This document shows positions 1-64,000 of a DNA stretch of 64,000 nt, one piece after another; position 1 is the stretch's first letter, and each line of letters begins with the position of its first letter. Origin of the DNA: Halorubrum laminariae. Its GTDB lineage: Archaea > Halobacteriota > Halobacteria > Halobacteriales > Haloferacaceae. The stretch lies in contig NZ_JANHDL010000004.1 in NCBI RefSeq assembly GCF_024494655.1, positions 124,001 to 188,000 on the forward strand, written 5' to 3'. The translations under genes were made by a program, and so were the position numbers. The notes under the pieces were generated by a model. That model was not told the DNA's origin and made no database searches. It saw only the letters and a list, made by a program, of their open reading frames with translations.

Positions 1-740
1 CCGCCGACGCCGCCGCTGGGTCGGACAGAGCGGATCTCGCCCGGTGCCTTCGACGCGAACTTGACCCAGTCGTTCTGGCCGCGAACGTCGCCAGCCGCGT
101 GCTCGTAGCTGTCCGTGCCGTCCTCGATGATGATGACGTGCTCGGCCGTCGCCAGACTGTCGAAGTAGTCCGAGAGGAGCCGCTCGGTCGCTTTCGCCTT
201 CGACTTCGCCTTCGCCCGCCCGATACGCGCGCTGCCGCCGAACTCGCGCTCGCTCTCGTCGAGGCTGTTCTCGTCTTCGAGCAGCTGGAGAACCTCGTAG
301 TTGATGAGGTTCCGGTCGTCACGGTCCGAGAGGTCGAACGCCTCGATCTCGTCAGCCGTCATGTCGTGGACCTGCGCGACTGCCGCCACGATGGGCTTGT
401 CGCCGTCCTGGGCGACGCCCTCGACGGAGTAGCCGCTGCCGCTCTCGGCGGGGTCATCGAGGAACATCCGGAAGTCGAGCGAGTAGCTGTCGACATCGGG
501 GCCGTCCGAACCGAACATCTCGCCGACCGCCTCAGCGATCTCGTAGCTTCCGCGGACGACGACTTCGTCCATGGACTGGCCGAGGTTGCCAGCGAGACCG
601 TTCACAGCCGAGCAGATCTCGTCCGCCATCGCATCCATGTCCGCGATGTATCGCGGGTTCCCGGCGATGCCGGTGGGGATGACGAGGACAGTGTTGTTGG
701 AGTCGATACTACCGTTCTGGGGAGTGCTGGTTGCGCTCAT
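1..740 (-). CDS. Hypothetical acidic protein, C-terminus beyond left edge
   Basis: Reading the minus strand from the ATG at 740 gives an open frame of at least 246 codons with no stop before the window edge. The protein begins MSATSTPQNGSIDSNN and has an early hydrophobic strand (VLVIPTGIAG). A later basic helix, rich in alternating Ala and Lys (AKAKSKAKATERLL), precedes AEHVIIIEDG. I recognise no family. The large plus-strand frame over the same bases is Arg/Val-rich and looks like its shadow. A strong TATA box lies about 95 nt upstream, so this gene has a longer leader than its neighbours unless a small upstream frame is used. The function is unknown, but the gene is likely real from its composition and length. 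Confidence 0.75.
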   Translation of the reverse strand, partial: MSATSTPQNGSIDSNNTVLVIPTGIAGNPRYIADMDAMADEICSAVNGLAGNLGQSMDEVVVRGSYEIAEAVGEMFGSDGPDVDSYSLDFRMFLDDPAESGSGYSVEGVAQDGDKPIVAAVAQVHDMTADEIEAFDLSDRDDRNLINYEVLQLLEDENSLDESEREFGGSARIGRAKAKSKAKATERLLSDYFDSLATAEHVIIIEDGTDSYEHAAGDVRGQNDWVKFASKAPGEIRSVRPSGGVG

Positions 741-749
741 TGGATTCAC

Positions 750-1073
750 CTAAATCGAGGGATGGATCATCGGAACGAACGAGAACATGTCTTCGTTCGC
801 GCCTCTCACTTCAACGCCCCTCGCCCCAACCGGGGTATATAAACCCTCCTGCGGTCGCTTCGAGGAGCTTGGGATGCGTTCCGACATCTCACCCAGCACG
901 CTGGCTGTGGTGGTCTGGTCGGAGTGTGACTTCTCGAACATCCCTCTACCCAATTCGGGGACTATAAAATCTCCCGGCGTGGGCCTGCTGTGTGGGATAC
1001 ACGACGGAAGTCCCTGTCCAACCACTCTCGTAGGCTGGTCAGTGGTACTCCCGTATGCTACTGTTCGAGTCAT
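750..1073 (-). CDS. Doubtful nested small ORFs under stacked promoters
   Basis: A 107-codon frame starts at ATG 1073, directly after a promoter module (TATA near 1094-1099). A second in-frame ATG at 941 (MFEKSHSDQTTTASVLGEM) directly follows another copy of the module (TATA near 963-969). A third TATA (836-843) lies inside the frame and probably drives the gene at 740. Each ATG sits at the distance used for leaderless starts elsewhere in this arm, which is why I record the frame. The translation crosses promoter sequence and has no recognisable domain, so it may be fortuitous. The 63-codon product from 941 is the more plausible of the two. Confidence 0.3.
   Translation of the reverse strand: MTRTVAYGSTTDQPTRVVGQGLPSCIPHSRPTPGDFIVPELGRGMFEKSHSDQTTTASVLGEMSERIPSSSKRPQEGLYTPVGARGVEVRGANEDMFSFVPMIHPSI
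815..855 (-). promoter_or_regulatory. Left-arm promoter module (gene at 740)
   Basis: Minus-strand TATA (TTTATATA, 836-843) has a GC-rich GCAGGAGG block upstream and CCCCGGTTGGGGCGAGG downstream. It is one of about a dozen copies of the same layout. Confidence 0.6.
942..980 (-). promoter_or_regulatory. Left-arm promoter module
   Basis: TATA (TTTTATAG, about 963-969) is followed by CCCCGAATTGGGTAGAGG, ending at the ATG at 941. The layout is the same as its neighbours. Confidence 0.6.
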
Positions 1074-1112
1074 CCCTCACTTCACTCGGGTCATATAAAC
1101 CTCTCCTGCGGT
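1074..1112 (-). promoter_or_regulatory. Left-arm promoter module
   Basis: GCAGGAGAGG, then TTTATATGA, then CCCGAGTGAAGTGAGGG, leading straight into the ATG at 1073. This is the clearest member of the family. Confidence 0.65.
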
Positions 1113-1174
1113 GCTGCCCTTGGTATCGCATCAGTCGGTCGCTGGCTCGCTTGCGGATCGGTGGCTGTCCCCCG

Positions 1175-1266
1175 GCGCAGCCCGAGCGGGCGGTGTGGAG
1201 AGCGAGGGAGGGGGAGGCGCGAGCGATCGGCGGCGAGCGAGCGGTTCCGGCCTCGGCGGGAGGAGC
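1175..1266 (-). repeat. Left-arm 3' repeat, copy 1
   Basis: Copy of the ~90-bp GC-rich element that on the plus strand runs from GCGCAGCCCGAGCGGGCGG to CCTCGGCGGGAGG. It begins 50 bp after the stop of the zinc-ribbon gene. This copy has diverged in the short hairpin seen in copies 3, 5, 6 and 7. Confidence 0.85.
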
Positions 1267-1315
1267 CCAGATCGGGAGTACGGCGAAGCGGCGTGATGGT
1301 ACCAAAAGGGGGGTC

Positions 1316-1474
1316 CTACACTCGCTGGCGGCGACCAGTGTCGATGGGTGACGCTGACGAGGTGAGGAACTCATCGAAGACGGGTTCGTCAACACGGTGG
1401 ACGTGACCGCAGTTGCTACACTGGAATTTGTTCTCGCTGAGCGGTTCTGAGTTGCAGCCTGATTGGCAAGCCAT
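1316..1474 (-). CDS. Zinc-ribbon microprotein, 52 aa
   Basis: The frame encodes MACQSGCNSEPLSENKFQCS followed by NCGH. Cys3, Cys7, Cys19 and Cys22 form a C-x3-C...C-x2-C pattern typical of the small zinc-ribbon proteins abundant in haloarchaea, which are generally thought to act in regulation or protein contacts. The rest (HRVDEPVFDEFL...) is acidic and ends in a basic RRQRV tail. The ATG at 1474 follows a left-arm promoter module with a leader of only a few nucleotides, which supports the start. A left-arm repeat follows the stop. The specific partner or role cannot be read from sequence. Confidence 0.7.
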   Translation of the reverse strand: MACQSGCNSEPLSENKFQCSNCGHVHRVDEPVFDEFLTSSASPIDTGRRQRV

Positions 1475-1481
1475 TGTTATT

Positions 1482-1527
1482 AGACCTCACTCGAAACCGG
1501 GGAATAGAAACTCTCTGCGGGGCGCTT
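1482..1527 (-). promoter_or_regulatory. Left-arm promoter module (zinc-ribbon gene)
   Basis: CCCCGCAGAGAG, then TTTCTATTCCCC, then GGTTTCGAGTGAGG, leading to the ATG at 1474. Confidence 0.6.
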
Positions 1528-1572
1528 GGACATACTTGGGGTGGGCCGATACGAAGCGAAGCGGGCGGAATG

Positions 1573-1660
1573 GCGCAGCCCGCCGCGCTCGCCGTACGAG
1601 CGCAAGGGAGGGGGAGGCCGACTGAAAGGAGGGTTCCGGCCTCGGTGGGAGGGGCTGAGC
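1573..1660 (-). repeat. Left-arm 3' repeat, copy 2 (diverged)
   Basis: It keeps GCGCAGCCCG, the GGGAGGGGGAGGC core and the end TTCCGGCCTCGGTGGGAGG, but the middle is altered. It lies about 210 bp beyond the stop at 1869. Confidence 0.7.
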
Positions 1661-1690
1661 GGTCTGTGGTGTCTGTGGGGTCCCACTCGT

Positions 1691-1712
1691 CGCGCGTGAC
1701 TCCGACGCGCGT
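1691..1712. repeat. CGCGCG palindrome, copy 1
   Basis: CGCGCGTGACTCCGACGCGC, an inverted repeat with a conserved centre (GACYCCG). It recurs at 6809-6831 and 6889-6910, always in gene-free DNA. Confidence 0.6.
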
Positions 1713-1868
1713 GGTGGTGGCTCAGACGCCGTAGGATGCTCGCTGTGCGTCCGCCGGATTCGGGTGTGGTTTTCCACTCGCGGGAGCGCGGAACGTCTCA
1801 CGGTCGGCGGTGGCGTCTGGAGGGCGCAGGGGGAGACGACGCAGTCCGGTGTGGTTCGGAACGGGTCG

Positions 1869-2132
1869 TCACTCGTCTCGGTCGAGCGCGTCGAATATCG
1901 AGGCCATGCTGCCGTGGATCTTGGTGAACGCGGCTTTCGCCGCCTCAGCTAGCTGGATCATCGTGTGGTCGGTGACTTGGAAGTCGACACTGTCGTCCGT
2001 ATCACGGGCGACGAGTCGGATCGTGACGACGTCCTCGGCATCCTGGTGGATCTTGATGTCACCGAGAAAGCCCAGTTCGTGCGTCGGTTCAGTGATCAGC
2101 GGGTCGTCGAATTTGTTGGGGTTGTCCGTCAT
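1869..2132 (-). CDS. Hypothetical acidic protein, 87 aa
   Basis: The 87-residue protein (MTDNPNKFDDPLITEPTHEL...) has alternating strands (DVVTIRLVARD, SVDFQVTDHTMI) followed by a helix (QLAEAAKAAFTKIHGSMASI) and an acidic end. This suggests a small alpha/beta fold, but I recognise no family. Its ATG at 2132 lies six bases beyond the stop of the helix-hairpin-helix gene, with no promoter between. The two are therefore very likely co-transcribed from the module near 2521-2566, and a shared role in DNA handling is possible. Confidence 0.75.
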   Translation of the reverse strand: MTDNPNKFDDPLITEPTHELGFLGDIKIHQDAEDVVTIRLVARDTDDSVDFQVTDHTMIQLAEAAKAAFTKIHGSMASIFDALDRDE

Positions 2133-2138
2133 AGGTGG

Positions 2139-2513
2139 TTAGGCGTCGAGTTCCGCGACGATCGTCGGGTCGTGCTCCTTGAACGGCTTCCAGGCGTAGT
2201 TGCCGAAGTGGTAATCGCACCGACCTGCGGCGAGCGACTTGAGACCGCGGGCAGTATCTTCGCCGACACCGTCGATCAGCGTGAGCTTCCACTTCTCGTT
2301 GTGGTGGATGTCGGGAATCGTCGAGAAGCCGGCCCGCCGAAGGTTCGTCGCGAGCTGCTTCCCGACGCCGAACAGACTCTCGATATTGATCAGCGCATCC
2401 GGCATGTGCTGGATGGCGAGCGACCGGTTGTGAATATCGTAGATGTCGAGTTCAGCGATTTCGGCCTCAGTCTGTCCGGCTCGTCCTGCGGTCTGGGTCT
2501 GGTGTGTACTCAT
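2139..2513 (-). CDS. Tandem helix-hairpin-helix protein, 124 aa
   Basis: Residues ~45-65 (IESLFGVGKQLATNLRRAGF) and ~78-95 (WKLTLIDGVGEDTARGLKSL) both show the helix, G-h-G, helix pattern of helix-hairpin-helix modules. Paired HhH units bind DNA backbones non-specifically, as in RadA N-terminal domains and many repair proteins. No nuclease or ATPase domain is attached. The final ~30 residues (YHFGNYAWKPFKEHDPTIV) are of unknown fold. It starts at ATG 2513 directly after a promoter module and is the first gene of a two-gene unit. A DNA-binding accessory role is inferred; the target is unknown. Confidence 0.8.
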   Translation of the reverse strand: MSTHQTQTAGRAGQTEAEIAELDIYDIHNRSLAIQHMPDALINIESLFGVGKQLATNLRRAGFSTIPDIHHNEKWKLTLIDGVGEDTARGLKSLAAGRCDYHFGNYAWKPFKEHDPTIVAELDA

Positions 2514-2520
2514 TTCGAAT

Positions 2521-2566
2521 ACGCCTCACCCAAAACGGTGGTTAAAAAAATCTCTGCGGGGCGCTT
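2521..2566 (-). promoter_or_regulatory. Left-arm promoter module (HhH operon)
   Basis: GCCCCGCAGAGA, then TTTTTTTAACC, then ACCGTTTTGGGTGAGG, upstream of the ATG at 2513. It is nearly identical to the module at 1482-1527. Confidence 0.6.
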
Positions 2567-2620
2567 AGGGGGTGGTGTTCTGAGAGGTACATTAACTATA
2601 GTTGAACGTGATATCTGAAT

Positions 2621-2935
2621 ATGAAGGTTGAGATAGAACCTACTCATGTTGGAGAAAGGGCAGCCCCAGAAAGAGTGAAATTGGACTATGAGGGGGAATG
2701 GGTGACGGGTACGATGGTCATAGAGGAGTGTACTACGGAGGGAAGTACGTCCGGCGGTTCCGGGCATCTGATCTTCACGACTGGGGGGGACAATATGTAC
2801 AAGTTCAGGCGCTGTGCCGATGGTGAGGGTATTATATCAACAGTTGAAGATGTCGAGTTTCCTGCTCTGGCAATTCCTAGTGATTCTGCTATTGCCCTCG
2901 AAGATAACCTCTATCTGCTCTGTGAGAGAGAATAA
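2621..2935 (+). CDS. Hypothetical protein, 104 aa, AT-richer island
   Basis: One of only two plus-strand genes in the left arm. The product (MKVEIEPTHVGERAAPERV...) has beta-rich segments (VKLDYEGEWVTGTMVIEEC, GHLIFTTGGDNMYKF) and ends LYLLCERE. I recognise no family. Its base composition is visibly more AT-rich than the genes on either side, and it lacks both the left-arm promoter module and the 3' repeat. An AT-rich stretch (ACATTAACTATAGTTG) about 30 nt upstream could be its promoter. Composition and orientation suggest separate acquisition. Confidence 0.6.
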   Translation: MKVEIEPTHVGERAAPERVKLDYEGEWVTGTMVIEECTTEGSTSGGSGHLIFTTGGDNMYKFRRCADGEGIISTVEDVEFPALAIPSDSAIALEDNLYLLCERE

Positions 2936-3037
2936 GACAGGAGTTTGTTCGTAGTGAACTGAGTTCGGGTCTTGAAACGTGATCGCCGGGTCCGATTGAT
3001 CGGCCTCGTTTTCTAGGATTGGTGCTGCTTTCTTCCG

Positions 3038-3128
3038 GCGCAGCCCGAGCGGGCGGTGTGGAGAGCGAGGGAGGGGGAGGCGCGAGCGATTGGCGGAGAG
3101 TGAGCGTCTCCGGCCTCGGCGGGAGGGG
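3038..3128 (-). repeat. Left-arm 3' repeat, copy 3
   Basis: Full-length copy, 67 bp after the stop at 3195. It contains the hairpin CGGAGA-CGCTCAC-TCTCCG on the minus strand. Confidence 0.85.
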
Positions 3129-3194
3129 TTGTCGCTGCTCGCGAAGCGGTATCGCGCGGATCGGTGCTGTCGACGGTCGAGGACCGCGCCTCGG

Positions 3195-3455
3195 TCAGGC
3201 GCAGTCCTCGCAGATGACCTCGCGCTCGGGGCCGCCGACGAAGCCGGATGCGTACTCGAGGTTGGCCGTGGGGACGAGCCCCGACTTGCCGCAGCGGTCG
3301 CACGACGCCGTCGAGTGGGCCGCCGCCGCGCACGTCTCGCCGTGGGGGTCATGGTCGGGCTTCTGGAACTCCGGTTCGTCGCGACTCTTGAACGTGACGA
3401 CCATCGGCTCGGGTTCCTCGTCGATGCGCTCTGTAGCGGCGGTGTCACCGGGCAT
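3195..3455 (-). CDS. Zinc-ribbon protein, 86 aa
   Basis: I place the start at ATG 3455 (MPGDTAATERIDEEPEPMVV), because the longer open frame runs through promoter-like DNA. The C-terminal half carries CDRC and, ~25 residues later, CEDC as the last residues, forming one C4 zinc site; a further His/Cys segment (HGETCAAAAH) precedes it. The fold resembles short haloarchaeal zinc ribbons of unknown function. Its upstream region is homologous to that of the zinc-ribbon gene at 6090, so the two may be regulated together. A left-arm 3' repeat follows. Confidence 0.7.
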   Translation of the reverse strand: MPGDTAATERIDEEPEPMVVTFKSRDEPEFQKPDHDPHGETCAAAAHSTASCDRCGKSGLVPTANLEYASGFVGGPEREVICEDCA

Positions 3456-3468
3456 GTCTGAATCCGAA

Positions 3469-3510
3469 CCGCGGTTGCGGGTATTACCTCGCCCCCTTGT
3501 GGGGTGACCG
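3469..3510 (-). promoter_or_regulatory. Promoter of zinc-ribbon gene, type 2, copy 1
   Basis: The minus strand reads GGTCACCCCACAAGGGGGCG, then AGGTAATACCC, before the ATG at 3455. The same block occurs at 6264-6310 before another zinc-ribbon gene. Confidence 0.55.
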
Positions 3511-3771
3511 AAGGGAACCGCGAGCGGGCGGTGTGGAGAGCGAGCGGCGACGGTTTTACCAGCAACCGCGGAAGTCGGGTGAGTGCCCGGTGACTCCGCC
3601 AGCGCCGGAGAGCGCGTCGGCGGCCGAGCCGTCGGAACGTTCAGGCGACAACCGCGGGTGGAGTTCCGCCGGCCATGACGCGGCGAGCGGGGTGGTGGCC
3701 CCGGTGCGGCGTGCGGCGGCAAGCGGGGCGGCCCGAGCGGACGGCCTCGCGGAGCCGGCGGCAGCGGACAG

Positions 3772-3860
3772 GCGCAGCCCGAGCGACTGGCTGAGAGCGA
3801 GGGAGGGGGAGGCGTGAGCGATTGGCGGTGAGCGAACGGCTCCGGCCTCGGCGGGAGGGG
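3772..3860 (-). repeat. Left-arm 3' repeat, copy 4
   Basis: About 89 bp, ~100 bp after the stop at 3964, with a variant interior (CTGGCTGAGAGCGAGGGAGG). The DNA between 3530 and 3770 upstream of it is GC-rich and holds no supportable gene. Confidence 0.8.
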
Positions 3861-3963
3861 CCTAGTGGCGAACGGTTGCTTGGAGTGTAACCCACTGAAG
3901 AAACCGAGCGTGTCGGGGTTTTCGCGGTCCCCGGTATGACGATTCTGTACGCCCTCACCGAAG

Positions 3964-4422
3964 CTATCTCGAGAATGAGAGGTGGTTATTTGCCGGATCT
4001 GCAATGCCACTAAGGAGTTCTGCGATGCCTTTCCCGACGGGGTCTGGGTGAATGTTGTTGATGTCGCGATCCGAAACGGACAGTAAGCCGTCGTGTTCTG
4101 GGTGGCCGATGGTGCATGAGTCGGTTGACGTGAACTGGTGAGCGTCGATTGTGTTGACGCTATGTTTGGCGTGAAGCTTCTCGTTGATGTCGAACACGTC
4201 AGAGTCTCTGAAACTCGGCGCGGCTTGATAGACAAGGGGAAGAATGTCCATTTCGGCGATGTCCTCTTTGGTGACATCCTCTGCGAGGGTTTCCTCGTTG
4301 ACTCCTGTGAGTCTCGGAGCGTAAATGAACTCTGAGTCGCGGTGTTGGATGGTTAGCAATACATCACGGGAGGTGCCATCGGTAAAGATGATCTCCACGT
4401 CGTTCGTGATTGGGAGTTCCAC
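3964..4422 (-). CDS. Hypothetical protein, 152 aa
   Basis: The protein (MELPITNDVEIIFTDGTSRD...) opens with a beta-rich segment (DVLLTIQHRDSEFIYAPRL), has an acidic helix (EETLAEDVTKEDIAEMDIL) and ends LLSGIADPANNHLSFSR. No catalytic motif or family is recognisable. Codon use is less GC-extreme than that of its neighbours. It starts at ATG 4422 close to AT-rich DNA on the upstream side, and a left-arm 3' repeat (copy 4) lies ~100 bp beyond its stop, so it fits the one-gene-one-repeat layout of the arm. Confidence 0.7.
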   Translation of the reverse strand: MELPITNDVEIIFTDGTSRDVLLTIQHRDSEFIYAPRLTGVNEETLAEDVTKEDIAEMDILPLVYQAAPSFRDSDVFDINEKLHAKHSVNTIDAHQFTSTDSCTIGHPEHDGLLSVSDRDINNIHPDPVGKGIAELLSGIADPANNHLSFSR

Positions 4423-4498
4423 ACAGCACTTTTCTCGGTATGTTGATAAAGCTCTGCTGGTCAGGACAGTTCATGGGGCGGGGTTGTATCGCTGAATG

Positions 4499-4589
4499 GC
4501 GCAGCCCGAGTGGGCGGTGTGGAGAGCGAGGGAGGGGGAGGCGCGAACGACTGGCGGAGAGTGAGCGTCTCCGGCCTCGGCGGGAGGGA
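4499..4589 (-). repeat. Left-arm 3' repeat, copy 5
   Basis: Full-length copy 52 bp after the stop at 4641, with the conserved internal hairpin. Confidence 0.85.
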
Positions 4590-4640
4590 CTGAACGGAAG
4601 CTGGCCGCGGTCGGCGGGGACCCGGTTGGAGCGGTCGCCT

Positions 4641-5264
4641 CTAGTCGCTGTTCCACGCCGGCTTGTTGTGCGTTTGGTGCCGGTGGGCGATCCGCTCGAA
4701 GTAGGGGATCATCACATCGACCATGGGTTCGAAGCGGCGGGTGTCGTGGAGTTCGACGCCGAGCGTGTATCGTGCGGCCTCCGGCCCGTGGCCGGACTGG
4801 CCTTCTCGCGGCTTGTTGGGGTAGTCCGGGTCTTGGAGTGCTGCTTGGAGTTCGTACACCTGCGCCTGCTTCATCGGCGTCCAGTAGTCGCCGCCGACCT
4901 TGTGGCGACGCCAGGCGATCGTGGAGCAGTCTGCGTACTCCGGGTCCATCCCGACGGCGGTCGCGCGGCGGCTGAATGCGTCTCGGATGGGGGACCAATC
5001 CGCGTCGGCGAGTTCTGAAAGGTCCAGCTCACCGCCGTTGCGACAGGTGTCTTCGAGGGCGTCCTTTTCCCAGAGTGCGTCGACATACGCTTCGCCTGCT
5101 TCGATCGCGGCCGCTTCGTCTAGATGTTCGAACTGGAAGGCATCGACGGCGGCGAACGCCTCGATGGATGCCGCTCGCTGTCGCTGGTCGTGGTACATGA
5201 AGCCCATACCGAGGGATTCGGCAACAGTTCGAGGCGTCTGCTCGCTGGTCTGACTTGGAGTCAT
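4641..5264 (-). CDS. Hypothetical protein, 207 aa
   Basis: A mostly helical acidic protein (MTPSQTSEQTPRTVAESLGM...). It contains an Ala/Glu-rich helix region (residues ~30-75) and a W-rich segment (WRRHKVGGDYWTPMKQAQVYEL, ~118-140). It ends in a His-rich segment (YFERIAHRHQTHNKPAW). The conserved-looking aromatic and His residues could form a binding site, but I cannot name a family. It begins at ATG 5264 immediately after a left-arm promoter module and is followed by repeat copy 5, forming a single-gene cassette. Confidence 0.75.
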   Translation of the reverse strand: MTPSQTSEQTPRTVAESLGMGFMYHDQRQRAASIEAFAAVDAFQFEHLDEAAAIEAGEAYVDALWEKDALEDTCRNGGELDLSELADADWSPIRDAFSRRATAVGMDPEYADCSTIAWRRHKVGGDYWTPMKQAQVYELQAALQDPDYPNKPREGQSGHGPEAARYTLGVELHDTRRFEPMVDVMIPYFERIAHRHQTHNKPAWNSD

Positions 5265-5270
5265 TTCTAT

Positions 5271-5310
5271 CTCTCAGTTCCCCTCGGAGGTCAGAAAATA
5301 CCCAACGGCG
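5271..5310 (-). promoter_or_regulatory. Left-arm promoter module
   Basis: GGGTATTTTCTGACC, then TCCGAGGGGAACTGAGAG, before the ATG at 5264. Confidence 0.55.
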
Positions 5311-5387
5311 AGGAGATCACAACGACGGGCGACGGGACTCGGCTGATTAGTCCGGTGCCGTCCGGCTGGGCGTTCGCGAGTGGTCAG

Positions 5388-5478
5388 GCGCAGCCCGAGC
5401 GGGCGGTGTGGAGAGCGAGGGAGGGGGAGGCGCGAACGATTGGCGGAGAGTGAGCGTCTCCGGCCTCGGCGGGAGGAG
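5388..5478 (-). repeat. Left-arm 3' repeat, copy 6
   Basis: Full-length copy 77 bp after the stop at 5555. It is almost identical to copies 5 and 7. Confidence 0.85.
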
Positions 5479-5554
5479 CGCAACAGCGTCGGACCTGGGA
5501 GTCGCCCGAGCCGATAGGGGATCCCGGTGAGCCAGGTGAGCCGTGTGCGTGGCG

Positions 5555-5839
5555 TTAGTTTCGGAACCGGGAGGCGAGGTCCTTCGCGTGTTCTGGGTTG
5601 AGCGACTGGGGGCCAACGTTGTTGAGATCGTGGTCGGTAGCGAAGGACTCGGGTTTCACAACGTGAGAGACGTCGTCGAACGCCGCATCTCGGGATTCGC
5701 AGAGGGTTTCGCAATCGCGTTCCGCGCCAGTTGCGACGACGATTCCGTCCGAGGGCTCTTGGTGGGGGTAGATTTGGACGAGGACGTGGTGATCGGTCGG
5801 CGAGCTCTCTGATTCGGTCGTCGTGTTGGTGGACTTCAT
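5555..5839 (-). CDS. Hypothetical protein, 94 aa
   Basis: I take ATG 5839 (MKSTNTTTESESSPTDHHVL) as the start because a promoter module ends just before it; a longer frame would read through the TATA box. The product has a beta strand (HVLVQIYPHQ), a predicted helix containing CETLCESRDAAF and a basic end (AKDLASRFRN). No family is recognised. The two nearby Cys residues are not in a zinc-ribbon arrangement. Repeat copy 6 lies downstream, again giving a promoter-gene-repeat cassette. Confidence 0.7.
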   Translation of the reverse strand: MKSTNTTTESESSPTDHHVLVQIYPHQEPSDGIVVATGAERDCETLCESRDAAFDDVSHVVKPESFATDHDLNNVGPQSLNPEHAKDLASRFRN

Positions 5840-5848
5840 GATGTACTC

Positions 5849-5890
5849 CTCTACCTCAGTGTCGGGAGGTAAAAACAGTGCCGCGGGGGG
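5849..5890 (-). promoter_or_regulatory. Left-arm promoter module
   Basis: CCGCGGCACTG, then TTTTTACC, then TCCCGACACTGAGGTAGAGG, before the ATG at 5839. Confidence 0.6.
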
Positions 5891-5936
5891 TGAGACTGCG
5901 GACACCTGAGCGACTGCGGGTAGGTACCGAGCTGTG

Positions 5937-6027
5937 GCGCAGCCCGAGCGGGCGGTGTGGAGAGCGAGGGAGGGGGAGGCGCGAACGACTGGCGGAGAGT
6001 GAGCGTCTCCGGCCTCGGCGGGAGGGC
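5937..6027 (-). repeat. Left-arm 3' repeat, copy 7
   Basis: Full-length copy 63 bp after the stop at 6090, with the conserved internal hairpin. Confidence 0.85.
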
Positions 6028-6089
6028 CACAGTGGCGAACGATTCACTCGGAGCGCGTCTCACCGGCCTGACGAGAGCGCCGAGGGTGG

Positions 6090-6251
6090 CTACCCCCAGG
6101 TAGCTCCGCAATTGGCGCACTCATGATAGACGGCGCGATCGCCGTCCCCAGTTGGGAACCGCGCCTTTGGTAGCTTCCCGACGTTCGGGTTGTCGCAACA
6201 CTGGCCGTCGTCGCGCTGCTCGCCGCCGTCGTCCGATTCGCTTCGGGCCAT
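6090..6251 (-). CDS. Zinc-ribbon microprotein, 53 aa
   Basis: The 53-residue frame from ATG 6251 (MARSESDDGGEQRDDGQCCD) contains a Cys-Cys pair and ends HECANCGATWG, giving a CxxC knuckle plus upstream Cys/His ligands. Such short zinc ribbons are common in haloarchaea and mostly uncharacterised. The start is supported by a TATA-containing block homologous to that before the zinc-ribbon gene at 3455. A larger frame that continues further upstream would read through this promoter. Repeat copy 7 follows the stop. Confidence 0.7.
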   Translation of the reverse strand: MARSESDDGGEQRDDGQCCDNPNVGKLPKARFPTGDGDRAVYHECANCGATWG

Positions 6252-6263
6252 GTTCGACCGAAA

Positions 6264-6310
6264 GCCGCGGTTGTGGGTAATTCCTCGCCCCCTTGTGGGG
6301 TGACCAAGGG
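6264..6310 (-). promoter_or_regulatory. Promoter of zinc-ribbon gene, type 2, copy 2
   Basis: GGTCACCCCACAAGGGGGCG, then AGGAATTACCC, then ACAACCGCGG, before the ATG at 6251. The homology to 3469-3510 continues upstream into a fragment of the left-arm repeat (GCGAGCGGGCGGTGT). Confidence 0.55.
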
Positions 6311-6550
6311 GAACCGCGAGCGGGCGGTGTAGAGAGCGAGCGGCGACGGATTTACCCGCAAGCGCGGAAGTTCGGGAGTGGCCCGAAGCAGCGAATCGGT
6401 CGTCGGCAAGTCGTGACGACGGCCAAGTCCGTCCACCCGAACGAGGTGAAGTACGAGGCGGTGAGCCCGGACGGGGAGCGCGACGCTCGACATCGTGAGT
6501 GGGTATCGGAGCTACAGGGGAGTAGCCCACGCGCGGTGGCGGGATGACGC

Positions 6551-6638
6551 GGGAGGGGCTGGGGCAGTAAGAGCGGGAAACCGGCGCGCGGTTTGCGCCG
6601 GGCAAACGTTCTTGACTGCCCTGGCGGTGGCCCCTCCC
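6551..6638. ncRNA. Covarying long hairpin, copy A
   Basis: The outer stem is GGGAGGGGC paired with GCCCCTCCC. The second stem is GGCAGT paired with ACTGCC. The inner stem is AAACCG paired with CGGTTT, with a GCGCG loop. The core (GGCAGTAAGAGCGG ... AAACGTTCTTGACTGCC) is nearly invariant among copies A, B and C. It could be a structured RNA or a folded DNA recombination site; the strand is undecided. Confidence 0.55.
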
Positions 6639-6677
6639 GCTTGGGCGGGGTAGTCGCGAGCGCAGCCGGACTACGAG

Positions 6678-6763
6678 GAGGGGGCTGGGGCAGTAAGAGC
6701 GGGAAACCGGCGCGCGGTTTGCGCCGGGCAAACGTTCTTGACTGCCCCGGTGGGAGCCCCCTC
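6678..6763. ncRNA. Covarying long hairpin, copy B
   Basis: Same core as copy A, but the outer stem is GAGGGGGCT paired with AGCCCCCTC. The substitutions occur on both sides and keep the pairing. Confidence 0.55.
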
Positions 6764-6808
6764 CGACATGCTCTGGTCTGGGGAGGCGGAGCGGTAGCGG
6801 TCCCAGTG

Positions 6809-6831
6809 CGCGCGTGACCCCGACGCGCGTG
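6809..6831. repeat. CGCGCG palindrome, copy 2
   Basis: CGCGCGTGACCCCGACGCGC, related to 1691-1712. Confidence 0.55.
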
Positions 6832-6888
6832 CGCCGCCCCAGTCATGTCCCAGTCGCGGTCTCGGAGTGGAAGACGGTCCAGTCGTTG

Positions 6889-6910
6889 CGCGCGACTCCG
6901 ACGCGCGTGG
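6889..6910. repeat. CGCGCG palindrome, copy 3
   Basis: CGCGCGACTCCGACGCGCGT, a one-base-shorter centre than the other copies. Confidence 0.5.
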
Positions 6911-6960
6911 TCGTGTCCGACCGCGGTCGCGGTGGCTGATCGGGACAGGACCGATGCCCT

Positions 6961-7030
6961 CCGGCGCAGCCGAGACGCTCGGGCGGTGTTGAGAGAGCGT
7001 CGAGGAGGGGAGGAGGGGAGGGAGGTGGAG
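6961..7030 (-). repeat. Left-arm 3' repeat, degenerate copy
   Basis: It keeps GGCGCAGCCGAG, GGGCGGTGTTGAGAGAGCGT and a purine-rich GAGGAGGGGAGG run, about 100 bp after the stop at 7134. It is probably a decayed copy. Confidence 0.5.
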
Positions 7031-7133
7031 CGTTGCGGTCCGACCCTCCGGGCGTCGGGGGAGGGCAGCTGTGCGGAACCGGCCGCCTCCGGTCGAGGCG
7101 GCCGCCGCGGCGCGACCGGTCGCGGCGAGCGGT

Positions 7134-8357
7134 TCAGGCCATGGCCGCGTCGAGTTCGTCCTCGGTGATCCGGCCCATCGCCCAGTCGTTGACGGCCTCC
7201 ATCTGCTCGGTCGTGAGCGTCGCATCGCCCGTGTTGGCCGGCTCGCCGTTCATGTCGCCGATCCACTGGTGCGTTCGGGAGTCCACATCCCACGCCGACC
7301 GGGAGGGCTTGTCGCCGCCGAGCTTCCGGCGGGTTCCGGGACCGTCGCCGTGCGAGAGGTGGTGAATCTCGGCGTCGGCGTCGACGGCGATGCTGGTCTG
7401 GTATTCGCCGTTGCGCTTGTAGGCGTTGACCTTGCCGCGAGTGATCCGGACACGGTCGCCCTCCTTGAGCGTCGGCTTGCGGCCCGACTTCTGCCAGACG
7501 ACGACCTTCACGGTCGCGCCGTTCCCATCGGAGAGGAGACCGACCTGTCGCTGACCCTTGCCGCGAGGCGACCACAGCACGTCGACGTTGGCCTCGATCG
7601 TCGTCTGGTACTGCTGGAAGGGGTCGATCTCCTTGATGGGCTGGCGGACCTCGGGGAATCGCTCGACGGAGTCCTTGACGGACATCATCGCCTGAAACAC
7701 GGAGCGCCCGTCGGCGACCTTGCGAGCGAGGAGCTGGCTGAGGGACGCACGCGAGAGCGCACATTCGCCGTGGAACCGGTCGGCGAGTCGCGCCGCCTGC
7801 GTGTTCACGTCGCCGACCTGCTCGGGGGTGAGTTCCTCGAAGGGGTTGGTCTCGGGTTCGCTCGGGGTCTCGGGGGTCTCGTCGCTCGTCGTCCGGGCGT
7901 AGTGGGTGTCGCTCGTGACTTCCTCACGGCATCGCTCGGCACGCGACTTGATCTCCTCGCCCGCATCGGCGGCCTTCTCGCGCACGGAGTGGAATCGCTC
8001 GGCGAGTTCGGTGGACTTCCGGTCGGCCTCGGCCTCGCCCTCGATCCGTTCCTCGACCGCGAGCGTGTACGACTCACGGCGCATCTCGGGGTCGTCGAAG
8101 CCCCGCGGCGCACGCCGGGACTCGCGACGACTGATCTGGCCTTCCGTTCCCATGTCCGTCGACTTGAGGCCGCCCGCGGCGTCGTGGGGGTTGCCGAGCG
8201 CGACCGTCATCACGTCCGCGCCGACCGTGATCCCGCCCGACCCACCGAAGGACTGGCGACCGGTCTCCTCGTTCGACCACACGCCGCGGACGTTCACATC
8301 GTTGTCGGCGATTCCGTAGGCTCCGGTCTCCGCGATGTCAGGGGTTCGGTTGGACAT
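7134..8357 (-). CDS. OB-fold (RPA-like) DNA-binding protein, 407 aa
   Basis: Residues ~245-330 (VDVLWSPRGKGQRQVGLLSD, then ATVKVVVW, then GDRVRITRGKVNAYKRNGEY) match the five-strand pattern of an RPA/aspartyl-tRNA-synthetase-type OB fold, where the strand after VVVW and the RITRGKV strand contact single-stranded nucleic acid. The first ~140 residues are polar with a charged coiled stretch (EERIEGEAEADRKSTELAER). The C-terminus ends in an acidic helix (EDELDAAMA). There is no zinc finger, unlike the full RPA at 47074. The gene stands alone behind a palindrome that overlaps its predicted transcription start, suggesting tight or autogenous control. A single-strand-binding role is likely; the exact process is not readable. 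Confidence 0.7.
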   Translation of the reverse strand: MSNRTPDIAETGAYGIADNDVNVRGVWSNEETGRQSFGGSGGITVGADVMTVALGNPHDAAGGLKSTDMGTEGQISRRESRRAPRGFDDPEMRRESYTLAVEERIEGEAEADRKSTELAERFHSVREKAADAGEEIKSRAERCREEVTSDTHYARTTSDETPETPSEPETNPFEELTPEQVGDVNTQAARLADRFHGECALSRASLSQLLARKVADGRSVFQAMMSVKDSVERFPEVRQPIKEIDPFQQYQTTIEANVDVLWSPRGKGQRQVGLLSDGNGATVKVVVWQKSGRKPTLKEGDRVRITRGKVNAYKRNGEYQTSIAVDADAEIHHLSHGDGPGTRRKLGGDKPSRSAWDVDSRTHQWIGDMNGEPANTGDATLTTEQMEAVNDWAMGRITEDELDAAMA

Positions 8358-8373
8358 GAGTTATCTCCCTCTA

Positions 8374-8395
8374 TTACTGCCTACGTGGGCAGTAA
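8374..8395 (-). promoter_or_regulatory. Palindromic operator of OB-fold gene
   Basis: TTACTGCC-TACGTG-GGCAGTAA is a perfect 8-bp inverted repeat. It lies between a TATA-like GTTTAAGG (~8396-8405) and the ATG at 8357, where transcription should begin. It is absent from the other left-arm promoters. Confidence 0.6.
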
Positions 8396-8421
8396 CCTTA
8401 AACCCTTCGTTAGGCGGGTAT

Positions 8422-8677
8422 GAGGGGGTTGAAACCCGGATTTCGGTCTTGGGAGTCCGGTGGGGGCGGGGACGAGAACTGCGGTCGGTCGAGGAAGCCG
8501 GACGCACCCGCAGCGAGGCTACGGCGAGCGAGGACGCCCGGCAGCCCGGAACGGCGCGAAGCGCCGCAGGCCCGGCAGCCCGGACCGACGGAAGTCCGGC
8601 GAGGCGGTGACGGAGCGGGAGGTGCTGAGCCGCGTACGAGAAACGTGCGCGATCGTCGTCGCGGTCGACGCGGAGGT
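8422..8677. other. Gene-free GC-rich interval
   Basis: No supportable gene. It contains a short direct repeat (GCCCGGCAGCCCGGA at about 8537 and 8571) and leads into the structured element at 8678. Confidence 0.5.
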
Positions 8678-8845
8678 GGTCTGTGGTCCTGGTGGATGAA
8701 AGGGCGAGGTAGGCTCGAACCGTCCCGGACCCCATAAGCACCGCAGCGAGCTGTGTGGAGAGCGAGGAGCGCAGTGCGGGTCCCGGAACGGTCGGTCGAG
8801 CCTGCCGAGGGCTTTCGCGGTCTTCTTCACCGACTCCGCTGTCGC
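8678..8845. ncRNA. Two-ended structured element, copy 1
   Basis: The 5' block (CTGGTGGATGAAAGGGCGAG, ending 8707) and 3' block (CCGAGGGCTTTC, from 8805, continuing weakly as CGG-TC-TC-ACC) are shared with 12244-12405. Between them lies an unrelated hairpin with arms AGGCTCGA...TCGAGCCT and CCGGACCC...GGGTCCCGG. Its loop contains a word of the left-arm repeat (GTGTGGAGAGCGAGG). It precedes the winged-helix gene by ~45-75 nt. Confidence 0.5.
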
Positions 8846-8888
8846 TGTAACCGACATGTTCTTGCCGACGTAGGCACTATCTCTGAGT

Positions 8889-9128
8889 ATGCCACGCCCA
8901 CCGACCGTCTCCGATGACGACATCGTTGATGCCATCCGAGAGCACGAAGACGCCGTGTTGTCGACGTCCGAAGTCGCCGATGAGTTGTCACTGAAGCGCC
9001 GAGGAACGCTGAACCGACTGAAGGACCTCCATGATGAGGGGCGGATCGAATCGAAGACCTTCCAGGATCGGTTTGCTGTGTGGTGGATCCCACACGACGC
9101 CGACGCGCCGGAATCGGGAGATCGCTGA
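8889..9128 (+). CDS. Winged-helix DNA-binding protein, 79 aa
   Basis: A small regulator-sized protein (MPRPPTVSDDDIVDAIREHE...). Residues ~10-75 follow the helix-turn-helix plus wing pattern: DDIVDAIREH, then VLSTSEVADELSLKRRGTLN as the HTH with recognition helix, then RLKDLHDEGRIESKTF and the wing FAVWWIP. This resembles single-domain haloarchaeal winged-helix proteins that act as repressors or activators. It is one of two plus-strand genes in the left arm, and it directly follows the structured element at 8678-8845, which would lie in its leader. It is a candidate regulator of the shared left-arm promoters; that link is inference. Confidence 0.75.
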   Translation: MPRPPTVSDDDIVDAIREHEDAVLSTSEVADELSLKRRGTLNRLKDLHDEGRIESKTFQDRFAVWWIPHDADAPESGDR

Positions 9129-9152
9129 AGCGGGTTCTCGGTAGCGGTCAAG

Positions 9153-9288
9153 GCGCAGCCCGAGGAGCGACCGCACCGCAGGGAGGGGGAGGGGGCCAAG
9201 GCAGTAAGAGCGGAAAACCGGCGCGCGGTTTGCGCCGGGGAAACGTTCTTGACTGCCTGTGCGGAGGCCCCCTCCGGCCTCGGTGGGA
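9153..9288 (-). repeat. Left-arm 3' repeat interrupted by hairpin C
   Basis: The left end (GCGCAGCCCGAGGAGCG...GGGAGGGGGAGGG) and the right end (CCTCCGGCCTCGGTGGGAGG) of the left-arm repeat are separated by covarying hairpin C, as if the hairpin had inserted into or replaced the centre. Confidence 0.65.
9190..9275. ncRNA. Covarying long hairpin, copy C
   Basis: The core is the same as in copies A and B. The outer stem is GAGGGGGCC paired with GGCCCCCTC: the last pair is C-G where copy B has T-A, a compensating change. Confidence 0.55.
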
Positions 9289-9427
9289 GGACGGTCCGGT
9301 CGCGGAGATGGAGTGATGCTGAGTCTCGCCGAAGGCGCTCAGCGCCAGCTCGTCTGGCGCGACCCGGCGCGCGAGCAACGCGCGGATGGTCGTCGGTCGG
9401 CCGCAAGGGCGACCGTGGCCGTGACGG

Positions 9428-9733
9428 TCACGCCGGGGCGTCGACCCGCGGCCCGTAGTGGTCCATCAGCCGCCGAACGTACTCGGCGGCAGCCCCGGTG
9501 GTCTCGAACGTGTCGCACGCGACACGGACGAGGAAGTCGTTCTGGTGGACGGTGACGTGGACGTCGCCGTCGCCGGGGGTGTAGATGGTGAGCGTCGTCG
9601 GCTCGTCGACGGCGTGCTCGAGACACGCCCAGACGGTCGCCGCGTTCGGGACGTGCGCTATCGCGCTGGCCGGGATGCCCCGCTTGCGGAGCTCCCAGTC
9701 GCGACCGGCGGTATCGAAAGAGGCGGGGTCCAT
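9428..9733 (-). CDS. Hypothetical protein, 101 aa
   Basis: The protein (MDPASFDTAGRDWELRKRGI...) has a short helix, a beta-rich middle (TTLTIYTPGDGDVHVTVHQN) and a C-terminal helix (GAAAEYVRRLMDHYG). The strand-strand-helix layout resembles a small alpha/beta domain, but no family is recognised. Its ATG at 9733 lies one base after the stop of the 35-aa frame upstream (TAAGATG), so it is almost certainly translated from the same message, driven by the promoter module at 9849-9889. Confidence 0.7.
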   Translation of the reverse strand: MDPASFDTAGRDWELRKRGIPASAIAHVPNAATVWACLEHAVDEPTTLTIYTPGDGDVHVTVHQNDFLVRVACDTFETTGAAAEYVRRLMDHYGPRVDAPA

Positions 9734-9734
9734 C

Positions 9735-9842
9735 TTATCGAGTCCGGAGTGGGGTCGCCGTTCCGATGGGTGCGCCCATGTTGGCCGCGCGGCGCTTCAG
9801 GTCCTCGATGCTGTCGTCGTCGGAGTGGGTGTGTTCGTTCAT
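9735..9842 (-). CDS. Microprotein, 35 aa
   Basis: A short frame (MNEHTHSDDDSIEDLKRRAA...) starts at ATG 9842 at the leaderless distance from a promoter module and stops one base before the next gene. It has a His/Asp-rich N-terminus and a short amphipathic helix. Promoter placement and tight spacing are the evidence for it. It may act as a leader peptide for the 101-aa gene or as an independent small protein. Confidence 0.5.
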   Translation of the reverse strand: MNEHTHSDDDSIEDLKRRAANMGAPIGTATPLRTR

Positions 9843-9848
9843 CTTCGG

Positions 9849-9889
9849 CCTCTACCCAAATCGGGGGACAGAAACTCTCGCCGGGGGCG
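9849..9889 (-). promoter_or_regulatory. Left-arm promoter module
   Basis: CCCCCGGCGAGAG, then TTTCTGTCC, then CCCGATTTGGGTAGAGG, before the ATG at 9842. Confidence 0.6.
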
Positions 9890-9958
9890 TCGCTCTCCTC
9901 CCGGCCTCGCGTCTTGTCAATCGTTACAACGTCCGGGCGAACAAGTTGACAAGACCGG

Positions 9959-10471
9959 CTACAGGTCTGCCAGCGATTCGAACTCGGCGTCGACGTCGGT
10001 GTGCCACTCGATCGACGGCCGCCGGGAGCCGTCGTGTTTGTGCATCCGGACAACCGACCGGGACTGGTCGCCCGTCGCCGACGCGAGCTGTGCGCCGGCC
10101 CAGCGGATCATGGCTTCATCGGTCGGGGACGAAGCGAGTGAACGGAGGTGGCCCATGAGGTGTCGGGCGGTGTCCGCGGAGAGATCGTCGACGGCGAGCT
10201 CGACAGGCCACGCCGAGCCGTGGCCGGGCTGGTGGTTGCGACTGCGAAGGACGGTCGCGTCGAATTCGTTGAAGACCGAGGCCATTCGCGTCAGGGCCGC
10301 CGGGGAGTGCTCTTCGATGAACAGCGAGAGCGCCTGACAGAAGAACGTCGATGTTCGCTCGTCGATGCCGTCGAACCAGATGGTGATCGCGTTGTGCTCA
10401 TCGAGGTCGGCGTCGTACACAGTCGGCGTCTCGACGAACGGAGTGTCGGTGGGGGATAACTGACTACTCAT
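9959..10471 (-). CDS. Hypothetical protein, 170 aa; paralogue of gene at 11653
   Basis: I use ATG 10471 (MSSQLSPTDTPFVETPTVYD) because the longer frame crosses the promoter. The N-terminal half contains a beta strand (NAITIWFDGID) and helix (RTSTFFCQALSLFIEEH). The C-terminal half contains WPVELAVDDL, a helix, SRSVVRM and the end PSIEWHTDVDAEFESLADL. The same order of elements, with WPVE, RSIVRV and MEWHADTDADW, occurs in the 170-aa product at 11653, so the two are diverged paralogues. Their function is unknown. A promoter module lies directly upstream. Confidence 0.75.
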   Translation of the reverse strand: MSSQLSPTDTPFVETPTVYDADLDEHNAITIWFDGIDERTSTFFCQALSLFIEEHSPAALTRMASVFNEFDATVLRSRNHQPGHGSAWPVELAVDDLSADTARHLMGHLRSLASSPTDEAMIRWAGAQLASATGDQSRSVVRMHKHDGSRRPSIEWHTDVDAEFESLADL

Positions 10472-10476
10472 GATCT

Positions 10477-10521
10477 CTCTCACTCGCCATCGAGAGGTAG
10501 AAACTCCTCGCGGGGCGCTCG
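10477..10521 (-). promoter_or_regulatory. Left-arm promoter module
   Basis: GCGCCCCGCGAGGAG, then TTTCTACC, then TCTCGATGGCGAGTGAGAG, before the ATG at 10471. Confidence 0.6.
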
Positions 10522-10564
10522 GTGGTTGGGTGGCTCCTGCGGAACCCACAGAGGACGGACGCTG

Positions 10565-11074
10565 TTAGGCGTCGAACTCCTGAAGGATCGCTTTGCGGGT
10601 GGTCGCGTTGTCGAGGCGGAACACCTGGACATGGAGACCGGCTTCGCGAGCTTGGTCGATCATGTCCGCGGTCCCGTTGGAGTCGCCGTCCCAGAACGCG
10701 ACGAGCGCGTCGGCGTGGTCGGCCATCTCGCCGTTGCGGCGGGGGCCGGCCCGAGCGTCGTACTTGCCGTACTGGCCTTCGCGGACGACGGCGTCCGGGT
10801 GGTCGATGTCGTTCCAGTCGGGGGTGAACTGGACGACGTCGACATCCGAGCGGTAGCTGGCCCACGTCTCGCCCCACTGGTCGGGCGAGGAGTCGTTGCC
10901 GCCGCTGACCAGTTCGTCGATCGCGCGGCGGTCGATGCCGGCGGCGTAGAACGCACGGGCGACGACGGCCCGCTGTTCGGTCTCGGTCAGCGACAGCTGC
11001 TCGGAGAGGTCGCGGGAGCCGGCAACGATCACTGCGGGGTAGGCCTGTGCTGATGACGCCGTCCGGTCGGACAT
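10565..11074 (-). CDS. DUF2493/SLOG-family nucleotide-binding protein
   Basis: The protein begins MSDRTASSAQAYPAVIVAGS (a GTG four codons upstream is an alternative start). It shows the Rossmann-like signature of DUF2493 (YspA-like) members of the SLOG superfamily: VIVAGSRD near the N-terminus, DELVSGG at ~65, and a C-terminal ADALVAFWDGDSNGTADMID segment. SLOG proteins bind nucleotides or nucleotide-derived signals, sometimes in phage defence or DNA processing. The usual insertion region here is polar (GGNDSSPDQWGETWA). It sits as a single gene behind a promoter module. The ligand and enzymatic activity cannot be inferred. Confidence 0.8.
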   Translation of the reverse strand: MSDRTASSAQAYPAVIVAGSRDLSEQLSLTETEQRAVVARAFYAAGIDRRAIDELVSGGNDSSPDQWGETWASYRSDVDVVQFTPDWNDIDHPDAVVREGQYGKYDARAGPRRNGEMADHADALVAFWDGDSNGTADMIDQAREAGLHVQVFRLDNATTRKAILQEFDA

Positions 11075-11083
11075 GCTACTACT

Positions 11084-11120
11084 CACAGTTCACTCGGAGG
11101 GTAGAAACTCTTCGGGTGGT
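11084..11120 (-). promoter_or_regulatory. Left-arm promoter module
   Basis: CACCCGAAGAG, then TTTCTACCC, then TCCGAGTGAACTGTGAG, before the SLOG gene. Confidence 0.6.
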
Positions 11121-11131
11121 ACGCGGGTGCG

Positions 11132-11407
11132 CTACTCGGGGCCGCCCTGGATGATGTGGACGTCGCCCTCGAGAGCGTCGGGAGACTCCTTGATGTCATC
11201 GAGGATCTGGTAGCCGTCGTATCCATCCGCAATCCGGACGCGGACCTTCATCACCTCTGCCGGCACTGAGTTGACGTCGCCGAGGAACTCGACCAGTGTG
11301 GCGTCCTCATGGCCGTCGAAGTAGTCCTTGATGGCAGACTTCACTTCGTCTGCGCGTTCATCGAGCGATCCATCGAAGCCGAAATTGTACGTGAAGACAT
11401 CAACCAT
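11132..11407 (-). CDS. Hypothetical protein, 91 aa
   Basis: Starting at ATG 11407 (MVDVFTYNFGFDGSLDERAD), the protein alternates an amphipathic helix (EVKSAIKDYFDGH), strands (ATLVEFLGDV, VMKVRVRIADG) and a second helix (YQILDDIKESPDAL), then ends with a strand and a short tail (VHIIQGGPE). This looks like a small ferredoxin-like alpha/beta fold, but no family is recognised. Its start follows a promoter module by only a few nucleotides. Confidence 0.7.
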   Translation of the reverse strand: MVDVFTYNFGFDGSLDERADEVKSAIKDYFDGHEDATLVEFLGDVNSVPAEVMKVRVRIADGYDGYQILDDIKESPDALEGDVHIIQGGPE

Positions 11408-11412
11408 ATCGG

Positions 11413-11447
11413 TACACCTCAGTCGCGGGATAAAAACCACAGGGAGC
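11413..11447 (-). promoter_or_regulatory. Left-arm promoter module
   Basis: GCTCCCTGTGG, then TTTTTATCC, then CGCGACTGAGGTGTACC, before the ATG at 11407. Confidence 0.6.
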
Positions 11448-11510
11448 ATCTGACCTCACCCCGGACTGCCGCTGTAACGCATCCAGTGATCGAGTGTCGT
11501 CGTGGGGGCA

Positions 11511-11625
11511 CACCCCTCTATCGAAATGAAATCGGACCCCCCGTTATCGACTTGTAACCGGACCCCTCTATCGATGTGTTCGATACGGACCCCCCGTGTT
11601 CGATGTGTGACCGGACCCCCCTCGG
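11511..11625. repeat. 26-bp imperfect tandem repeat, ~4.5 units
   Basis: C-runs start at about 11513, 11537, 11563, 11590 and 11616, separated by ATCGA-containing segments. The unit is roughly CCCCYCTATCGATGTGTNAC then CGGA. The period (24-27 bp) is too short for CRISPR and there are no unique spacers. It lies just past the stop of the gene at 11653. Confidence 0.75.
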
Positions 11626-11652
11626 AGCGACTGGGGGGTGACCCGGCGGGCG

Positions 11653-12165
11653 CTACACTTCGACGGCGTTCCAGTCTGCGTCGGTGTCGGCGTGCCACTC
11701 CATCGTGCTGCCGAGGTCGTCGGCGGTCTCGGCCACGCGGACGATCGACCGGGGCTGGTCAGCGGTTGCCTTCTCGAGGACGGAACGGAACTCGGCGATG
11801 CCCATGAGCGAGCTGCCCATCTTCCGGCCGGCGGTGACCATCCGGTGGGCCAACTCGGAGTCGACGCCTTCGATCTCGACTTCGACGGGCCACCGACAGT
11901 CGGGGGGCGTCTCGTCCATCGGCTGGATGCCCACCGTCTTCTCCACCGGGCTTTCGGTGACGTCGGTGAAGATCCCGAGGACCTGGAGGAACGGATCAGC
12001 GTCGTTGGTCTCAAGCGTTCGCGAGAGTTGCTCGGCGAGGGTGGTTGCCGTCCGGATGTCAACGCACTCGATGTAGATGGCGACCACGTTCTCGGAGTTG
12101 AGGCTGTGCGTTCCGTAGTCGGTGGCTGTCCGAACGTCGACGGTGTCTTCTTGCGGTGTACTCAT
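11653..12165 (-). CDS. Hypothetical protein, 170 aa; paralogue of gene at 9959
   Basis: The protein begins MSTPQEDTVDVRTATDYGTH. It has an N-terminal strand and helix (VVAIYIECVDIRTATTLAEQ), a middle strand-rich region and a C-terminal half with WPVEVEIEGV, RSIVRVAET and MEWHADTDADWNAVEV. These elements match the 170-aa protein at 9959 in order and spacing, although overall identity is low by eye. No catalytic residues stand out. It has its own promoter module, and the 26-bp tandem repeat lies immediately downstream. Confidence 0.75.
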   Translation of the reverse strand: MSTPQEDTVDVRTATDYGTHSLNSENVVAIYIECVDIRTATTLAEQLSRTLETNDADPFLQVLGIFTDVTESPVEKTVGIQPMDETPPDCRWPVEVEIEGVDSELAHRMVTAGRKMGSSLMGIAEFRSVLEKATADQPRSIVRVAETADDLGSTMEWHADTDADWNAVEV

Positions 12166-12170
12166 TCAGT

Positions 12171-12210
12171 TCTCCTCTACCCCCGTCGGGAGCTACAAAC
12201 CCCCGCGCCC
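12171..12210 (-). promoter_or_regulatory. Left-arm promoter module
   Basis: GGGCGCGGGGG, then TTTGTAGC, then TCCCGACGGGGGTAGAGGAG, before the ATG at 12165. Confidence 0.6.
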
Positions 12211-12243
12211 TACTCGTGACCTCCACGTCGGGATCGGACAAAC

Positions 12244-12405
12244 AGTCTGCGGCCTGGTGGATGAAAGGGCGAGGGTCACTCCTGTTCGCTGAGTCGACCT
12301 CTATCCCGGTCGCGGTTTGACCGGGATATGTTGCTCAGCGGGCAGGAGGGGACCGAGGGCTTTCTACGGCTCCTCCACCACCCCGCTACCGATACTCCAT
12401 ACAGG
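12244..12405. ncRNA. Two-ended structured element, copy 2
   Basis: It shares its end blocks with copy 1 at 8678 (CTGGTGGATGAAAGGGCGAG and CCGAGGGCTTTC). The interior (12279-12348) folds as CTCCTG/CAGGAG, CGCTGAG/CTCAGCG and a perfect ATCCCGGTC/GACCGGGAT stem with GCGGTTT loop. None of these stem sequences occurs in copy 1. Conserved ends around independent stems suggest a structured RNA family or a mobile element with variable cargo. Confidence 0.5.
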
Positions 12406-12852
12406 TACCCACACCCAGCCTGCGCTGACGGCTCCCCCACGGGTGAGTGACTGATAGCACACCCCCTCGCTGAGACGTTCCCCTATGGGGGCCGTGGCAG
12501 TACCACCGCTGTCTCGAGTAAGGGGCCGTCTGTTCCAACTGTCCAGTAGCCCGTTCTCCGTGGGCGTCTCCGTCGTGGTTGATCGCCGTCTGCTGATCGG
12601 ACTCCCCCTGTCCGGGCTGGTGTCGCTGTGTCGGTCCTCGGTGTTCGCGAGGCTGGCTCCCATCGCGGGTGGTCTGAAGAAACGTCGTCGGGAGTGGTCC
12701 ACGCAGTGCTGGATGGCTTCCTGCTGATGCTCACAAAGGTGGAGGGTGGTGTGTCCCCGTCCGGTGCTACTCGCATCGGTCGGAGGTGGTCCCCCAGCTG
12801 TTCGTCTCGCCCTGGTGTTGCCTGTCGCTGTCTGCTCGACGTCGCCGGGCGT
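12406..12852. other. Gene-free pyrimidine-rich interval
   Basis: No supportable gene. Open frames on both strands (for example minus 12364-12702) are low-complexity in Ser, Arg and Pro, lack a promoter at the start and show no domain. Confidence 0.5.
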
Positions 12853-13209
12853 TCAGTTGTCGTCGGCTTCGTTGTCGTCGTGGTACCAGCCGTCGTCGCC
12901 GAAGTAGGGGTGTGGTGTGACGAGGTCGACGCCGGTTGTTCCCTCGGGCAGCGGCATGTTCCCGATCTCCTCGCTGCGCTCTTCGAGCATTTCACCAAAC
13001 TCACCATCTGCGTCGATGGCTAATTCCATCAGCATCCGTTCCATCTTGATGTTGAGCTGTTCCATCTTGATCCGCTGGTGGCGGTTGTTCACCCCTTCGC
13101 GAAGAAGTAGCTTCAGAGTCAGGCTTCGGGATATCTCGTGGTGGTCTGCGATGTCATCGATGAGCTCCGCTAGTTCATCAGACACATGGCAGGTGACGTT
13201 AGTTGCCAT
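12853..13209 (-). CDS. Ribbon-helix-helix DNA-binding protein, 118 aa
   Basis: From ATG 13209 the N-terminus (MATNVTCHVSDELAELIDDI...) gives a strand (NVTCHVSD) followed by two helices (ELAELIDDIADHHEISRSLT, then LKLLLREGV). This is the CopG/Arc ribbon-helix-helix fold used by plasmid copy-number, partition and antitoxin regulators. A charged helical stretch (RIKMEQLNIKMERMLMEL) and an acidic tail with a Pro/His/aromatic segment follow. A longer upstream frame exists, but this start matches the fold and follows a TATA-like CTTAAGAG. It may regulate the adjoining non-coding region. Confidence 0.75.
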   Translation of the reverse strand: MATNVTCHVSDELAELIDDIADHHEISRSLTLKLLLREGVNNRHQRIKMEQLNIKMERMLMELAIDADGEFGEMLEERSEEIGNMPLPEGTTGVDLVTPHPYFGDDGWYHDDNEADDN

Positions 13210-13800
13210 CGTAACTCTCCGTTCATCGGGTGCCCTCTTAAGTCGTCCCCTCAGACGAATCCCCACCTCCGTTCTGCCGGCCTCGGCTACTCCCCGCCGA
13301 CGTGCCACCACCCGGCTCCGTCCTGTTGCCTCCTGCCCGCGGCAACCGGGGGGATGATCATCGCCTCTCCACCCTCACCCTCTACACCACTCCCAGTGGT
13401 TACCCCCGCTTGCCCCCACGCGCCGGAAAGCCCCTTTGCTGTAGCTTCCCATCTGGTGCTGTCGATCGCCGCATCGGTCTGTCCCACCGCGTGGCTGGTC
13501 GTCGATGCAGGTCCCCACACCGAGAGTTGATGGATGGTCTGTTGCTTCTGGTCGACGTCGATCGCTGTCCCTGTCTGGTTGTGCCAGCCGGGGGTCGTCT
13601 TCGCTCGCTGTCCGGTGTTGTTCTGTCCGAGTGGGCCACCCCCCTGTCTCGCACTCCTACGCGCCCCCTCCCAGGCTGTTTCCTCTGCGCCCAGAATCCA
13701 GTATCTGATTTCTGATATAGTTCTCCTGTCTCTCTCACCGATCGCTCACTTCTCCTCTCTCCCCCTCGGCCCCGTCCTGATCTATCGCTACGCGGTCGAC
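13210..13800. other. Strand-biased pyrimidine-rich non-coding tract
   Basis: About 590 bp in which the plus strand is dominated by C and T, with few purine runs. Frames through it lack a believable start or domain. It separates the left arm from the AT-rich zone. Confidence 0.6.
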
Positions 13801-14040
13801 CTTCCGGTCGTATTGCCCTCTAGGCCCCTAACACTGTGAATTCGCGGAACCCACGCAGACTGATCGAGAGGTATATTAGAGAAGCTCTAAAGCTCCCTCA
13901 GCCTGTTAGAACCCACGCAGCGGGATTATGGGGGAGGGTGCGTTGATAATAATCCCCCCAGAATCGACAGCCGTCTAGCGATAAACAACTACATCAGATG
14001 GAATATATAACATATCAGGTATGGTCCAGAAAGGCGTTGG

Positions 14041-14445
14041 GTCTTGCGATTATGGTCGGTTTTGAGGCAACTATTGCCACCTATCATGGAGTTAGGCTAT
14101 ACCGCTCTCATGTTGCGATTACATCGCTGATAGCATACCCCCACGAATCGGGTTCCGTCCTGCGATTAGAGATTGGACGCGGTTGTGTCAAATGTGTATT
14201 GTTCTGGAATTGTAGTACGATAACAACACCGGTCAAATCGCTTCTCGTCTTGCGATTATGAGAATTATCACAACTCCCCCGCTATTCGCATCTCGTCTTG
14301 CGATAACAGAATTTGAGAGATCTTCACCCATCATGTCGTGATGGTCCGAGTGGCTGATAAAGAAACCCTCCAATCTAGTTGTCTTCGTGCGATTATGATT
14401 TTGATAAGAGATTGGCTGTATCGCTCTCCCGTCTTGTGATTTATT
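14041..14445 (+). repeat. Degenerate spaced repeats, consensus CTCGTCTTGCGATTATGAG
   Basis: GCGAT cores occur at about 14046, 14115, 14162, 14218 (variant), 14252, 14300, 14389 and 14436 (variant). Three of the intervals are 47-48 bp. Flanks are partly shared (CGCTCTC before, TATGAG or TAACAG after). The units are iteron-like rather than CRISPR-like. Confidence 0.6.
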
Positions 14446-14578
14446 AGTACTGGTTCGTCGTAATTGTCTGAACTATTATGAGATGGTCGTTGTTGGGTTC
14501 AATGAAGCGGTTTGGTTTCTGTCGGGAGGAGATCGATTCTTAATTAGATTGTTCTGTGATACGCGATAGACATCCACC

Positions 14579-14683
14579 TGTTGTGCCCTGTATGACGGAG
14601 ATATTTTGGCTAGGTTTCTCTGAGATTTTCGATTGATATCGATTTGCTGTGCCATCTGTGGCGGAGATATTCTGATTAGATTG
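14579..14683 (+). repeat. Pair of related ~38-bp direct repeats
   Basis: Two copies about 64 bp apart share the pattern TGYTGTGCC-N4-TGTRNCGGAGATATT, each followed by a GCTAGG- or ATTAGA-type segment. Confidence 0.55.
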
Positions 14684-14938
14684 CCGTTCGCATATCGTTT
14701 TTATTGGGTTTTCTAACCGATACCAAAGCGGTTCACTCCCTTATTTTCAGCACAGTCTTGCTCTAGGCGGCCCCATTAGCTTAGAACGTGGTGTGTTCGT
14801 GGGGATAGTGTTTAGTGTTATAGTGATCGCTGAAGGATTGAAGAACTGTTGCTAGGCCTGTTCAAATGAGAGTCCGGAAGGGATGTCTGAGTTATGGATT
14901 GATTCCGCACAAGAAAATGAGTGGGGAGGATATGGCCG

Positions 14939-17900
14939 CTAGTCGTCGCCTAGATCTTCCCTGAGTTTGTTGATGCCGAAGATTCTCTCCATCCCCGGCA
15001 CGTCCAGCTTGTCGCTAGTCTTCTCGAAGTTGGTCGTGCTGGTTGCTTCTACGTATCCGATCTGGTCAGCGAGAGACGACAGGAGCTGGCGCATCCCGTC
15101 GATGTCTTTGACCACCCAGATGCCGTCACCGGGCATGTTTGCGAGCTTGATGTAGTCGTCCTCAACGTGTCGCCGCTTGTTGGGAGATGTTTCAACCTCA
15201 ACGGTTTTGATGCGATCGTCCAGAGAGTCGTCGGTCGGCTTGGCGTACAGGTCGTACTTCTTCTCTTCGTTGTCCGGGCTGTAGTACATGTGCGTCTCGT
15301 AGCCGAGCGCGTCGTAGTGTGCCTGGATGAGCTTGACGCCGACACGATGCTCCGGGCTCTCCCGGCCGTACTCACCGCCGTCTCGTGGCGCGAGATTGCG
15401 ATCCACGACGACGTTTGCTTCGTCTGTCGGCCAGTAGTACGCCTGCCTGTTTCCGAGCGTGAACTTCTCGAGGTATCCCCAGTCACAGAGGTCTGCTGCC
15501 GTCTCGCTGTAGGGAAGTTCCTTCATCGAGTCCTTGATGTGGTAGCCGTTTACCCCATCGGTGAGCGCGTCGTAGACCATCCGCAGGAACATCTCGTGTT
15601 CGTTCGTGAACTCCTCGGTGTCCGCTGGGGAGGTGTCATCATCGCCGTCGTCGCCGTCATCGTCTTCATCTGCGCGTGCTTTCACGCCGCTGTCCATGTC
15701 GATCGCCTCGTGTTCGCGGTTGACGCAGTGGCGATACCGACTTCGTTCACGCACAGAATCCGCGAGCGAGTTGACGTTGAATGGTCCCGCGTTGTGTCCT
15801 GGCGGGATGGGAAGCGGCCGGAGCGTGAGTATCTCTGGCTTCTGTTTGTGGAAGCCCGTCGACGGCAGCTGGACGATCCACTCGCCACGCCGAAGCCCGG
15901 AGATGCGGTCTTTGATCTCATCATTTTCGAGGTCCTCGTGGAACAGCGACTCCGCGAGGAGGTCGTCGGTCGCGACGTTGCCGATGATCTTCGTGTTGAT
16001 GTTGTTGAGAATCTCCTTGTACGCCCGCCGATTGTCGTTTGGATTGTCTCCGAGTACCTGCTCAGGATACTGCATGATGAGTCCCAGCGAGAGATTGAAT
16101 TCCCGCCCTTTCGGGAGCAGTTCTCGGTAGACAATCTCGTTGCGAGCGATGTTTGCGGACTCCTCGATGATGACGTTCGTGATGTATTCGTCGTCGTCCG
16201 GCGTCCAGATGGACTGCGCCGATGTCCACAGGTGCGAGAGGAACAACACAGTGAACACTTCGCTGCTGGCTCCACGAAGGCTTCCCGTGTCGATGAGAAC
16301 GACTTTGTTTGAGTTGAGGATGCTCTTCATGTCGAGCATCGGTATCTCCTTGCTGTACCAGTTTGTCTCGTCGTTCCAGTATTTATCCTCGATCGTGTAC
16401 GACAGCATATCCCAGATGAAGTCGCGTTCCTTCAGCTTCCGGATCCGATTGAGGACTGCGTCCGTCGTGTTCATGAACTGCCGTGCGTCCTTCTCGAGGT
16501 GCGATTCGAGGATGGACGTGACCTGCGTGTCGGCCGTTCGCGGGATTGCTTCGAGGACTTTGTCGTAGTCTTCGTCGAGGTCTTCGACCTGCTTGCCGTA
16601 CTTCTGGAACTCCTGTGCGGCCTGCATGAGCTCACCGATAGAGAAGTAGTCCTTTCCGTGGTCTTTGTCGAATAGCGCCTTGATGAGATTGGTGAGGATC
16701 TCGTTCGCGACGAACGCCTGTTCGACTGTCTTCTTTCCCAGAACGAAGCGCAATATCTGGAAGTAGTGGTCGATGATATCCTGTTTAGCCGTCTCGCGTG
16801 TCCGCCCGGCACCCTCTGTGAGCGGCCGGAGATCGAAGAACGGCATCCCCGGAACCATGCCGTCTGCCTCGGGGATCTGGATATATTCGACGTCGTCGAC
16901 GTTGCCGAACAGCGTGCGATGACACCGCAGGTAGTTCTCACACATCTCGCCGTCCTTGGGGTCGATGAGGATTGTTGGCCCCTCGAGGTCATTGTGTGTG
17001 GTCAGCATATCGTTGATCGTTGCGACCGTCTTCCCGCTGCCAGTCGTCGCAGCACGGATGTAGTGCTGGGTGAGATGGTCCGCAGACAACGACAGTGCGT
17101 CCCGTTGCGAGAGGTGGTTCCACCACTCGTTTTTCGTCTCGATGGTGCTGATATCGTCGGGCTTGTCGCGGTGATCACGCAGCGCGGTGACGGCGTGACC
17201 GATCGTCATCCCCTTGGAGAACTCCTTGAACACCTCCTCGTTCGGCGAGGTGAGCGGCGACTGTGCCGTGGGCATCCCGCCGGTCCCACCGCGACTTGCT
17301 TTCGGGAGCGAGTCGATCGACGGGACCGTGATGAAGTTTGAGAGCTCGTCGATGTTACAGACGAGCAGCGGTTTTCGTCGCGTCCATGACTCCAGCCCGT
17401 TCGGGTAGGTGATGCCGTGGTTGAGCATCCGTTCGTACTCAGCATCGTTTGTCCCGAGGTAGTTCCCCTCGATGGAGTAGAACTTCCCGCTGACTTGGTT
17501 GAGCGCGTCTTGGAGATTGCGCGCCGTTTCCGCGTCGGATGCTGCGGCTCGCAGTGAGACGTTGTATGTGTGCGACGGGTCCTTCAGGTCGATCTGTCCC
17601 ATCCGACTGGTTCCTGAGCGGTAGCCGCCGGTCTGTGAGTCGTGGATTGAACCACCGATTTCATGCGGCGTATCGCTCCGGTGTCGCTCCTGTTTCTCTT
17701 CGTCGGAGACGCCAAGGGCACCATCTATGAGCGTTCGGAGGACGAGTCCGCCGGTTGTATGGACGCCCTGCTTGAGGTTTCCTTTCTGCCGTTCTGCCTT
17801 TGGAGACCAGTCTGCCCGTGGCTCGAAGACACTCTGAAAGACGACCGCGCCATCCGATTGGATGATCGTCTCGAGGAGGTTTGAGAGTGGTGAGCGTTCG

Positions 17901-18682
17901 ATTGCTTCGTTGTCGTACGACGAGAGTGTCGTCATCCAATCGCGCCGCTTCTCTTCGACACCTTCCCAGCGGACCATCTCAGGGACGTCCTCGAAGATGT
18001 TTGTGATGTCGAATTGTTTGCGCCCGAACTCGAAGTTTTCCGGATACTGCGATCGCGTCGTGCTCTCAAGCCGGTCACATGTAACGTCGCCACGCTCACC
18101 AGGCCCGATGAAGAACTTGAACTGCGCTTCGTCCTCGGGCTTGTAGATGATGAACTCGAAGTTCGATACTGGCTCGATCCCAGCGATGTGGAGCTCCATG
18201 TCGAGCGGGAGCTTCCGTCCGTTCCCGTAGCGGTGGAGGCCGTACAGTTCGCGTTTGACGGTCTCTGAGTTCACTTCCTCACGGACTGGTGTGATTTGGA
18301 TGTACTCCTGTTCGGATTCGATTTCCTCAATGAAGTTTTCAGCCTCACCGTCGCTGAGCGTTCCACTGAGAGACGGATCAGATGCTGATTCGTAGTCCGC
18401 GGGGATGGTGATCGGCTCTTCGTCTTCATCCTCTACCTCCCCATCTATCGCGGCCTCGAAGATATCGAAGTCGCCGTCAACCACCTCGGGTGTCGGCGTC
18501 TCGTCGTCTTCGACCGATGGTTCGCTTGTCTCTTCAGCTGGTGCTGGCGAGGCACTGTCCGTAGTGTCGTCGGCAGTCTCATCGAAGAGGGTCGGCGGCT
18601 GTTCCTCGGATGGTTCGTCTGGGCCGGGCGGTTCTCCTGGCGAAGGAGTATCGCCTTCCCGGTGGTTGTCGTCTTGGCTCAC
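14939..18682 (-). CDS. VirD4/HerA-like coupling ATPase with C-terminal nuclease-like domain
   Basis: This 1,247-aa protein opens with ~130 acidic, disordered residues. It then carries a RecA-type motor: Walker A TTGSGKTV near residue 548 (followed by ILIDPKDGEM) and Walker B NVIIEES near 838, followed by LGLIMQYPEQVL. This layout is that of type IV coupling and HerA/TraD ATPases, which pump DNA to a secretion channel. No membrane segment is visible, unlike most VirD4 proteins. Residues ~1125-1200 (YETHMYYSPDNEEKKYDLYA, then IKTVEVETSP) resemble a PD-(D/E)xK nuclease core with ExE in place of ExK. As the last gene of the secretion block it is the probable DNA pump; the nuclease activity is inferred. 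Confidence 0.85.
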   Translation of the reverse strand: MSQDDNHREGDTPSPGEPPGPDEPSEEQPPTLFDETADDTTDSASPAPAEETSEPSVEDDETPTPEVVDGDFDIFEAAIDGEVEDEDEEPITIPADYESASDPSLSGTLSDGEAENFIEEIESEQEYIQITPVREEVNSETVKRELYGLHRYGNGRKLPLDMELHIAGIEPVSNFEFIIYKPEDEAQFKFFIGPGERGDVTCDRLESTTRSQYPENFEFGRKQFDITNIFEDVPEMVRWEGVEEKRRDWMTTLSSYDNEAIERSPLSNLLETIIQSDGAVVFQSVFEPRADWSPKAERQKGNLKQGVHTTGGLVLRTLIDGALGVSDEEKQERHRSDTPHEIGGSIHDSQTGGYRSGTSRMGQIDLKDPSHTYNVSLRAAASDAETARNLQDALNQVSGKFYSIEGNYLGTNDAEYERMLNHGITYPNGLESWTRRKPLLVCNIDELSNFITVPSIDSLPKASRGGTGGMPTAQSPLTSPNEEVFKEFSKGMTIGHAVTALRDHRDKPDDISTIETKNEWWNHLSQRDALSLSADHLTQHYIRAATTGSGKTVATINDMLTTHNDLEGPTILIDPKDGEMCENYLRCHRTLFGNVDDVEYIQIPEADGMVPGMPFFDLRPLTEGAGRTRETAKQDIIDHYFQILRFVLGKKTVEQAFVANEILTNLIKALFDKDHGKDYFSIGELMQAAQEFQKYGKQVEDLDEDYDKVLEAIPRTADTQVTSILESHLEKDARQFMNTTDAVLNRIRKLKERDFIWDMLSYTIEDKYWNDETNWYSKEIPMLDMKSILNSNKVVLIDTGSLRGASSEVFTVLFLSHLWTSAQSIWTPDDDEYITNVIIEESANIARNEIVYRELLPKGREFNLSLGLIMQYPEQVLGDNPNDNRRAYKEILNNINTKIIGNVATDDLLAESLFHEDLENDEIKDRISGLRRGEWIVQLPSTGFHKQKPEILTLRPLPIPPGHNAGPFNVNSLADSVRERSRYRHCVNREHEAIDMDSGVKARADEDDDGDDGDDDTSPADTEEFTNEHEMFLRMVYDALTDGVNGYHIKDSMKELPYSETAADLCDWGYLEKFTLGNRQAYYWPTDEANVVVDRNLAPRDGGEYGRESPEHRVGVKLIQAHYDALGYETHMYYSPDNEEKKYDLYAKPTDDSLDDRIKTVEVETSPNKRRHVEDDYIKLANMPGDGIWVVKDIDGMRQLLSSLADQIGYVEATSTTNFEKTSDKLDVPGMERIFGINKLREDLGDD

Positions 18683-18819
18683 CGTGAACTGTACGTCACA
18701 ACCAGATTAGTTATGTCTTGTGCCCCCGTTTTCTCTCCTCTCCCGATGTGGGCTCACAGAGGCAGGATTGTTAGAAATCTGTGGGTTTCACCATCCGGTT
18801 CCCATAGTGGTTGTCGTCC

Positions 18820-21048
18820 CTAATCTCGGTACTTCATCCACCACACGAGGAACAAACCAAGAGCGATCCAGTTGATAAAGACGAGGAGGTTCGAGATCAT
18901 CGCGTGGAGGTATCCGATCGGCATCCTCACGATGTTGAGGGCGACCTTGCCTGTCCAGACCTTCGTTGATGACTCGCCATAGTGGGTGTCGAAGTCCTCT
19001 CGGAGAGGGTCCCCCTCGAAGCGCACGTCGACCGTAGAGACGTTTTCACTTACCATCTGGGTGAATTCCCCATCGGAGTTTGTGGTGGTCCTGTGGACAG
19101 ATTCACCGTCGATGATGATCTCACGGTTGGGGACGGGATCATCGGTTTCTGAATGCTCGAGGGTGCCAGTGACCTCGTACGTGGTTGTGTTGAGATCGCT
19201 AACGATCCGCGTCGGTTCAACGGTGATTCGGTGGACCTCACCGATGGGGACGTCATTTCCGAATACGTCGGTGGCGGTGATTTCGATGTCCTCTAACTCG
19301 CTGACCGGCTGTGACAACTGTGAGCCGACAGTCCTGTAGAGTTGAACATCGCCCCCTGTGTCGATGACGTTCTCACCGAGGTTGATCCCTTCGTAGATCT
19401 GGGCTTGATCTTGCATGGTGGGTTTCACTCCGAGGGTGTTGGAAGCCGATGTTCTGTACCCCGCAGCGTCCATGTAGTCACGGTGGAGATTCGGCGTCTC
19501 GTCATGTTTGACAGACGTTCGGACCCACTGTGCCGAGCCGTCCCGTCGGTGCTCGACACGATCGTAGAGTGACTGAGAGAGGAAAATCCACGGGCTGTGG
19601 ATCTTGTACTGGTCTTGGTGGGCGCGCTCCTTACAGAACAGTGCGCCACGCTCGATACACTCTTCGTTGGCCTTCAGCTCGATGCTTCCAAGCGGGTTTT
19701 TCTCTGGTCGCTGGTCGCCGATGATGTCGAAGTAAATCTCGTCACGGAAGGCATTCTCAACGAGGTAGGCATCAATCGTGAGGTCCGTTGCGTCTGCGGC
19801 CTCGATGGTGTAGTAGCTCGGGTCGTGGAAGGCACTTGCTGCGGACACCTTCTTTGTTTTTTCCCACGAGTTACCGGGGCAGGTGCTGTCGACACCGTAG
19901 GTGAGTTCTAAACCGATGAGAACGTCAGAGTAGAGTCCAAGGCGACCGCTCTGAGGATTGTCGATCGTGAGGATGTTCTGGTCGTTTTCAGTAACGTAGT
20001 ATTCGTTGTCGTTCTGAAGAGACATCACTGAACTGCTCTCGATGATCTCCCACTCCTCATACTTAGTGTCCGTTCCGGTGAGAGTTTCGTCACCACTGAC
20101 GTATGAACATTGTTCGCTACTGCTGTAATCTTCTGGGGTGGTGGTTCGGTAGTCAAACACTGTTGTGATATTGACTTGATCCGGATTCACCAGCCAGTAG
20201 TCGTCATAGAGCGCGCCTTCATCCATCCGAGCGACGTCGGCGTAGTGGTCGTGGACGACCTCGACTTCATCTTGCCAGTACCCTTCTGCTGTGGCACCTT
20301 GGACATCATACCGGGCGGAATTGTTCCCGTACCCTGCTGCTGGGACGATGCTCAGGTCGTTGCTCGTGTTGATGAACGTACTCCTTACAACATCTTGGTT
20401 GAGTTCAGTATAGTCCGTGAACTCGCCTTCATAAACTTCCGCATTGCTGGGATTTAGGACAGTTACTCCTTGGAAGGTGCCGCCTTCTTTCTCGTAGATG
20501 AACTCGGCGTTGCGGACCGGAATGGTCCCTCCCCGTCCCTCGATTTCGGCAAAGAGGAGGTTGTCGTCGCCCGTCATGATCGACTCGTTGACGGGGCGGC
20601 TCTGCCCGATGTGGACTAAATCAGTGACTTCCGCTTCGTCATACGATATCCAAGTGTCGTCGGTGGTGACTTGATACTCTGTGTAGAGGGCTTCCCGGAA
20701 CCCATCTGTGAGCTGGGCAAACTCCGTGGTTTGGTCGACGGTATAGGTCCGTTCATCGAGCCTGAGGAGTGGCCGATCTACTTTGTACGTTCTTAGATCG
20801 ACAGATTGGGATGTGACTGAAAAGATATCATCGTTGTTCCCTGTTGAGTTCACATCAATGTCGTTTGAAGCGAGGATGCGGTACGTACCCACGTCGTCTA
20901 CCGGTGGGTTTTGTGTAGCAGTTTCGATCGGTGGATACTCGCCGTAGTCGCTTTCTTGGCCGTCACTGATGAGGATGGCCCCGCTCCCGATCACGAGGAG
21001 AAGTGCTAGTCCAATAACAGCCGAGGTTCGTTTATTGGGTAAGAACAT
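18820..21048 (-). CDS. Large exposed membrane-anchored protein
   Basis: I prefer ATG 21048 (MFLPNKRTSAVIGLALLLVI), which puts a membrane segment at the very N-terminus; an upstream in-frame start at 21105 would add 19 residues. About 690 extracellular residues follow, rich in Asp, Tyr and Thr. They include an Ig/CARDB-like module near the C-terminus (TYEVTGTLEHSETDDPVPNR, REIIIDGESV). A second membrane helix (LVFINWIALGLFLVWWMKYR) ends the protein. The start overlaps the stop of the upstream gene by 17 nt, indicating coupling. The topology suits a cell-surface or channel-capping component of the transfer apparatus. No known family is recognised. Confidence 0.75.
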   Translation of the reverse strand: MFLPNKRTSAVIGLALLLVIGSGAILISDGQESDYGEYPPIETATQNPPVDDVGTYRILASNDIDVNSTGNNDDIFSVTSQSVDLRTYKVDRPLLRLDERTYTVDQTTEFAQLTDGFREALYTEYQVTTDDTWISYDEAEVTDLVHIGQSRPVNESIMTGDDNLLFAEIEGRGGTIPVRNAEFIYEKEGGTFQGVTVLNPSNAEVYEGEFTDYTELNQDVVRSTFINTSNDLSIVPAAGYGNNSARYDVQGATAEGYWQDEVEVVHDHYADVARMDEGALYDDYWLVNPDQVNITTVFDYRTTTPEDYSSSEQCSYVSGDETLTGTDTKYEEWEIIESSSVMSLQNDNEYYVTENDQNILTIDNPQSGRLGLYSDVLIGLELTYGVDSTCPGNSWEKTKKVSAASAFHDPSYYTIEAADATDLTIDAYLVENAFRDEIYFDIIGDQRPEKNPLGSIELKANEECIERGALFCKERAHQDQYKIHSPWIFLSQSLYDRVEHRRDGSAQWVRTSVKHDETPNLHRDYMDAAGYRTSASNTLGVKPTMQDQAQIYEGINLGENVIDTGGDVQLYRTVGSQLSQPVSELEDIEITATDVFGNDVPIGEVHRITVEPTRIVSDLNTTTYEVTGTLEHSETDDPVPNREIIIDGESVHRTTTNSDGEFTQMVSENVSTVDVRFEGDPLREDFDTHYGESSTKVWTGKVALNIVRMPIGYLHAMISNLLVFINWIALGLFLVWWMKYRD

Positions 21049-21415
21049 GGTACAGGAGGTTCCAGAAGGCACTGTAGTTGGCCCCGATAATTGAGAACAG
21101 AACACCGATGCCGAATAAGCGGAATCCCCACGATCGGCGTTGGGTCCGTTTCTTGTTCATCTGCCATGCCATGAACCCAAGGAGGATGAGGGTCAATCCA
21201 AGGATCCAGAATACGCGATCAAGTCCTTCGAAGTGCTCGAACGCGGACCAGAGCATATCGAAGTCGAATTGCATCAGGGGTCCGGAAGCTGATGTCGAAG
21301 CGTACTCGCTTGGAACACTGGACAAAGACGACATGATGTGGCGGAGCTGGGTTGTCACAAGAGAGGAGAACGTAGGTCCATCCTCTAAGATGAACTCTGC
21401 TAATCGGGGGCTCAT
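21032..21415 (-). CDS. Small two-helix membrane protein, 127 aa
   Basis: The N-terminal ~65 residues are polar and Ser/Thr-rich (MSPRLAEFILEDGPTFSSLV...). Two predicted membrane helices follow (VFWILGLTLILLGFMAWQM and WGFRLFGIGVLFSIIGANYS), separated by a short basic loop (NKKRTQRRS) that should face the cytoplasm. It lies between the pilin-like genes and the large surface protein, overlapping the latter by 17 nt. It is probably an accessory subunit of the same envelope complex. No family is recognised. Confidence 0.7.
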   Translation of the reverse strand: MSPRLAEFILEDGPTFSSLVTTQLRHIMSSLSSVPSEYASTSASGPLMQFDFDMLWSAFEHFEGLDRVFWILGLTLILLGFMAWQMNKKRTQRRSWGFRLFGIGVLFSIIGANYSAFWNLLYHVLTQ

Positions 21416-21486
21416 TAGTTCGTGCTACCCGCTATGCGGCCAGGTGTCTAAAATATAGGGGGTGGATTCGTTGTTCGTACCGGACT

Positions 21487-21870
21487 TTACGAACTGCCGG
21501 AACCGCCTTCCGCGACCCACTTCAGGAGGCTCACGAACGCCGTGAAGCCGAAGTAGAACACGATCATGGCGAGACCGCCGACGAGCAGCCAGACTCCGGT
21601 CTGGGCGCGCTCACTGCTACGACGGGCGGTGAACCAGAGGGTGGCTCCCGCGAAGACAGTCACGAAGCCGGCGTATTGAAGCGTTGTGTGGGCAACCTCG
21701 AAGAGATTGTCCAGCATGTTGGTGTATCCGTCCATCCCAGCTTCACAGGCGGAGGGATCCGAGGGGCTACAGTCGTTTGCGACCACGCTCGCCGCACCGA
21801 TCCCACCCGCGGTGAGAACGAACGACAGAGCTAACATCGATAGTACAGCTCGTGAGATTGCTTGGCTCAT
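21487..21870 (-). CDS. VirB2-like pilin subunit, copy 1
   Basis: Start at ATG 21870 (MSQAISRAVLSMLALSFVLT), which gives a clean signal peptide ending near ASVVA. After a short Cys-containing loop (NDCSPSDPSACEAGM), two membrane helices follow (LQYAGFVTVFAGATLWFTAR and VWLLVGGLAMIVFYFGFTAF). These are joined by a basic turn (RRSSERAQTG) and followed by a short Gly/Ser tail. Signal peptide, two hydrophobic helices and a basic loop are the VirB2/TrbC pilin plan. The C-terminal ~75 residues are nearly identical to the next gene. It presumably forms the conjugation pilus or channel-associated filament. Confidence 0.75.
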   Translation of the reverse strand: MSQAISRAVLSMLALSFVLTAGGIGAASVVANDCSPSDPSACEAGMDGYTNMLDNLFEVAHTTLQYAGFVTVFAGATLWFTARRSSERAQTGVWLLVGGLAMIVFYFGFTAFVSLLKWVAEGGSGSS

Positions 21871-22073
21871 GCGTCGAATTCTACAAAACAAGGTACTAAT
21901 ATTAATCTGCCGGTGGTTTTTGCTAAGTTTTCAACTCTAACAACATTATTCCTTGTCAGTTCACCAGTTTGAACATTGGAACGCCCTTACCCTGTTTCAT
22001 GGCGAAGCTGTCGCTAGCCGAGTAGCGTTCAATAAATGAAGTGATGGACTATACGACTGGGTGGAAGTTCCGT

Positions 22074-22499
22074 TTAGGAACTACCAGAACCGCCTTCCGC
22101 GACCCACTTCAGGAGGCTCACGAACGCCGTGAAGCCGAAGTAGAACACGATCATGGCGAGACCACCGATGAGCAGCCAGACACCGGTCTGGGCGCGGTCA
22201 CTGCTACGCCGAGCAGTGAACCAGAGAGTGGCTCCCGCGAAGACAGTCACGAATCCAGCGTACTGAAGCGTCGTGTGAGCAACCTCGAAGAGGTTGTCCA
22301 GCATCGACGTATAGCCGCTCATTTCGTTCGATTCGCAGTCGTCGAAGTTCTCAACGACATTGTCGTAGTCGTCGACGTTAACTTCCTCACAGTTCGTCGT
22401 GGTATCCGCGACGGCCGATCCAACACCGAGCCCCATGCCCGTTGCGACGAACGAGACGAGGAGCATTGACAGTACAGCACGCTTAATTTTTTGGCTCAT
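22074..22499 (-). CDS. VirB2-like pilin subunit, copy 2
   Basis: Start at ATG 22499 (MSQKIKRAVLSMLLVSFVAT), again with a signal peptide ending near SAVA. The exported loop is longer and more acidic than in copy 1 (EEVNVDDYDNVVENFDD). From DGYTNMLDNL/SGYTSMLDNL onward the two products are almost the same, down to the shared end VAEGGSGSS, and the DNA is nearly identical over the last ~220 bp. This points to a recent duplication or gene conversion with diversification of the exposed loop. A palindrome enclosing the TATA box lies at 22525-22544. Confidence 0.75.
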   Translation of the reverse strand: MSQKIKRAVLSMLLVSFVATGMGLGVGSAVADTTTNCEEVNVDDYDNVVENFDDCESNEMSGYTSMLDNLFEVAHTTLQYAGFVTVFAGATLWFTARRSSDRAQTGVWLLIGGLAMIVFYFGFTAFVSLLKWVAEGGSGSS

Positions 22500-22524
22500 G
22501 CGTACAGTATGACCTCCCCATGGT

Positions 22525-22544
22525 ACCGATATATAATTATCGGT
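22525..22544 (-). promoter_or_regulatory. Palindrome enclosing TATA box of pilin copy 2
   Basis: ACCGATA-TATAAT-TATCGGT is a perfect 7-bp inverted repeat whose centre is the TATA element, ~26-45 nt before the ATG at 22499. A protein bound here would block TBP. Confidence 0.6.
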
Positions 22545-22680
22545 CAAATAGGCGTGAAACTTTCAAAATATACAATATAATCCCCTGTCAGTTCAAATTC
22601 GAAAACAAAGATAGTTGTTAGTTCAATTTGTTGAACTGGGATTGTCGTCTCGAAATGGACTATCGTATAAAAAGAGCGGC

Positions 22681-25083
22681 CTAGAAAAGGTCCGACCAGA
22701 ACGATCGAGACGGGCCAGTTTCGTTGGGATCGTCACTGGGTTCGGCGGGTGCTTGAGATTCCGCGGGGACCAGGTCGGTGCTGGTCTCTGTTTCATGCGC
22801 TGGAACGTCCTGAGGTGGCTGGCGTTCCCACCGTACACGTTCTTGCGCCTCGAGTCGCTCGACGAACTCTTCATCAAGGATGTCCTCCATGGGGATTTCA
22901 TCGTCACTCAGCCCCTCCGCGATCTCGTCGAATACGGGGTGATTCTTCGCTTTACACATCACGAAGAGAACCTGCTGAAGCGTCTCCAGCTGGTGTTCGC
23001 GTTTGTCGACGATGCGTTCGTAGTGCTCCAGCTCACGGTAGACGCGGGAGACTTTGTTCTCCTGCATCTGGATCTCGTTTTCGAGTTGGGTCTGGTACTC
23101 GCTCAGTTCCTCTTCCATCTTCCCGAAGTCCTGCTCGAGGACCTCAACTCTCCGTCCGAGTTCGGAGGGGATCGTCTCGTTTCCGCTGACAGAGTCGCTC
23201 CCGTCTTTGATCTCCTCTTTCTCATCTTCGTCGTCTTCTGCCTCGCTGTCGTCGGTCTCCGAGTCTTCTTCACCCACATCATCCGAATCGCTGCTCTCCC
23301 CTTCAGATTCGGAACTGGTGGTTCCGGAGTTGGTGTCTGAATCATCGTTGTCTTCTTCAGACTTCTGCTGTTCGACGTGGTCTGCCTCTAATGCTTCAAC
23401 TGCGGCCCTGCCCTCTTCTGGATCGAGTTCGTCTTCTGCCGCAGTTTCGTCGCTTTCTGTCTCGGTATCGCTATCGCTATCGGAGGGGTCCTCTCCATCC
23501 GAGAACATGCTCCCTTCCGACTCAGATGGTCGGTTGAATCCATCATCGAGATCGGACGAGACATCTACGGTCACCGTGTTGGACGACGGATCATCGTCGG
23601 TGGTGTCGTCATTTTGATCCTCGTCGGCGGTCGGTTCGTCGTCCGTATCCGCTATTTCGGCGGGTTCTTCTGTTGGATCAGCCGTAAAACGGTCTGAATC
23701 CGGTTCTGTCTTGCTGGGGGAGAAGTCCGAGACTGAAGGATTCCGCTCGCCACGAGTCCGGCGGTTTCTCTCAGTCCGGGTGTTTCCCCTGCGTCGACGG
23801 GTGTCGTCTGGGGTTGGGTCCGTTACCTCCTGATCGGATTCCTCACCAGAGCTCGCCTGACTGTTGGATTTGAACCCATCCGGCCCGCCTCGGCCGGTAC
23901 TTCGACTTCGACGTCCGCCGCCGGTCGTGCTTACGGGATCAGATCCGGCTTCATCGTCGGTTGCCTTTTTTTGAGGAGTCGGTTGGGCGTCGCTCTGGGT
24001 GTCCTTGTCCTGGTCTGCGCTGTCGTCATCGGATCGGGTCTGTACTTCGTCATGGCGATCGTCGTCGTAGTGGGTGTCCACACGGATGATCGCCTTCTCG
24101 ATGGTCCGCTCACCGTAGGTGGTCCCGTCCGAGTAGTGCTCCTCGTTCCACTTTTCACGCATGAGGCCGGATGCCCGGAAGATCCGATCGATGAGGACAG
24201 GATCGCCACTACACCAGAATGCGAGCTTGTTACAGAACACCATGTCTGCTTCAGATTGGCTGTAGCCCGTCTTGTTGTGGTCGTCTGAGAAGCTGAAGAA
24301 CTCCTCCCAGTGCCCACGCCAGAGGAGCGTGAACCCGTAGCCGTTGTCTGCCTTCTTCGCATCGGTCAGCAGTTCCTGTTCGTACGCGGTGAGGTCCTCT
24401 GTCGTTGGACCGAGTGAAAACGGGATGTCGACATCTCTGTCGTACCCGAGATTCGCTAAGTTGGGCCGTTCTCCGCTTGGGGGAGTGATCTGTATGTTCT
24501 CGCTGCTGTCGTCGTCTTCGTCATCCTCGTCTTCTCCGTCCAAGAGATACTCGGTGTAGACGTTGGTGAGGCCCTCCTGGTTGCTGTTGAGCGTTGCCTC
24601 CTCATCCGTATCGAGAGGCTGCCCATCCGACGAGACGACGTTGCCGGTGACGGTGAAGTAGCGACCGTCTTCGTAGATTTCGATGTTCCCCTTTCGGCGG
24701 CGATCGCCGGGGATCTCGCCTTCGAGGATGATGTGAGCGCCTGTGCCCGACGGGCTGATCTCGATGAACCCGTCCATTTCGTCCATGACTTCGAGTGCCC
24801 AGTCTTCCCACTCGCCGGTTTCCGCATCGCGACACTTGTCGAGGTCGATCCCAACTAGGTCGTCATCTTCGGTAAAGACAAATCCGACGCCGTCGTGGTT
24901 TTTCCTCTTCACCCTCACATTTCCGAAACTGGTCCACGTAGATGGGTCGTCAGTCTGTGCGTACCCTCCGTTAGGGTCCTTGGGGAGTTTCGTTTCTTTT
25001 CCGTCTCGCATCCCAGTGTCCCAGCAGATCCACTGCTTGCGGTCCCTCAGTTCACTCGGGATATTAGTTACTTGAATGTCCAT
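22681..25083 (-). CDS. Primase-polymerase (AEP superfamily) with long acidic tail
   Basis: From ATG 25083 (MDIQVTNIPSELRDRKQWIC), residues 1-170 carry the AEP signature of plasmid/phage primase-polymerases: VGIDLDKC (metal-binding DxD, ~77-83), SPSGTGAHI (~110-118) and IEIYEDGRYFTVTG (~130-145). Residues ~245-345 (DNGYGFTLLWRGHWEEFFSF ... FWCSGDPVLIDRIFRASGL) resemble the helical-bundle domain of NrS-1-type polymerases. The rest is ~350 acidic, disordered residues ending in a coiled coil (EVLEQDFGKMEEELSEYQTQ). No helicase domain is fused, so the XPD-like helicase encoded just upstream is the likely partner. It would start replication or copy transferred strands. Confidence 0.8.
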   Translation of the reverse strand: MDIQVTNIPSELRDRKQWICWDTGMRDGKETKLPKDPNGGYAQTDDPSTWTSFGNVRVKRKNHDGVGFVFTEDDDLVGIDLDKCRDAETGEWEDWALEVMDEMDGFIEISPSGTGAHIILEGEIPGDRRRKGNIEIYEDGRYFTVTGNVVSSDGQPLDTDEEATLNSNQEGLTNVYTEYLLDGEDEDDEDDDSSENIQITPPSGERPNLANLGYDRDVDIPFSLGPTTEDLTAYEQELLTDAKKADNGYGFTLLWRGHWEEFFSFSDDHNKTGYSQSEADMVFCNKLAFWCSGDPVLIDRIFRASGLMREKWNEEHYSDGTTYGERTIEKAIIRVDTHYDDDRHDEVQTRSDDDSADQDKDTQSDAQPTPQKKATDDEAGSDPVSTTGGGRRSRSTGRGGPDGFKSNSQASSGEESDQEVTDPTPDDTRRRRGNTRTERNRRTRGERNPSVSDFSPSKTEPDSDRFTADPTEEPAEIADTDDEPTADEDQNDDTTDDDPSSNTVTVDVSSDLDDGFNRPSESEGSMFSDGEDPSDSDSDTETESDETAAEDELDPEEGRAAVEALEADHVEQQKSEEDNDDSDTNSGTTSSESEGESSDSDDVGEEDSETDDSEAEDDEDEKEEIKDGSDSVSGNETIPSELGRRVEVLEQDFGKMEEELSEYQTQLENEIQMQENKVSRVYRELEHYERIVDKREHQLETLQQVLFVMCKAKNHPVFDEIAEGLSDDEIPMEDILDEEFVERLEAQERVRWERQPPQDVPAHETETSTDLVPAESQAPAEPSDDPNETGPSRSFWSDLF

Positions 25084-25263
25084 TGTTGGCTTCGTGTTGG
25101 CGTGTGTATCTACTCTCGCACCCACGGGTCATATTCTTAACCCCCATGTGGGTCTTCACTCTCACCGCTACCACACCTCTCTCACTACAAGATGAGAGAT
25201 AAAAAACAAACCAGTTCGGCACTTAACAGGCGATTCTCTCTGGGGCAGGCGATCGCTCCTCCG

Positions 25264-27747
25264 TCAGTGTTGAGACCAGAAGTGCTGGAGTTCCCGGCCG
25301 AGCTCTGGAGGGGAGATCGGTCTGAATTCATCTGTCGCGTGTTCTGGGAAGTGCTCGCGAACACTGGTGAACGTCCGGCTATTCGCGTACCGCTCGTCGA
25401 TGAGGACACGGACGCCGACGTCCTCGACGCCGCGGATGACTCGGCCGAGTGCCTGTCTCGTCTTCCGAACAGCGGGAACGGTAAAGGCGAAATCGAAGCC
25501 GTTGTTATCGAACCGTTCATCGTACGCCGATTGGATGGCCTGAGAGAGGTTCGTTGACGTGTTGGTGATCGGAACGCCACAGACAACTGCCGCGTTGAGC
25601 TTGTCGCCGTCGAAGTCCACACCCTCTGTGAGCGTCCCACGGAGGCTTGTTGCGAGAACTTTGGGCTCGCCATCGAAGAAGGCCTGCTTGAGCTCCTCAG
25701 TCGCCGCGTCGGAACTGCTGGTGTCGGTTAGAACCGGTTTGGTGACGTTCGGGTTGCCGTCTAACATCCTGCTTGCCCACATGGCTTCGAGGTAACTCGG
25801 CATGAACACGATCACGTTCCCTGGCGTGGTGTTCACGACCGAGGTTATTGTCTTCCCGTACGTAGTTCGCAGTTCCGGGTGTTCGTCGGGTGGCCACCGA
25901 TTTGAGTAGGTGAACTTCTGAGCGTCGACGGCGAACGATGCTCTGTTCTCCTGTGGGAAGCCGAGATCGAACGCGACCTTGCCGACGTTTCGCTGTCTGT
26001 CTGTGGAAGGCGATTGTGTACTCCCTCCACCGCCCCCGACAGAACCGATATCAGGGATATGGACGGTGTCCTCGTCTCCTTCTGGAATGTTGGCGCTGGC
26101 GATCGCCTTGGTGACGAGACTGCTGGTGGGCTGGGTCCCTTCTCTGAGTTTCTTCACTCCAGTGACTTCTTCGTAGATGTCGAGGGGTGAGAGCGTGGCC
26201 GACATGAGGATTGCCCCACCGAAGGTATCGAGAGTCGCGGCGATCTCGTTTTGGGGGATCGCGTTGTTGATCTGGACCTGCGCGTAGTAGCCAGTTCGCC
26301 ACGGGCGGGTAGAATCGGCAGTCGAGCGGGTCCCCTTCCGTGGGATTAGCTTGATCTCGCGGAAGTATTCGGAGTCACCACCTGTCCACCATCGGTTGAG
26401 GAGTTCGTAAACGTCGCTGATAGCAAACGATCCGTCTGGGCTCTTCTCGTCAACTTCGCGCGAGATGACGTCGCGGGCAACGCTCACTGCTCGGGCGGCG
26501 AGGAGGGTTTTCTCCCAGATGTCCTCGTAGTCGTTGTCTTCTACCCATTTTCGGATGCTGTCCGGGCCGGGGTTCTGTGGGTTTTGTAGCGCGATCGAGA
26601 GTTCGTCGCGGTTCTTCCTCCGGCACTTGTCCTTCCAGTTGGTCCCGAGTTCGTCTCGAAGCCCCTGTATCGTGCTTTTGTGGAATTCGTCTTGGATTCG
26701 CTCAACGAATTTGGATGCAGTTAGCAGATCGGGGCCAGTCAGACCCGTGTTTCCGATGACGGCATCTGCGAGCTGGCATTTCCGAGGGTGGCCCTTCCCG
26801 GTGATCCAGCGTTGGACGAGAGTGATGTCGTCAGCGGCTTTGGAGAACGTGGAGTAATTGACGCTGTACGACAGCTGGTCTCGTACTTGGTGGACGAGTT
26901 CGTGAGCTTCGTCGCAAATGAGCAGGGTGGTGTCGTCGATGATGCCTCCGGTGAATCCAGCCACCGTCTTCGGGTTGAAGGCGTGCTGGTAATTTCCGAA
27001 TAGAGCCATGCCTTCGTCGTGGAGTCGGCGCATTTCGACGTGTGGGCAGGTTCCCGCGCGTGCCGCGGTCTTGAGTGTCTCTTCGCCTGTCGTCACATCG
27101 AAGATGGAGAGCGGGAACGAGTCTTTGACTGAATTCGTGATATGTTTAGCGTAGAATGGACAGTATTCCTTCCCGGCGACAGTCGGGATCGACGGTTGGA
27201 CGCCCGCTTTCGCTCCGTCGAACGTGAGCGTGTCCTCGACAGATGGCTCCCGTTGAGCATACGAGAATAGGCCAAAGGCGGCGTTGGCTTCTCGACTGTT
27301 ATTCTGTCGCGCCGCTTTCGCCATCAAACTCCGCGTGTTATCCCGCAACTCGATACATCGGTGGTAGATGTCTTCCTTCTCGATCTCGCCAGCCTGGACA
27401 TACGGGCACAGGTCGGCCTTACCGACGAGAGTCAGTCCGGGGATGTTGTTGTCCGTCTTCCTGTTGATCGTCCGTAGGTCTGATTCGAAGGCGCTCAGTT
27501 GCTGCTTCTTCGATGTGATGACGAGTACGCGGTCGTATTTTGTCTCTGGGTCTTTGACGAGGCTGATACCCGCAGTGAGCGCGATGAGGGTCTTCCCGGT
27601 CCCACACGGACCCTCAAGAAGGAACACGCCCCCGTCGCGAACGGTGTCGATGCTTTGGTTGATACCTTCTCGTTGATTCGGGTATGGCTTGAAGGGGAAG
27701 ATATCCTCCCAGATTTCGCTGTCGTCGGATCGCTGGCTCTCGGTCAT
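25264..27747 (-). CDS. XPD/DinG-like Fe-S DNA helicase, 827 aa
   Basis: Superfamily 2 motifs appear in order: Walker A EGPCGTGKTL near residue 49, DEAH (LLICDEAHEL) near 280 and motif VI QALGRVIRG near 767. Four Cys in the first motor domain, LCPY (~112), HRC (~130), YCPFY (~196) and TCPH (~234), match the 4Fe-4S cluster of XPD/Rad3 helicases, which unwind 5'->3'. The closing segment (VRVLIDERYANSRTFTSVRE) is typical of the family. It begins just upstream of the primase-polymerase and probably provides the replicative or transfer helicase. A relative lacking most of the cluster Cys is encoded at 59517. Confidence 0.85.
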   Translation of the reverse strand: MTESQRSDDSEIWEDIFPFKPYPNQREGINQSIDTVRDGGVFLLEGPCGTGKTLIALTAGISLVKDPETKYDRVLVITSKKQQLSAFESDLRTINRKTDNNIPGLTLVGKADLCPYVQAGEIEKEDIYHRCIELRDNTRSLMAKAARQNNSREANAAFGLFSYAQREPSVEDTLTFDGAKAGVQPSIPTVAGKEYCPFYAKHITNSVKDSFPLSIFDVTTGEETLKTAARAGTCPHVEMRRLHDEGMALFGNYQHAFNPKTVAGFTGGIIDDTTLLICDEAHELVHQVRDQLSYSVNYSTFSKAADDITLVQRWITGKGHPRKCQLADAVIGNTGLTGPDLLTASKFVERIQDEFHKSTIQGLRDELGTNWKDKCRRKNRDELSIALQNPQNPGPDSIRKWVEDNDYEDIWEKTLLAARAVSVARDVISREVDEKSPDGSFAISDVYELLNRWWTGGDSEYFREIKLIPRKGTRSTADSTRPWRTGYYAQVQINNAIPQNEIAATLDTFGGAILMSATLSPLDIYEEVTGVKKLREGTQPTSSLVTKAIASANIPEGDEDTVHIPDIGSVGGGGGSTQSPSTDRQRNVGKVAFDLGFPQENRASFAVDAQKFTYSNRWPPDEHPELRTTYGKTITSVVNTTPGNVIVFMPSYLEAMWASRMLDGNPNVTKPVLTDTSSSDAATEELKQAFFDGEPKVLATSLRGTLTEGVDFDGDKLNAAVVCGVPITNTSTNLSQAIQSAYDERFDNNGFDFAFTVPAVRKTRQALGRVIRGVEDVGVRVLIDERYANSRTFTSVREHFPEHATDEFRPISPPELGRELQHFWSQH

Positions 27748-27828
27748 GGGGCGATTGAGTACCTAGTACGTCGGAGGAGAGTTACTTAAATCCGTCCCGC
27801 AAAACAGGGCTGAAGATTGCTGAGCCGG

Positions 27829-29460
27829 TTATTCTTTGTCGGACTTCATATCCCTGTAAGCCCGCTTGATGTCGTCGAATTTGAGCTTCTGAGCCTTCCG
27901 GTCAACTGCCTTGAATTTGGCTTGGTTGATGAGGGCGTTCAGGTCTGCCCCACTCCACCCGCCGGTCTTCGACGCGACGCTCTGGGCTTGGTCTTGGGTG
28001 ATCTCGTGGGGCACTTCCGCGAGCTTGATCTTGATGATCTCGAGTCGGGTGTCGGACTCAGGAAGTCCGATCTCGAAGTCCTCGTCAATGCGCCCCGGAC
28101 GGAGGATCGCGTCATCCATCGACTCCTTGAGATTCGTCGTCAGGAGGATGATGTAGTCCTTGTCCTCCTTCGTGAGCGCCGAGAGGAACATATTGGTGAT
28201 CTTCTTGTCCTCTGCGTGCGAATTGAGGCTGTCGTCACGGCTCCCCAGAAGCTGCTCGGCCTCGTCGATGAACACGACGCCGCCGAGTTCTTGGGCCTCC
28301 TCGAAGAGCCGCTGGATGATCTGCGGCGACTTGTTGATGAACTCGTGGGTGAGGTCCGCTTGGGTCAGCTCGACGAACGGCCGGTTGAGTTCGTTCGCTA
28401 GCGCACGGGCAAACAGCGTCTTCCCCGTCCCCGGCGGGCCGTAGAAGAGGAGCCCGCGCGAGGGCTCGATCCCGAAGCGGTCGTAACTGGGGTTGTTCCC
28501 CCGGAGCGGGCTGACCACCTGTTCGCGGAGTGCGTCCTTGACTTCGGGATACCCACCGATATCCTCGAAGCGCATCTCGGGCGGCTCCTCCCACGGGAAT
28601 TGGTACTGAGTCACGGCCTCATCATCCGTTTCCTCGGCGGGCGTATCGCTCTCGTCGTCCTGTTCCTCGTCCGTGGCCGTCTCCTCGTCCGCTTCCTCGT
28701 CGTCACTATGGTCGACTGGCGTTACGGACCACTCAGGAGTGGTGTCCTCCTGAGGCCCGTCGTGCTGGTCGGTGTCCGGGGTATCTCGAAACGGGTGGTC
28801 GTCTGCCGATGCTCGGAGATCGGCGGGCGTCACGTCCGACGCCGTGTTGGTAGGCGAGCTGTGGCTGCCCGCATTTTCCTGCTCACTGGCCTTCTCGTCA
28901 AAGGGTGAGTTCAGGGTCAGCGTGTAGTCCATGAAGCCCATCCAGTGGAGGAACCGCTCAAAGCGGCTGTCGTCGTCTCGGCGGTAGCCAAACTTCGAGA
29001 CCGAAGACTGCGACCGCTCGTGGTACAGGCCACTCAGAACCGCGAAATACCGGGGCAGGTAGCCTGTCGAGGTGGTGATCCGGGTCGTCCCACAGCCGGC
29101 GAGCGCCGTCGAAACGAACAGCGTGGCCGCATCTGCGGAACTACTGGCCCATTCAGGCGGCGTCGTACCAGCTATCACACCTGCGGTTAGGAGGATCACT
29201 CCGGTGGCAAGACTGGCAACGATCCCGCTGTGGAACGGACGCCAGTGCTTGTAGTTCAGATGGAGCCCGAGGCTGATCAGGCCCAAGAGGAGGATGAAGG
29301 CGGTGGAGGTCTCCATCACAAGGAGGATGAGTGCTGGGAGACCGAGGAATGTGAATCCCATCGGGGCGTCAGCATAGTCTTGGTGAGCGGGATCAACTTG
29401 GAGTAGCCACCGCCAGGAGAGCCACGCGAAGAGCAGCCCCGCGAGAATGTAGTAAATCAT
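27829..29460 (-). CDS. Membrane-anchored AAA ATPase, 543 aa
   Basis: From ATG 29460 (MIYYILAGLLFAWLSWRWLL), the first ~130 residues hold about four membrane helices. An acidic linker rich in Glu, Asp and Thr spans ~190-280. The C-terminal half is a classic AAA module: FEDIGGYPEVKDAL (~300), Walker A GPPGTGKTLF (~340), Walker B VVFIDEAEQL (~398), sensor LLTTNL and arginine-finger region LRPGRIDEDF, then the lid GGWSGADLNALI. The module is of the CDC48/FtsH type, but no protease HEXGH motif follows. It may remodel or extract membrane proteins of the adjacent secretion complex. Its start codon overlaps the stop of a 30-aa frame (TGATG). Confidence 0.85.
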   Translation of the reverse strand: MIYYILAGLLFAWLSWRWLLQVDPAHQDYADAPMGFTFLGLPALILLVMETSTAFILLLGLISLGLHLNYKHWRPFHSGIVASLATGVILLTAGVIAGTTPPEWASSSADAATLFVSTALAGCGTTRITTSTGYLPRYFAVLSGLYHERSQSSVSKFGYRRDDDSRFERFLHWMGFMDYTLTLNSPFDEKASEQENAGSHSSPTNTASDVTPADLRASADDHPFRDTPDTDQHDGPQEDTTPEWSVTPVDHSDDEEADEETATDEEQDDESDTPAEETDDEAVTQYQFPWEEPPEMRFEDIGGYPEVKDALREQVVSPLRGNNPSYDRFGIEPSRGLLFYGPPGTGKTLFARALANELNRPFVELTQADLTHEFINKSPQIIQRLFEEAQELGGVVFIDEAEQLLGSRDDSLNSHAEDKKITNMFLSALTKEDKDYIILLTTNLKESMDDAILRPGRIDEDFEIGLPESDTRLEIIKIKLAEVPHEITQDQAQSVASKTGGWSGADLNALINQAKFKAVDRKAQKLKFDDIKRAYRDMKSDKE

Positions 29461-29552
29461 CAGAGACTCCCCCACAGAGCGTGACGCTTCTCAGACTCCG
29501 CCAACGGACCGAGGCGGGCGTACACCGGCTGAGGGGCGCGTTTGTGGTTCAT
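29460..29552 (-). CDS. Leader microprotein, 30 aa, coupled to AAA gene
   Basis: A short frame (MNHKRAPQPVYARLGPLAES...) starts at ATG 29552 and stops with TGATG, the A of the next ATG overlapping the stop. A TATA box (CTTTATATATCAG) lies ~35-45 nt upstream. Without it, the AAA gene would have a ~90-nt leader. The coupling suggests it is translated and sets expression of the AAA protein. Confidence 0.45.
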   Translation of the reverse strand: MNHKRAPQPVYARLGPLAESEKRHALWGSL

Positions 29553-29741
29553 TGTTTCCGTTCTAGATGGTTCTTAATGGTACTGATATATAAAGTCGTG
29601 TCCTGTGCTCAGAGTGGCACAAAAACACCCGTCCCACTGTGAACTCCACTTCTAAATTATACAAACTGTCTCAAATCGGCCCATTACGTTGGTGGCGTTG
29701 GGTCGGGCTCTTCGGGCGAGTGGGATGAGGTCGTGTCGGTT

Positions 29742-30347
29742 CTAGCTTTCGGAGTTGTCGTTCTGTTCAACCGCCTCGAGCGCGACCTCGTGGGCGACTC
29801 CATACTGTTCTGCGAGGAGCTTTGCGAGTTCGTCGCTGGTGGGGTTTTCCGTGATCTGCGATTTGGCGTATTCACGCACGGCTGTTACGGCATTCTGTAG
29901 ATATACGACAGTCTGTTCCCGAGAGAGTCCATCGGGGAGATAATACTCGGCTGTATCCTGAAATGGTGAGCCGAAGAGAGAGCCCGCATTGTCGTCGATG
30001 GTTACGGACCCTTGCTCAGATAGTTGTTCATCGAGCTTCTGCGGTTCGATCACGAGCCGGCTTCCCCTCCCAGCAGTGTATTCGCCTAAGGCGGCCATGT
30101 CCTGTGGTGAGTCTCCCGCCTGACCGAGTAGGTGCGCGATTGTGCGAGGGGCTGGCGGTATCCAGCCTTCTGTAGTGAGGATACCTTTGAGCTGGTACTG
30201 GCGATCGCTGGAGGGGAGATTGAGTTCTTCCCGGCTGAACGTGAAAATCCCAACCGAGCCTTCTGGGAGTGTTGCGGAGTTCGGAAGCCCGACTTGTGAT
30301 AGAACCGTCGAGTGTCCATCTGTGTCGTTCGAATTGTGTGTTGTCAT
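29742..30347 (-). CDS. Hypothetical protein, 201 aa
   Basis: An acidic soluble protein (MTTHNSNDTDGHSTVLSQVG...). The middle contains a strand-turn pattern (GSVGIFTFSREELNLPSSDR) and a loop with GEYTAGRGSRLVIEP. The C-terminal ~60 residues are helical (QTVVYLQNAVTAVREYAKSQ, then DELAKLLAEQYGVAHEVALE), the last part resembling a small UBA/three-helix bundle. No family is recognised. It follows the ADP-ribosylglycohydrolase gene by ~55 bp in the same direction, so it may belong to the same toxin-immunity group or be an independent transfer accessory. Confidence 0.7.
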   Translation of the reverse strand: MTTHNSNDTDGHSTVLSQVGLPNSATLPEGSVGIFTFSREELNLPSSDRQYQLKGILTTEGWIPPAPRTIAHLLGQAGDSPQDMAALGEYTAGRGSRLVIEPQKLDEQLSEQGSVTIDDNAGSLFGSPFQDTAEYYLPDGLSREQTVVYLQNAVTAVREYAKSQITENPTSDELAKLLAEQYGVAHEVALEAVEQNDNSES

Positions 30348-30402
30348 GGTCGTACTTTGGTGGTTGTCGTCTTAAACAGTCCGCAAACTGGCCCGATCGG
30401 TG

Positions 30403-31824
30403 TTACTCCAGTTGGCCGTCGTTCTCTGCGAGGGTCTGCGCCTCCATCGCTATAGAGTCGCTACAGGTGATCCCCTCGGGGGCAACCTGACCGAGTTCGA
30501 GCAACGACGGGATGATCCGCTCTCGGTAGGCATCGAGATCGAGTCGGATGTTCTCTTCCCACCGGGACGGGAAGCTGTTGTTCGGCTTGTGAGCGTATTC
30601 CGTGAGCCGCTTGCCGTCGCCGAAGCGGGCTCCGACGATCGCGCCGGTCACAGCACCGACAGTGTCGGCGTCGTCGCCACGGTTCACGGCCTCAATGAGT
30701 GCGTCTCCGGGGTGTTTCGCGTTGAGCCCGATGTAGAGAGCCGTCTCGAGCGTGTCAAGCACGTAGCCGCCGTTGCTCAGTTCCTCCGGATCCGTATCGG
30801 GGAGGTTCTCGAGGAGTTCGACCAGTTCGTCCGGGGCATCCGATGAGAGTTCGTCGAGTGCGATCCCGAGCGGGTCGTTACGTCCGCGGATGATGCTCGC
30901 AAGGACGAGGTTGAGGGCGGCACAACCGTGGGTACACCGCGGATCTGCGTGGGTGATCTCTGAGGATTGCCGGCTCACCTCTTGGAGCGTGTCGAGGTCG
31001 TCAGGGTAGGCGATCGCGAGCGGGGCACACCGCATGATACTCCCGTTACCTGCTGAGCGGTACTCGCCGCGTTCCTCGACCGTCTGGTGGCCTGCCTCTC
31101 GTGGGTCAACCCCATTTCGGAGCTTGTCGATAGAGCTCAACGTTGTACTACCGATATCGAACGGCATGGATTCGAACCACGCAACGATCTGGTCTGCGTA
31201 ATCGTCCATATCGAAGCCGTTGTTCCGAAGCAGGCTGGCGACGAGATACAGAGCGAGATTCGTGTCGTCAGTGATCGTCCCCGCCGGTTGATGGTGAGAG
31301 CCATCGCCAAGAAAGTCGGTTACGCGGCCGTACTTCTGTTGGATCTGATCCTCCGACATGAACTCGACCGGACGCCCCAGAGCGTCTCCGTACGCCTGTC
31401 CGATGATGATGCCTTTCGCTCGGTCGAGAGGCGTGATCAACTCACGTGTGGTGGGGTCTCGTCCGATCGTCCCTTCCGTGGATGCCTCAAGGCCCCACGT
31501 CGCTCGGATCTGATCTGCTTGGACGGATATCTTCCCGCTGGATTTGTGTTTCTGAAGTGGCGTTCTGAGTTCGGCATCTGCCACTTCCTGGTACGCTCTC
31601 ACCAGCTCGAAGTCTGAGTGGAACGGGTGGAGTTCCTCGAAGTGGCCACTCGTAGGCTTCGGCCGATTTACCGCAGAGTAGTTGACGGAGGGGTAATTCC
31701 CGCCGGGGTTAACGTCGGAATCCCGGTGCGGCGGGGTAGTAATATCCATGTCCTTGATTCGTCGCATGTACTGTCTTAGGCTGGTAATCGCATTTATACC
31801 TTTGTCCCGGAGTTCAACAACCAT
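30403..31824 (-). CDS. ADP-ribosylglycohydrolase (ARH/DraG family), candidate immunity protein
   Basis: Residues ~130-440 form an ADP-ribosylhydrolase domain: GIIIGQAYGDALGRPVEF (~140), GTITDDTNLALYL with the TDDT metal motif (~185), GNGSIMRCAPLAIAYPDD (~245), then HADPRCTHGC and GDDADTVGAVTGAIVGARFG (~384-403), which holds the second metal-ligand cluster. The family removes ADP-ribose from Arg or Ser using two Mg ions. About 125 extra N-terminal residues are unrecognised. ATG 31824 (MVVELRDKGI) is chosen because a TATA-like TTTTGTAGC lies ~30 nt upstream. It directly follows the ADP-ribosyltransferase-like C-terminus of the VirB6-like protein, so reversal of that modification (immunity) is the best hypothesis. 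Confidence 0.85.
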   Translation of the reverse strand: MVVELRDKGINAITSLRQYMRRIKDMDITTPPHRDSDVNPGGNYPSVNYSAVNRPKPTSGHFEELHPFHSDFELVRAYQEVADAELRTPLQKHKSSGKISVQADQIRATWGLEASTEGTIGRDPTTRELITPLDRAKGIIIGQAYGDALGRPVEFMSEDQIQQKYGRVTDFLGDGSHHQPAGTITDDTNLALYLVASLLRNNGFDMDDYADQIVAWFESMPFDIGSTTLSSIDKLRNGVDPREAGHQTVEERGEYRSAGNGSIMRCAPLAIAYPDDLDTLQEVSRQSSEITHADPRCTHGCAALNLVLASIIRGRNDPLGIALDELSSDAPDELVELLENLPDTDPEELSNGGYVLDTLETALYIGLNAKHPGDALIEAVNRGDDADTVGAVTGAIVGARFGDGKRLTEYAHKPNNSFPSRWEENIRLDLDAYRERIIPSLLELGQVAPEGITCSDSIAMEAQTLAENDGQLE

Positions 31825-31869
31825 CACCCACAACGGGTGCTACAAAACAATTTTTCTGTAGTGTCCTCT
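31825..31869 (-). promoter_or_regulatory. Promoter of ADP-ribosylglycohydrolase gene
   Basis: On the minus strand an A/T-rich GAAAAATTGTTTTGTAGC is followed by ACCCGTTGTGGGTG and the ATG at 31824. The layout resembles the left-arm module. It would allow expression separate from the toxin-like gene upstream. Confidence 0.5.
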
Positions 31870-34800
31870 TTAGAGGAATTCTGCGCCGTCATCTCCATCG
31901 TCGTGTTCCTCCGAAGCGCCGACTTCACCTACATCTGCCTCCGACTCGTTGAGGACCTTGTTTACACTGTGTTCAGTGATTCCGGGACTGGGGACAGCAT
32001 CTTCGTTTTCATGGACGTACTCGCCCCAGTTGTGGAGTCGCTCTGCGCCTTCTTGCGTCTCCAGCCCGGTCGTCTTGTCGGCCGCCATGTTCCGCACCGT
32101 GAAATCAACCAAGTTGTGATCCTCTTCTGAAGCCTCCTCCGGGTTCTCCATGGTCTCTTTCAACCGCTCACCCGCGTGGGAGTCTTCGTAGTTTTCCTCG
32201 CCCGTGAATCGGATGTCCTCCATCGGGATCGACTCTTTGCCTTGGACGAGAATTTCTCCTTCATCTTGGTTGTTGAACTCCGTAAAGTCGTGTTCGGTGG
32301 GCTCGTAACCGAGGCCGTCGACGGCGAGTACATCCTCTTCAGTTGCGTCCGCTCTCGTAACGACGGGTGAATTCTCCATCGACGAGAAGCCCTGTGCGAC
32401 CCCTTCTTTGGTCGAATAGGCCATCGACTGCTCGTGTTCCGGGACCTCGACTTCGTCTGCTTCCGGGTGATCGATGAGGTCTGCTGCGATGTCGTTACCT
32501 CTGTAGCCCATCCCGCGGTGGACATGGGCCTCTCCATCTTCATCTGCGAGGTTCTCCTCGACGAACTTGTTTGACGCCTCCATGAAGTCACGGTGGACTT
32601 CCACCTCCCCCTCTGTGGGCTCGTAGTCGACGTCGTTGTCTCGGACCGGGTGATCGGTTTCGAGGGCCTCGTTCCCGACAATCTCCTGTTTGGTCACGTC
32701 TTCACTATTGAACTTCGAGGACCGCTTTCGCATCTGGAAGCGAGTGTAGAGGTTTTCAACGTCTTCGTCGCCGTGTTCGGCTTTCAGACTCTCGAAAAGC
32801 TCCTCCCGTTCGCCCACCTCAAGCATGTACTCCTCACCTTCTTCGGCCTGCTTGGTTGAGAGATTCCCGTAGTCCACATCGGCGTCGATGGCGTGTCCCG
32901 ATTCTGGTTCCGGGCTGTGGGTTTCTGTGTGGTCACCTCCCGAGCTGTCGTGTGACGGTTCGTCGCCACCAGTATGCCCGTGGCCGTCCGTGCTGACAAT
33001 GTCTTCACCAGCGACGGCATCGATGTTGCTCCGGATCACTTCGGCCCGGTTGTGTTCACCGCCGGAGACCTCGTCTTCGAGTTCTTCGACTGGCCCGAGG
33101 ACATCATCAACCTCGCCGCTTTCATCGAGCTCGGTCGCAGTCTCGATCGCGCTGTCGGTGATTTCTTTCTCGTACTCCCATTTGTCGGTGTGGAAGTCGT
33201 CGTTGACTTCCCCGATGTGGGTTCCCGTGTCCGCGCCGGCTGCGGCGTTGATCTCCATCTCTGCGCTATCGGAGACGTCGCCGATATCGTCAGCAGTCCG
33301 ATCGAAGTCCATCACGTGGAGGCCGCCTTCTTCATCGACGTGGACGTTGTCGGGGCTGGTGTCGAAGTTTCCAGCCAGCAATTGCGAGCCCATCAGGTCA
33401 TCGAACTCCTCTCTGTCGACGTTCTCTAGGGCGCTATCTGGGGCGTCCTCGACGGCCCACGTTTCCGTTTCTGCGCCACCAACCTCCTGCTGGATGACTT
33501 CGTTCTCCTCCGCGTTGTACGCGACGTTGGGCGTTTCGTGGCCCATCTCCTGCGTGTACTGATGGCCGATCAGGGACTGCGTTTTCAGCTGTTCTGCCTT
33601 CTCTTCACCGTTCGCTTCTCCGAGTGCGTCGTAATCAGTGATGTAGAGGTCCTCTCCGGAGTCTTCGAGGGTCTCTTTCCGCATCGCACCGGCATCCACA
33701 CTGAGGCCTTCGCCGAACCCTTCGTCTTCTCCATCAGATTCATCGACGTGGTCTCTCCAGTTGTGAGCGTCGTGGCTCCATTCGTCGCTATCGGAGACGC
33801 TAACGATCGGTTCACCCTCTGCATCCGGCGATTCGGAAGCCCCCGACGACGCGGTCTCGCTGCCCTCTGCCTCGAAGTGCCCGAAGTCCTCCCCAGCGGT
33901 GGGGGTGGGGGCAGCCTCGCTCGAATGTATTTCGTTACCACCCCCGTGTTCAAAAGGGCCGGTGTCACCCCCTCCCTCTTCCGTTTCTGAACCCCCACCC
34001 TCCTCCGTGGGTTCCTCAGCGGGTTCACTTCCGGTACCTTCACTCGTCTGACCGCCTTCACTAACGAATACGTCTTCATCTTCAACTGTGTCTGACCCGC
34101 CGGATTCAGTTTCGGAGCTGAAGTCGAACGGAGTGTTGACGTGTTCAGTGGCCGCTGACTGACCATCTGAAGAGTGAGATTCGGTGTCAGTTTCTGGTTC
34201 GCCTGAGCTCTCGGTGGCGACGTGCTCAGTGGTCATCGACTGACCATCTGAAGAGTGAGCTTCGGTGTCAGTTTCTGGTTCGCTTGAGCTCTCGGTGGCG
34301 ACGTGTTCTGCGGCCGACTCACTCTCGTGACTCGAGGGCTCGCTGTGTGGCGTGTTGGGTTCACTGCTGTGTCCATCGCTGGAGGGGCCATTGTCGGGTG
34401 ACGAGTGGTTGATCTCTTCTGTGGTGTGAAGCTTTGAGGTGGAGTCGTTATGCGGGACTAATTGCATGTACTCGTCGTCGGGATCGACTTCTTCCCCCTG
34501 TTCGTAGTCTCGGCCCATTGCTGGGGTTTCTCCCGCTCCGCCGTGCTTTTCGGAGTTGATGCTCGCATCGCCCATGGCGTTCTTCGTTGCCCACTGCCGG
34601 GTCGCGAAGCCATTGTCGGAGTCGAAGTTAACGACTTCTCCGCTTTGTGGGTCGCGCTCTTCTCCGTCGATCTCGGGCATATCGTCAGAACCCATGGCGT
34701 GTTCATCACTGAAGCGAACGTAGCCAACTTCAGCGCCGTCCTCCACCGGAGAGCCACTTTCGTCTGCTTCGGTGAAGATTCCTCGCTTGGCGATCTTATC

Positions 34801-37800
34801 GTGTCCTGCGGGCGTGGTGTCGCTGAAGGTCCAATCGCCTTCCATAGCAACGGATCCGGGGAGGTCACTTTCGGTATCTGCCTCCATCACTTCGTGGCCG
34901 GACTTCTGCTCTGTGCGACTCCACCCGCCAGATCCCGAACTTGAGTCGGAGGAGGGTGAACTTCCGCCCGATGGTGAGGAGACTCCACCGAATGAGGAGT
35001 CAGATGAACCGCCACTGGAACCACCCGATGTTGCGGCACTCGTGGTCGTAGAGCTACCGGCAGAAGTGCTCACATCCCAATCCGCTTCGCTTGAGTCGGT
35101 GGAACGTTCGGATTCGGATCCCGGCTCGGTGGTAGTCGTGGTGTCGGTCTCGCCCGAACCTTCGGTTCCTGAACCTCCCGACGCGGAAGTCTCTGTGGTT
35201 GTTTCACTACTACCCCGCGTGTCGGCGTCGTAGATCCCGTATCCTTCGGAAGTGCTACTCTCACTCGTCTTTGAGCCACCTTCTCCGGATCCGCCGATTC
35301 TGAGTGAGTTGTAGTTGTGGGCCCCCTCGTATCCGGTGTGGGTATCCTCGCTGAAGCCGTAGCGTTGTTCGGTTACTCCCTCGAGGTCAACCCGATCGCC
35401 GACGGCTTCTGAGAGGCTTTCGTTTGCTTCTTCGCTACCAGCATGAACAGGCGTTCGCGCTCCGTTCTCTGCTTGCGCGTAGTAGTTCCCCTCGTTGTTG
35501 GGGTCCTCTTGAAGGGTAACGTCGGACACTTTTGTCTTATCGCCCTCTATGCTGCTGTCGCCGATCATCTCGTCTACACGGACCTCGTTTTCATCGAAGG
35601 TCCGGGAATGCTCATCTGCCATCATCTGGAAGTTCCCATCGCTGTCCTCAGAGGTGGTTAGATTCCCAAGACGGGCTGTATCCCCGTGTGAGAAGCGCAT
35701 GTCGGCATCCTCCCCGACGGCGAGGTCTCCAAGTTGGTCACCGCTCTCGGGATCGTGGACAGAGAACTCTTGTGCGTGTCCTTCTGCGGTAGCGTTGGGT
35801 GAGGACTGAAGCTGGACATCGTCGGAGAGATCGAATCGCTCTCCAGATTCTGCGACTGTCTCAGCGTTTTCGGTGACATCGCCAGCATTGATGTTCGCGG
35901 GCGGGTGTCGTCCAGGGCCTTCGTGACCTTGTCCCCCTTCTGATGCTTGCGGGGCCGCGCCGCCACCACCGCCACTACCGCCGCCTCCGCCGCCACCGCC
36001 ACCGAACCCACCACCGGCCATTAGATACGGTGACTGAGCTCCGATCGTCCCTTTCATGCCTTCTTTGAAGAAGGCATCAGCAACATCACTACCGTGCTTG
36101 TTGATGTTGTTTCGGGTTTTCTGAAGACGCTCTGCATGGTGAGACATCTTCTCGTCGAGTTCGTCGGCGTGCTCGTGGTGGGCCTGTGCTTGTTCGTACT
36201 GGTCGTTCTGTTCTCCGCGGAGTCGGCCCCGATTCGAGCCCACAGAGGAAACTTGGAGTTCGCCGTCTTCGTCCAAGTATCCGAACTTCCCATCTTCGGT
36301 GAGTTCGGACACCCCTTGGCCTTCTTGCGGCGTCGTGCCTAAGCTTTCGCCAGCTTGGTCGATGTCGATCGCACCGTGTTCACCCTGACTCCAGTCGACG
36401 GAGTCGTTGAACTGATCGAGTTGTGCTCCCCGTTTGTCTCCTTTCTGTTGCTTGTAATCGCCGTAGAGCCGTTCCAAGTTCGCAGGCGAGCCCTTGCTTG
36501 CCGCTTTGGAAGAGACGCTGCTGACGGCGTTCGAGATGCGGGACTTGTTTCGGTCCTTGAAGTCTTTCGCACGAGAGACACCACCTTCGATGTAGCCTTT
36601 GGGTTCAGACGCTTCGGACGAACCGGCAACGCCAGTGACCTCGTCGGAGGGGCCGCCGGCTTCAGCTCCGGTCCCGCCGGGCATGTCTCCGGCGACGCCA
36701 CCCTGAGACTCCGTGCTGGAGCTTTTGATGGTCTCTCCAGATTGGCTCGACATCACGTCGTTGAGGTCACTTCCAGAGCCCGCTGCCCCTCCCGTTCCTG
36801 AGCCAGTAGTGCTGCTTCCACCGGAACCGCCACCACCGCCACCACCGCCACTGGCACCACCCCCACCACCGCCCATGCCGCTTGCTTGCTCAGCGGCGCT
36901 TGACCCGCTCTGTGCCGCTTCTCCCGCAGCACCACCGAGCTTTCCGGAGACTGCGCCGAGAGCAGCGCCGCCTGCCATAGCCATCCCAGTCATCGCCTGT
37001 CCGGCACCGATGGGTTCGCCCGCCCAAGAGACGATTTTCCAGACGGATGCGATCATTATGAATGGGAAGCACAGGATGAGCGTCATGTACGTCCACAGAC
37101 CGGCGATGGTGTTGTCTGCCGCCACGGGGTCAGACGCGATTGTGACCATTGAGAGCATGATAATCGCGATGATGGGGCCGGACAGGAGGGTGTACGTGCC
37201 CATCCGGAACCATTTGTTTGCGAACTCATTGACCGACTCGAGAAGCCCCCAGTCCGCATACCAGAAGACGATGAGGAGAGGTGAGGCGATGTAGACGATG
37301 TAGATGAGGAAGATTCTCATCTGGAGGAGTGTGAGAACGATCGCGAGGGCGATGAACACCGCGATAACCACCTTCACCAGAATTGCGGCTGAAGCCGCGA
37401 TGATGATTCCACCAGCAGTTAGAACACCGATGCTAAGCATTCCGCCACTGACCGGATTCAACATGCCAGTTATTTGCCCGGCATCGGGGAGAATTGCGAG
37501 AGTGAGCGCGTTGGAAACATCGACGCCGAATCCGATGATCGGTCGGCTGACAGCCATTAGGGCGACAACGCCGACGATTCGGAGCCCCTGTCTCCAGAGG
37601 CTGGTCTTCTGCTCATCTGCAAACGGCATTGAGAGGAGACCCAAGATGATCATGATTGGGAAGAGAGCGAGAGAGATCTCAAACATGCTCATCCATGCTT
37701 CATCGGCATTTCCGTACGGGGTCGGGTCGATGATGATGAAGTCGGTTAAGTCGAAATCGAGGAGCGCATCTAAGACCCCCCTGCCCGCGTCCATGAGGAA

Positions 37801-37893
37801 CTCTGGAGCAAATGAAAAGAACCGATCGATAAGCCCCTCTGCGATGAGGAAGGTGCTATACCAGAGAAAACTCCCGAGGATTGTTGGATTCAT
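31870..37893 (-). CDS. VirB6/TrbL-like channel protein with kinase-like and ADP-ribosyltransferase-like C-terminus
   Basis: A 2,007-aa protein. Residues 1-~310 hold 6-8 membrane helices of VirB6/TrbL type (SMFEISLALFPIMIILGLLS, VVIAVFIALAIVLTLLQMRI). Gly/Ser-rich linkers, a charged helical segment and acidic beta-rich segments follow, then two 27-residue Glu/Thr/Ser repeats near 1190-1250. Residues ~1400-1610 resemble a kinase-like fold: NFDTSPDNVHVDEEGGLHVM then DFD near 1510-1530. Residues ~1720-1900 carry an R-S-E ADP-ribosyltransferase signature: HVHRGMGYRG (~1793), AYSTKEGVAQGFS (~1826) and DEGEILV (~1879). It should form the inner-membrane channel, with toxic domains delivered or exposed. 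The ADP-ribosylhydrolase gene follows. Confidence 0.8.
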   Translation of the reverse strand: MNPTILGSFLWYSTFLIAEGLIDRFFSFAPEFLMDAGRGVLDALLDFDLTDFIIIDPTPYGNADEAWMSMFEISLALFPIMIILGLLSMPFADEQKTSLWRQGLRIVGVVALMAVSRPIIGFGVDVSNALTLAILPDAGQITGMLNPVSGGMLSIGVLTAGGIIIAASAAILVKVVIAVFIALAIVLTLLQMRIFLIYIVYIASPLLIVFWYADWGLLESVNEFANKWFRMGTYTLLSGPIIAIIMLSMVTIASDPVAADNTIAGLWTYMTLILCFPFIMIASVWKIVSWAGEPIGAGQAMTGMAMAGGAALGAVSGKLGGAAGEAAQSGSSAAEQASGMGGGGGGASGGGGGGGGSGGSSTTGSGTGGAAGSGSDLNDVMSSQSGETIKSSSTESQGGVAGDMPGGTGAEAGGPSDEVTGVAGSSEASEPKGYIEGGVSRAKDFKDRNKSRISNAVSSVSSKAASKGSPANLERLYGDYKQQKGDKRGAQLDQFNDSVDWSQGEHGAIDIDQAGESLGTTPQEGQGVSELTEDGKFGYLDEDGELQVSSVGSNRGRLRGEQNDQYEQAQAHHEHADELDEKMSHHAERLQKTRNNINKHGSDVADAFFKEGMKGTIGAQSPYLMAGGGFGGGGGGGGGSGGGGGAAPQASEGGQGHEGPGRHPPANINAGDVTENAETVAESGERFDLSDDVQLQSSPNATAEGHAQEFSVHDPESGDQLGDLAVGEDADMRFSHGDTARLGNLTTSEDSDGNFQMMADEHSRTFDENEVRVDEMIGDSSIEGDKTKVSDVTLQEDPNNEGNYYAQAENGARTPVHAGSEEANESLSEAVGDRVDLEGVTEQRYGFSEDTHTGYEGAHNYNSLRIGGSGEGGSKTSESSTSEGYGIYDADTRGSSETTTETSASGGSGTEGSGETDTTTTTEPGSESERSTDSSEADWDVSTSAGSSTTTSAATSGGSSGGSSDSSFGGVSSPSGGSSPSSDSSSGSGGWSRTEQKSGHEVMEADTESDLPGSVAMEGDWTFSDTTPAGHDKIAKRGIFTEADESGSPVEDGAEVGYVRFSDEHAMGSDDMPEIDGEERDPQSGEVVNFDSDNGFATRQWATKNAMGDASINSEKHGGAGETPAMGRDYEQGEEVDPDDEYMQLVPHNDSTSKLHTTEEINHSSPDNGPSSDGHSSEPNTPHSEPSSHESESAAEHVATESSSEPETDTEAHSSDGQSMTTEHVATESSGEPETDTESHSSDGQSAATEHVNTPFDFSSETESGGSDTVEDEDVFVSEGGQTSEGTGSEPAEEPTEEGGGSETEEGGGDTGPFEHGGGNEIHSSEAAPTPTAGEDFGHFEAEGSETASSGASESPDAEGEPIVSVSDSDEWSHDAHNWRDHVDESDGEDEGFGEGLSVDAGAMRKETLEDSGEDLYITDYDALGEANGEEKAEQLKTQSLIGHQYTQEMGHETPNVAYNAEENEVIQQEVGGAETETWAVEDAPDSALENVDREEFDDLMGSQLLAGNFDTSPDNVHVDEEGGLHVMDFDRTADDIGDVSDSAEMEINAAAGADTGTHIGEVNDDFHTDKWEYEKEITDSAIETATELDESGEVDDVLGPVEELEDEVSGGEHNRAEVIRSNIDAVAGEDIVSTDGHGHTGGDEPSHDSSGGDHTETHSPEPESGHAIDADVDYGNLSTKQAEEGEEYMLEVGEREELFESLKAEHGDEDVENLYTRFQMRKRSSKFNSEDVTKQEIVGNEALETDHPVRDNDVDYEPTEGEVEVHRDFMEASNKFVEENLADEDGEAHVHRGMGYRGNDIAADLIDHPEADEVEVPEHEQSMAYSTKEGVAQGFSSMENSPVVTRADATEEDVLAVDGLGYEPTEHDFTEFNNQDEGEILVQGKESIPMEDIRFTGEENYEDSHAGERLKETMENPEEASEEDHNLVDFTVRNMAADKTTGLETQEGAERLHNWGEYVHENEDAVPSPGITEHSVNKVLNESEADVGEVGASEEHDDGDDGAEFL
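34140..34330 (-). repeat. 81-bp in-frame tandem repeat in VirB6-like gene
   Basis: Two full units plus a partial one encode TEHVATESSGEPETDTE then SHSSDGQS-type 27-residue blocks. The DNA units are nearly identical, so the array is recent and probably length-variable. Confidence 0.7.
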
Positions 37894-37992
37894 GGATATG
37901 GATGTGTATCTGGGATGGGGGTGTGCTTCGTTGAATTCTACTTCTTAACCGGGGGTAATCAGTATGTCGGTGAGTTAACCCCCCGATGGGGA

Positions 37993-40851
37993 CTACAAGA
38001 CGAGGAGTGCGATGAGGGCAATAATGATGATGACCAGTGGGACCATCTTGATTGCCCAGCTGCCAAACTCGGTGTCCGCGAAGGCCTCGATCTTCGCGGG
38101 TAGCGGGCTCGTTTGGCCGTCTTCCTGTTCGCTCTCGTGTTCGTCTACCGTTTCAGAGATGCCCCCCTCCTCGTCGTCGCTTGAACCGCCTCGGTTGGGG
38201 AGGATGCGGTCGAGGAGCGTATCTTCCGATTCGGTATCGTCATCGATCTGGTCACGTGCGTCCGGGGACTCGCTCTGTGTCGATGGGTCGGTGTCCGAAC
38301 TTTCGACGGAGGGCTCTCGGTTGAGTTCGTCCTCGACGGCCCCTTCCTCGAAGGGGTCTCCCGGCGGGGTCGTGGGTGCCGAATTCTCAACAGCCGACTC
38401 GGGCCGGGTGGATGCCTCGGAGTCACGGTGGGGCGCGGATGGTGTGTCGTCGGTGGGTTGTTCATCTTCGAATTCGCTTGGGACCTCGGGGTTGCCCGCC
38501 GGCTTGCTAACCCGGAAGGGGTCGCGCACTTCCTGATTTTCTGGTTCCGGGGGAGATTCTGTTTGGCCTTTCTCGAATGTCTCGTGGTCGTATTCGGTGG
38601 TGTCCACGGCGGGGCCGGTCGGTGGGGAACCGTCGAACCCGTCTGTCGGTCCGGACTCTTGCTCGGGAGAAACCTCTGTGGGGACGGATGAGCCGAAGTT
38701 GCTCTCGTCGTTGTTTTTGCCCGAGGGGCCGACTTCGTGGCCTTGCTGTCTCGCGTACTCTTCGATGTCGAGCGTTTCTTCGATCATGTGGCGCTCGAAG
38801 TCCTCAGTCCAGATCTCGAGACGCCGCCGCCCGTGTTCTGAAGTCGACAGGAGACACTCTGAGAAGCCAGAGTTCTTCCCTCTCGCTGCTTGTCGGAGGA
38901 ATCGAGCCTCCTCGCTACTGAAGTCGAAGTAGTCGATCAGCCTGTCCGAGACGTTCTCTTGGTAGAACAGCTGCTTAATGTCGCAGTTGTCGTAGATTTC
39001 GCGTTTCTGGTCGTTCTCTAGGAACTCGTCCGGCGTCTGTGAGATCAACGTCAGGCCCGCATCGAAGTGGCGCGAGTGGCGGATGAAGAGGTTGAGTAGG
39101 TTCCGAGCGCCGGGGCGGTCTAACAAGTAGTGAACCTCCTCGAACGTGATGTCGATCCGGTGGGGGCTTCTGCGAGCCTCCTGGTAGGCCCAGTCCAGCA
39201 TCGTGTGCATGATCAGCGGCATCTCGCCCGTGTCTGCGAACGCCTCCATGTCGAAACAGACGGTGCGGTCGTCGAGCTTGATGTTCGTATGGCCGTTGAG
39301 GTTGTTGTTGACTGAGCCTTCTTTGAACGACTCAAACTTCGGGACGAGGTTCTGAGCGAGCTTGATGTGCTGGTCGGACGGGTCCATGACGATCTCCTTC
39401 GTCCGAGTCGGACAGTCCGCTAGCGTTCCCGCACCGTCGGCCATCGCTTGGTTGACGGGCGAGGTCTCGGAATTGAGGCCCCCCTGGGCGACGACCCGTA
39501 CACCCTCGATCACATCGTCAAGGATTGGCGACTCGTGGTGGAACGTTTCGGGGTCTGCGGTGATCCCCTTTTTGGCGTATGCGTAGTGGATACACTGAGA
39601 GATGACGCCCTCTTCGCCAGCGTCCATCCCACCGCGTTCTGCTTGGTCGAAGTAGGTCTTCAGAATCTCGATGACGCTCCGGACCTTCTTCGTGTAGAGG
39701 TCGGTTGCCTCTTCGTTGTTGGTCGGCGGTTCGATCTGGAGCGGGTTGATGCGGTCTTCGCCGCCGAACTTGATGACGGTTCCGTCGATCTTCTCGGTGA
39801 AGTCCACGAAGTCGTCTCCGAGCGGGTCGAAGATTATCGTCCTGATGTCGGGATCGTTGAGCTGGCGGCGGTACATGGCCATCTTGACGGAGAAGGTCTT
39901 CCCACCGCCAATCTTCCCGGTGACAACCTTTGAGTATCCACTAAGGTCGAATCGGTCGACGATGACGGGCCGCTTGTTGTCGTCGAATCCGAAGTGGACG
40001 CCCTCTGGCTGAATAACGGGCGGCTCAACGAAATTGAAGAACGTCGCGAGTGCCTCCAGTTGAACCGTATTGTTGTTGCGGATGGGGTCTGTTCCGACAG
40101 GGGCAATCGCTTGCTGGCTCTCGATTTGCCGGCCCTCGACGGGTGCTAGGTCCATGCCTTGTTCGGACACTTTTCGCTGGACACTCCGGCTGGCTTCCTC
40201 AAGCTCGTCGAGAGTGTTGGCGTGGACCTCCATGTAGAACGAGAAGTTGAACAGCTTGGTTGTCCCCTCGATCACGTTGCGGAGGAGACGCTCCAGTTCC
40301 TTTCGCTCGTGTTCCTCTTCGTAGACGTCGGTCCGGCCCCGGCGCTGCTTCCACTGAATCGCGCTTTTCATCTGCGTTAGTCGCTGTTGAAGCCGCCCCT
40401 TCACAGATGAGGTGTCTCGAGGCTTGATGTGCATCGAGAGTCGGACGTCGTGTTCTGAAAGCGTAACTGGGATCAACCATCCGGGGGTCACAAGACGCGG
40501 GAGGCTGGTCGTGGTGAGGATCTGATAAAAGTCCCCGTCACGAGTGTGCCATTTCGTTTCCCGCTCCATGTTGTTCGGGGCGACGATGGAACGATCGACA
40601 CGACCTCGCTCTTCCCCTGTTTCGAACGCAGAGAAGAGCTCGATGTCGTCGTCGACAGTATCGAGGTAGTAAGCGGCCTCCTCGATGTCTGCTCGCTTCG
40701 TTTCCCGCCCGATCGCTTCGAGGTATTCGATCGCGTCTTGGAGTTGCTCACCGTCTAGACTGTCGATGTCGAGTCGACCGCCTTCATCGGTGTCTGTGTC
40801 TCTTCCGATGAGGTCGTTGAAGTTGTCCTTGATGTTGTCTTTGATAGCCAT
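37993..40851 (-). CDS. VirB4/TraC-like secretion ATPase, 952 aa
   Basis: The motor has Walker A TGKIGGGKTF near residue 314, IIFDPLGDDF after it, and Walker B DITFEEVHYLL near 570, followed by FDAGLTLISQTPDEF. This is the VirB4/CagE/TraC pattern that energises type IV secretion. Residues ~80-240 (HTRDGDFYQILTTTSLPRLV, VRLSMHIKPRD) correspond to the second part of the VirB4 N-terminal domain. A ~220-residue disordered acidic region precedes a single C-terminal membrane helix (MVPLVIIIIALIALLVL), which is unusual for VirB4 and may anchor the ATPase to the channel. It lies directly upstream of the VirB6-like gene. Confidence 0.9.
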   Translation of the reverse strand: MAIKDNIKDNFNDLIGRDTDTDEGGRLDIDSLDGEQLQDAIEYLEAIGRETKRADIEEAAYYLDTVDDDIELFSAFETGEERGRVDRSIVAPNNMERETKWHTRDGDFYQILTTTSLPRLVTPGWLIPVTLSEHDVRLSMHIKPRDTSSVKGRLQQRLTQMKSAIQWKQRRGRTDVYEEEHERKELERLLRNVIEGTTKLFNFSFYMEVHANTLDELEEASRSVQRKVSEQGMDLAPVEGRQIESQQAIAPVGTDPIRNNNTVQLEALATFFNFVEPPVIQPEGVHFGFDDNKRPVIVDRFDLSGYSKVVTGKIGGGKTFSVKMAMYRRQLNDPDIRTIIFDPLGDDFVDFTEKIDGTVIKFGGEDRINPLQIEPPTNNEEATDLYTKKVRSVIEILKTYFDQAERGGMDAGEEGVISQCIHYAYAKKGITADPETFHHESPILDDVIEGVRVVAQGGLNSETSPVNQAMADGAGTLADCPTRTKEIVMDPSDQHIKLAQNLVPKFESFKEGSVNNNLNGHTNIKLDDRTVCFDMEAFADTGEMPLIMHTMLDWAYQEARRSPHRIDITFEEVHYLLDRPGARNLLNLFIRHSRHFDAGLTLISQTPDEFLENDQKREIYDNCDIKQLFYQENVSDRLIDYFDFSSEEARFLRQAARGKNSGFSECLLSTSEHGRRRLEIWTEDFERHMIEETLDIEEYARQQGHEVGPSGKNNDESNFGSSVPTEVSPEQESGPTDGFDGSPPTGPAVDTTEYDHETFEKGQTESPPEPENQEVRDPFRVSKPAGNPEVPSEFEDEQPTDDTPSAPHRDSEASTRPESAVENSAPTTPPGDPFEEGAVEDELNREPSVESSDTDPSTQSESPDARDQIDDDTESEDTLLDRILPNRGGSSDDEEGGISETVDEHESEQEDGQTSPLPAKIEAFADTEFGSWAIKMVPLVIIIIALIALLVL

Positions 40852-40931
40852 AGTGTGATGTGGATGATAGTGTAGCCGCTGTTCTTACGGCGAGACGTGG
40901 GTAGTGACCAGTCGTTTTCGTCCAGATGACA

Positions 40932-42053
40932 TTAGTCTGCTGGTCGTGGGAGGTTGGTTGGATCGTCTGCTTCGGGCGTTGTCTGGGCGGTGTCTTGGAT
41001 GGTCTCGGTGCCGGAAGGCGTGCTGTCTGCGTCGGTCGGGCCTTTCGTCAGCCAGCCGTGGTCTAGTGAGGCCGGCGGCTCTCGGCCCTTGTAGTAGTAG
41101 TAGAGGACTTCCAACGCATCGTCTCGGTTGTCGATGGCGTTGGTATCTACACCCGTCCGGGGGAGAGCTGATTTCACGTTGTCTGCCCGCGACCAGAGTT
41201 CATCGTATCGCTTCTCCTGGTCAACCTTCGAGCCCTTGGGCCTGAACCGATCGAGGAAAGAGCCCGCGCCTGCCTCCTCGTGTTCTTCGTACTTCTGAGC
41301 AGTTACAGTGATGAAGTGGCGGCGATCTCTGATCTCCCCCATTTCAATCGTCTTCTCCAACCACTGAACGTGGTGGATTCGACCGAATTCGAGATACTTG
41401 CTCTCGTTGGGGGGCTTATTCTTGTTCGTCTTCTTGACGTTCTCGGCGTATTCCTCTGCGTTGAACGGGACGGGGAGGGTGAAAATTTGAATTGGTGATT
41501 TCACCCCCATGAGGAATTGTGAGAAGGAGTGATACACCGCCTTTCGGGACTGACTATCCAAGATCAACCACGGCCGGGGTTCGATCTCGATCATCAGCGC
41601 GTACGCTTCATCCGTTTCGATGACGCCGTCGTCATGGACCGCTTCAAAGTCGAGGTTCTCAATTGTGTTTTCGTCTCCAAACATGGCGTTGGTGTCGTGG
41701 TCCTCTTCGGGTGGCTTCTCCGTCTGCGTGTTCTCTGGTCCATCCTGAATCTCAACGGGATCTGTTTGTGTCTGGATCGGCTTCCACATGAATCGATCAG
41801 GCCCGAGATAGTACCGGACCATACCGAACAGGAACGCAGCTGGACTCTGTCCCTCTGGTGTTCGGACGTAGACAGCCGTCCCGATCGCGCCCCCCACAAG
41901 CACGGCCGGACCGAAGATGATTGCGGGGAAGTTGAGAACGGTCAGAATGAGGCCAGGAGCCATCGGAACGAGGTATGACTGTAGAAGTCGCTGTAATGAA
42001 AAGCCAAAGAGCTTCGTTTTGAGCAACTTCTCAGCGACAGGGACTGGCTCCAT
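40932..42053 (-). CDS. VirB3/PrgI-like membrane protein with VirB4-N-like domain, 373 aa
   Basis: Two N-terminal membrane helices (YLVPMAPGLILTVLNFPAII and FGPAVLVGGAIGTAVYV) are followed by EGQSPAAFLFGMVRYYLGPD, close to the PrgI/VirB3 pattern. The soluble part (~115-330) includes YALMIEIEPRPWLILDSQSR, SHSFSQFLMGVKSPIQIFTL and RRHFITVTAQKYEE. These resemble the substrate-side N-terminal domain found in VirB4/TraC proteins. The gene precedes virB4 by 80 bp. The arrangement reads as a VirB3 fused to part of VirB4's N-terminus. A clear TATA box (GATATATTATAGC, ~42090) lies upstream. Confidence 0.75.
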   Translation of the reverse strand: MEPVPVAEKLLKTKLFGFSLQRLLQSYLVPMAPGLILTVLNFPAIIFGPAVLVGGAIGTAVYVRTPEGQSPAAFLFGMVRYYLGPDRFMWKPIQTQTDPVEIQDGPENTQTEKPPEEDHDTNAMFGDENTIENLDFEAVHDDGVIETDEAYALMIEIEPRPWLILDSQSRKAVYHSFSQFLMGVKSPIQIFTLPVPFNAEEYAENVKKTNKNKPPNESKYLEFGRIHHVQWLEKTIEMGEIRDRRHFITVTAQKYEEHEEAGAGSFLDRFRPKGSKVDQEKRYDELWSRADNVKSALPRTGVDTNAIDNRDDALEVLYYYYKGREPPASLDHGWLTKGPTDADSTPSGTETIQDTAQTTPEADDPTNLPRPAD

Positions 42054-42190
42054 CTTCGTCTATGTCAACCCAGACCGCTATAATATATCTTTGGGCGTTG
42101 TCCTGTTTATTTGATAAGATATCTGTGCGGACATACCCCTCGGTCAGGGTTGCGAAAAATATGAAACGGAGTTAGGGCGTTTCGTCCCTA

Positions 42191-42559
42191 TCAGACGTCG
42201 CCGATGAACGCTGCTAACTGGAGCAGGATGTCCATCGCGAGTGCGAGACCGAACAGGATGAAGCCGCCGACCATGGCGGTGTAGCCTGCCTGCGACCACG
42301 AGGAGTTCTTACTGCCGAGTGCCCACAGCGTGATGCCGTGGAGCAGGATGATCGGACCGAGTAGGTACGCGATGTTCCGGAGCAGCTCGTGGATCCGGCC
42401 GAGTAGGCTGATGATCTCGAGTTCGGTGACGGATGTTTGGATGATTGTACTGGGGCTGCCGGTGGCCGCTGCTTCACCGACAAGCAAGGTCGTTACTAAC
42501 GCGAAGGCAGCACTCCACTTCAGCGTGGCCCGCGTATTGGATTTCGTTGAGGTCGTCAT
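42191..42559 (-). CDS. VirB2-like membrane subunit, 122 aa
   Basis: The protein starts MTTSTKSNTRATLKWSAAFA, with a signal peptide ending near GEAAATG. After an amphipathic segment (TSVTELEIISLLGRIHELLR) come two membrane helices (NIAYLLGPIILLHGITLWAL and YTAMVGGFILFGLALAMDIL), separated by a short polar loop. This is the VirB2/TrbC plan, but the sequence is unrelated by eye to the pilin pair at 21487 and 22074. Its place directly before the VirB3 and VirB4 genes is the classical virB2-virB3-virB4 order, which makes it the main pilin candidate. Confidence 0.7.
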   Translation of the reverse strand: MTTSTKSNTRATLKWSAAFALVTTLLVGEAAATGSPSTIIQTSVTELEIISLLGRIHELLRNIAYLLGPIILLHGITLWALGSKNSSWSQAGYTAMVGGFILFGLALAMDILLQLAAFIGDV

Positions 42560-42632
42560 TTTGGCTCGTTGTAGGTTTGGTTTGGCTCGTGCGACAAGGG
42601 TTTGAGAACCCGTTAAGTCGCTATTCTAAACC

Positions 42633-42655
42633 GGGGGATATGATTGTTTCCCCCC
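42633..42655 (-). terminator. Hairpin after beta-propeller gene
   Basis: GGGGGA-N10-TCCCCC stem just past the stop at 42664, followed on the minus strand by GGTTTAGAATAG. It is a candidate transcription stop or processing site before the VirB2-like gene. Confidence 0.35.
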
Positions 42656-42663
42656 AGTTGTGG

Positions 42664-45120
42664 TTATTCTCCTTGTTCGCCGATGCCTTCGACAGTTGCT
42701 CCAATACGCACGTGGGCGAGTTGGGCTTCTGCTGCGACGTCGTCCCGGTTGTCGGATGCGACTAGTACGACGTGGACGTACTCTCCCTCAAGCGGGAATG
42801 TGACCATGTGGTCGTTGGTCACAACCTCGCCGTTGAATGAGAGGGCGACCTCTTCAACAGCAACGGCGTGCTCGTGGTTCTGGACGAACGTGTCGATGTT
42901 GTCCCCCTCTTCTCTGACGTAGTTCGTGTCCGGGTCGAGCATGTCGCCCGATTCGAGGTTGCCATCTTCCGTGACGTACACGCGCATGTTCATAGTCGTC
43001 TCGTGAACAGGCCCAACAAGACCAGATTGACCGCTTGCGATCCCCCTCACGTCGACGAAGCCCGTGTCTAAGGCGTTCCCCAACGAGATATGTTCGTCAT
43101 ATCTGACCGCCCCTGCTTCATTTGGTGTTCCACTAAAGTCGAGGTTGAAGGTTTCACCAACAGAGACAGGGCGAGCTTCTCCACTCGATCGCTGGTAGTC
43201 GAACTGCCAACCATTCATCGTCCCGTCTTGGAACTCAGTGCTGTAGTACGTCGGGGGTTCCGCCTCGAGTGCGGGGTTCGCAAGGGGAGCCCGATCGATG
43301 TCCCCAGTGAAGACCCAGGAGGCGAGGTTGAACGTCGGAACCACCCCGATTATTACAACCCCGGCGATTATTGCGCCGAATAGCAGTGATTGGGCGAGTT
43401 CCTGTCCGCGAACACTCTTCGTGTACGTGAACACCATGAACCCGACGACGAGTGCGATCATGACGATGATCAGCAGGTGGGTCGTCGAGATGTCGAGTGC
43501 GCTGATAAGCACGCCGACTGTTCGGTCATATCCCTGATCAGCATCAAGGACAACGGGGCCCTCAGCAGTCAATGGGTCGCCCTCGGTCGTTTCCTGTAGC
43601 GTCACGAGCTTGAGGTCGACGATCTCGAAGGCCGTATCTGACGAGAGAGTGTAGTCGAACTCGTGTGTCTGAGGTTCAAACTCAACAGTCAGCTCCGATC
43701 GGGAGTTTCCGGAGATACTCCCAGAGCCGACTTCTTGACCGAACTGTCTGATAGAGGCGTCAACGGGTTCGTTACCAGTCTCTACGGTCGCAATCACGTA
43801 GACGTTGCGAACGCCGTCTTCTGTGATTGCAGATTCACTGAAGGATCTCGTGATGTCCCCAGCTGCGGACAGGGTTGGTTCACTCTGGGTGCTCCAGAAT
43901 CCAGGGTTATACACAGCACCGCTGAACCCATCGATTGAATCCAGCTCACTAGCATCCTGTGTATCGGGCTGGCCTTGGTAGTTCGGGAATCCAAAGTTCT
44001 CGTTCAGAGAGTTCAGTGCACCAGTACCGGGCGTTTCGTCGTTGTTACTGGAACCAGGTCTATATCTCCATTTGAGATCGCCTGTTTCGCCGTCGATTTT
44101 GTACCAACGGCCACCATTAGTGGAGGTTCCGGTGTAGACATTTTGGTTCGCGTCGACCGTCATGGTGTCAACATCGGCACGTGGGTTATTACCCACGTCA
44201 TGTGCCCATTCTTCAGAGAATGTTTGACTGAATTTGTGGACAGCATCGTCGCCATGTGCGAAGATGTAACCACGCGGGCCGATGTGCATTGTACTGTAGT
44301 AGTCGTTGCCGGTGCTATCAGGGTACTCAGCAACAAGACTACCAGAATCGTCAACACGTTTGAACATCTTATCACCGCGGTCGTGGTAGAACAAGTCACC
44401 ACTATCTGGCTCAATTGCGCCAGAGAAGATAGAGCCCTCAGCATCGCTGGTCGGGTTGCTCTGATCGATGTGCCAGAGAGAGGACCCATCGGAGAGGTTG
44501 AGTAGGCCAACACCAGCATGACCACCGTAGTACATTTTGTCCCCGTCGGGGTGAATCTTAGTAAACCTGATGTCGGGGTTTATATTCACCTGCCAGTATT
44601 GGTCTGGGTCGCCTGTTGATTCGTTCACTTCCTTGGAGTACGCACTTACTCGGCCCCCCGCAGAGGATGTGATGAGTTTGCCGTCGGAGGTTGCACGCAG
44701 ATGACGACTCGAGTCAGAAACGGACCAAACGAGTTCGCCAGTGTCCGCTCTCCTCATGCGAAGCTCGTTTCTATCTGTGTCGGTGTGTGCCACCATGCTT
44801 CCATCGTCAATGACGGCGATGCCAGCGATTCGACCGTTGTTATTGGTCCGAGTCCGCCAGAGATGGCCGCTGCCGTCATTCGTCACACGGTACAGTGCGA
44901 CTCGTGCGTCATTTTCGCGAGTGCCGCCAAAGAACATCTCGTCCATCTCTTCCAGCTCGTATTGATCTGGATCAACATGGGAGGTGTTCTCGAATTCCTC
45001 TTCGTAGTATGTTTCCTCGGACAAGATCTGTCCACTGACCATTCCAAAACCGACTCCAGCCACGGCCAACGCAGCGATAGCTACGACTAGAACGGTAAGG
45101 GTTCGCTTCTGATTGCTCAT
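42664..45120 (-). CDS. Beta-propeller membrane protein of the secretion block
   Basis: Start at ATG 45120 (MSNQKRTLTVLVVAIAALAV), which gives an N-terminal membrane or signal segment. A TATA box (GGTATAAAT) lies ~35-40 nt upstream. Residues ~90-420 contain PQQ/quinoprotein-type propeller blades: repeated strand patterns with GELVWSVSD, SSLWHIDQ, EEWAHDVG and GDLKWRYRPG, about one per 40-50 residues. Two membrane helices follow (LLIIVMIALVVGFMVFTY and LLFGAIIAGVVIIGVVPTF, ~560-620), then a ~200-residue beta-rich end. Exported propellers usually mediate protein contacts. Here the gene lies just before the VirB2-VirB3-VirB4 genes and could form the external part of the apparatus. Confidence 0.75.
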   Translation of the reverse strand: MSNQKRTLTVLVVAIAALAVAGVGFGMVSGQILSEETYYEEEFENTSHVDPDQYELEEMDEMFFGGTRENDARVALYRVTNDGSGHLWRTRTNNNGRIAGIAVIDDGSMVAHTDTDRNELRMRRADTGELVWSVSDSSRHLRATSDGKLITSSAGGRVSAYSKEVNESTGDPDQYWQVNINPDIRFTKIHPDGDKMYYGGHAGVGLLNLSDGSSLWHIDQSNPTSDAEGSIFSGAIEPDSGDLFYHDRGDKMFKRVDDSGSLVAEYPDSTGNDYYSTMHIGPRGYIFAHGDDAVHKFSQTFSEEWAHDVGNNPRADVDTMTVDANQNVYTGTSTNGGRWYKIDGETGDLKWRYRPGSSNNDETPGTGALNSLNENFGFPNYQGQPDTQDASELDSIDGFSGAVYNPGFWSTQSEPTLSAAGDITRSFSESAITEDGVRNVYVIATVETGNEPVDASIRQFGQEVGSGSISGNSRSELTVEFEPQTHEFDYTLSSDTAFEIVDLKLVTLQETTEGDPLTAEGPVVLDADQGYDRTVGVLISALDISTTHLLIIVMIALVVGFMVFTYTKSVRGQELAQSLLFGAIIAGVVIIGVVPTFNLASWVFTGDIDRAPLANPALEAEPPTYYSTEFQDGTMNGWQFDYQRSSGEARPVSVGETFNLDFSGTPNEAGAVRYDEHISLGNALDTGFVDVRGIASGQSGLVGPVHETTMNMRVYVTEDGNLESGDMLDPDTNYVREEGDNIDTFVQNHEHAVAVEEVALSFNGEVVTNDHMVTFPLEGEYVHVVLVASDNRDDVAAEAQLAHVRIGATVEGIGEQGE

Positions 45121-45251
45121 GTGTACTATGTACGTGGAGACATCGAAAGGGGCTGATTTATACCTTTTCCTCAATTTCCCGATCCGGTTCAAAATAAAGA
45201 CACACAACGGTGATACGTTTTACAGATTGGCAGTTCTCCGCTCGGTGGGCG

Positions 45252-45716
45252 TTAGCCGCTAAAGTCGATCTTGTCGGGCGTTTTCTGTTCGTTGATCACG
45301 GTTTCTGCGAAATTCTCTGGGAAGTTGGTTGCCTCAATGAATATGCGGATGTTCGTCGCGCCCGTGTGGGTGAAAATGTCGAACCGGGTCTGATACTCTT
45401 GGCCGGCGTCGAGTGAGAAGATCTGTTCTGCCTCTTCAAGGGCGACTGACTCGCCTAACGCTTCGATCGTTAATCGAAACTCACCCAGACGACCAGTGTT
45501 CTTCACTAAGATGAGGGTCCGAGCCCGGTCGTCGGTATTTCTGAAGTTGCCGATCTCGGAGACAACTTCAACGATTTCTGGGTTTGGATCGGGTTCATCT
45601 ACCGACTCTTCGCCACTGTCACCTGTCACGGAGGCGCAACCGGCGATCGCACCAACCAATCCACACGCTCCTGCGGCTACTGCTTTGCGTCGGGTGTACT
45701 CGGTCTTATGGCTCAT
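45252..45716 (-). CDS. Tat-exported lipoprotein, 154 aa
   Basis: The N-terminus (MSHKTEYTRRKAVAAGACGL...) has a twin-arginine motif, a hydrophobic stretch and the lipobox GAIAGC at ~25-30, the normal haloarchaeal Tat lipoprotein signal. The mature part is one beta-sandwich-like domain (RTLILVKNTGRLGEFRLTIE, then NIRIFIEATNFPENFAETV), resembling CARDB or FxLYD-type extracellular modules. A small lipoprotein beside type IV secretion genes recalls VirB7-like stabilising subunits; that parallel is inference only. It is transcribed toward the propeller gene. Confidence 0.75.
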   Translation of the reverse strand: MSHKTEYTRRKAVAAGACGLVGAIAGCASVTGDSGEESVDEPDPNPEIVEVVSEIGNFRNTDDRARTLILVKNTGRLGEFRLTIEALGESVALEEAEQIFSLDAGQEYQTRFDIFTHTGATNIRIFIEATNFPENFAETVINEQKTPDKIDFSG

Positions 45717-45814
45717 ATTAGGCCTACTACGGTGTACAGCGAATGTGTTTATAAGCCTTTAGGGGGGGGTAGGCTCGCGTAGTTGAAACAACATCAGGTC
45801 GTTTCAGACCCGAA

Positions 45815-46360
45815 TCAGCCCCCGAAGATGAGGCTGATGAAGACGTGGACGATCGCGGCAAACGCCCGTTCGCTTACGGACATGGCCATGAGAACGATAC
45901 CAGCATAGGTGATCTTCTGTGATTTTGAGCGGAAGATGCTGCGGTGTTTCGTGATACCCCACAGTGCCGAGCCGAACGTCGTTGCGGCCATACCGGTTAT
46001 GGCGGCCATTTGTGAGAACGTTCCTGAGAGGTCCAGTATCCGGAGTATCCCATCGTTATCACTGAACTGTTCGAGATACAGATTCGGGTACATACTCTCA
46101 GCGTGTCCGATCCCGTTTGTGTGGCCAGTCATGATGTACGAGGTAGCTTCGTAGAATCCACCGACGAAGAGGACGGACACGAGTGCCATCCCGCCACCCA
46201 GAAAGAGGCCTTTGAATCGCCTGTGGGTAGCTGGGTTCGACCGCGTCGCGACGAGACCCAGCCCTCCGATAATAAACGCAACCCATCCGAGGGCTTCGGC
46301 AGTGATAATGCTGATATCGAAAATACGCCAAGTGAAGGATGTCAGTTCGGTGTAGACCAT
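45815..46360 (-). CDS. Polytopic membrane protein, 181 aa
   Basis: Four predicted membrane helices: SIITAEALGWVAFIIGGLGL, LFLGGGMALVSVLFVGGFY, MAAITGMAATTFGSALWGI and ITYAGIVLMAMSVSERAFAA, plus a C-terminal hydrophobic end. A polar loop between helices 2 and 3 (HTNGIGHAESMYPNLYLEQF) should be outside. No family is recognised; the size would suit a small VirB6- or TrbL-like accessory. A 13-bp word (AACGGTGATACGT) upstream of its start is shared with the intergenic region upstream of the propeller gene. Confidence 0.7.
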   Translation of the reverse strand: MVYTELTSFTWRIFDISIITAEALGWVAFIIGGLGLVATRSNPATHRRFKGLFLGGGMALVSVLFVGGFYEATSYIMTGHTNGIGHAESMYPNLYLEQFSDNDGILRILDLSGTFSQMAAITGMAATTFGSALWGITKHRSIFRSKSQKITYAGIVLMAMSVSERAFAAIVHVFISLIFGG

Positions 46361-46423
46361 TAGGGGATTGGTGTGGTGAAACGGTGATACGTAGCTTAGC
46401 GTGGGGCGTGGGGTTCGGCCGAT

Positions 46424-47065
46424 CTAGTCCTGTCCCACGCCGGGGGCAGTGGGGGACGCATCCGGGTCGGGTTCGGTGTCGGCCATCTCCTCGCGGATGA
46501 TTTCTTGGACCTCCTCTGTCGCCTCGATCGCCGCGTCGCGGTACTGCTCGAGGTCAGTCCCATATCGCTCTGCTGCGAGAGCGGCTGCGTCGTTAGCGTC
46601 GTTACTGAAGTTCGTGAGACGGGTGGCCGTCTTCTCTGCGGTGTCTTTGACCCAAGAATCGTACAGGGCCTCAGGGATGTCGGTGATGCTCTCGACGCGG
46701 ACCTTCGGGACTGGCCCAGAGTCACCAGAGAACGTGACTGCCTTCCCCGTGACGGCGACAAATTCGGGCGGGTCAAGTTGCCGCATGTTCGCGATTGCCT
46801 CTGGTTCGAACTGGCCGGCGTCGATCGGGAATCGCCCAGTGGGATCCTGAAGTTCGCCGCGGATGTAGTTCTCGCTGTCCGGGTCGTCGACGATGTCGAC
46901 GAGGGATCCGACGAGGAACACGCGGTGCGCCCACTGGCCGGTTGGGAGGAGAACCATGTTGGGCGATCGATCGCCGTCTCCTCTCGTTTCTTCGTACGTT
47001 GCGTCTTTGTATTCCCACGCGAACACGCGCCGGGCGGGATTTCGTGATGGTGTGCTTTGGCTCAT
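46424..47065 (-). CDS. RPA-associated OB-fold protein
   Basis: The protein (MSQSTPSRNPARRVFAWEYK...) has an OB fold at ~45-125 (HRVFLVGSLVDIVDDPDSEN, YIRGELQDPTGRFPIDAGQF, EFVAVTGKAVTF). This is the signature of the haloarchaeal/euryarchaeal RPA-associated family (COG3390-like), normally encoded beside RPA. The C-terminal ~80 residues are helical and acidic. It lies 8 nt after the RPA gene and should form a complex with it, binding single-stranded DNA during replication, repair or transfer. Confidence 0.85.
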   Translation of the reverse strand: MSQSTPSRNPARRVFAWEYKDATYEETRGDGDRSPNMVLLPTGQWAHRVFLVGSLVDIVDDPDSENYIRGELQDPTGRFPIDAGQFEPEAIANMRQLDPPEFVAVTGKAVTFSGDSGPVPKVRVESITDIPEALYDSWVKDTAEKTATRLTNFSNDANDAAALAAERYGTDLEQYRDAAIEATEEVQEIIREEMADTEPDPDASPTAPGVGQD

Positions 47066-47073
47066 GGGTCTGG

Positions 47074-48081
47074 TTACGGGAGCTGTTCGAGCTCTTGTTT
47101 GACGTTCTCGAGGTCAGTCACGGACGGCGGGTTGAGTAACTCGAAGTCGGAGACGTTGAACGATCGGCCGCGGTCGCGACCGTGGAATCGGATGTATTCA
47201 CCGTGGAGTTGGCTGACGATGTACTCTTTGACGACTCCGGTGTAGTCGTATTTCTCGACTAACTGCTCGGCCTGCTCGAACGTTAACTGCGCGAGCGAGT
47301 CGGTCTGCTCGGCGTTGAGAAAGACCGTCCAAGAGTCTTCGCCGTCGTCGACGACGGCTTTCGTCCGGATGTCTGTCTCGGATTCCACTTCACCACAGTC
47401 GGGGCAGACGGTCGGATCCTGAAGGACCCGCCGGCACGTTTCGTTGGGGCAGCGTTCGATCAGGCCCATCTGGTCTTGGAAATCGACGAGGACGCCCTCG
47501 ATGGTTTCCGTGTAGGTGTCAGGATCGATGCCGAGTGCGTCGTCGCCTTCGAGACGTTCCGCTTGGGTCGTTCCCGTGAGCTTCAATTCGACGTTCCCGT
47601 CGAATTCCGTCGTCACAACGGGATCGAATCGGTAGGTTTCCCCAGTGACCAGCTCGGTCTCGAAGCCGGAGTTCTGCCACGAGACGAATCGAACAGTCCC
47701 GGTTTCATCAGCGAGACGTCCCTGCTGGTCCATCTCACTGTACGAGGGATCGTAGGCCTCGATGACGGTGCCGATGAACTCGATCCACTCACCTTCTTCT
47801 TCGAGTTGGCTGGCGGTTAGTTGCGGGTTGACGCCCGAGGGAGGCGATGGGTTACTCCCACCAGAGATGTACTGGCGAGGGTTATCCGCGCCGGCTTCTC
47901 GGAGGAGACTCCGGGAGACGTAGCGAACTGCGTCTTCGGGATCGACTCGTTTCTGTCTGTGATCTTCGATGGCGTTCGAGATCGCTTCATCGGTCGTTTC
48001 GACTGAGATACCGTCTTTTTCGGCACTTTCCAATGCCTCACGGACCTCGTCGACGTGATCTTGATGTTTGATGTCAGTCAT
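47074..48081 (-). CDS. Replication protein A-like ssDNA-binding protein, 335 aa
   Basis: The N-terminal helical part (residues ~1-65) is followed by an OB fold (GEWIEFIGTVIEAYDPSYSE, then GTVRFVSWQN, ~95-165). A zinc ribbon follows (ERCPNETCRRVLQDPTVCPD then CGE, ~215-237), with a second OB-like region to the end (YTGVVKEYIVSQLHGEYIRF). OB folds with a C4 zinc finger are typical of archaeal RPA large subunits, which coat single-stranded DNA. It forms an operon with the RPA-associated protein. A plasmid-borne RPA pair next to a primase-polymerase and helicase suggests self-supplied replication factors. Confidence 0.9.
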   Translation of the reverse strand: MTDIKHQDHVDEVREALESAEKDGISVETTDEAISNAIEDHRQKRVDPEDAVRYVSRSLLREAGADNPRQYISGGSNPSPPSGVNPQLTASQLEEEGEWIEFIGTVIEAYDPSYSEMDQQGRLADETGTVRFVSWQNSGFETELVTGETYRFDPVVTTEFDGNVELKLTGTTQAERLEGDDALGIDPDTYTETIEGVLVDFQDQMGLIERCPNETCRRVLQDPTVCPDCGEVESETDIRTKAVVDDGEDSWTVFLNAEQTDSLAQLTFEQAEQLVEKYDYTGVVKEYIVSQLHGEYIRFHGRDRGRSFNVSDFELLNPPSVTDLENVKQELEQLP

Positions 48082-48271
48082 GCGTGTGTTCAGTTGCCGG
48101 AGGGGTTCATTTTGGAAAAGGCCAGATCAACGATTCGGCTCGTTAATACAGCGGGCCTTTGTCTCCGGTTGTGAATTCTACTTCTGAGCCTGCCTATATT
48201 ATGTTTCCGGGGGTGGTGAGGAGGTAGGCCCCGCACATAGATTTTAGTTCTCGGGGCGTGACGCGGTAGAT

Positions 48272-49036
48272 ATGAGGGGAAAAGAGAAATCACTTAGTCG
48301 GTCTCGAGAACCCCGAGACCCATTTCGGTTAGTCGGCACAGCATCGCAAGACGGAGGGGGTACCAACCAACCCGAGATGTGGGATACACAAAGAAAAAAG
48401 CAGGGAGAAACCACCACTGATCGAAGTGAATCAACGGGTTCCGCCGAAGAGCGACCCTCTCAAACGAGGGGTGGCCTTCCTACAAGGGTAACAGTAGGAT
48501 ACGTCGTATACACAGACTCGCCGCAGTTGCGTTCTCGACCGGTCGATATCGGAGGCTCGTCAGGGGTCTTCGTTCACGGGGTGGACCACATAGAAGGCGT
48601 AGCGAGTAGACAGTCGGGGATATCAGATCTGTTGAAACAGGGTGGCGTCCCTTGGCGGCAACTGTCGAATCGAGAAGTCGAGGACCTTCCAGAGTCGGTT
48701 CGTCGGAAACTCGAAGAGCAAGATTGCGTTCAGGCGACCGCGTTGTTCGGTGATCTAGCTGGGGTGTTGGTTACTCTTGAAGATGGATGGAACACCGGGT
48801 ATTCACATGGCGCAGATGTGCTTGCGTCTATGATTCTATCGGCAGACGGGCAGGGGTTCACACGGGCAGTCTACTACTATCTGAGTGTGTTCGCGACTGA
48901 AGCGGGTTCAGATCCTAAAGCACTCGCGGAACTGAAAGGGATCCAGCCAGAGACGATCCGGGCTGAGCTACGGAAGGCAGAGAGTGACTGGGGGGAGGAG
49001 CTTGCTGATCTGGTTCAGCGGTCTGATGCGTCCTAG
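48272..49036 (+). CDS. Hypothetical protein with HTH-like C-terminus, 254 aa
   Basis: The first ~70 residues are basic and disordered (MRGKEKSLSRSREPRDPFRL...). The middle has a beta-rich region (TRVTVGYVVYTDSPQLRSRP). The C-terminal ~60 residues (FTRAVYYYLSVFATEAGSDP, then KALAELKGIQPETIRAELRK) resemble a sigma-region-4-type helix-turn-helix, suggesting DNA binding. ATG 48272 lies ~30 nt after an AT-rich ATTTTAGTTC, consistent with a leaderless start, but a later Met (MWDTQRKK) is possible. It is divergent from the RPA operon and converges on the gene at 49041, leaving only 4 bp between stops. Confidence 0.65.
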   Translation: MRGKEKSLSRSREPRDPFRLVGTASQDGGGTNQPEMWDTQRKKQGETTTDRSESTGSAEERPSQTRGGLPTRVTVGYVVYTDSPQLRSRPVDIGGSSGVFVHGVDHIEGVASRQSGISDLLKQGGVPWRQLSNREVEDLPESVRRKLEEQDCVQATALFGDLAGVLVTLEDGWNTGYSHGADVLASMILSADGQGFTRAVYYYLSVFATEAGSDPKALAELKGIQPETIRAELRKAESDWGEELADLVQRSDAS

Positions 49037-49040
49037 GGGG

Positions 49041-49433
49041 TTACTTGAATAATTCTCCGTCGTTCTGGAAGTATCTCTCCTCTTCGTGGATATACAGTAG
49101 CGGGATCATGATCACGGTGTAGAGTGCGAATAACCCGAGGACGTAGTACGTCCTATCGTAGAGCATGAGAACCAGCATCCCGGTCGCTGCGACGACGGAA
49201 AATAGCAGGAAGTAGAGTTCGATCCGCTCGTTTTCCCACTTGTTTTTCATCTGCCTGAATGTGGTCGGTGCTTCTGAGAACAGTAGTCGCATCTTCACAT
49301 CTCGTGGGAGGTCCTCAGCTGAGAGATCGTCGTTCTCTTTGACTTCTTCGACTGTGATGTCGGAGAGCGAATCCTCCGGGTCGGTATCAGCGGTCTTCTC
49401 CCCGCTTCCTACGCCGGGGATTTTCTCGAACAT
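49041..49433 (-). CDS. Small membrane protein, 130 aa
   Basis: The N-terminal half is acidic and soluble (MFEKIPGVGSGEKTADTDPE...), then basic (RQMKNKWENERIELY). Two membrane helices follow (FLLFSVVAATGMLVLMLYDR and YYVLGLFALYTVIMIPLLYI), and the protein ends with an acidic tail. Both termini should be cytoplasmic. No family is recognised. Confidence 0.7.
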   Translation of the reverse strand: MFEKIPGVGSGEKTADTDPEDSLSDITVEEVKENDDLSAEDLPRDVKMRLLFSEAPTTFRQMKNKWENERIELYFLLFSVVAATGMLVLMLYDRTYYVLGLFALYTVIMIPLLYIHEEERYFQNDGELFK

Positions 49434-49469
49434 ATGATCTGCCTCTTACACACCCCTCTGACGGCAGTC

Positions 49470-50441
49470 CTATTCAAGTTCCCCCTTCTCTTCTAAGGTA
49501 CTCATCACGGATTCATGGTGGTTTTTGTCGAGGTCTTCCTCGGTCGGGTCGGCCGGTTCCGAGTTCTCCCACGTGGCTTTTGCTCGGGGTATCGGACCTT
49601 CGGAAGCTGTGTGGCAGGCCAAACAGATCCAACGACCAGCCCGGTTGTTTCCAGCTTTTCGGCTTCTGATGCCGTCGAAGACGTGTTTTTGCGCCGACTC
49701 ACAGTGCGCGCAGTTGCGGAATCTGACTGGGTTGTCGCCAGTGTTGTAGCTCCGCTGAAAGAGGAGCGCGGGGACCACCCACTGTTCTTTTCCATTCTCC
49801 TCTACCCCAGAGAACATCGTGTCATCGGGTGAGTCCGGGTGGACTGGATCGCTGTTCTCGAGGAAAATGTAATCCTTTGAGGATAGAGTGGAAAACTGGC
49901 TGAAATCAATGTCGGCGTGAGAGGCGTTGGTCGAGTCTGCCTCCGCATCTAATTTGGAGATCGCCGACTCGAGGAGCGACTTCCCAGACGGGTCGTTGAC
50001 GGGAACAGCTTCGGGGAGGTGACCGCCCCAGCCAGATGTGATCGTGTCGGAGGGGCTATCCATGGTCTCGATGAGTTCAAAGCTACGCCCATCGCCAGGT
50101 ACACCAGTTCGCCGTTTGAACACCGCGGAGGCAAGAGCGAGTGCGTGTATCTTGCTATTAGCGGGGACGATGGCGAGCGCGACGTGGGAGTATTTCCACT
50201 GATGTCCAGCATCGCGCTTTTCTGCGGTGTTGGTGACCTCGTGGTCAACACACCGGGAGTCGGTCGGTGGGATAGAACACCCGCAGATTTCGCAAAATGA
50301 GGGGGCCTGCTCGTCTGATTGGTCTTCAAAATTGGAGGAGTGAGTATGTAATTCCCGTCCAGAAGACCGAGGCGTCCCGGCAGTACCGAGGTTTTCATCC
50401 TCGGGGAGGCGGTCGTCGTCGGGGTAATTGTCGTCGGTCAT
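49470..50441 (-). CDS. Protein with two zinc-binding modules, 323 aa
   Basis: After ~45 polar residues, a first Cys/His cluster (FCEICGCSIPPTDSRCVDHE, ~48-68) forms a putative zinc knuckle. A mixed domain follows (HVALAIVPANSKIHALALAS). The C-terminal third has a second cluster, CAHCESAQKHVFDGI and, ~12 residues later, WICLACHTASEGP. The second cluster recalls HNH or zinc-ribbon nucleases, but an HNH catalytic His pair is not clear, so I do not assign nuclease activity. No family is recognised with confidence. Confidence 0.7.
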   Translation of the reverse strand: MTDDNYPDDDRLPEDENLGTAGTPRSSGRELHTHSSNFEDQSDEQAPSFCEICGCSIPPTDSRCVDHEVTNTAEKRDAGHQWKYSHVALAIVPANSKIHALALASAVFKRRTGVPGDGRSFELIETMDSPSDTITSGWGGHLPEAVPVNDPSGKSLLESAISKLDAEADSTNASHADIDFSQFSTLSSKDYIFLENSDPVHPDSPDDTMFSGVEENGKEQWVVPALLFQRSYNTGDNPVRFRNCAHCESAQKHVFDGIRSRKAGNNRAGRWICLACHTASEGPIPRAKATWENSEPADPTEEDLDKNHHESVMSTLEEKGELE

Positions 50442-50533
50442 GGGTGAGATGAGTTGGTGAGAGTCCTTAAAGGTAAGCTAGAGTGTGTTTCGGGAGAACT
50501 GGTGAACCTAGTGTAGAGACTGTTCGAGCTGGG

Positions 50534-50950
50534 TTAGAAGAGACTCTGGTTAGCAGCGTTATCGCCGGAAAGGGTCTGCTGGTCTTCTTCGGCGTCGGCG
50601 AAGAGATTGGCTTGTTCACCTTCGCTACTGCGGGTTACCTCAGGGCGATCGTCACACAGGAGTCCCGTGGCTTCAGGGCGGTCAAGACGGCTCTCCCGTT
50701 CTCGCTTGTCGACGTCGACATCGAACTGATCGAGAGTGGTCGTGATCGCATCCTCTGCGGGCTCCAGTTCGCCACTATCGCCAAACGTCATCTGCTGTTC
50801 TGCGGCGATGTCGAACGCTTCCCGACCAGTCGTCGAGTCACTGTTGGCCGGGGAAGATTCGTCTCCACTATCGGTACCGTCTGCGGGTTCAGCGTGGTCT
50901 TCTGGCTGTACTCCACTGTCGCTCGGCGGTGTGCTAGTTCGGGTAGACAT
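50534..50950 (-). CDS. Disordered acidic protein with PIP-box-like motifs, 138 aa
   Basis: The sequence (MSTRTSTPPSDSGVQPEDHA...) is dominated by Asp, Glu, Ser and Thr, with no predicted fold. Short hydrophobic islands stand out: QQMTF, ANLFADAEEDQQTL and the terminal NQSLF. The end resembles the PCNA-interacting (PIP) Q-x-x-L/I-F pattern found at C-termini of archaeal replication proteins. A tether that brings the sliding clamp to plasmid factors is a plausible but unproven role. Confidence 0.6.
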   Translation of the reverse strand: MSTRTSTPPSDSGVQPEDHAEPADGTDSGDESSPANSDSTTGREAFDIAAEQQMTFGDSGELEPAEDAITTTLDQFDVDVDKRERESRLDRPEATGLLCDDRPEVTRSSEGEQANLFADAEEDQQTLSGDNAANQSLF

Positions 50951-51011
50951 GTTTGTTCACCTACTACTAAACCTTCAGCTAAACTCGGGGGTTAAAAATA
51001 TAAGCTGGATC

Positions 51012-51545
51012 TCAAGACAGAGCGATCAAAAACAGAACAGTACCGGCACTGACGGACCCGCAAAGCAGTAGCCCCCAGTTCCAGAGGCGCGAATCGGCCG
51101 TTGCCCAGCCGAGAGTGTACGGTTTGTTGGAGATGGGCCAATACGGATTGATCGTATAGTCGTAGGCCTCGGTTAGGATGTCACCGACGAGGTGGCTGAT
51201 GAATCCGAGCATGAAACCAAATGTCGCAAGGAGGAGGGTCGGTATGTCTGCTACGAGCCACGAGAGGAATTCTCCGTTGCCGATCGTGTTGAACTCCAGT
51301 ATCGAAACGAGCTGTGTGACGAGAGAGCCCATAGCCACACTGACGATGAGCGCGAACCAGATAGTGTGCGTGAATCCACGGTGGGTGAGGATCTTGAGTC
51401 GTTGGTCCATGTCGGGAACTCGGGCCGTCGTGAATGAGAATACGAGAGTGAGCACTCCCCAGTGAGGTCCGAAGAGGATCCCGAAGAGGAAGGCGAACGG
51501 TGCGGCAAACAAGAGTGCTAATCCGATGTGGCCGTTTTTATACAT
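51012..51545 (-). CDS. YdjM-like membrane-bound metal-dependent hydrolase, 177 aa
   Basis: Start at ATG 51545 (MYKNGHIGLALLFAAPFAFL); an upstream Met would add a polar 33-residue extension through likely promoter DNA. Conserved YdjM/YbcI-type residues are HIGLA near the start, PDMDQRL (~45), HRGFTHTIW (~57) and SHLVGDILTEA (~132), which supply the metal-binding His and Asp residues. Four or more membrane helices surround them. Family members act in membrane lipid or envelope metabolism; their substrates are poorly known. Confidence 0.8.
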   Translation of the reverse strand: MYKNGHIGLALLFAAPFAFLFGILFGPHWGVLTLVFSFTTARVPDMDQRLKILTHRGFTHTIWFALIVSVAMGSLVTQLVSILEFNTIGNGEFLSWLVADIPTLLLATFGFMLGFISHLVGDILTEAYDYTINPYWPISNKPYTLGWATADSRLWNWGLLLCGSVSAGTVLFLIALS

Positions 51546-51727
51546 TGTATCAAACCGCTCTGAGACGGTGTTAGACGCTGGTTCGCGTTCACTTGATAAA
51601 AGTCTACCCCGGTGGTGGCTTGTCGTTGTATGGGTGGCGTCCAATCCTGATCAACATGGTGGAGGGCCATCTTGGGGTTTATTTGACCGAAACCTAGATA
51701 GTTGCGGGTAGAGTCGGTTGGTTTAGA

Positions 51728-52633
51728 ATGGCGTATATCCGGGAAGTAGGTAGGTCGTTTCAACTGATGTTCACTCAACCGCGGGCGATCGGCCTTCACG
51801 TTGGTCTCCTCGGGGCTATTCTTATCGCAGTAGTGGTGAATCCGGTGGAGTCCGTCCCGCTCCTTGGATCTAATTGGATTGTCGGGGGGTATTCGCTGAT
51901 GGTGAGTGGGATGAGTGTGTTTCTCGCGATCGGCGTTGCCGCGTCGCTGAGTGGACATGGCAGCGGTGCGATTCCGCCATTTCTCTCACCGGCTTGGAGT
52001 GCTTTTATGATCGAGTCGGGCTACATATTGGCGATGTTGTTCGTCGTGCTTCCTCAGGTTCTGTGGGGAGGTAGTATTGTTTCGGGGCTACTGATGGTAA
52101 CAAGCGTATTGTCCGGGTGGGCAGATTTCTTGATGAGTGCTTTGGTCGCAGTTATTTTCCTTGTTGGTAGTTTCTTTTTGGGGGGTGGGATTTGGGCGTA
52201 CCCCAGAATAACCCGGTCGAGAGATGACATGCTTCATAGCAAGGTGATATGGCTAATGAAGGACTTTGACGAGTTTACTATCGAAGATGCTGGAGATATG
52301 GCTGAGGCCCTAGTCGTGTTTGAAACTATAGGGGATCATACTATCGAATATTGGTCTGACATCACCTACTTTGATGACGAGTGGAAGTGGGAGATTCCCC
52401 CGGAAGCTATCCGGGACTGTGTAACCGATCCGTTGTTCACGATGCCTCGATTGATTCTCCCCCTTTCGGTGGAGAGCCACCGACGGTGGAGGATTATTGG
52501 AGTCGCCTTGATCGGTGCCGGTGCCGTAATTCATACACTGCACGGTTCAGAGCAATATCTACCCATATTAGAGATACTACTGACCATATTCGTGTCGTAC
52601 GTCACGATGCAGTTTGCTTTTGGCTCGGATTAG
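51728..52633 (+). CDS. Polytopic membrane protein, 301 aa
   Basis: Four to five helices lie in the first ~160 residues (IGLHVGLLGAILIAVVVNPV, YSLMVSGMSVFLAIGVAASL, YILAMLFVVLPQVLWGGS, FLMSALVAVIFLVGSFFLGG). A ~90-residue cytoplasmic acidic part follows (DDMLHSKVIWLMKDFDEFTI), then two final helices (WRIIGVALIGAGAVIHTLHG and LEILLTIFVSYVTMQFAF). No family is recognised. The layout resembles a DUF4013-like membrane protein, but I am not sure. It is divergent from the YdjM-like gene. Confidence 0.7.
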   Translation: MAYIREVGRSFQLMFTQPRAIGLHVGLLGAILIAVVVNPVESVPLLGSNWIVGGYSLMVSGMSVFLAIGVAASLSGHGSGAIPPFLSPAWSAFMIESGYILAMLFVVLPQVLWGGSIVSGLLMVTSVLSGWADFLMSALVAVIFLVGSFFLGGGIWAYPRITRSRDDMLHSKVIWLMKDFDEFTIEDAGDMAEALVVFETIGDHTIEYWSDITYFDDEWKWEIPPEAIRDCVTDPLFTMPRLILPLSVESHRRWRIIGVALIGAGAVIHTLHGSEQYLPILEILLTIFVSYVTMQFAFGSD

Positions 52634-52726
52634 CGGGTGTTGGATGGTGCTGTAACCCAGCAGGCACCACATCGGGTGGGTGAAGTTGACCAGAAACTAT
52701 TCTACAGATGAAAGCTATGGGTGTGT

Positions 52727-53353
52727 ATGGTCGATTGCGACTACTGTGAGGAGACTGTCGATTGTGGCGACAGCCACGATCAGGAGTTTCTCACGCACTT
52801 GGCGGAGGAGCATTTTGATGAGCTTGGCGCGGTTGACAAGCGATTAGTAGAAAATGTCTGGGAAGGCAACGTGGGCAAACTCGAAGATGACAAGGAGCTC
52901 AAGCCGGCGATCGTCGCGGGGATTTTCGCAGGTGGGTTCGCGCTTGTCATCGGTGTGTTCGCAGTCCAGATGCTAGGTATCGGGACTGCTGATGCGACAC
53001 CGGCGGATACGACTGGAGATTGGGTGTACGAACAAGGCGAAATGGAGATCACCGTCGACGGCGAGCAAGTGGACGCGGCTGAGTTCGCAGACGGTGAAGC
53101 GTTCTACGTTGCTGAGGGGAGTTCGATGTGGCACATGAACGTCCCGACAGAAGACCGTCTGCGGATTGCCGAAGGGCTCGAAGAACTGGGCGTGGTCACC
53201 GTCGATGGTGGGTCGGTGTTAGTTACTGAAGCGGTCACGGATGATACGGCGAATGCGGATATCACCGTTCATGTCAACGGCGAGGTCGCGGAGTTGGGAG
53301 ATCTTGTTCAAGATGGCGACCGGATCGAAGTCGCAATCGAGTCCGAGAACTAG
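52727..53353 (+). CDS. C2H2 zinc-finger membrane protein, 208 aa
   Basis: From ATG 52727 (MVDCDYCEETVDCGDSHDQE), residues 4-30 form a C-x2-C...H-x3-4-H zinc finger (CDYC, then HLAEEH). A helical linker leads to one membrane helix (IVAGIFAGGFALVIGVFAVQ, ~60-80) and an exported domain. There, beta-strand pairs (EMEITVDGEQVDAAEFADGE and ADITVHVNGEVAELGDLVQD) repeat in two halves. A cytoplasmic zinc finger joined to an external beta domain suggests transmembrane sensing; this is inference. A GTG two codons upstream is an alternative start. Confidence 0.7.
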   Translation: MVDCDYCEETVDCGDSHDQEFLTHLAEEHFDELGAVDKRLVENVWEGNVGKLEDDKELKPAIVAGIFAGGFALVIGVFAVQMLGIGTADATPADTTGDWVYEQGEMEITVDGEQVDAAEFADGEAFYVAEGSSMWHMNVPTEDRLRIAEGLEELGVVTVDGGSVLVTEAVTDDTANADITVHVNGEVAELGDLVQDGDRIEVAIESEN

Positions 53354-53414
53354 AGACCCCACACTTGGCGGTTGAGGTTCGCCTGTTCTAAAAAGGTAGA
53401 TGAGAGATGCTAGT

Positions 53415-56400
53415 TTAGCACTCTGACCAGCCGCAGGACTCGCACGTCTTGCAGCCTTCGGAGTAGTAGAGGCTCATCCCGCCGCACTCGGTACACTCGG
53501 GGGACTCGCCGGCCGCGATGAGTTCCTGAGTGGCGTCTTTACTGACGCCCTCTGTTCCGGCCGCTGGTTCCTCTGTGACGGGGCTCCCACCGTCCGTCTT
53601 CTCTGACGGTGTGGTGTCAACAGCGTCCGCGTCGGGGCTGTTGTCCACGTCTGAGAGGTTCTGCTGTTTGGGGGTGTTCCGGTCGATGTCTCCCGTGAGC
53701 GCCCGGTGGAGCGCAGTGCCGATTGCGTCCGGAATCGACTGGATCTGCTCGCTTTTGTCCCACGCGATTTTTGGACTTCGGGTTCCGCGGAGTTCGTCGA
53801 CGATTTCCTCGGGGTCGACGCCCGAGCGGAGCGCCGTCGAGATGACCTTCGCGAGTGCCTCCGTGAAGGAGTTGGTGTAGCCACCGGAGTGGCCGATGTT
53901 CGCGAACAGCTCGAACGGCCGGCCGTTCTCGTCCTCGTTGATGGTGACGTACACCTTCCCGTATCCCGTTTCGATCCGTTGGGTGACGCCCGCGAGAGAG
54001 TCGGGGCGCGGGCTCCGATGACTGTAGTCGATGCGGGGCTGTTCGCTCGCCTCGAGGATGTTTGCGATCTCCGTGTCGACCGCCTGTTGGACATCCTCGT
54101 TCTTGAGGAACGCTTCGATGCCGCCGAACACGTCGCTGATCTGCTCGACGAGGGTTTCGGCCGCTTCTGTTTCGTCTGCGAACTCGGCGTTTTTCGCGCG
54201 GGTCGTGAGGACCTGCTTCGAGCGAGTGCCGTCGCGGTAGACGGTGACGCCCTTTCCACCGTGGTCGTAGATGTAGCGGTACACTTCCTCCATGTCGGCC
54301 GCGCTTGCGTCGTTGGGGAAGTTACACGTCTTCGAGATCGCCGAGTCGACGCCCTCTTGGCAGGCACACTGGACCGCCGCGTGTTCGATTCCCGTGAGGT
54401 CGCCCGTGACGACGAACAGTTCGCCGATTGCGTCGGGGACGCTGTCGAGGCCGTCCACGCCATCGAACTCGTTGTTCGCCATCTGCTCTTGCGCTTCACG
54501 CTTGACAGAATCGACGTCGATGTCGTTTTCCTCCAAGGTCCGGAGGAAGTAGTCGTCGAACTCGACGAGCATCTCGTCGCCCTGGACGTCGTCGGAGACG
54601 TTCTTGTAGAACGCGACGTTGTAGATGGGTTCACAGCCGCCGGTCGTGTTCCCGATCATCGAGGTCGTGCCCGTGGGCGCGATCGTCGTCGTGTTGTGGT
54701 TACGGATGGGGAAGCCATCCTCCCACTCGTCGGCGTCGAGGCCGGTGTGGTGTTCGAACCACTCACGGTATTCCGTGGGGTTCGCGTACTTCGAGTCGCT
54801 CCAGTCGTTGAACACGCCTCGTTCCTCTGCGAGCTGGTGAGACGCCTGCTTCGACTCGTGGTTGATGTGGGTCATCAGCTGACGGGCGACCTCGTTACCC
54901 TCGTCGGACCCGTATCGAATTCCGAGTTGGATGTAGAGTTGGGCGAGTCCCATGATGCCCAGACCGATCTTCCGCATGTCGCGGACGGTCTCTTCGATCT
55001 TCTCGACCGGGAAGTCCGACATCGTGACGACGTTCTCGAGGAACCGAGTACCGTAGTCGATCCGCTCGTCGAACTCTTCGTAGTCGATGGCTTCGTTGAG
55101 GAACGCACCGACAGCCACCTCGTGAGAGTCGTAGTCGGCTGCGTTCTCTGCGGACCACACACGCCAGTCGGGCGCGTTGAGGTCTGCGATCGTCGAGAGG
55201 TTGATGTGCCCGAGGTTACACGACTCGTACTCCTCAAGCGGCTGTTCGCCGCAATTGTGGACGTTGAGTCCCTCTTCGCCGGATACGCTGGCGAAGAAGT
55301 TGTGGGTGCCTTCGACGGTGAGGTCGTAGACATCGGCCGTCCCGTCGAGGGTGACACTCTCGACAGTCTTCGCGACGGTTTCGTACTCCGCTCCCTGCTG
55401 GGTGGCGAGGGGCTTCGACAGAGAGACGATTGCGTCTCCTGCCGAGAGGTCCTCTGCTTTGACCCACTTCCCGTCGGCACTCCGCAGTTCGTGATCCGGG
55501 GTGACGCGGATGGCCGTTCCAGATTCGGTTGCGACCTTGACGATGTCGGCGTCTGTCTTGGTCTGGAACGCTCTCGCAGATCGGGTGACGACTTCTCGGT
55601 TGTTTCGCGATAAGACATCAACCCGACCGCCCGCCTCTGCCAACTCGCCGATGGTGGCGGTCTCGCCGTCCGCCAGTTCGACTTTCATCTCTCCGGTCAG
55701 GCAGGGGTTCGTCGCGAGGATGCGGTGGTCCGGGTGTTCTTCGACATCAAACGAGTGTTCCTTGTTCACTCGCTCAAGGTAGATGACGCCCGGCTCGCCG
55801 TTCTCGTGAGCGCCCTCGATCATGTCGTCCCACAGTTCCTGTGCGGGGATGGAGAGGACCTCTCCGGCTTCTACGTGCTCGCCGAGGCCGAACATCTCGT
55901 AGAGTTCCTTCGTTTCGGGAGTCGCGACGTGCGGCTCCTCGGTTCGGGGGTTGGTGAAGGCGAATTCCTCGCCCGCCTCTAGAGCCTCCATGAAGTCGTC
56001 GGTGATGCCGACGCTGATGTTGAAGTTCGAGAGGTGGCCCTCGACCGCGTTCCGGAGGTGTTCCGGCACACGGCCTTCGTCGTCGATGAGTTCGCGAGCT
56101 TCACCAAGTGCGTCCTTGAAGGAGTTGTGGGTGAAGTCGTCGGGATCGTTCAGCCGCAGCGAGTGGGCGAGTGAGACGTCCTTGTTCTTCGCGTGGATGA
56201 ACTGGATGACATCCGGGTGGGAGATTCGCATGACGCCCATCTGTGCGCCACGGCGAGCTCCACCCTGCGCGATTGTCTCGCAGAGTTGGTCGTACGTTCG
56301 CATGAACGTAATCGGCCCGGAGGCGATCCCGCCGGTCGAACCGACGGCGTCGCCGTATGGGCGGAGTTTCCAGAACGCATACCCCTGACCACCACCGCTC

Positions 56401-56990
56401 TGGAAGACCTCTGCGGCCTCCTTTGCGGTGTGGTGGATGTCGGAGATGTCGTCGCCGGGGCTGTTGACGAAGCACGCAGAGAGTTGCTGGAGTTCGTCTC
56501 CGGCATTCATCAGCGTGGGCGAGTTCGGCATGAACGACAGCTCTTCCATCTTCTCCTGGAAGGCAGTCGCTTTCGACTCGACGTGATTGCGAAGTTCATC
56601 CGGGAGCTCGGGGACGACCGTGTCGTAGGCGAACTTGTTGACGTTGTAGACGCTTAGGAGCGTCTCGGCGTCGTCAGTGGCCTTGGTCCCCTTACCGAAG
56701 ACCTCTGCGGCGAGTTCGTCACGTCGCGGGTGGTCCGGCTTGATCTGGTCGGGCGTGACAGTCACGTCGACGCCGAGGTTGTCGGCCTCGAAGACTGCCT
56801 CTGCGAGAGCGACGTTGCGCGCGACTCGCTCGAACAGTTCTTCAGGTGCCTCAACAGCCTCGCCCTCGGCGTTCTTCCGAAGATACCGAGCGGGCAGGAT
56901 GTTGTAGTAGGCGTTGTCTGTGAGCGTTTCAGCTAGTGTATCGGCTTCTTCCCGCTTGATCGGGAGGTCTGGTGAGTCAGACGTGTTCAT
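53415..56990 (-). CDS. nrdJ: Adenosylcobalamin-dependent ribonucleotide reductase (class II) with intein
   Basis: Start at ATG 56990 (MNTSDSPDLPIKREEADTLA); a longer frame crosses the promoter. The catalytic core has NAGDELQQLSACFVNSP, GGGQGYAFWKLRPYGD, AQGGARRGAQMGVM and TTIAPTGTTSMIGNTTGGCEP, as in class II NrdJ enzymes that reduce ribonucleotides using B12. A C-terminal Cys-rich end (CTECGG ... CKTCESCGWSEC) is the zinc/thiol-transfer region. Residues 430-579 are an intein inserted before the conserved CGEQPLEEYESCNLGHINL segment. Without it the length is ~1,041, usual for the family. It supplies dNTPs for element replication; a palindrome at the promoter suggests regulation. Confidence 0.92.
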   Translation of the reverse strand: MNTSDSPDLPIKREEADTLAETLTDNAYYNILPARYLRKNAEGEAVEAPEELFERVARNVALAEAVFEADNLGVDVTVTPDQIKPDHPRRDELAAEVFGKGTKATDDAETLLSVYNVNKFAYDTVVPELPDELRNHVESKATAFQEKMEELSFMPNSPTLMNAGDELQQLSACFVNSPGDDISDIHHTAKEAAEVFQSGGGQGYAFWKLRPYGDAVGSTGGIASGPITFMRTYDQLCETIAQGGARRGAQMGVMRISHPDVIQFIHAKNKDVSLAHSLRLNDPDDFTHNSFKDALGEARELIDDEGRVPEHLRNAVEGHLSNFNISVGITDDFMEALEAGEEFAFTNPRTEEPHVATPETKELYEMFGLGEHVEAGEVLSIPAQELWDDMIEGAHENGEPGVIYLERVNKEHSFDVEEHPDHRILATNPCLTGEMKVELADGETATIGELAEAGGRVDVLSRNNREVVTRSARAFQTKTDADIVKVATESGTAIRVTPDHELRSADGKWVKAEDLSAGDAIVSLSKPLATQQGAEYETVAKTVESVTLDGTADVYDLTVEGTHNFFASVSGEEGLNVHNCGEQPLEEYESCNLGHINLSTIADLNAPDWRVWSAENAADYDSHEVAVGAFLNEAIDYEEFDERIDYGTRFLENVVTMSDFPVEKIEETVRDMRKIGLGIMGLAQLYIQLGIRYGSDEGNEVARQLMTHINHESKQASHQLAEERGVFNDWSDSKYANPTEYREWFEHHTGLDADEWEDGFPIRNHNTTTIAPTGTTSMIGNTTGGCEPIYNVAFYKNVSDDVQGDEMLVEFDDYFLRTLEENDIDVDSVKREAQEQMANNEFDGVDGLDSVPDAIGELFVVTGDLTGIEHAAVQCACQEGVDSAISKTCNFPNDASAADMEEVYRYIYDHGGKGVTVYRDGTRSKQVLTTRAKNAEFADETEAAETLVEQISDVFGGIEAFLKNEDVQQAVDTEIANILEASEQPRIDYSHRSPRPDSLAGVTQRIETGYGKVYVTINEDENGRPFELFANIGHSGGYTNSFTEALAKVISTALRSGVDPEEIVDELRGTRSPKIAWDKSEQIQSIPDAIGTALHRALTGDIDRNTPKQQNLSDVDNSPDADAVDTTPSEKTDGGSPVTEEPAAGTEGVSKDATQELIAAGESPECTECGGMSLYYSEGCKTCESCGWSEC
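55254..55703 (-). other. Mini-intein in ribonucleotide reductase, 150 aa
   Basis: The insert starts with Cys (CLTGEMKVELADGETATIGE) and ends in His-Asn (THNFFASVSGEEGLNVHN), followed by Cys of the host protein. Block B is TPDHELRSADG. It lacks the homing endonuclease domain, so it can splice but probably cannot spread by itself. The insertion site lies beside an active-site region, as is usual for inteins. Confidence 0.9.
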
Positions 56991-57010
56991 GGGCAATCTG
57001 TGGCGGTTGA

Positions 57011-57031
57011 CGTAGGTGAGCGTCACCTACG
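57011..57031 (-). promoter_or_regulatory. Palindromic operator of ribonucleotide reductase gene
   Basis: CGTAGGTGA-GCG-TCACCTACG is a perfect 9-bp inverted repeat. It lies ~17-37 nt downstream of a TATA box (CCTATATGG, ~57048-57056), so it covers the expected transcription start. It does not resemble the bacterial NrdR box. Confidence 0.65.
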
Positions 57032-57056
57032 GAGGCTGGTCGGTTCCAGCCATATA

Positions 57057-57339
57057 GGTTGGTTGTCTGTGTTTTCATAGTTCGTAGCCGTTGGGGCCTC
57101 ACCCTACAGATTACTCCGAAGCAATCAGTGGAGATTTGGCTTGGTACATAGGCTATCATCGAGTCATTCTCGCGGAGTGGTTGTATCACTTGTGGTTAAG
57201 TGTCTAGTTAAATCACTAATCAACTCACTTTACCATCGTTGTATAAAAATTACCTGTGCTGTCATTTCAAATCATTTTACGTTCGTTTGATTTCTCCGGA
57301 GTCTATTTATATTCTCAATGAAAAGCAAAAGTTAGAACG
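57057..57339. promoter_or_regulatory. AT-rich divergent promoter region
   Basis: No gene. A TATA element (CTATTTATATTC, ~57303-57313) lies 27-35 nt before the ATG at 57340 and should drive that gene leaderlessly. Confidence 0.5.
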
Positions 57340-57873
57340 ATGGAGAATAGGTATGGACCTGGAAGTGAACCGGATCTACATGAGAATGTAGTCTCGTATT
57401 CTCGCCCACCTGTGGTATCTGCCCATTTTATTCCGGCGCGTAGCGTTACACCGCCGTTGTCGATGTGGCTACAGATGTTCGAAATACGGGGTCGTGTTTT
57501 CGGCCAGATATTCACACAGCGGAAGATGAGAGAGTTCGACGAATTGCCCCAGATGACGAACGTGGGATCAACTTCGTTGGAACTGGAATACGAATCGCGA
57601 GATTACCACGATCCGCTACAGTGCTTAGTTGAGAGCATCGACGCGCTGGAAGCCGTGGTGGACCGAAAAAAGGCAGAATCGCCTGTTCTGGAGAGTGTCG
57701 AAATCCAGGACAAAAACTACGCTGAGTGTGGCTCGGATCTTGTCCAGATGTTCGGGACGCCGTTTTCAGACATCCTTGGAGTCCTCTCACGGTCAGATAT
57801 TCTGGTCAGCGGGTCAGATTTCGACAATCGCGATCGCGATGGTGGGTCGGGCCACATGCCGGGCGACCTGTAG
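57340..57873 (+). CDS. Hypothetical protein, 177 aa
   Basis: A soluble protein (MENRYGPGSEPDLHENVVSY...). It has a beta-rich N-terminal half (PVVSAHFIPARSVTPPLSMW), a helical centre (PLQCLVESIDALEAVVDRKK) and a C-terminal part with GTPFSDILGVLSRSDILVSG. No membrane helix or recognised domain. Its gene is AT-richer near the start and has a good leaderless promoter. It converges on the presenilin-like gene, the two stops being ~22 bp apart. Confidence 0.7.
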   Translation: MENRYGPGSEPDLHENVVSYSRPPVVSAHFIPARSVTPPLSMWLQMFEIRGRVFGQIFTQRKMREFDELPQMTNVGSTSLELEYESRDYHDPLQCLVESIDALEAVVDRKKAESPVLESVEIQDKNYAECGSDLVQMFGTPFSDILGVLSRSDILVSGSDFDNRDRDGGSGHMPGDL

Positions 57874-57895
57874 GCGTTTAGCCCTCCGTGAATTT

Positions 57896-58648
57896 CTAGA
57901 AGACGAGAGTTTCAACGAGCAGGCCGACTCCGAATCCGATCAGTGCGCCGGGGACGGAGACGATGAGCGCGGCGATCGCCTTCGGAAGTTCCGCCCACAT
58001 GAGAAGCCCGAGGCCAATGATGCCGCCGAGGGCGGTTGTGAACTGCGGGAGGGTGATCGATAGTGCGCCAAACTGAGCGGCAGCACCGTACGCCCCGGCG
58101 CTAACTGCGAGCGCGCCCGGAAGGAATCCATCGCCGATCCCCAGCATCGAGATGCCATGATCCGAACCGTGGAGACCTTCTAATCCCTCCTCAGAGACAA
58201 TCTCTCGGAACTTCTCGAACGAGAAGGTCTTGGAGTGAGGCACGAGGATAAAGATCGGAATCCCGTATGAGATCATCTTCGCGGCCATTGATTGCATCTG
58301 GCCACCCTTCACACCGATCAGATCGTACACCAGCATCCCGAGAAGAAAGAGGATGAGGAGTGTAGCTGGGAGCTTCGTCCCGAACGAATAGCCGGCGTAG
58401 ATCATCAAATAGACACTGAAAATGTTGAAGATGGTCCACGTGGGGATGGCTGCTGGCCACCCGGTTCGAACCATCGCGATGGCGACCAACGCGACGATCG
58501 GGAAGAACGTCACAACCGGTTCAAGATACTCCGTTAGAAGCGTGGGGGTGAAAATCGCGATACTGATGAGGGAGACGAAGAGCGTGCGACGTCCACCGGG
58601 TGTGTAAAGCGAATATGAGTGGCTCTGGATCGTGCTCGATTCGGCCAT
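57896..58648 (-). CDS. Presenilin/SPP-type intramembrane aspartyl protease, 250 aa
   Basis: Seven to nine membrane helices fill the protein. The two catalytic Asp motifs are visible: LVYDLIGVKGG (YD, ~109) in one helix and MLGIGDGFLPGAL (GxGD, ~172) in the next core helix. A LPKAIAALI segment near the C-terminus stands where presenilins have PAL. Archaeal members (formerly DUF1119) cut membrane proteins within the bilayer. The neighbour at 58690 is a predicted M50-type membrane metalloprotease in the same orientation, so the two may work in one regulated-proteolysis pathway. The substrate is unknown. Confidence 0.85.
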   Translation of the reverse strand: MAESSTIQSHSYSLYTPGGRRTLFVSLISIAIFTPTLLTEYLEPVVTFFPIVALVAIAMVRTGWPAAIPTWTIFNIFSVYLMIYAGYSFGTKLPATLLILFLLGMLVYDLIGVKGGQMQSMAAKMISYGIPIFILVPHSKTFSFEKFREIVSEEGLEGLHGSDHGISMLGIGDGFLPGALAVSAGAYGAAAQFGALSITLPQFTTALGGIIGLGLLMWAELPKAIAALIVSVPGALIGFGVGLLVETLVF

Positions 58649-58689
58649 TGTGGTCTCTGCTTCACAACGAGGTGTTATGAAACTGGCTC

Positions 58690-59361
58690 TCAGATGGCTG
58701 TCGCGAGGAACGGATAGATGATGTCGAGAGTGTACAACGCGGTCGCGATGACGGCTCCAGCAAAGAGGAAGTGAGATCCGATGGCTCTTGCCCGGTCAAG
58801 AAGCAGCAGTACGCCCACAAGCGGGAGGGAGAAAACGACAGACGGGTGCTTGAGGAGGAATATCGGCATGGCGAGGATGGCAAGAACCCCGCGACTCCCC
58901 AACGGTGTGTTCGCCCATCTCGCCTTGGCCGCTGTGTTGATGTTGGAGATGTCCTGTGCGCTCGGGAAGGCGTGGAGACTCGACGAGAGGGCAATCCAGA
59001 AGCCTCCGCATAGGAGGGCGATTTGGAGGTAGGATAGAGACTCGAGACTTGTGTAGTGGATTGAGATACCGATCGCGAGGTACAGGCTAAAGGCGAACAT
59101 CGTGTTTAACAGGAACGGAGCTGCTGCTACTGCGAGGATACCGCGGTACGTTCTGGGCGTCTCATGTTTCACGTATCCTGCCGGGCTACCGAACTTGAAG
59201 AGCCGATATTCAGCAATGGCGAGGCCGAGGTCTTCTGCGGTATGCTTGTGGGCTAATTCGTGGATGACCACGCCAGGGGCTGTGAGGAGGTAGTAAAGCT
59301 GGGATAGCCACGGCGGGATGGAGATCGGCAATGTACTTCCACCGACTCGACTACCACGCAT
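58690..59361 (-). CDS. M50-type membrane zinc metalloprotease, 223 aa
   Basis: The protein (MRGSRVGGSTLPISIPPWLS...) has HELAH near residue 36 within a hydrophobic segment (APGVVIHELAHKHTAEDLGL). The His-Glu-x-x-His pair binds zinc and provides the catalytic Glu, as in site-2-protease/M50 enzymes. Four or more membrane helices follow (YRGILAVAAAPFLLNTMFAF, LSYLQIALLCGGFWIALSSS, VFSLPLVGVLLLLDRA). The second zinc-ligand motif (DG or DP) of classical S2P proteins is not obvious, so its fold may be a divergent, short M50. It lies 41 bp upstream of the presenilin-like gene. Confidence 0.75.
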   Translation of the reverse strand: MRGSRVGGSTLPISIPPWLSQLYYLLTAPGVVIHELAHKHTAEDLGLAIAEYRLFKFGSPAGYVKHETPRTYRGILAVAAAPFLLNTMFAFSLYLAIGISIHYTSLESLSYLQIALLCGGFWIALSSSLHAFPSAQDISNINTAAKARWANTPLGSRGVLAILAMPIFLLKHPSVVFSLPLVGVLLLLDRARAIGSHFLFAGAVIATALYTLDIIYPFLATAI

Positions 59362-59516
59362 AACTGTTTCGCGGAGGTGCCACGGTCTCGGGTGTGAGAA
59401 TCGATCTGAGCTTCGCTGAGTGAGAGATTGAGCGGCTGAGGGCTCGAAAATACTCTAATAGACCGCTGAAACAAACAACCTTCAAGAGGGGAGCCGTTAT
59501 AATATTCAGTATCACA

Positions 59517-62500
59517 ATGCCCCAAGACAATAATCCGAGCCGGGAAGATCCGCCACCACTACCTCCAGAGGTGACTGGCGGTGAGCCGATGGAACCCGAG
59601 CTCGTGCTTAGCGATGGGTCGGATTCGTCGGGTGGGTCGGATACGATCGACCTGTCTGAGCTGGACGAAGCGTGGACGCCGTATTTTCGGTATGAAGCGG
59701 CGTATTCCGACCAGGTGGACGCGATAGACACGTTCCTCGACCTACTGGCCGATAACGGCTACTACGTCCACGAGGGCGCGTGTGGGACTGGGAAGACGCT
59801 GATGGCTGTCACTGCCGGAATCCACGCGATTCGCGACCGGAGTTACCTCAGCGAACACCGTAGCGAAGAGGGGCCGTTCCCCGAGTATTCCCGTGTCGTG
59901 GTGACGACGCCGCTAAAACAGCAACTCAAGCAGTTCATCGAAGAGATGAGGGGGATCAACCAGTCCCTCGCTAGCGGTGTATCCCCGGTTTCGACGGTGG
60001 TCATGCGCGGACGGACAGACATGCTCCCGTACGCCTACACGGATGCCGCCCCGTTCGACCGGCACCCTGTTACGGCGAAGATCGATGATCTCCGTGAGAT
60101 GACGGCAGAGTTGATCCGGTTCGACTCGAATATCCCGTTGAACTGGCCTGACGGGATGACGCCGCCGGACTTCTCGCGTCACGATTACGATTGGAGTGAT
60201 CCCTCGGAAGCGGCCGAGCAACACCGAGAGAACTACCGATTCGACCCGGAACGGGCGAAGGCCGTCCGCCAGATCGTGGCAGATCTGGAGAGAGGTGGCG
60301 CAGAGACTGCGGATAACCTCGTTGTGGATGGGGTGGAGACGCCTTACCCAGATTACGTCCCCCACACGAACGATGTCGTGGACACGGCAGTGCTTGAGCG
60401 CCGTGGGACTGGTCAGTTGCCGTTGGACCTTCAGGGTAAGTTCGACCCGTTCTACGCGGGGTTCTTCGCTGGTGGACCGACTGTCCCGTTCAGTTTCGAT
60501 GACGCCGAAGATCACGTCTTCGACCGTCGCGAGCTTATCCAGAAGGCCGCCAGTAGGGGCATCTGCCCGCACGAAACGATGGCGCACCTCGCGTCGGACG
60601 CTGAAGTAGTGCTGGGGAACTACAGCCACCTGTACGATCCACAGACGCGGCTACTCACAGAAGAGAAGGCGGGCATCCTCGATCAAGAGACCATCATCGT
60701 GGTCGACGAGGCACACCAGATCGAATCCAGAGTCCGAGATATGCTCTCGGATGAGATGGATATCTACACACTCGACCGCGCGATCGCCGATGTCGAAATC
60801 GCCCGTCACTACGCCAACGGCGATTTTGAGAAGACGCCGTCGTCGGGGTTGTCCACGGAGAAGCGGCACACGGCGAAGAAACTCGCGAAGGAGGCGCTGA
60901 GTACGATACCGGGGTATTCGGTCTCGGTGAAGGATCTCTCTGAAGTAGAGCGGTTCCTCCGGTACGTCAAAGAGAAGATCCTCGGGTACGGAGCCGAGCG
61001 CATCGGCAAGGAGTTTGACGACGTGACGTGGGAGCAGGCGGTCGACTACGGATGGAACCTGAACGATATCGAGCATCCGCTGACCGACCCTGAAGACCCG
61101 GACGATCCGGACACACTCATGACTGAGACAGTTCGAGAGTCTGACTACGATGCTGGAACCTACCGAAAGGTCTACCCGGTGATGCTCGCCCTCAAATTCG
61201 TCTATGAGGGTCTCGAAGAAGAGGGCATCCACGACCGGACGCCGCAAGGTGTGGGTGTCGGGGACTTCTTCAAGCGGTGGGCGGTCGAAGGCCTCGTTGA
61301 GTACCACCGGCACGTGGTGCTCGAGCACAGTCCGAAAGAGTCCGTTCCGGGGGAGTACCCCGATTGGGTCAGCCAGTGGACGCCGAAGCTCCAGCTGTTC
61401 AACTGTATCCCGCGGCGAGAGCTCCAAGGCGTGTTCTCCGAGTTAGGCGGCGGTGTGCTGATGAGCGCGACCATCAAACCCGAGGATGTCTTCATCGAGG
61501 CCGTGGGTATCGACGAGGTCTCGTACCCGAGTGAGGACGACGAAGAGGAGAAACCCGGTGAGCGGCCATCGGAGTTCGAGCAGTACCCGCTTCGGTTCCC
61601 CGAGGAGAATCGGCTGTCGCTGATCGGCGACCTGCCGAAGTACACCAATAACAATCGCGGAAGCCCGACCCAAGATCCGCTAGAGATGACGGAGGTTCGC
61701 CAGGAGTACGCGAGAGTCATCAAGCAGGTTGCGTCGAGCCCCGGTAACGTGCTGGTCGCGATGCCGAACTACAACGAAGCCGAGTGGGCGTACGAACTCG
61801 TCAAAGCGGATCAGAGTTCGAAGCGGCTCCATCTAGACCAGTCCAGCTCCTCACAAGAGACCGACCGGACGCTTGAGGAGTTCTTCGCGGATGGGGACTC
61901 GGTCATCTTCACGAGTACGCGCGGGACGATCACAGAGGGCGTCGACTACGACGGTGGGAAGCTCCACTGCGTCGTTGCGGTTGGCATCCCGCTGCTGCCG
62001 ACGTATCAGCCGACGATCCGGGCGATCAAAGCCGCCTACGACGACCGTATGGAAGGGTCCGGGTTCGACACGGCGCTGACTGTTCCCGCAGTCCGGAAGG
62101 TTCGGCAGGCCTTCGGCCGCGTGATCCGCGGCTCCGAGGAGACCGGCGTCCGGATCCTCCTCGACGAACGGTACGGATCTTCGGGGTTCTACGGCGTCAA
62201 CGACTACCTCTCGGAACAGGAGCAGCGAGAGTTCGCCATGACCAACCCCGATGATGTGGGGCGAGCGTTGTCCACGTTCTGGGAGGAAACGCCACTCAGC
62301 TATGAACACGGAGAAACGGCTGAGGAGGCGGGGTCAGAAGAGACGGTCGCGGCGAAGAGCGTCACAAGCGAGGAACCGGCACAAACGGGTGGTCGGACTG
62401 GTGAGGCGGTCAGTGCGGATTCGTACTCGAAGATCTACTTCGGCGAGGAAGCTGGCCTTTCCGGGTGGGTCTCGGTCAGTACCCGCGTTGCTGAGAACGA

Positions 62501-62672
62501 GATCGTCCCGCTCGTGTACGAACACACGGTCGAGAGCGGAGACGCGGGTGAAGACACGATAAAGCTGAACTTCGCGAAGGAGCTGTCGGCGAGTGGCTGG
62601 ACAGACGTGAAAGCGGACGTCGTTCTCTCGGAGATAGAGCCGATCGCAAGGGACGCCAGAAAGCCGGAGTAG
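59517..62672 (+). CDS. XPD/DinG-like helicase lacking most Fe-S cysteines, 1,051 aa
   Basis: Walker A HEGACGTGKTL (~91), DEAH box VVDEAHQIESRVRDML (~396) and motif VI RQAFGRVIRGSEETGVR (~862) place it with the Rad3/XPD/DinG helicases and close to the protein at 25264. Aligned to that protein, the Fe-S region reads DMLPYAY for DLCPYVQ, FDPFYAG for YCPFYAK and ICPH for TCPH, and has no counterpart of HRC. Three of four cluster ligands are therefore missing. A ~90-residue extension (AVSADSYSKIYFGEEAGLSG...) follows the motor. A promoter (GTTATAATATTC) lies ~20 nt upstream. It is probably a motor without a cluster, with altered specificity. Confidence 0.85.
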   Translation: MPQDNNPSREDPPPLPPEVTGGEPMEPELVLSDGSDSSGGSDTIDLSELDEAWTPYFRYEAAYSDQVDAIDTFLDLLADNGYYVHEGACGTGKTLMAVTAGIHAIRDRSYLSEHRSEEGPFPEYSRVVVTTPLKQQLKQFIEEMRGINQSLASGVSPVSTVVMRGRTDMLPYAYTDAAPFDRHPVTAKIDDLREMTAELIRFDSNIPLNWPDGMTPPDFSRHDYDWSDPSEAAEQHRENYRFDPERAKAVRQIVADLERGGAETADNLVVDGVETPYPDYVPHTNDVVDTAVLERRGTGQLPLDLQGKFDPFYAGFFAGGPTVPFSFDDAEDHVFDRRELIQKAASRGICPHETMAHLASDAEVVLGNYSHLYDPQTRLLTEEKAGILDQETIIVVDEAHQIESRVRDMLSDEMDIYTLDRAIADVEIARHYANGDFEKTPSSGLSTEKRHTAKKLAKEALSTIPGYSVSVKDLSEVERFLRYVKEKILGYGAERIGKEFDDVTWEQAVDYGWNLNDIEHPLTDPEDPDDPDTLMTETVRESDYDAGTYRKVYPVMLALKFVYEGLEEEGIHDRTPQGVGVGDFFKRWAVEGLVEYHRHVVLEHSPKESVPGEYPDWVSQWTPKLQLFNCIPRRELQGVFSELGGGVLMSATIKPEDVFIEAVGIDEVSYPSEDDEEEKPGERPSEFEQYPLRFPEENRLSLIGDLPKYTNNNRGSPTQDPLEMTEVRQEYARVIKQVASSPGNVLVAMPNYNEAEWAYELVKADQSSKRLHLDQSSSSQETDRTLEEFFADGDSVIFTSTRGTITEGVDYDGGKLHCVVAVGIPLLPTYQPTIRAIKAAYDDRMEGSGFDTALTVPAVRKVRQAFGRVIRGSEETGVRILLDERYGSSGFYGVNDYLSEQEQREFAMTNPDDVGRALSTFWEETPLSYEHGETAEEAGSEETVAAKSVTSEEPAQTGGRTGEAVSADSYSKIYFGEEAGLSGWVSVSTRVAENEIVPLVYEHTVESGDAGEDTIKLNFAKELSASGWTDVKADVVLSEIEPIARDARKPE

Positions 62673-62679
62673 CGGGCGG

Positions 62680-62835
62680 TTAGAATCTTGGGGTACGGGC
62701 CTTCCTGATCTGTCCGTTGTGTCGAATAAGGTCATCGCACTGGGGACAGGCTCGCGGGTTATCTAATCCGTCCGGCGTGAAGACTCGGACGTAGTTGTCG
62801 GTGACGTGACTTTCGCAGTTCTCACACGTGGGCAT
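62680..62835 (-). CDS. Zinc-finger microprotein, 51 aa
   Basis: The frame from ATG 62835 encodes MPTCENCESHVTDNYVRVFT then ACPQCDDLIRHNGQIRKART. Two CxxC knuckles ~28 residues apart form one zinc site. It matches a small zinc-finger family that is frequent in haloarchaea and has no known mechanism. A TATA-like CTTATTACAC lies ~30 nt upstream. It converges with the helicase gene; the stops are 7 bp apart. Confidence 0.8.
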   Translation of the reverse strand: MPTCENCESHVTDNYVRVFTPDGLDNPRACPQCDDLIRHNGQIRKARTPRF

Positions 62836-62952
62836 ACAGTCGGCGCTCCGCTGCGGGGTGTAATAAGTGGTTCTGTCAGATAGGGTCTGTACCGCCTGTT
62901 TTTGGCCAAAGCTGTTGCTCTGAGGGGCCGATCCCCGGCGTTTTGGAATGGC

Positions 62953-63207
62953 CTAACTCTGTTTCATCGAACCCACGCGCAGCTTCGATGTCGTCTCGCA
63001 CGTGAGGCACTTGGTTACTCGGAACGGCGCTTTGCCGTGGGTCTTCGGGCCACCTGAGCCAGTTGATGTGAATTCGACGGTGACTTCGTGAATTGTTAAC
63101 TCATTACAGGAGCCACAGTCCTCGTACCGTTCGTTCTGGCCAAGTTCACTGCTTCCAGTGTTCACTACTGACCTACCGGTGTGAGACCTCTTATGCGCTC
63201 GGGGCAT
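62953..63207 (-). CDS. Zinc-ribbon protein, 84 aa
   Basis: The N-terminus is basic (MPRAHKRSHTGRSVVNTGSS...). Residues ~31-34 (CGSC) and ~67-70 (CLTC) form two CxxC knuckles around a beta hairpin (IHEVTVEFTS and KAPFRVTKCL). This is a zinc-beta-ribbon common in haloarchaea, of unknown function. Its start lies close to an AT-rich divergent promoter region shared with the gene at 63346. Confidence 0.75.
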   Translation of the reverse strand: MPRAHKRSHTGRSVVNTGSSELGQNERYEDCGSCNELTIHEVTVEFTSTGSGGPKTHGKAPFRVTKCLTCETTSKLRVGSMKQS

Positions 63208-63345
63208 GGCTGGCGTTAGCAGTCATTTGTTATAACTATATTGATTGAACTGACTACTGGCTGAAGAGGGGGAGGGGGTAAAACGAGGGGAAGCATTATC
63301 GTATGCGGGTGAATTTGGGGTTGTAAGAGAGTTGATCAACAAATT

Positions 63346-64000
63346 ATGACGCCATCCGATAGAGAGACGACCGGTAGTGAGACTTCTCGCGGTGTCGAGG
63401 GCTCTGATCCACACCTACGGCAAGACGGGGGAGAACCAACCTCGCCAGTCCGTGAGCAACAAACCGATCCGCACCAAGCAACGGCTACATCGGAGCAGTT
63501 CGACGAACTTCCTGAAGACTATGTCCCCCCAAGTCAGCGGTATGGGGCTGGCGAAGTTGAAGAGTCAAACGCGATGGGGTGGTCCGATGTGGAAGGCCCG
63601 ATTCACGTTAAACTGATGCTGATCGTGATGGTGGCGGCGAGTAAAGTGTCGAATCTGCTGGTCGGTGGGGTACAGTGGATACTCCCCAGAATAACCGGGA
63701 CTGCGGACCCGCAAGAAGGGATTTCGGGGTACTTCTACCCGGACGATATGATCGGGGAAGACGAATTCATCGTTCACGAAGGGAACCCGAGCAGGTGGGT
63801 GATGATGGGGCCGTACCTCGTTGCGGTCGTGATGCTCGTTGTCGCGGTGGTCGTGACGATCGGCGTCCCGTTAGGGTATGGTGACGAGATGCTTGCGCTC
63901 GTCACACCTTCCGTACTTGATCTGAGCGTCCCTGACCGCTGGTGGTATTTCCCCTTGTTCCTCATTGGTCTGTCCGTGGTGCTGCTTACCCGGCAGGCGA
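63346..64000 (+). CDS. Membrane protein, possibly PH-domain type, cut by right edge
   Basis: The frame runs from ATG 63346 (MTPSDRETTGSETSRGVEGS) to the window end without a stop. After ~75 disordered residues there is an amphipathic segment (HVKLMLIVMVAASKVSNLLV), then a module containing GEDEFIVHEGNPSRWVMMGP. Membrane helices follow (YLVAVVMLVVAVVVTIGVPL and WYFPLFLIGLSVVLLTRQ). The E-x-h-h-h-x-x-x-P-S pattern before paired helices resembles bacterial PH-like (bPH2) membrane proteins; this is tentative because the C-terminus is missing. Confidence 0.7.
   Translation, partial: MTPSDRETTGSETSRGVEGSDPHLRQDGGEPTSPVREQQTDPHQATATSEQFDELPEDYVPPSQRYGAGEVEESNAMGWSDVEGPIHVKLMLIVMVAASKVSNLLVGGVQWILPRITGTADPQEGISGYFYPDDMIGEDEFIVHEGNPSRWVMMGPYLVAVVMLVVAVVVTIGVPLGYGDEMLALVTPSVLDLSVPDRWWYFPLFLIGLSVVLLTRQA

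Follow-up and report, generated by a model that had tools for sequence, protein, structure and literature searches.

What role does the ~90-base repeat play that recurs behind minus-strand genes at this locus? An earlier note had read the repeats, together with the small, unrelated genes between them, as a cassette array. It had listed nine copies in the window (the whole stretch of 64,000 nucleotides analysed here), all in the same orientation and ~50-210 bp past minus-strand stops. We found all nine in place and in that orientation, 46-209 nt beyond the stop of a minus-strand gene. The exact two-block pattern of the repeat matches seven times in the window and 0 times in 100 shuffles. The window holds 9 of 13 copies on a 302-kb circular element (C37), which contains it; all 13 share a single orientation within one 18-kb island (C37:115.3-133.3 kb), and no copy was found in the rest of the genome. 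Left of the window the array goes on with four copies, one of type 2 (C37:115345) and three canonical (C37:120730, C37:121304 and C37:123612). The copies and related features in the window are:

1175-1269, minus strand: R4, canonical (type 1), its sense being that of the gene strand; lies 46 nt behind the stop codon of the minus-strand gene 1316-1474
1573-1659, minus strand: R5, type 1; V1 hairpin GCGCTCG/CGAGCGC perfect
3038-3131, minus strand: R6, type 1; followed downstream by a plus-strand gene, 3' end first
3772-3864, minus strand: R7, type 1; V2 pair 9:30 changed from C-G to T-A
4499-4593, minus strand: R8, type 1; V2 stem-loop unlike that of the Halohasta litorea copy
5388-5481, minus strand: R9, type 1
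5937-6030, minus strand: R10, type 1
6961-7066, minus strand: R11, type 2; behind the RPA-like gene
9153-9290, minus strand: R12, type 1; V2 replaced by a palindrome (9193-9271)
6539-6765, no strand assigned: the long palindrome seen in R12, here in two copies standing free of any repeat (GGCAGTAAGA...TCTTGACTGCC)

Two copies had been taken for damaged ones. The copy at 6961, described as decayed, belongs to a second conserved subtype (type 2); further members are one copy at C37:115345 and three in Halosimplex, which also has type 1. The copy at 9153, described as interrupted, has a middle of ~27 nt in Halohasta litorea, which is exchanged for a ~79-nt palindrome in the window.

This hairpin-forming repeat is previously undescribed. 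The earlier note had suggested looking for it among haloarchaeal plasmids; neither the repeat nor its patterns had any match in searches of plasmids, phages and IMG/VR. In Rfam, no match in the window reached gathering level, and the only other hits were sub-threshold miRNA matches, in L014 and in L099. Halosimplex pelagicum and two other haloarchaeal genomes do contain independent relatives, next to the same kind of small genes. Two further candidates, L103 (Chloroflexi; matching part of the model only) and G442 (repeat HMM score nil), were judged to be chance matches on these grounds and because reversed-pattern controls matched at a similar rate among 392 genomes.

On the gene strand, three conserved blocks, GCCGAGGCCGGAG, CTCCCCCTCC and GGCTGCGCC, surround two variable stem-loops, V2 and V1. 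Compensatory base changes are present at 3 of 9 V2 pairs and 2 of 8 V1 pairs, and arms from the same copy pair far better than arms from different copies (0-3 of 5000 permutations). The V2 stem-loop has 16 G-U wobble pairs among 225 on the strand opposite the gene, compared with 1 of 209 on the gene strand, counts in which the copies are related and few changes independent; this bias argues against a folded 3' UTR. Canonical V1 folds weakly in the window, and among seven copies folded as RNA, several were no stabler than shuffles. The V1 loop CTCTCCACACCGC was considered as a host-wide hairpin and rejected, its 11 copies all lying on one strand of C37 at 118.6-130 kb.

The position of the repeat is tied to gene 3' ends. 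A stop codon lies within 75 nt of 9 of the 13 copies (P = 1.6e-4, given intergenic position), and the placement is the same in Halosimplex, G177 and G422. The earlier note had placed the repeats behind genes and usually before the next promoter; the repeats are not enriched before the next start (P = 0.30), and what follows copies 3038 and 9153 is a plus-strand gene, 3' end first, and not a promoter. What a repeat closes is the transcription unit and not every gene; 2139-2513 and 1869-2132, for example, have a single repeat together. Many units of the same island have no repeat. The promoter-gene-repeat layout itself was confirmed and recurs in independent relatives as shared promoter/operator, one or more ORFs and structured repeat. 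In 6 of 8 units examined in Halosimplex and G177, the stop is followed by a T-run before the repeat begins, so that a terminator may already have acted ahead of the repeat. Many units are preceded by the shared promoter/operator; examples of this and of array genes are:

1482-1515, minus strand: shared promoter/operator with TATA-like TTTCTA and a palindromic element related to CTACCC-N6-GGGTAG
813-845, 940-972, 2518-2550, 5847-5879, 9845-9879 and 10473-10508: other shared promoter/operators
1316-1474, minus strand: 52-aa zinc-ribbon array gene; in Halosimplex, too, a repeat stands behind it
2139-2513, minus strand: helix-hairpin-helix array gene, forming a single unit with 1869-2132
4641-5264, minus strand: 207-aa array gene, with homologues on pHsi55 and pHOS300 that lack the repeat

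We tentatively propose, at somewhat less than an even chance, that the repeat forms structures and works as a boundary element, marking the end of autonomous transcription units in an island which resembles a leading region and belongs to a conjugative megaplasmid of haloarchaea. The single orientation, the 3'-end linkage, the compensatory stems and the restriction to this element family were all observed, and from them we infer the function. A unit would start with the shared promoter/operator, under probable co-regulation, and go on through one or two small genes and, in many cases, a T-run terminator to the repeat, whose G-rich template strand (or its RNA) may fold and act as a back-up terminator or insulator. 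Read-through from one unit would then leave the next promoter undisturbed. The repeats may in addition serve as passive short homology for the occasional exchange of units or of stem-loop modules. The T-runs ahead of the repeat, the wobble bias of V2, the weak folding of V1 and of several RNA copies, and the island units with no repeat count against this proposal.

In Haloferax volcanii, intergenic transcript ends were found at T-stretches, and in a reporter a T5C sequence gave 95% termination and a hairpin 59% (PMC7237163), which makes a T-run plus hairpin plausible as a two-part end. The units described here resemble such ends in lying past stop codons and in having a hairpin after, or in place of, a T-run (PMC7237163). 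Those terminators, however, are not a family of repeats with conserved sequence that is limited to a single family of mobile elements. Phage morons are promoter-gene-terminator units and are likewise autonomous small transcription units set in a mobile element, whereas here many consecutive units have one promoter type and one boundary repeat.

Another possible, though rather unlikely, explanation is that the island is the archaeal counterpart of a leading region, whose repeats fold on the strand being transferred and, as it enters, act as priming sites or protected hairpins. Bacterial leading regions contain SSB genes, T-strand genes and folded Frpo/ssi sites (PMC11541004). The lean of V2 structure toward the template strand is in line with this reading, as are the following genes:

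7134-8357, minus strand: RPA-like OB-fold ssDNA-binding protein, 407 aa, within the island; paralogue at C37:117073-118287, 69% identical
14939-18682, minus strand: probable TraD/TrbC-like conjugative coupling ATPase, 1247 aa, adjoining the island; 64% identical in Halosimplex
22681-25125, minus strand: protein with an NrS-1-type primase-polymerase helix-bundle domain
37993-40851, minus strand: VirB4-like conjugation ATPase

The VirB4-like (NF045971, E=6e-54) and TraD-like (TIGR03743, E=1.4e-4) matches both fall under the curated cut-off. With these two ATPases, the coupling ATPase directly beside the island in the window and Halosimplex alike, and the RPA-like protein, the island resembles a conjugative leading region. 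As in Frpo/ssi leading regions (PMC11541004), a coupling-protein gene adjoins, a gene for an ssDNA-binding protein is included, folded elements are repeated, and the genes are small and almost all on the same strand. The island differs in being archaeal, in having an RPA-like gene in place of SSB and in its 3'-linked repeats: Frpo/ssi elements sit before a gene with the promoter inside, whereas the C37 repeats do not lie ahead of starts and their hairpins contain no TATA-like promoter. Neither an oriT nor a relaxase was identified, and for such a role on entry a better candidate than the repeats is a second hairpin array, which lies upstream of the RPA gene. A combined form, in which an archaeal leading region has its own single-strand-folding DNA sites (the 3' repeats and the pre-RPA hairpin array) and modular units are exchanged at folded repeats with no integron integrase, appears unlikely to us. 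The RPA-like gene is also present on distant plasmids of Natronomonas, Natribaculum and G015, where the repeat is absent, and its protein had no match among viral contigs. Ten island proteins run through PADLOC matched no defence system. A tRNA-Ser called by ARAGORN at 9584-9664 is probably spurious, being on the opposite strand within coding sequence.

Relatives of the element bear on how its units change. The Halohasta litorea megaplasmid is ~99% identical to and collinear with C37, so that a nearly identical ~300-kb plasmid is present in two genera, and the island is also found in a chromosomal relative. Copy 4499 differs from its Halohasta litorea counterpart by an exchanged V2 at the border of a short diverged tract entering the neighbouring gene, as homologous recombination predicts. 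That exchange, and the greater likeness of copies within one element than between elements, would suit a passive recombination scar, that is, a functionless spacer copied behind successive units by duplication and gene conversion and conserved through recent homogenisation. We regard this as quite unlikely, given the strict 3' linkage and orientation and the invariant blocks and compensatory stems that span different haloarchaeal families. In our preferred reading, exchange would be slow and probably homologous.

We find a boundary element better supported than an active cassette-shuffling site, and an integron-like array, with an attC-like repeat, a bottom-strand fold and a recombinase acting in trans, is improbable. 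The likeness to attC sites and CALINs (archaeal integrons, PMC9668308) is in form only: a structured ~90-bp repeat 3' of small, unrelated genes, constant orientation, conserved boxes and a variable folded middle. Unit content does vary: Halosimplex and the window keep homologous backbone genes with different small genes between repeats, and genes 125316 (zinc-finger) and the 123763 family are each followed by a repeat in both loci in differing neighbourhoods. The divergence between Halosimplex and the window hides single gain or loss events. The V2 allele CCGACGGACRTAGTTGCGWCGG is common to Halosimplex and the window megaplasmid and a V1 allele to the window and G422, so the two modules assort independently. 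The mobility implied by a cassette array is nevertheless unsupported. The change of one gene plus one repeat that the earlier note had proposed to look for does not occur between C37 and the Halohasta litorea megaplasmid, where all units and repeats are in place. The note had seen neither a GTTRRRY core nor an integrase in the window, and this extends to all 24 repeat copies (GCTCAAC occurs in 4 of 24, inside the V1 loop) and to the whole element: none of 14 PF00589 matches in the genome is on C37, and the nearest tyrosine recombinase to the Halosimplex locus is ~150 kb off. A missing IntI alone would not exclude an array of this kind, as CALINs by definition lack it. The fold, however, differs from attC, with two stem-loops and no GTTRRRY/RYYYAAC core; units have their own promoter, unlike typical, mostly promoterless cassettes; and the pHsi55 and pHOS300 homologues of the 207-aa array gene have neither repeat nor promoter. 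A miniature transposon or a dispersed palindrome of the REP/BIME type is most improbable: the repeat is short, structured, intergenic and multi-copy, but its flanks show no apparent terminal inverted repeat or target duplication, and its confinement to one island in one orientation also speaks against such an element.

The island provides a concrete candidate for the way in which haloarchaeal conjugative megaplasmids protect and express their first genes in a new host, since it brings together folded boundary elements of one family, small genes that form a regulon, and genes for a coupling ATPase and an RPA-like protein. Should the small genes turn out to have early or anti-defence roles, the shared promoter together with the repeat would offer a simple route to further genes of this kind. 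A terminator or insulator conserved in sequence, should the repeat be one, would be unusual for archaea.

Ten strong copies of the repeat lie at 120.7-130.0 kb of the 302-kb contig C37, of which the window occupies positions 124001-188000. All ten are in plus orientation, with the genes on the minus strand. The family further includes the following copies.

C37:130961 (window 6961), type 2 repeat copy
C37:115345, type 2 repeat copy
window 9153, repeat copy R12, bringing the family total on C37 to 13

DNA and pattern searches found no repeat in the rest of the genome outside this C37 region, and shuffling the window 100 times never produced the exact two-block pattern.

Every one of the 13 copies is intergenic. 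For nine of them a stop codon is no more than 75 nt away, as would be the case for 20% of available intergenic positions (P = 1.6e-4). Starts show no such enrichment: 7/13 copies have one in the following 210 nt, against 43% expected (P = 0.30). A run of 4-7 T separates stop and repeat in six of eight cases examined in Halosimplex and G177, a haloarchaeal relative, and in some megaplasmid units, so that the repeat usually follows a T-run terminator and in other units takes its place. In a Haloferax reporter, a T5C stretch terminated 95% of transcripts and a hairpin 59% (PMC7237163). Many units begin with a common promoter/operator, a TATA-like TTTCTA and then a palindromic element that resembles CTACCC-N6-GGGTAG. 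The best matches to this promoter/operator cluster on the minus strand at C37:102-136 kb.

On the gene strand, type 1 reads CCTCCCGCCGAGGCCGGAG-V2-CTCCCCCTCC-V1-CGGGCTGCGCC and type 2 reads CCTCCCCCGANGCCCGGAGGG-V2-CCCCTCC-V1-TCGGCTGCGCC. The conserved blocks are nearly invariant, GGCTGCGCC being unchanged in 24 copies. V1 and V2 differ among copies in sequence and length and mostly keep their self-complementarity, for example CCCGAATC-AGA-GATTCGGG, CCGACG..CGTCGG, ACGCGCT..AGCGCGT and GACGCTC..GAGCGTC. Exchanging stem arms between copies abolished folding: in none of the tests did more than 3 of 5000 permutations better the observed energy. By explicit counts, compensatory double changes occur at 3/9 V2 pairs among megaplasmid copies and 2/8 V1 pairs among Halosimplex copies, and at none when the pairing was slid as a control. 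The G177 copy folds into a three-way junction (z = -3.6); when seven copies were folded as RNA, several were no more stable than shuffles. V2 wobble pairs number 16/225 on the strand opposite the gene versus 1/209 on the gene strand, a bias that is suggestive only because related copies inflate the counts.

Other structured elements accompany the island. Two ~126-bp leaders (window 3450-3575 and 6246-6371, 86% identical), each before a small zinc-ribbon-like gene, hold the V1 loop CTCTCCACACCGC, with a single mismatch in one. Upstream of the RPA-like gene, an operator-like palindrome ACTGCCTACGTGGGCAGT (8375-8395) echoes the GGCAGT ends of long palindromes at 6539-6765 and 9193-9271. A non-coding stretch of ~2-3 kb precedes the RPA-like gene at C37:118287-120517 (left of the window) and in the comparison loci L099:4500-6450 (Halosimplex), L047:16421-19560, L048 and L050; it is a candidate large ncRNA or oriT/origin. 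These stretches, from different haloarchaeal families, each hold at least six copies of a second folded motif, stem-CGGACCCTA-CCCGC(hairpin, often C-UUCG-G)GCGGG-TCCCTTCC-stem', which are identically spaced in three of them. A third recurring element, GAAAGCCCTCG...CTCGCCCTTTCAGTCCACCAGGACC, flanks genes of the island both in Halosimplex and in the window megaplasmid.

window 8695-8822, third element
start of C37:118287-120517 (gene strand), third element
L099:1075-1195 and 4367-4490, third element

Halohasta litorea R30 carries a collinear circular element (NZ_JANHDJ010000006.1, ~297 kb, ~99% identical to C37). Such identity across two haloarchaeal genera implies a very recent transfer. All array genes and repeats lie at matching places, and the only structural differences within the array are in V2 of two copies, at window 4543 and at 9193. 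The V2 at 4543 borders a short, more diverged tract that runs on into gene 4641-5264, a pattern consistent with homologous recombination involving a diverged relative. Elsewhere, an imported tract at C37:110.5-118.4 kb stands out by its clearly higher divergence (about 94% identity in the best-aligned part).

The Halosimplex pelagicum R2 chromosome contains an integrated relative in which the island, the coupling ATPase, the primase-polymerase, the helicase and further genes largely keep their order. Repeats of both types, nine in all, occur in this island. It shares backbone genes with the window, whereas the small genes between repeats mostly differ; the zinc-finger gene 125316 and the 123763 family are common to both and have a repeat behind them in both. 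G177 retains one repeat, behind an RPA-like gene truncated at its 5' end, and the relative G422 has an island of the same gene families with two repeats. V2 and V1 alleles recur across these hosts in differing combinations, so the stem-loop modules assort separately.

C37 encodes an RPA-like protein, a VirB4-like ATPase (E = 6e-54), an NrS-1-type primase-polymerase domain, XPD-like helicases and PCNA, as well as an intein-bearing ribonucleotide reductase (window 53415-57026). A 1247-aa protein directly adjoining the island resembles TraD/TrbC-type coupling ATPases, weakly but consistently. The most likely identity of C37 is therefore a conjugative megaplasmid with some replisome components of its own, and the island lies where a leading region could be expected; oriT was not located. 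The repeat might be a single-strand element of such a region, a reading that fits the genetic context and the V2 strand bias (PMC11541004), but its link to gene 3' ends does not suit an Frpo-like promoter. The cassette-array reading of the earlier note holds in form, namely 3' position, single orientation and variable folded centre, but the repeats have no integron core, the element has no tyrosine recombinase, the units are not promoterless, and no gain or loss was observed between the ~99%-identical elements. Where pHsi55 and pHOS300 carry a homologue of the 207-aa array gene, both the repeat and the promoter are missing.

With low-to-moderate confidence, we favor a boundary element, since this accounts for the 3' linkage, the confinement to transcription-unit ends, the T-run partnership and the collinearity. 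The repeat would act as a structured terminator/insulator closing transcription units, and would also supply passive homology for the exchange of modules.
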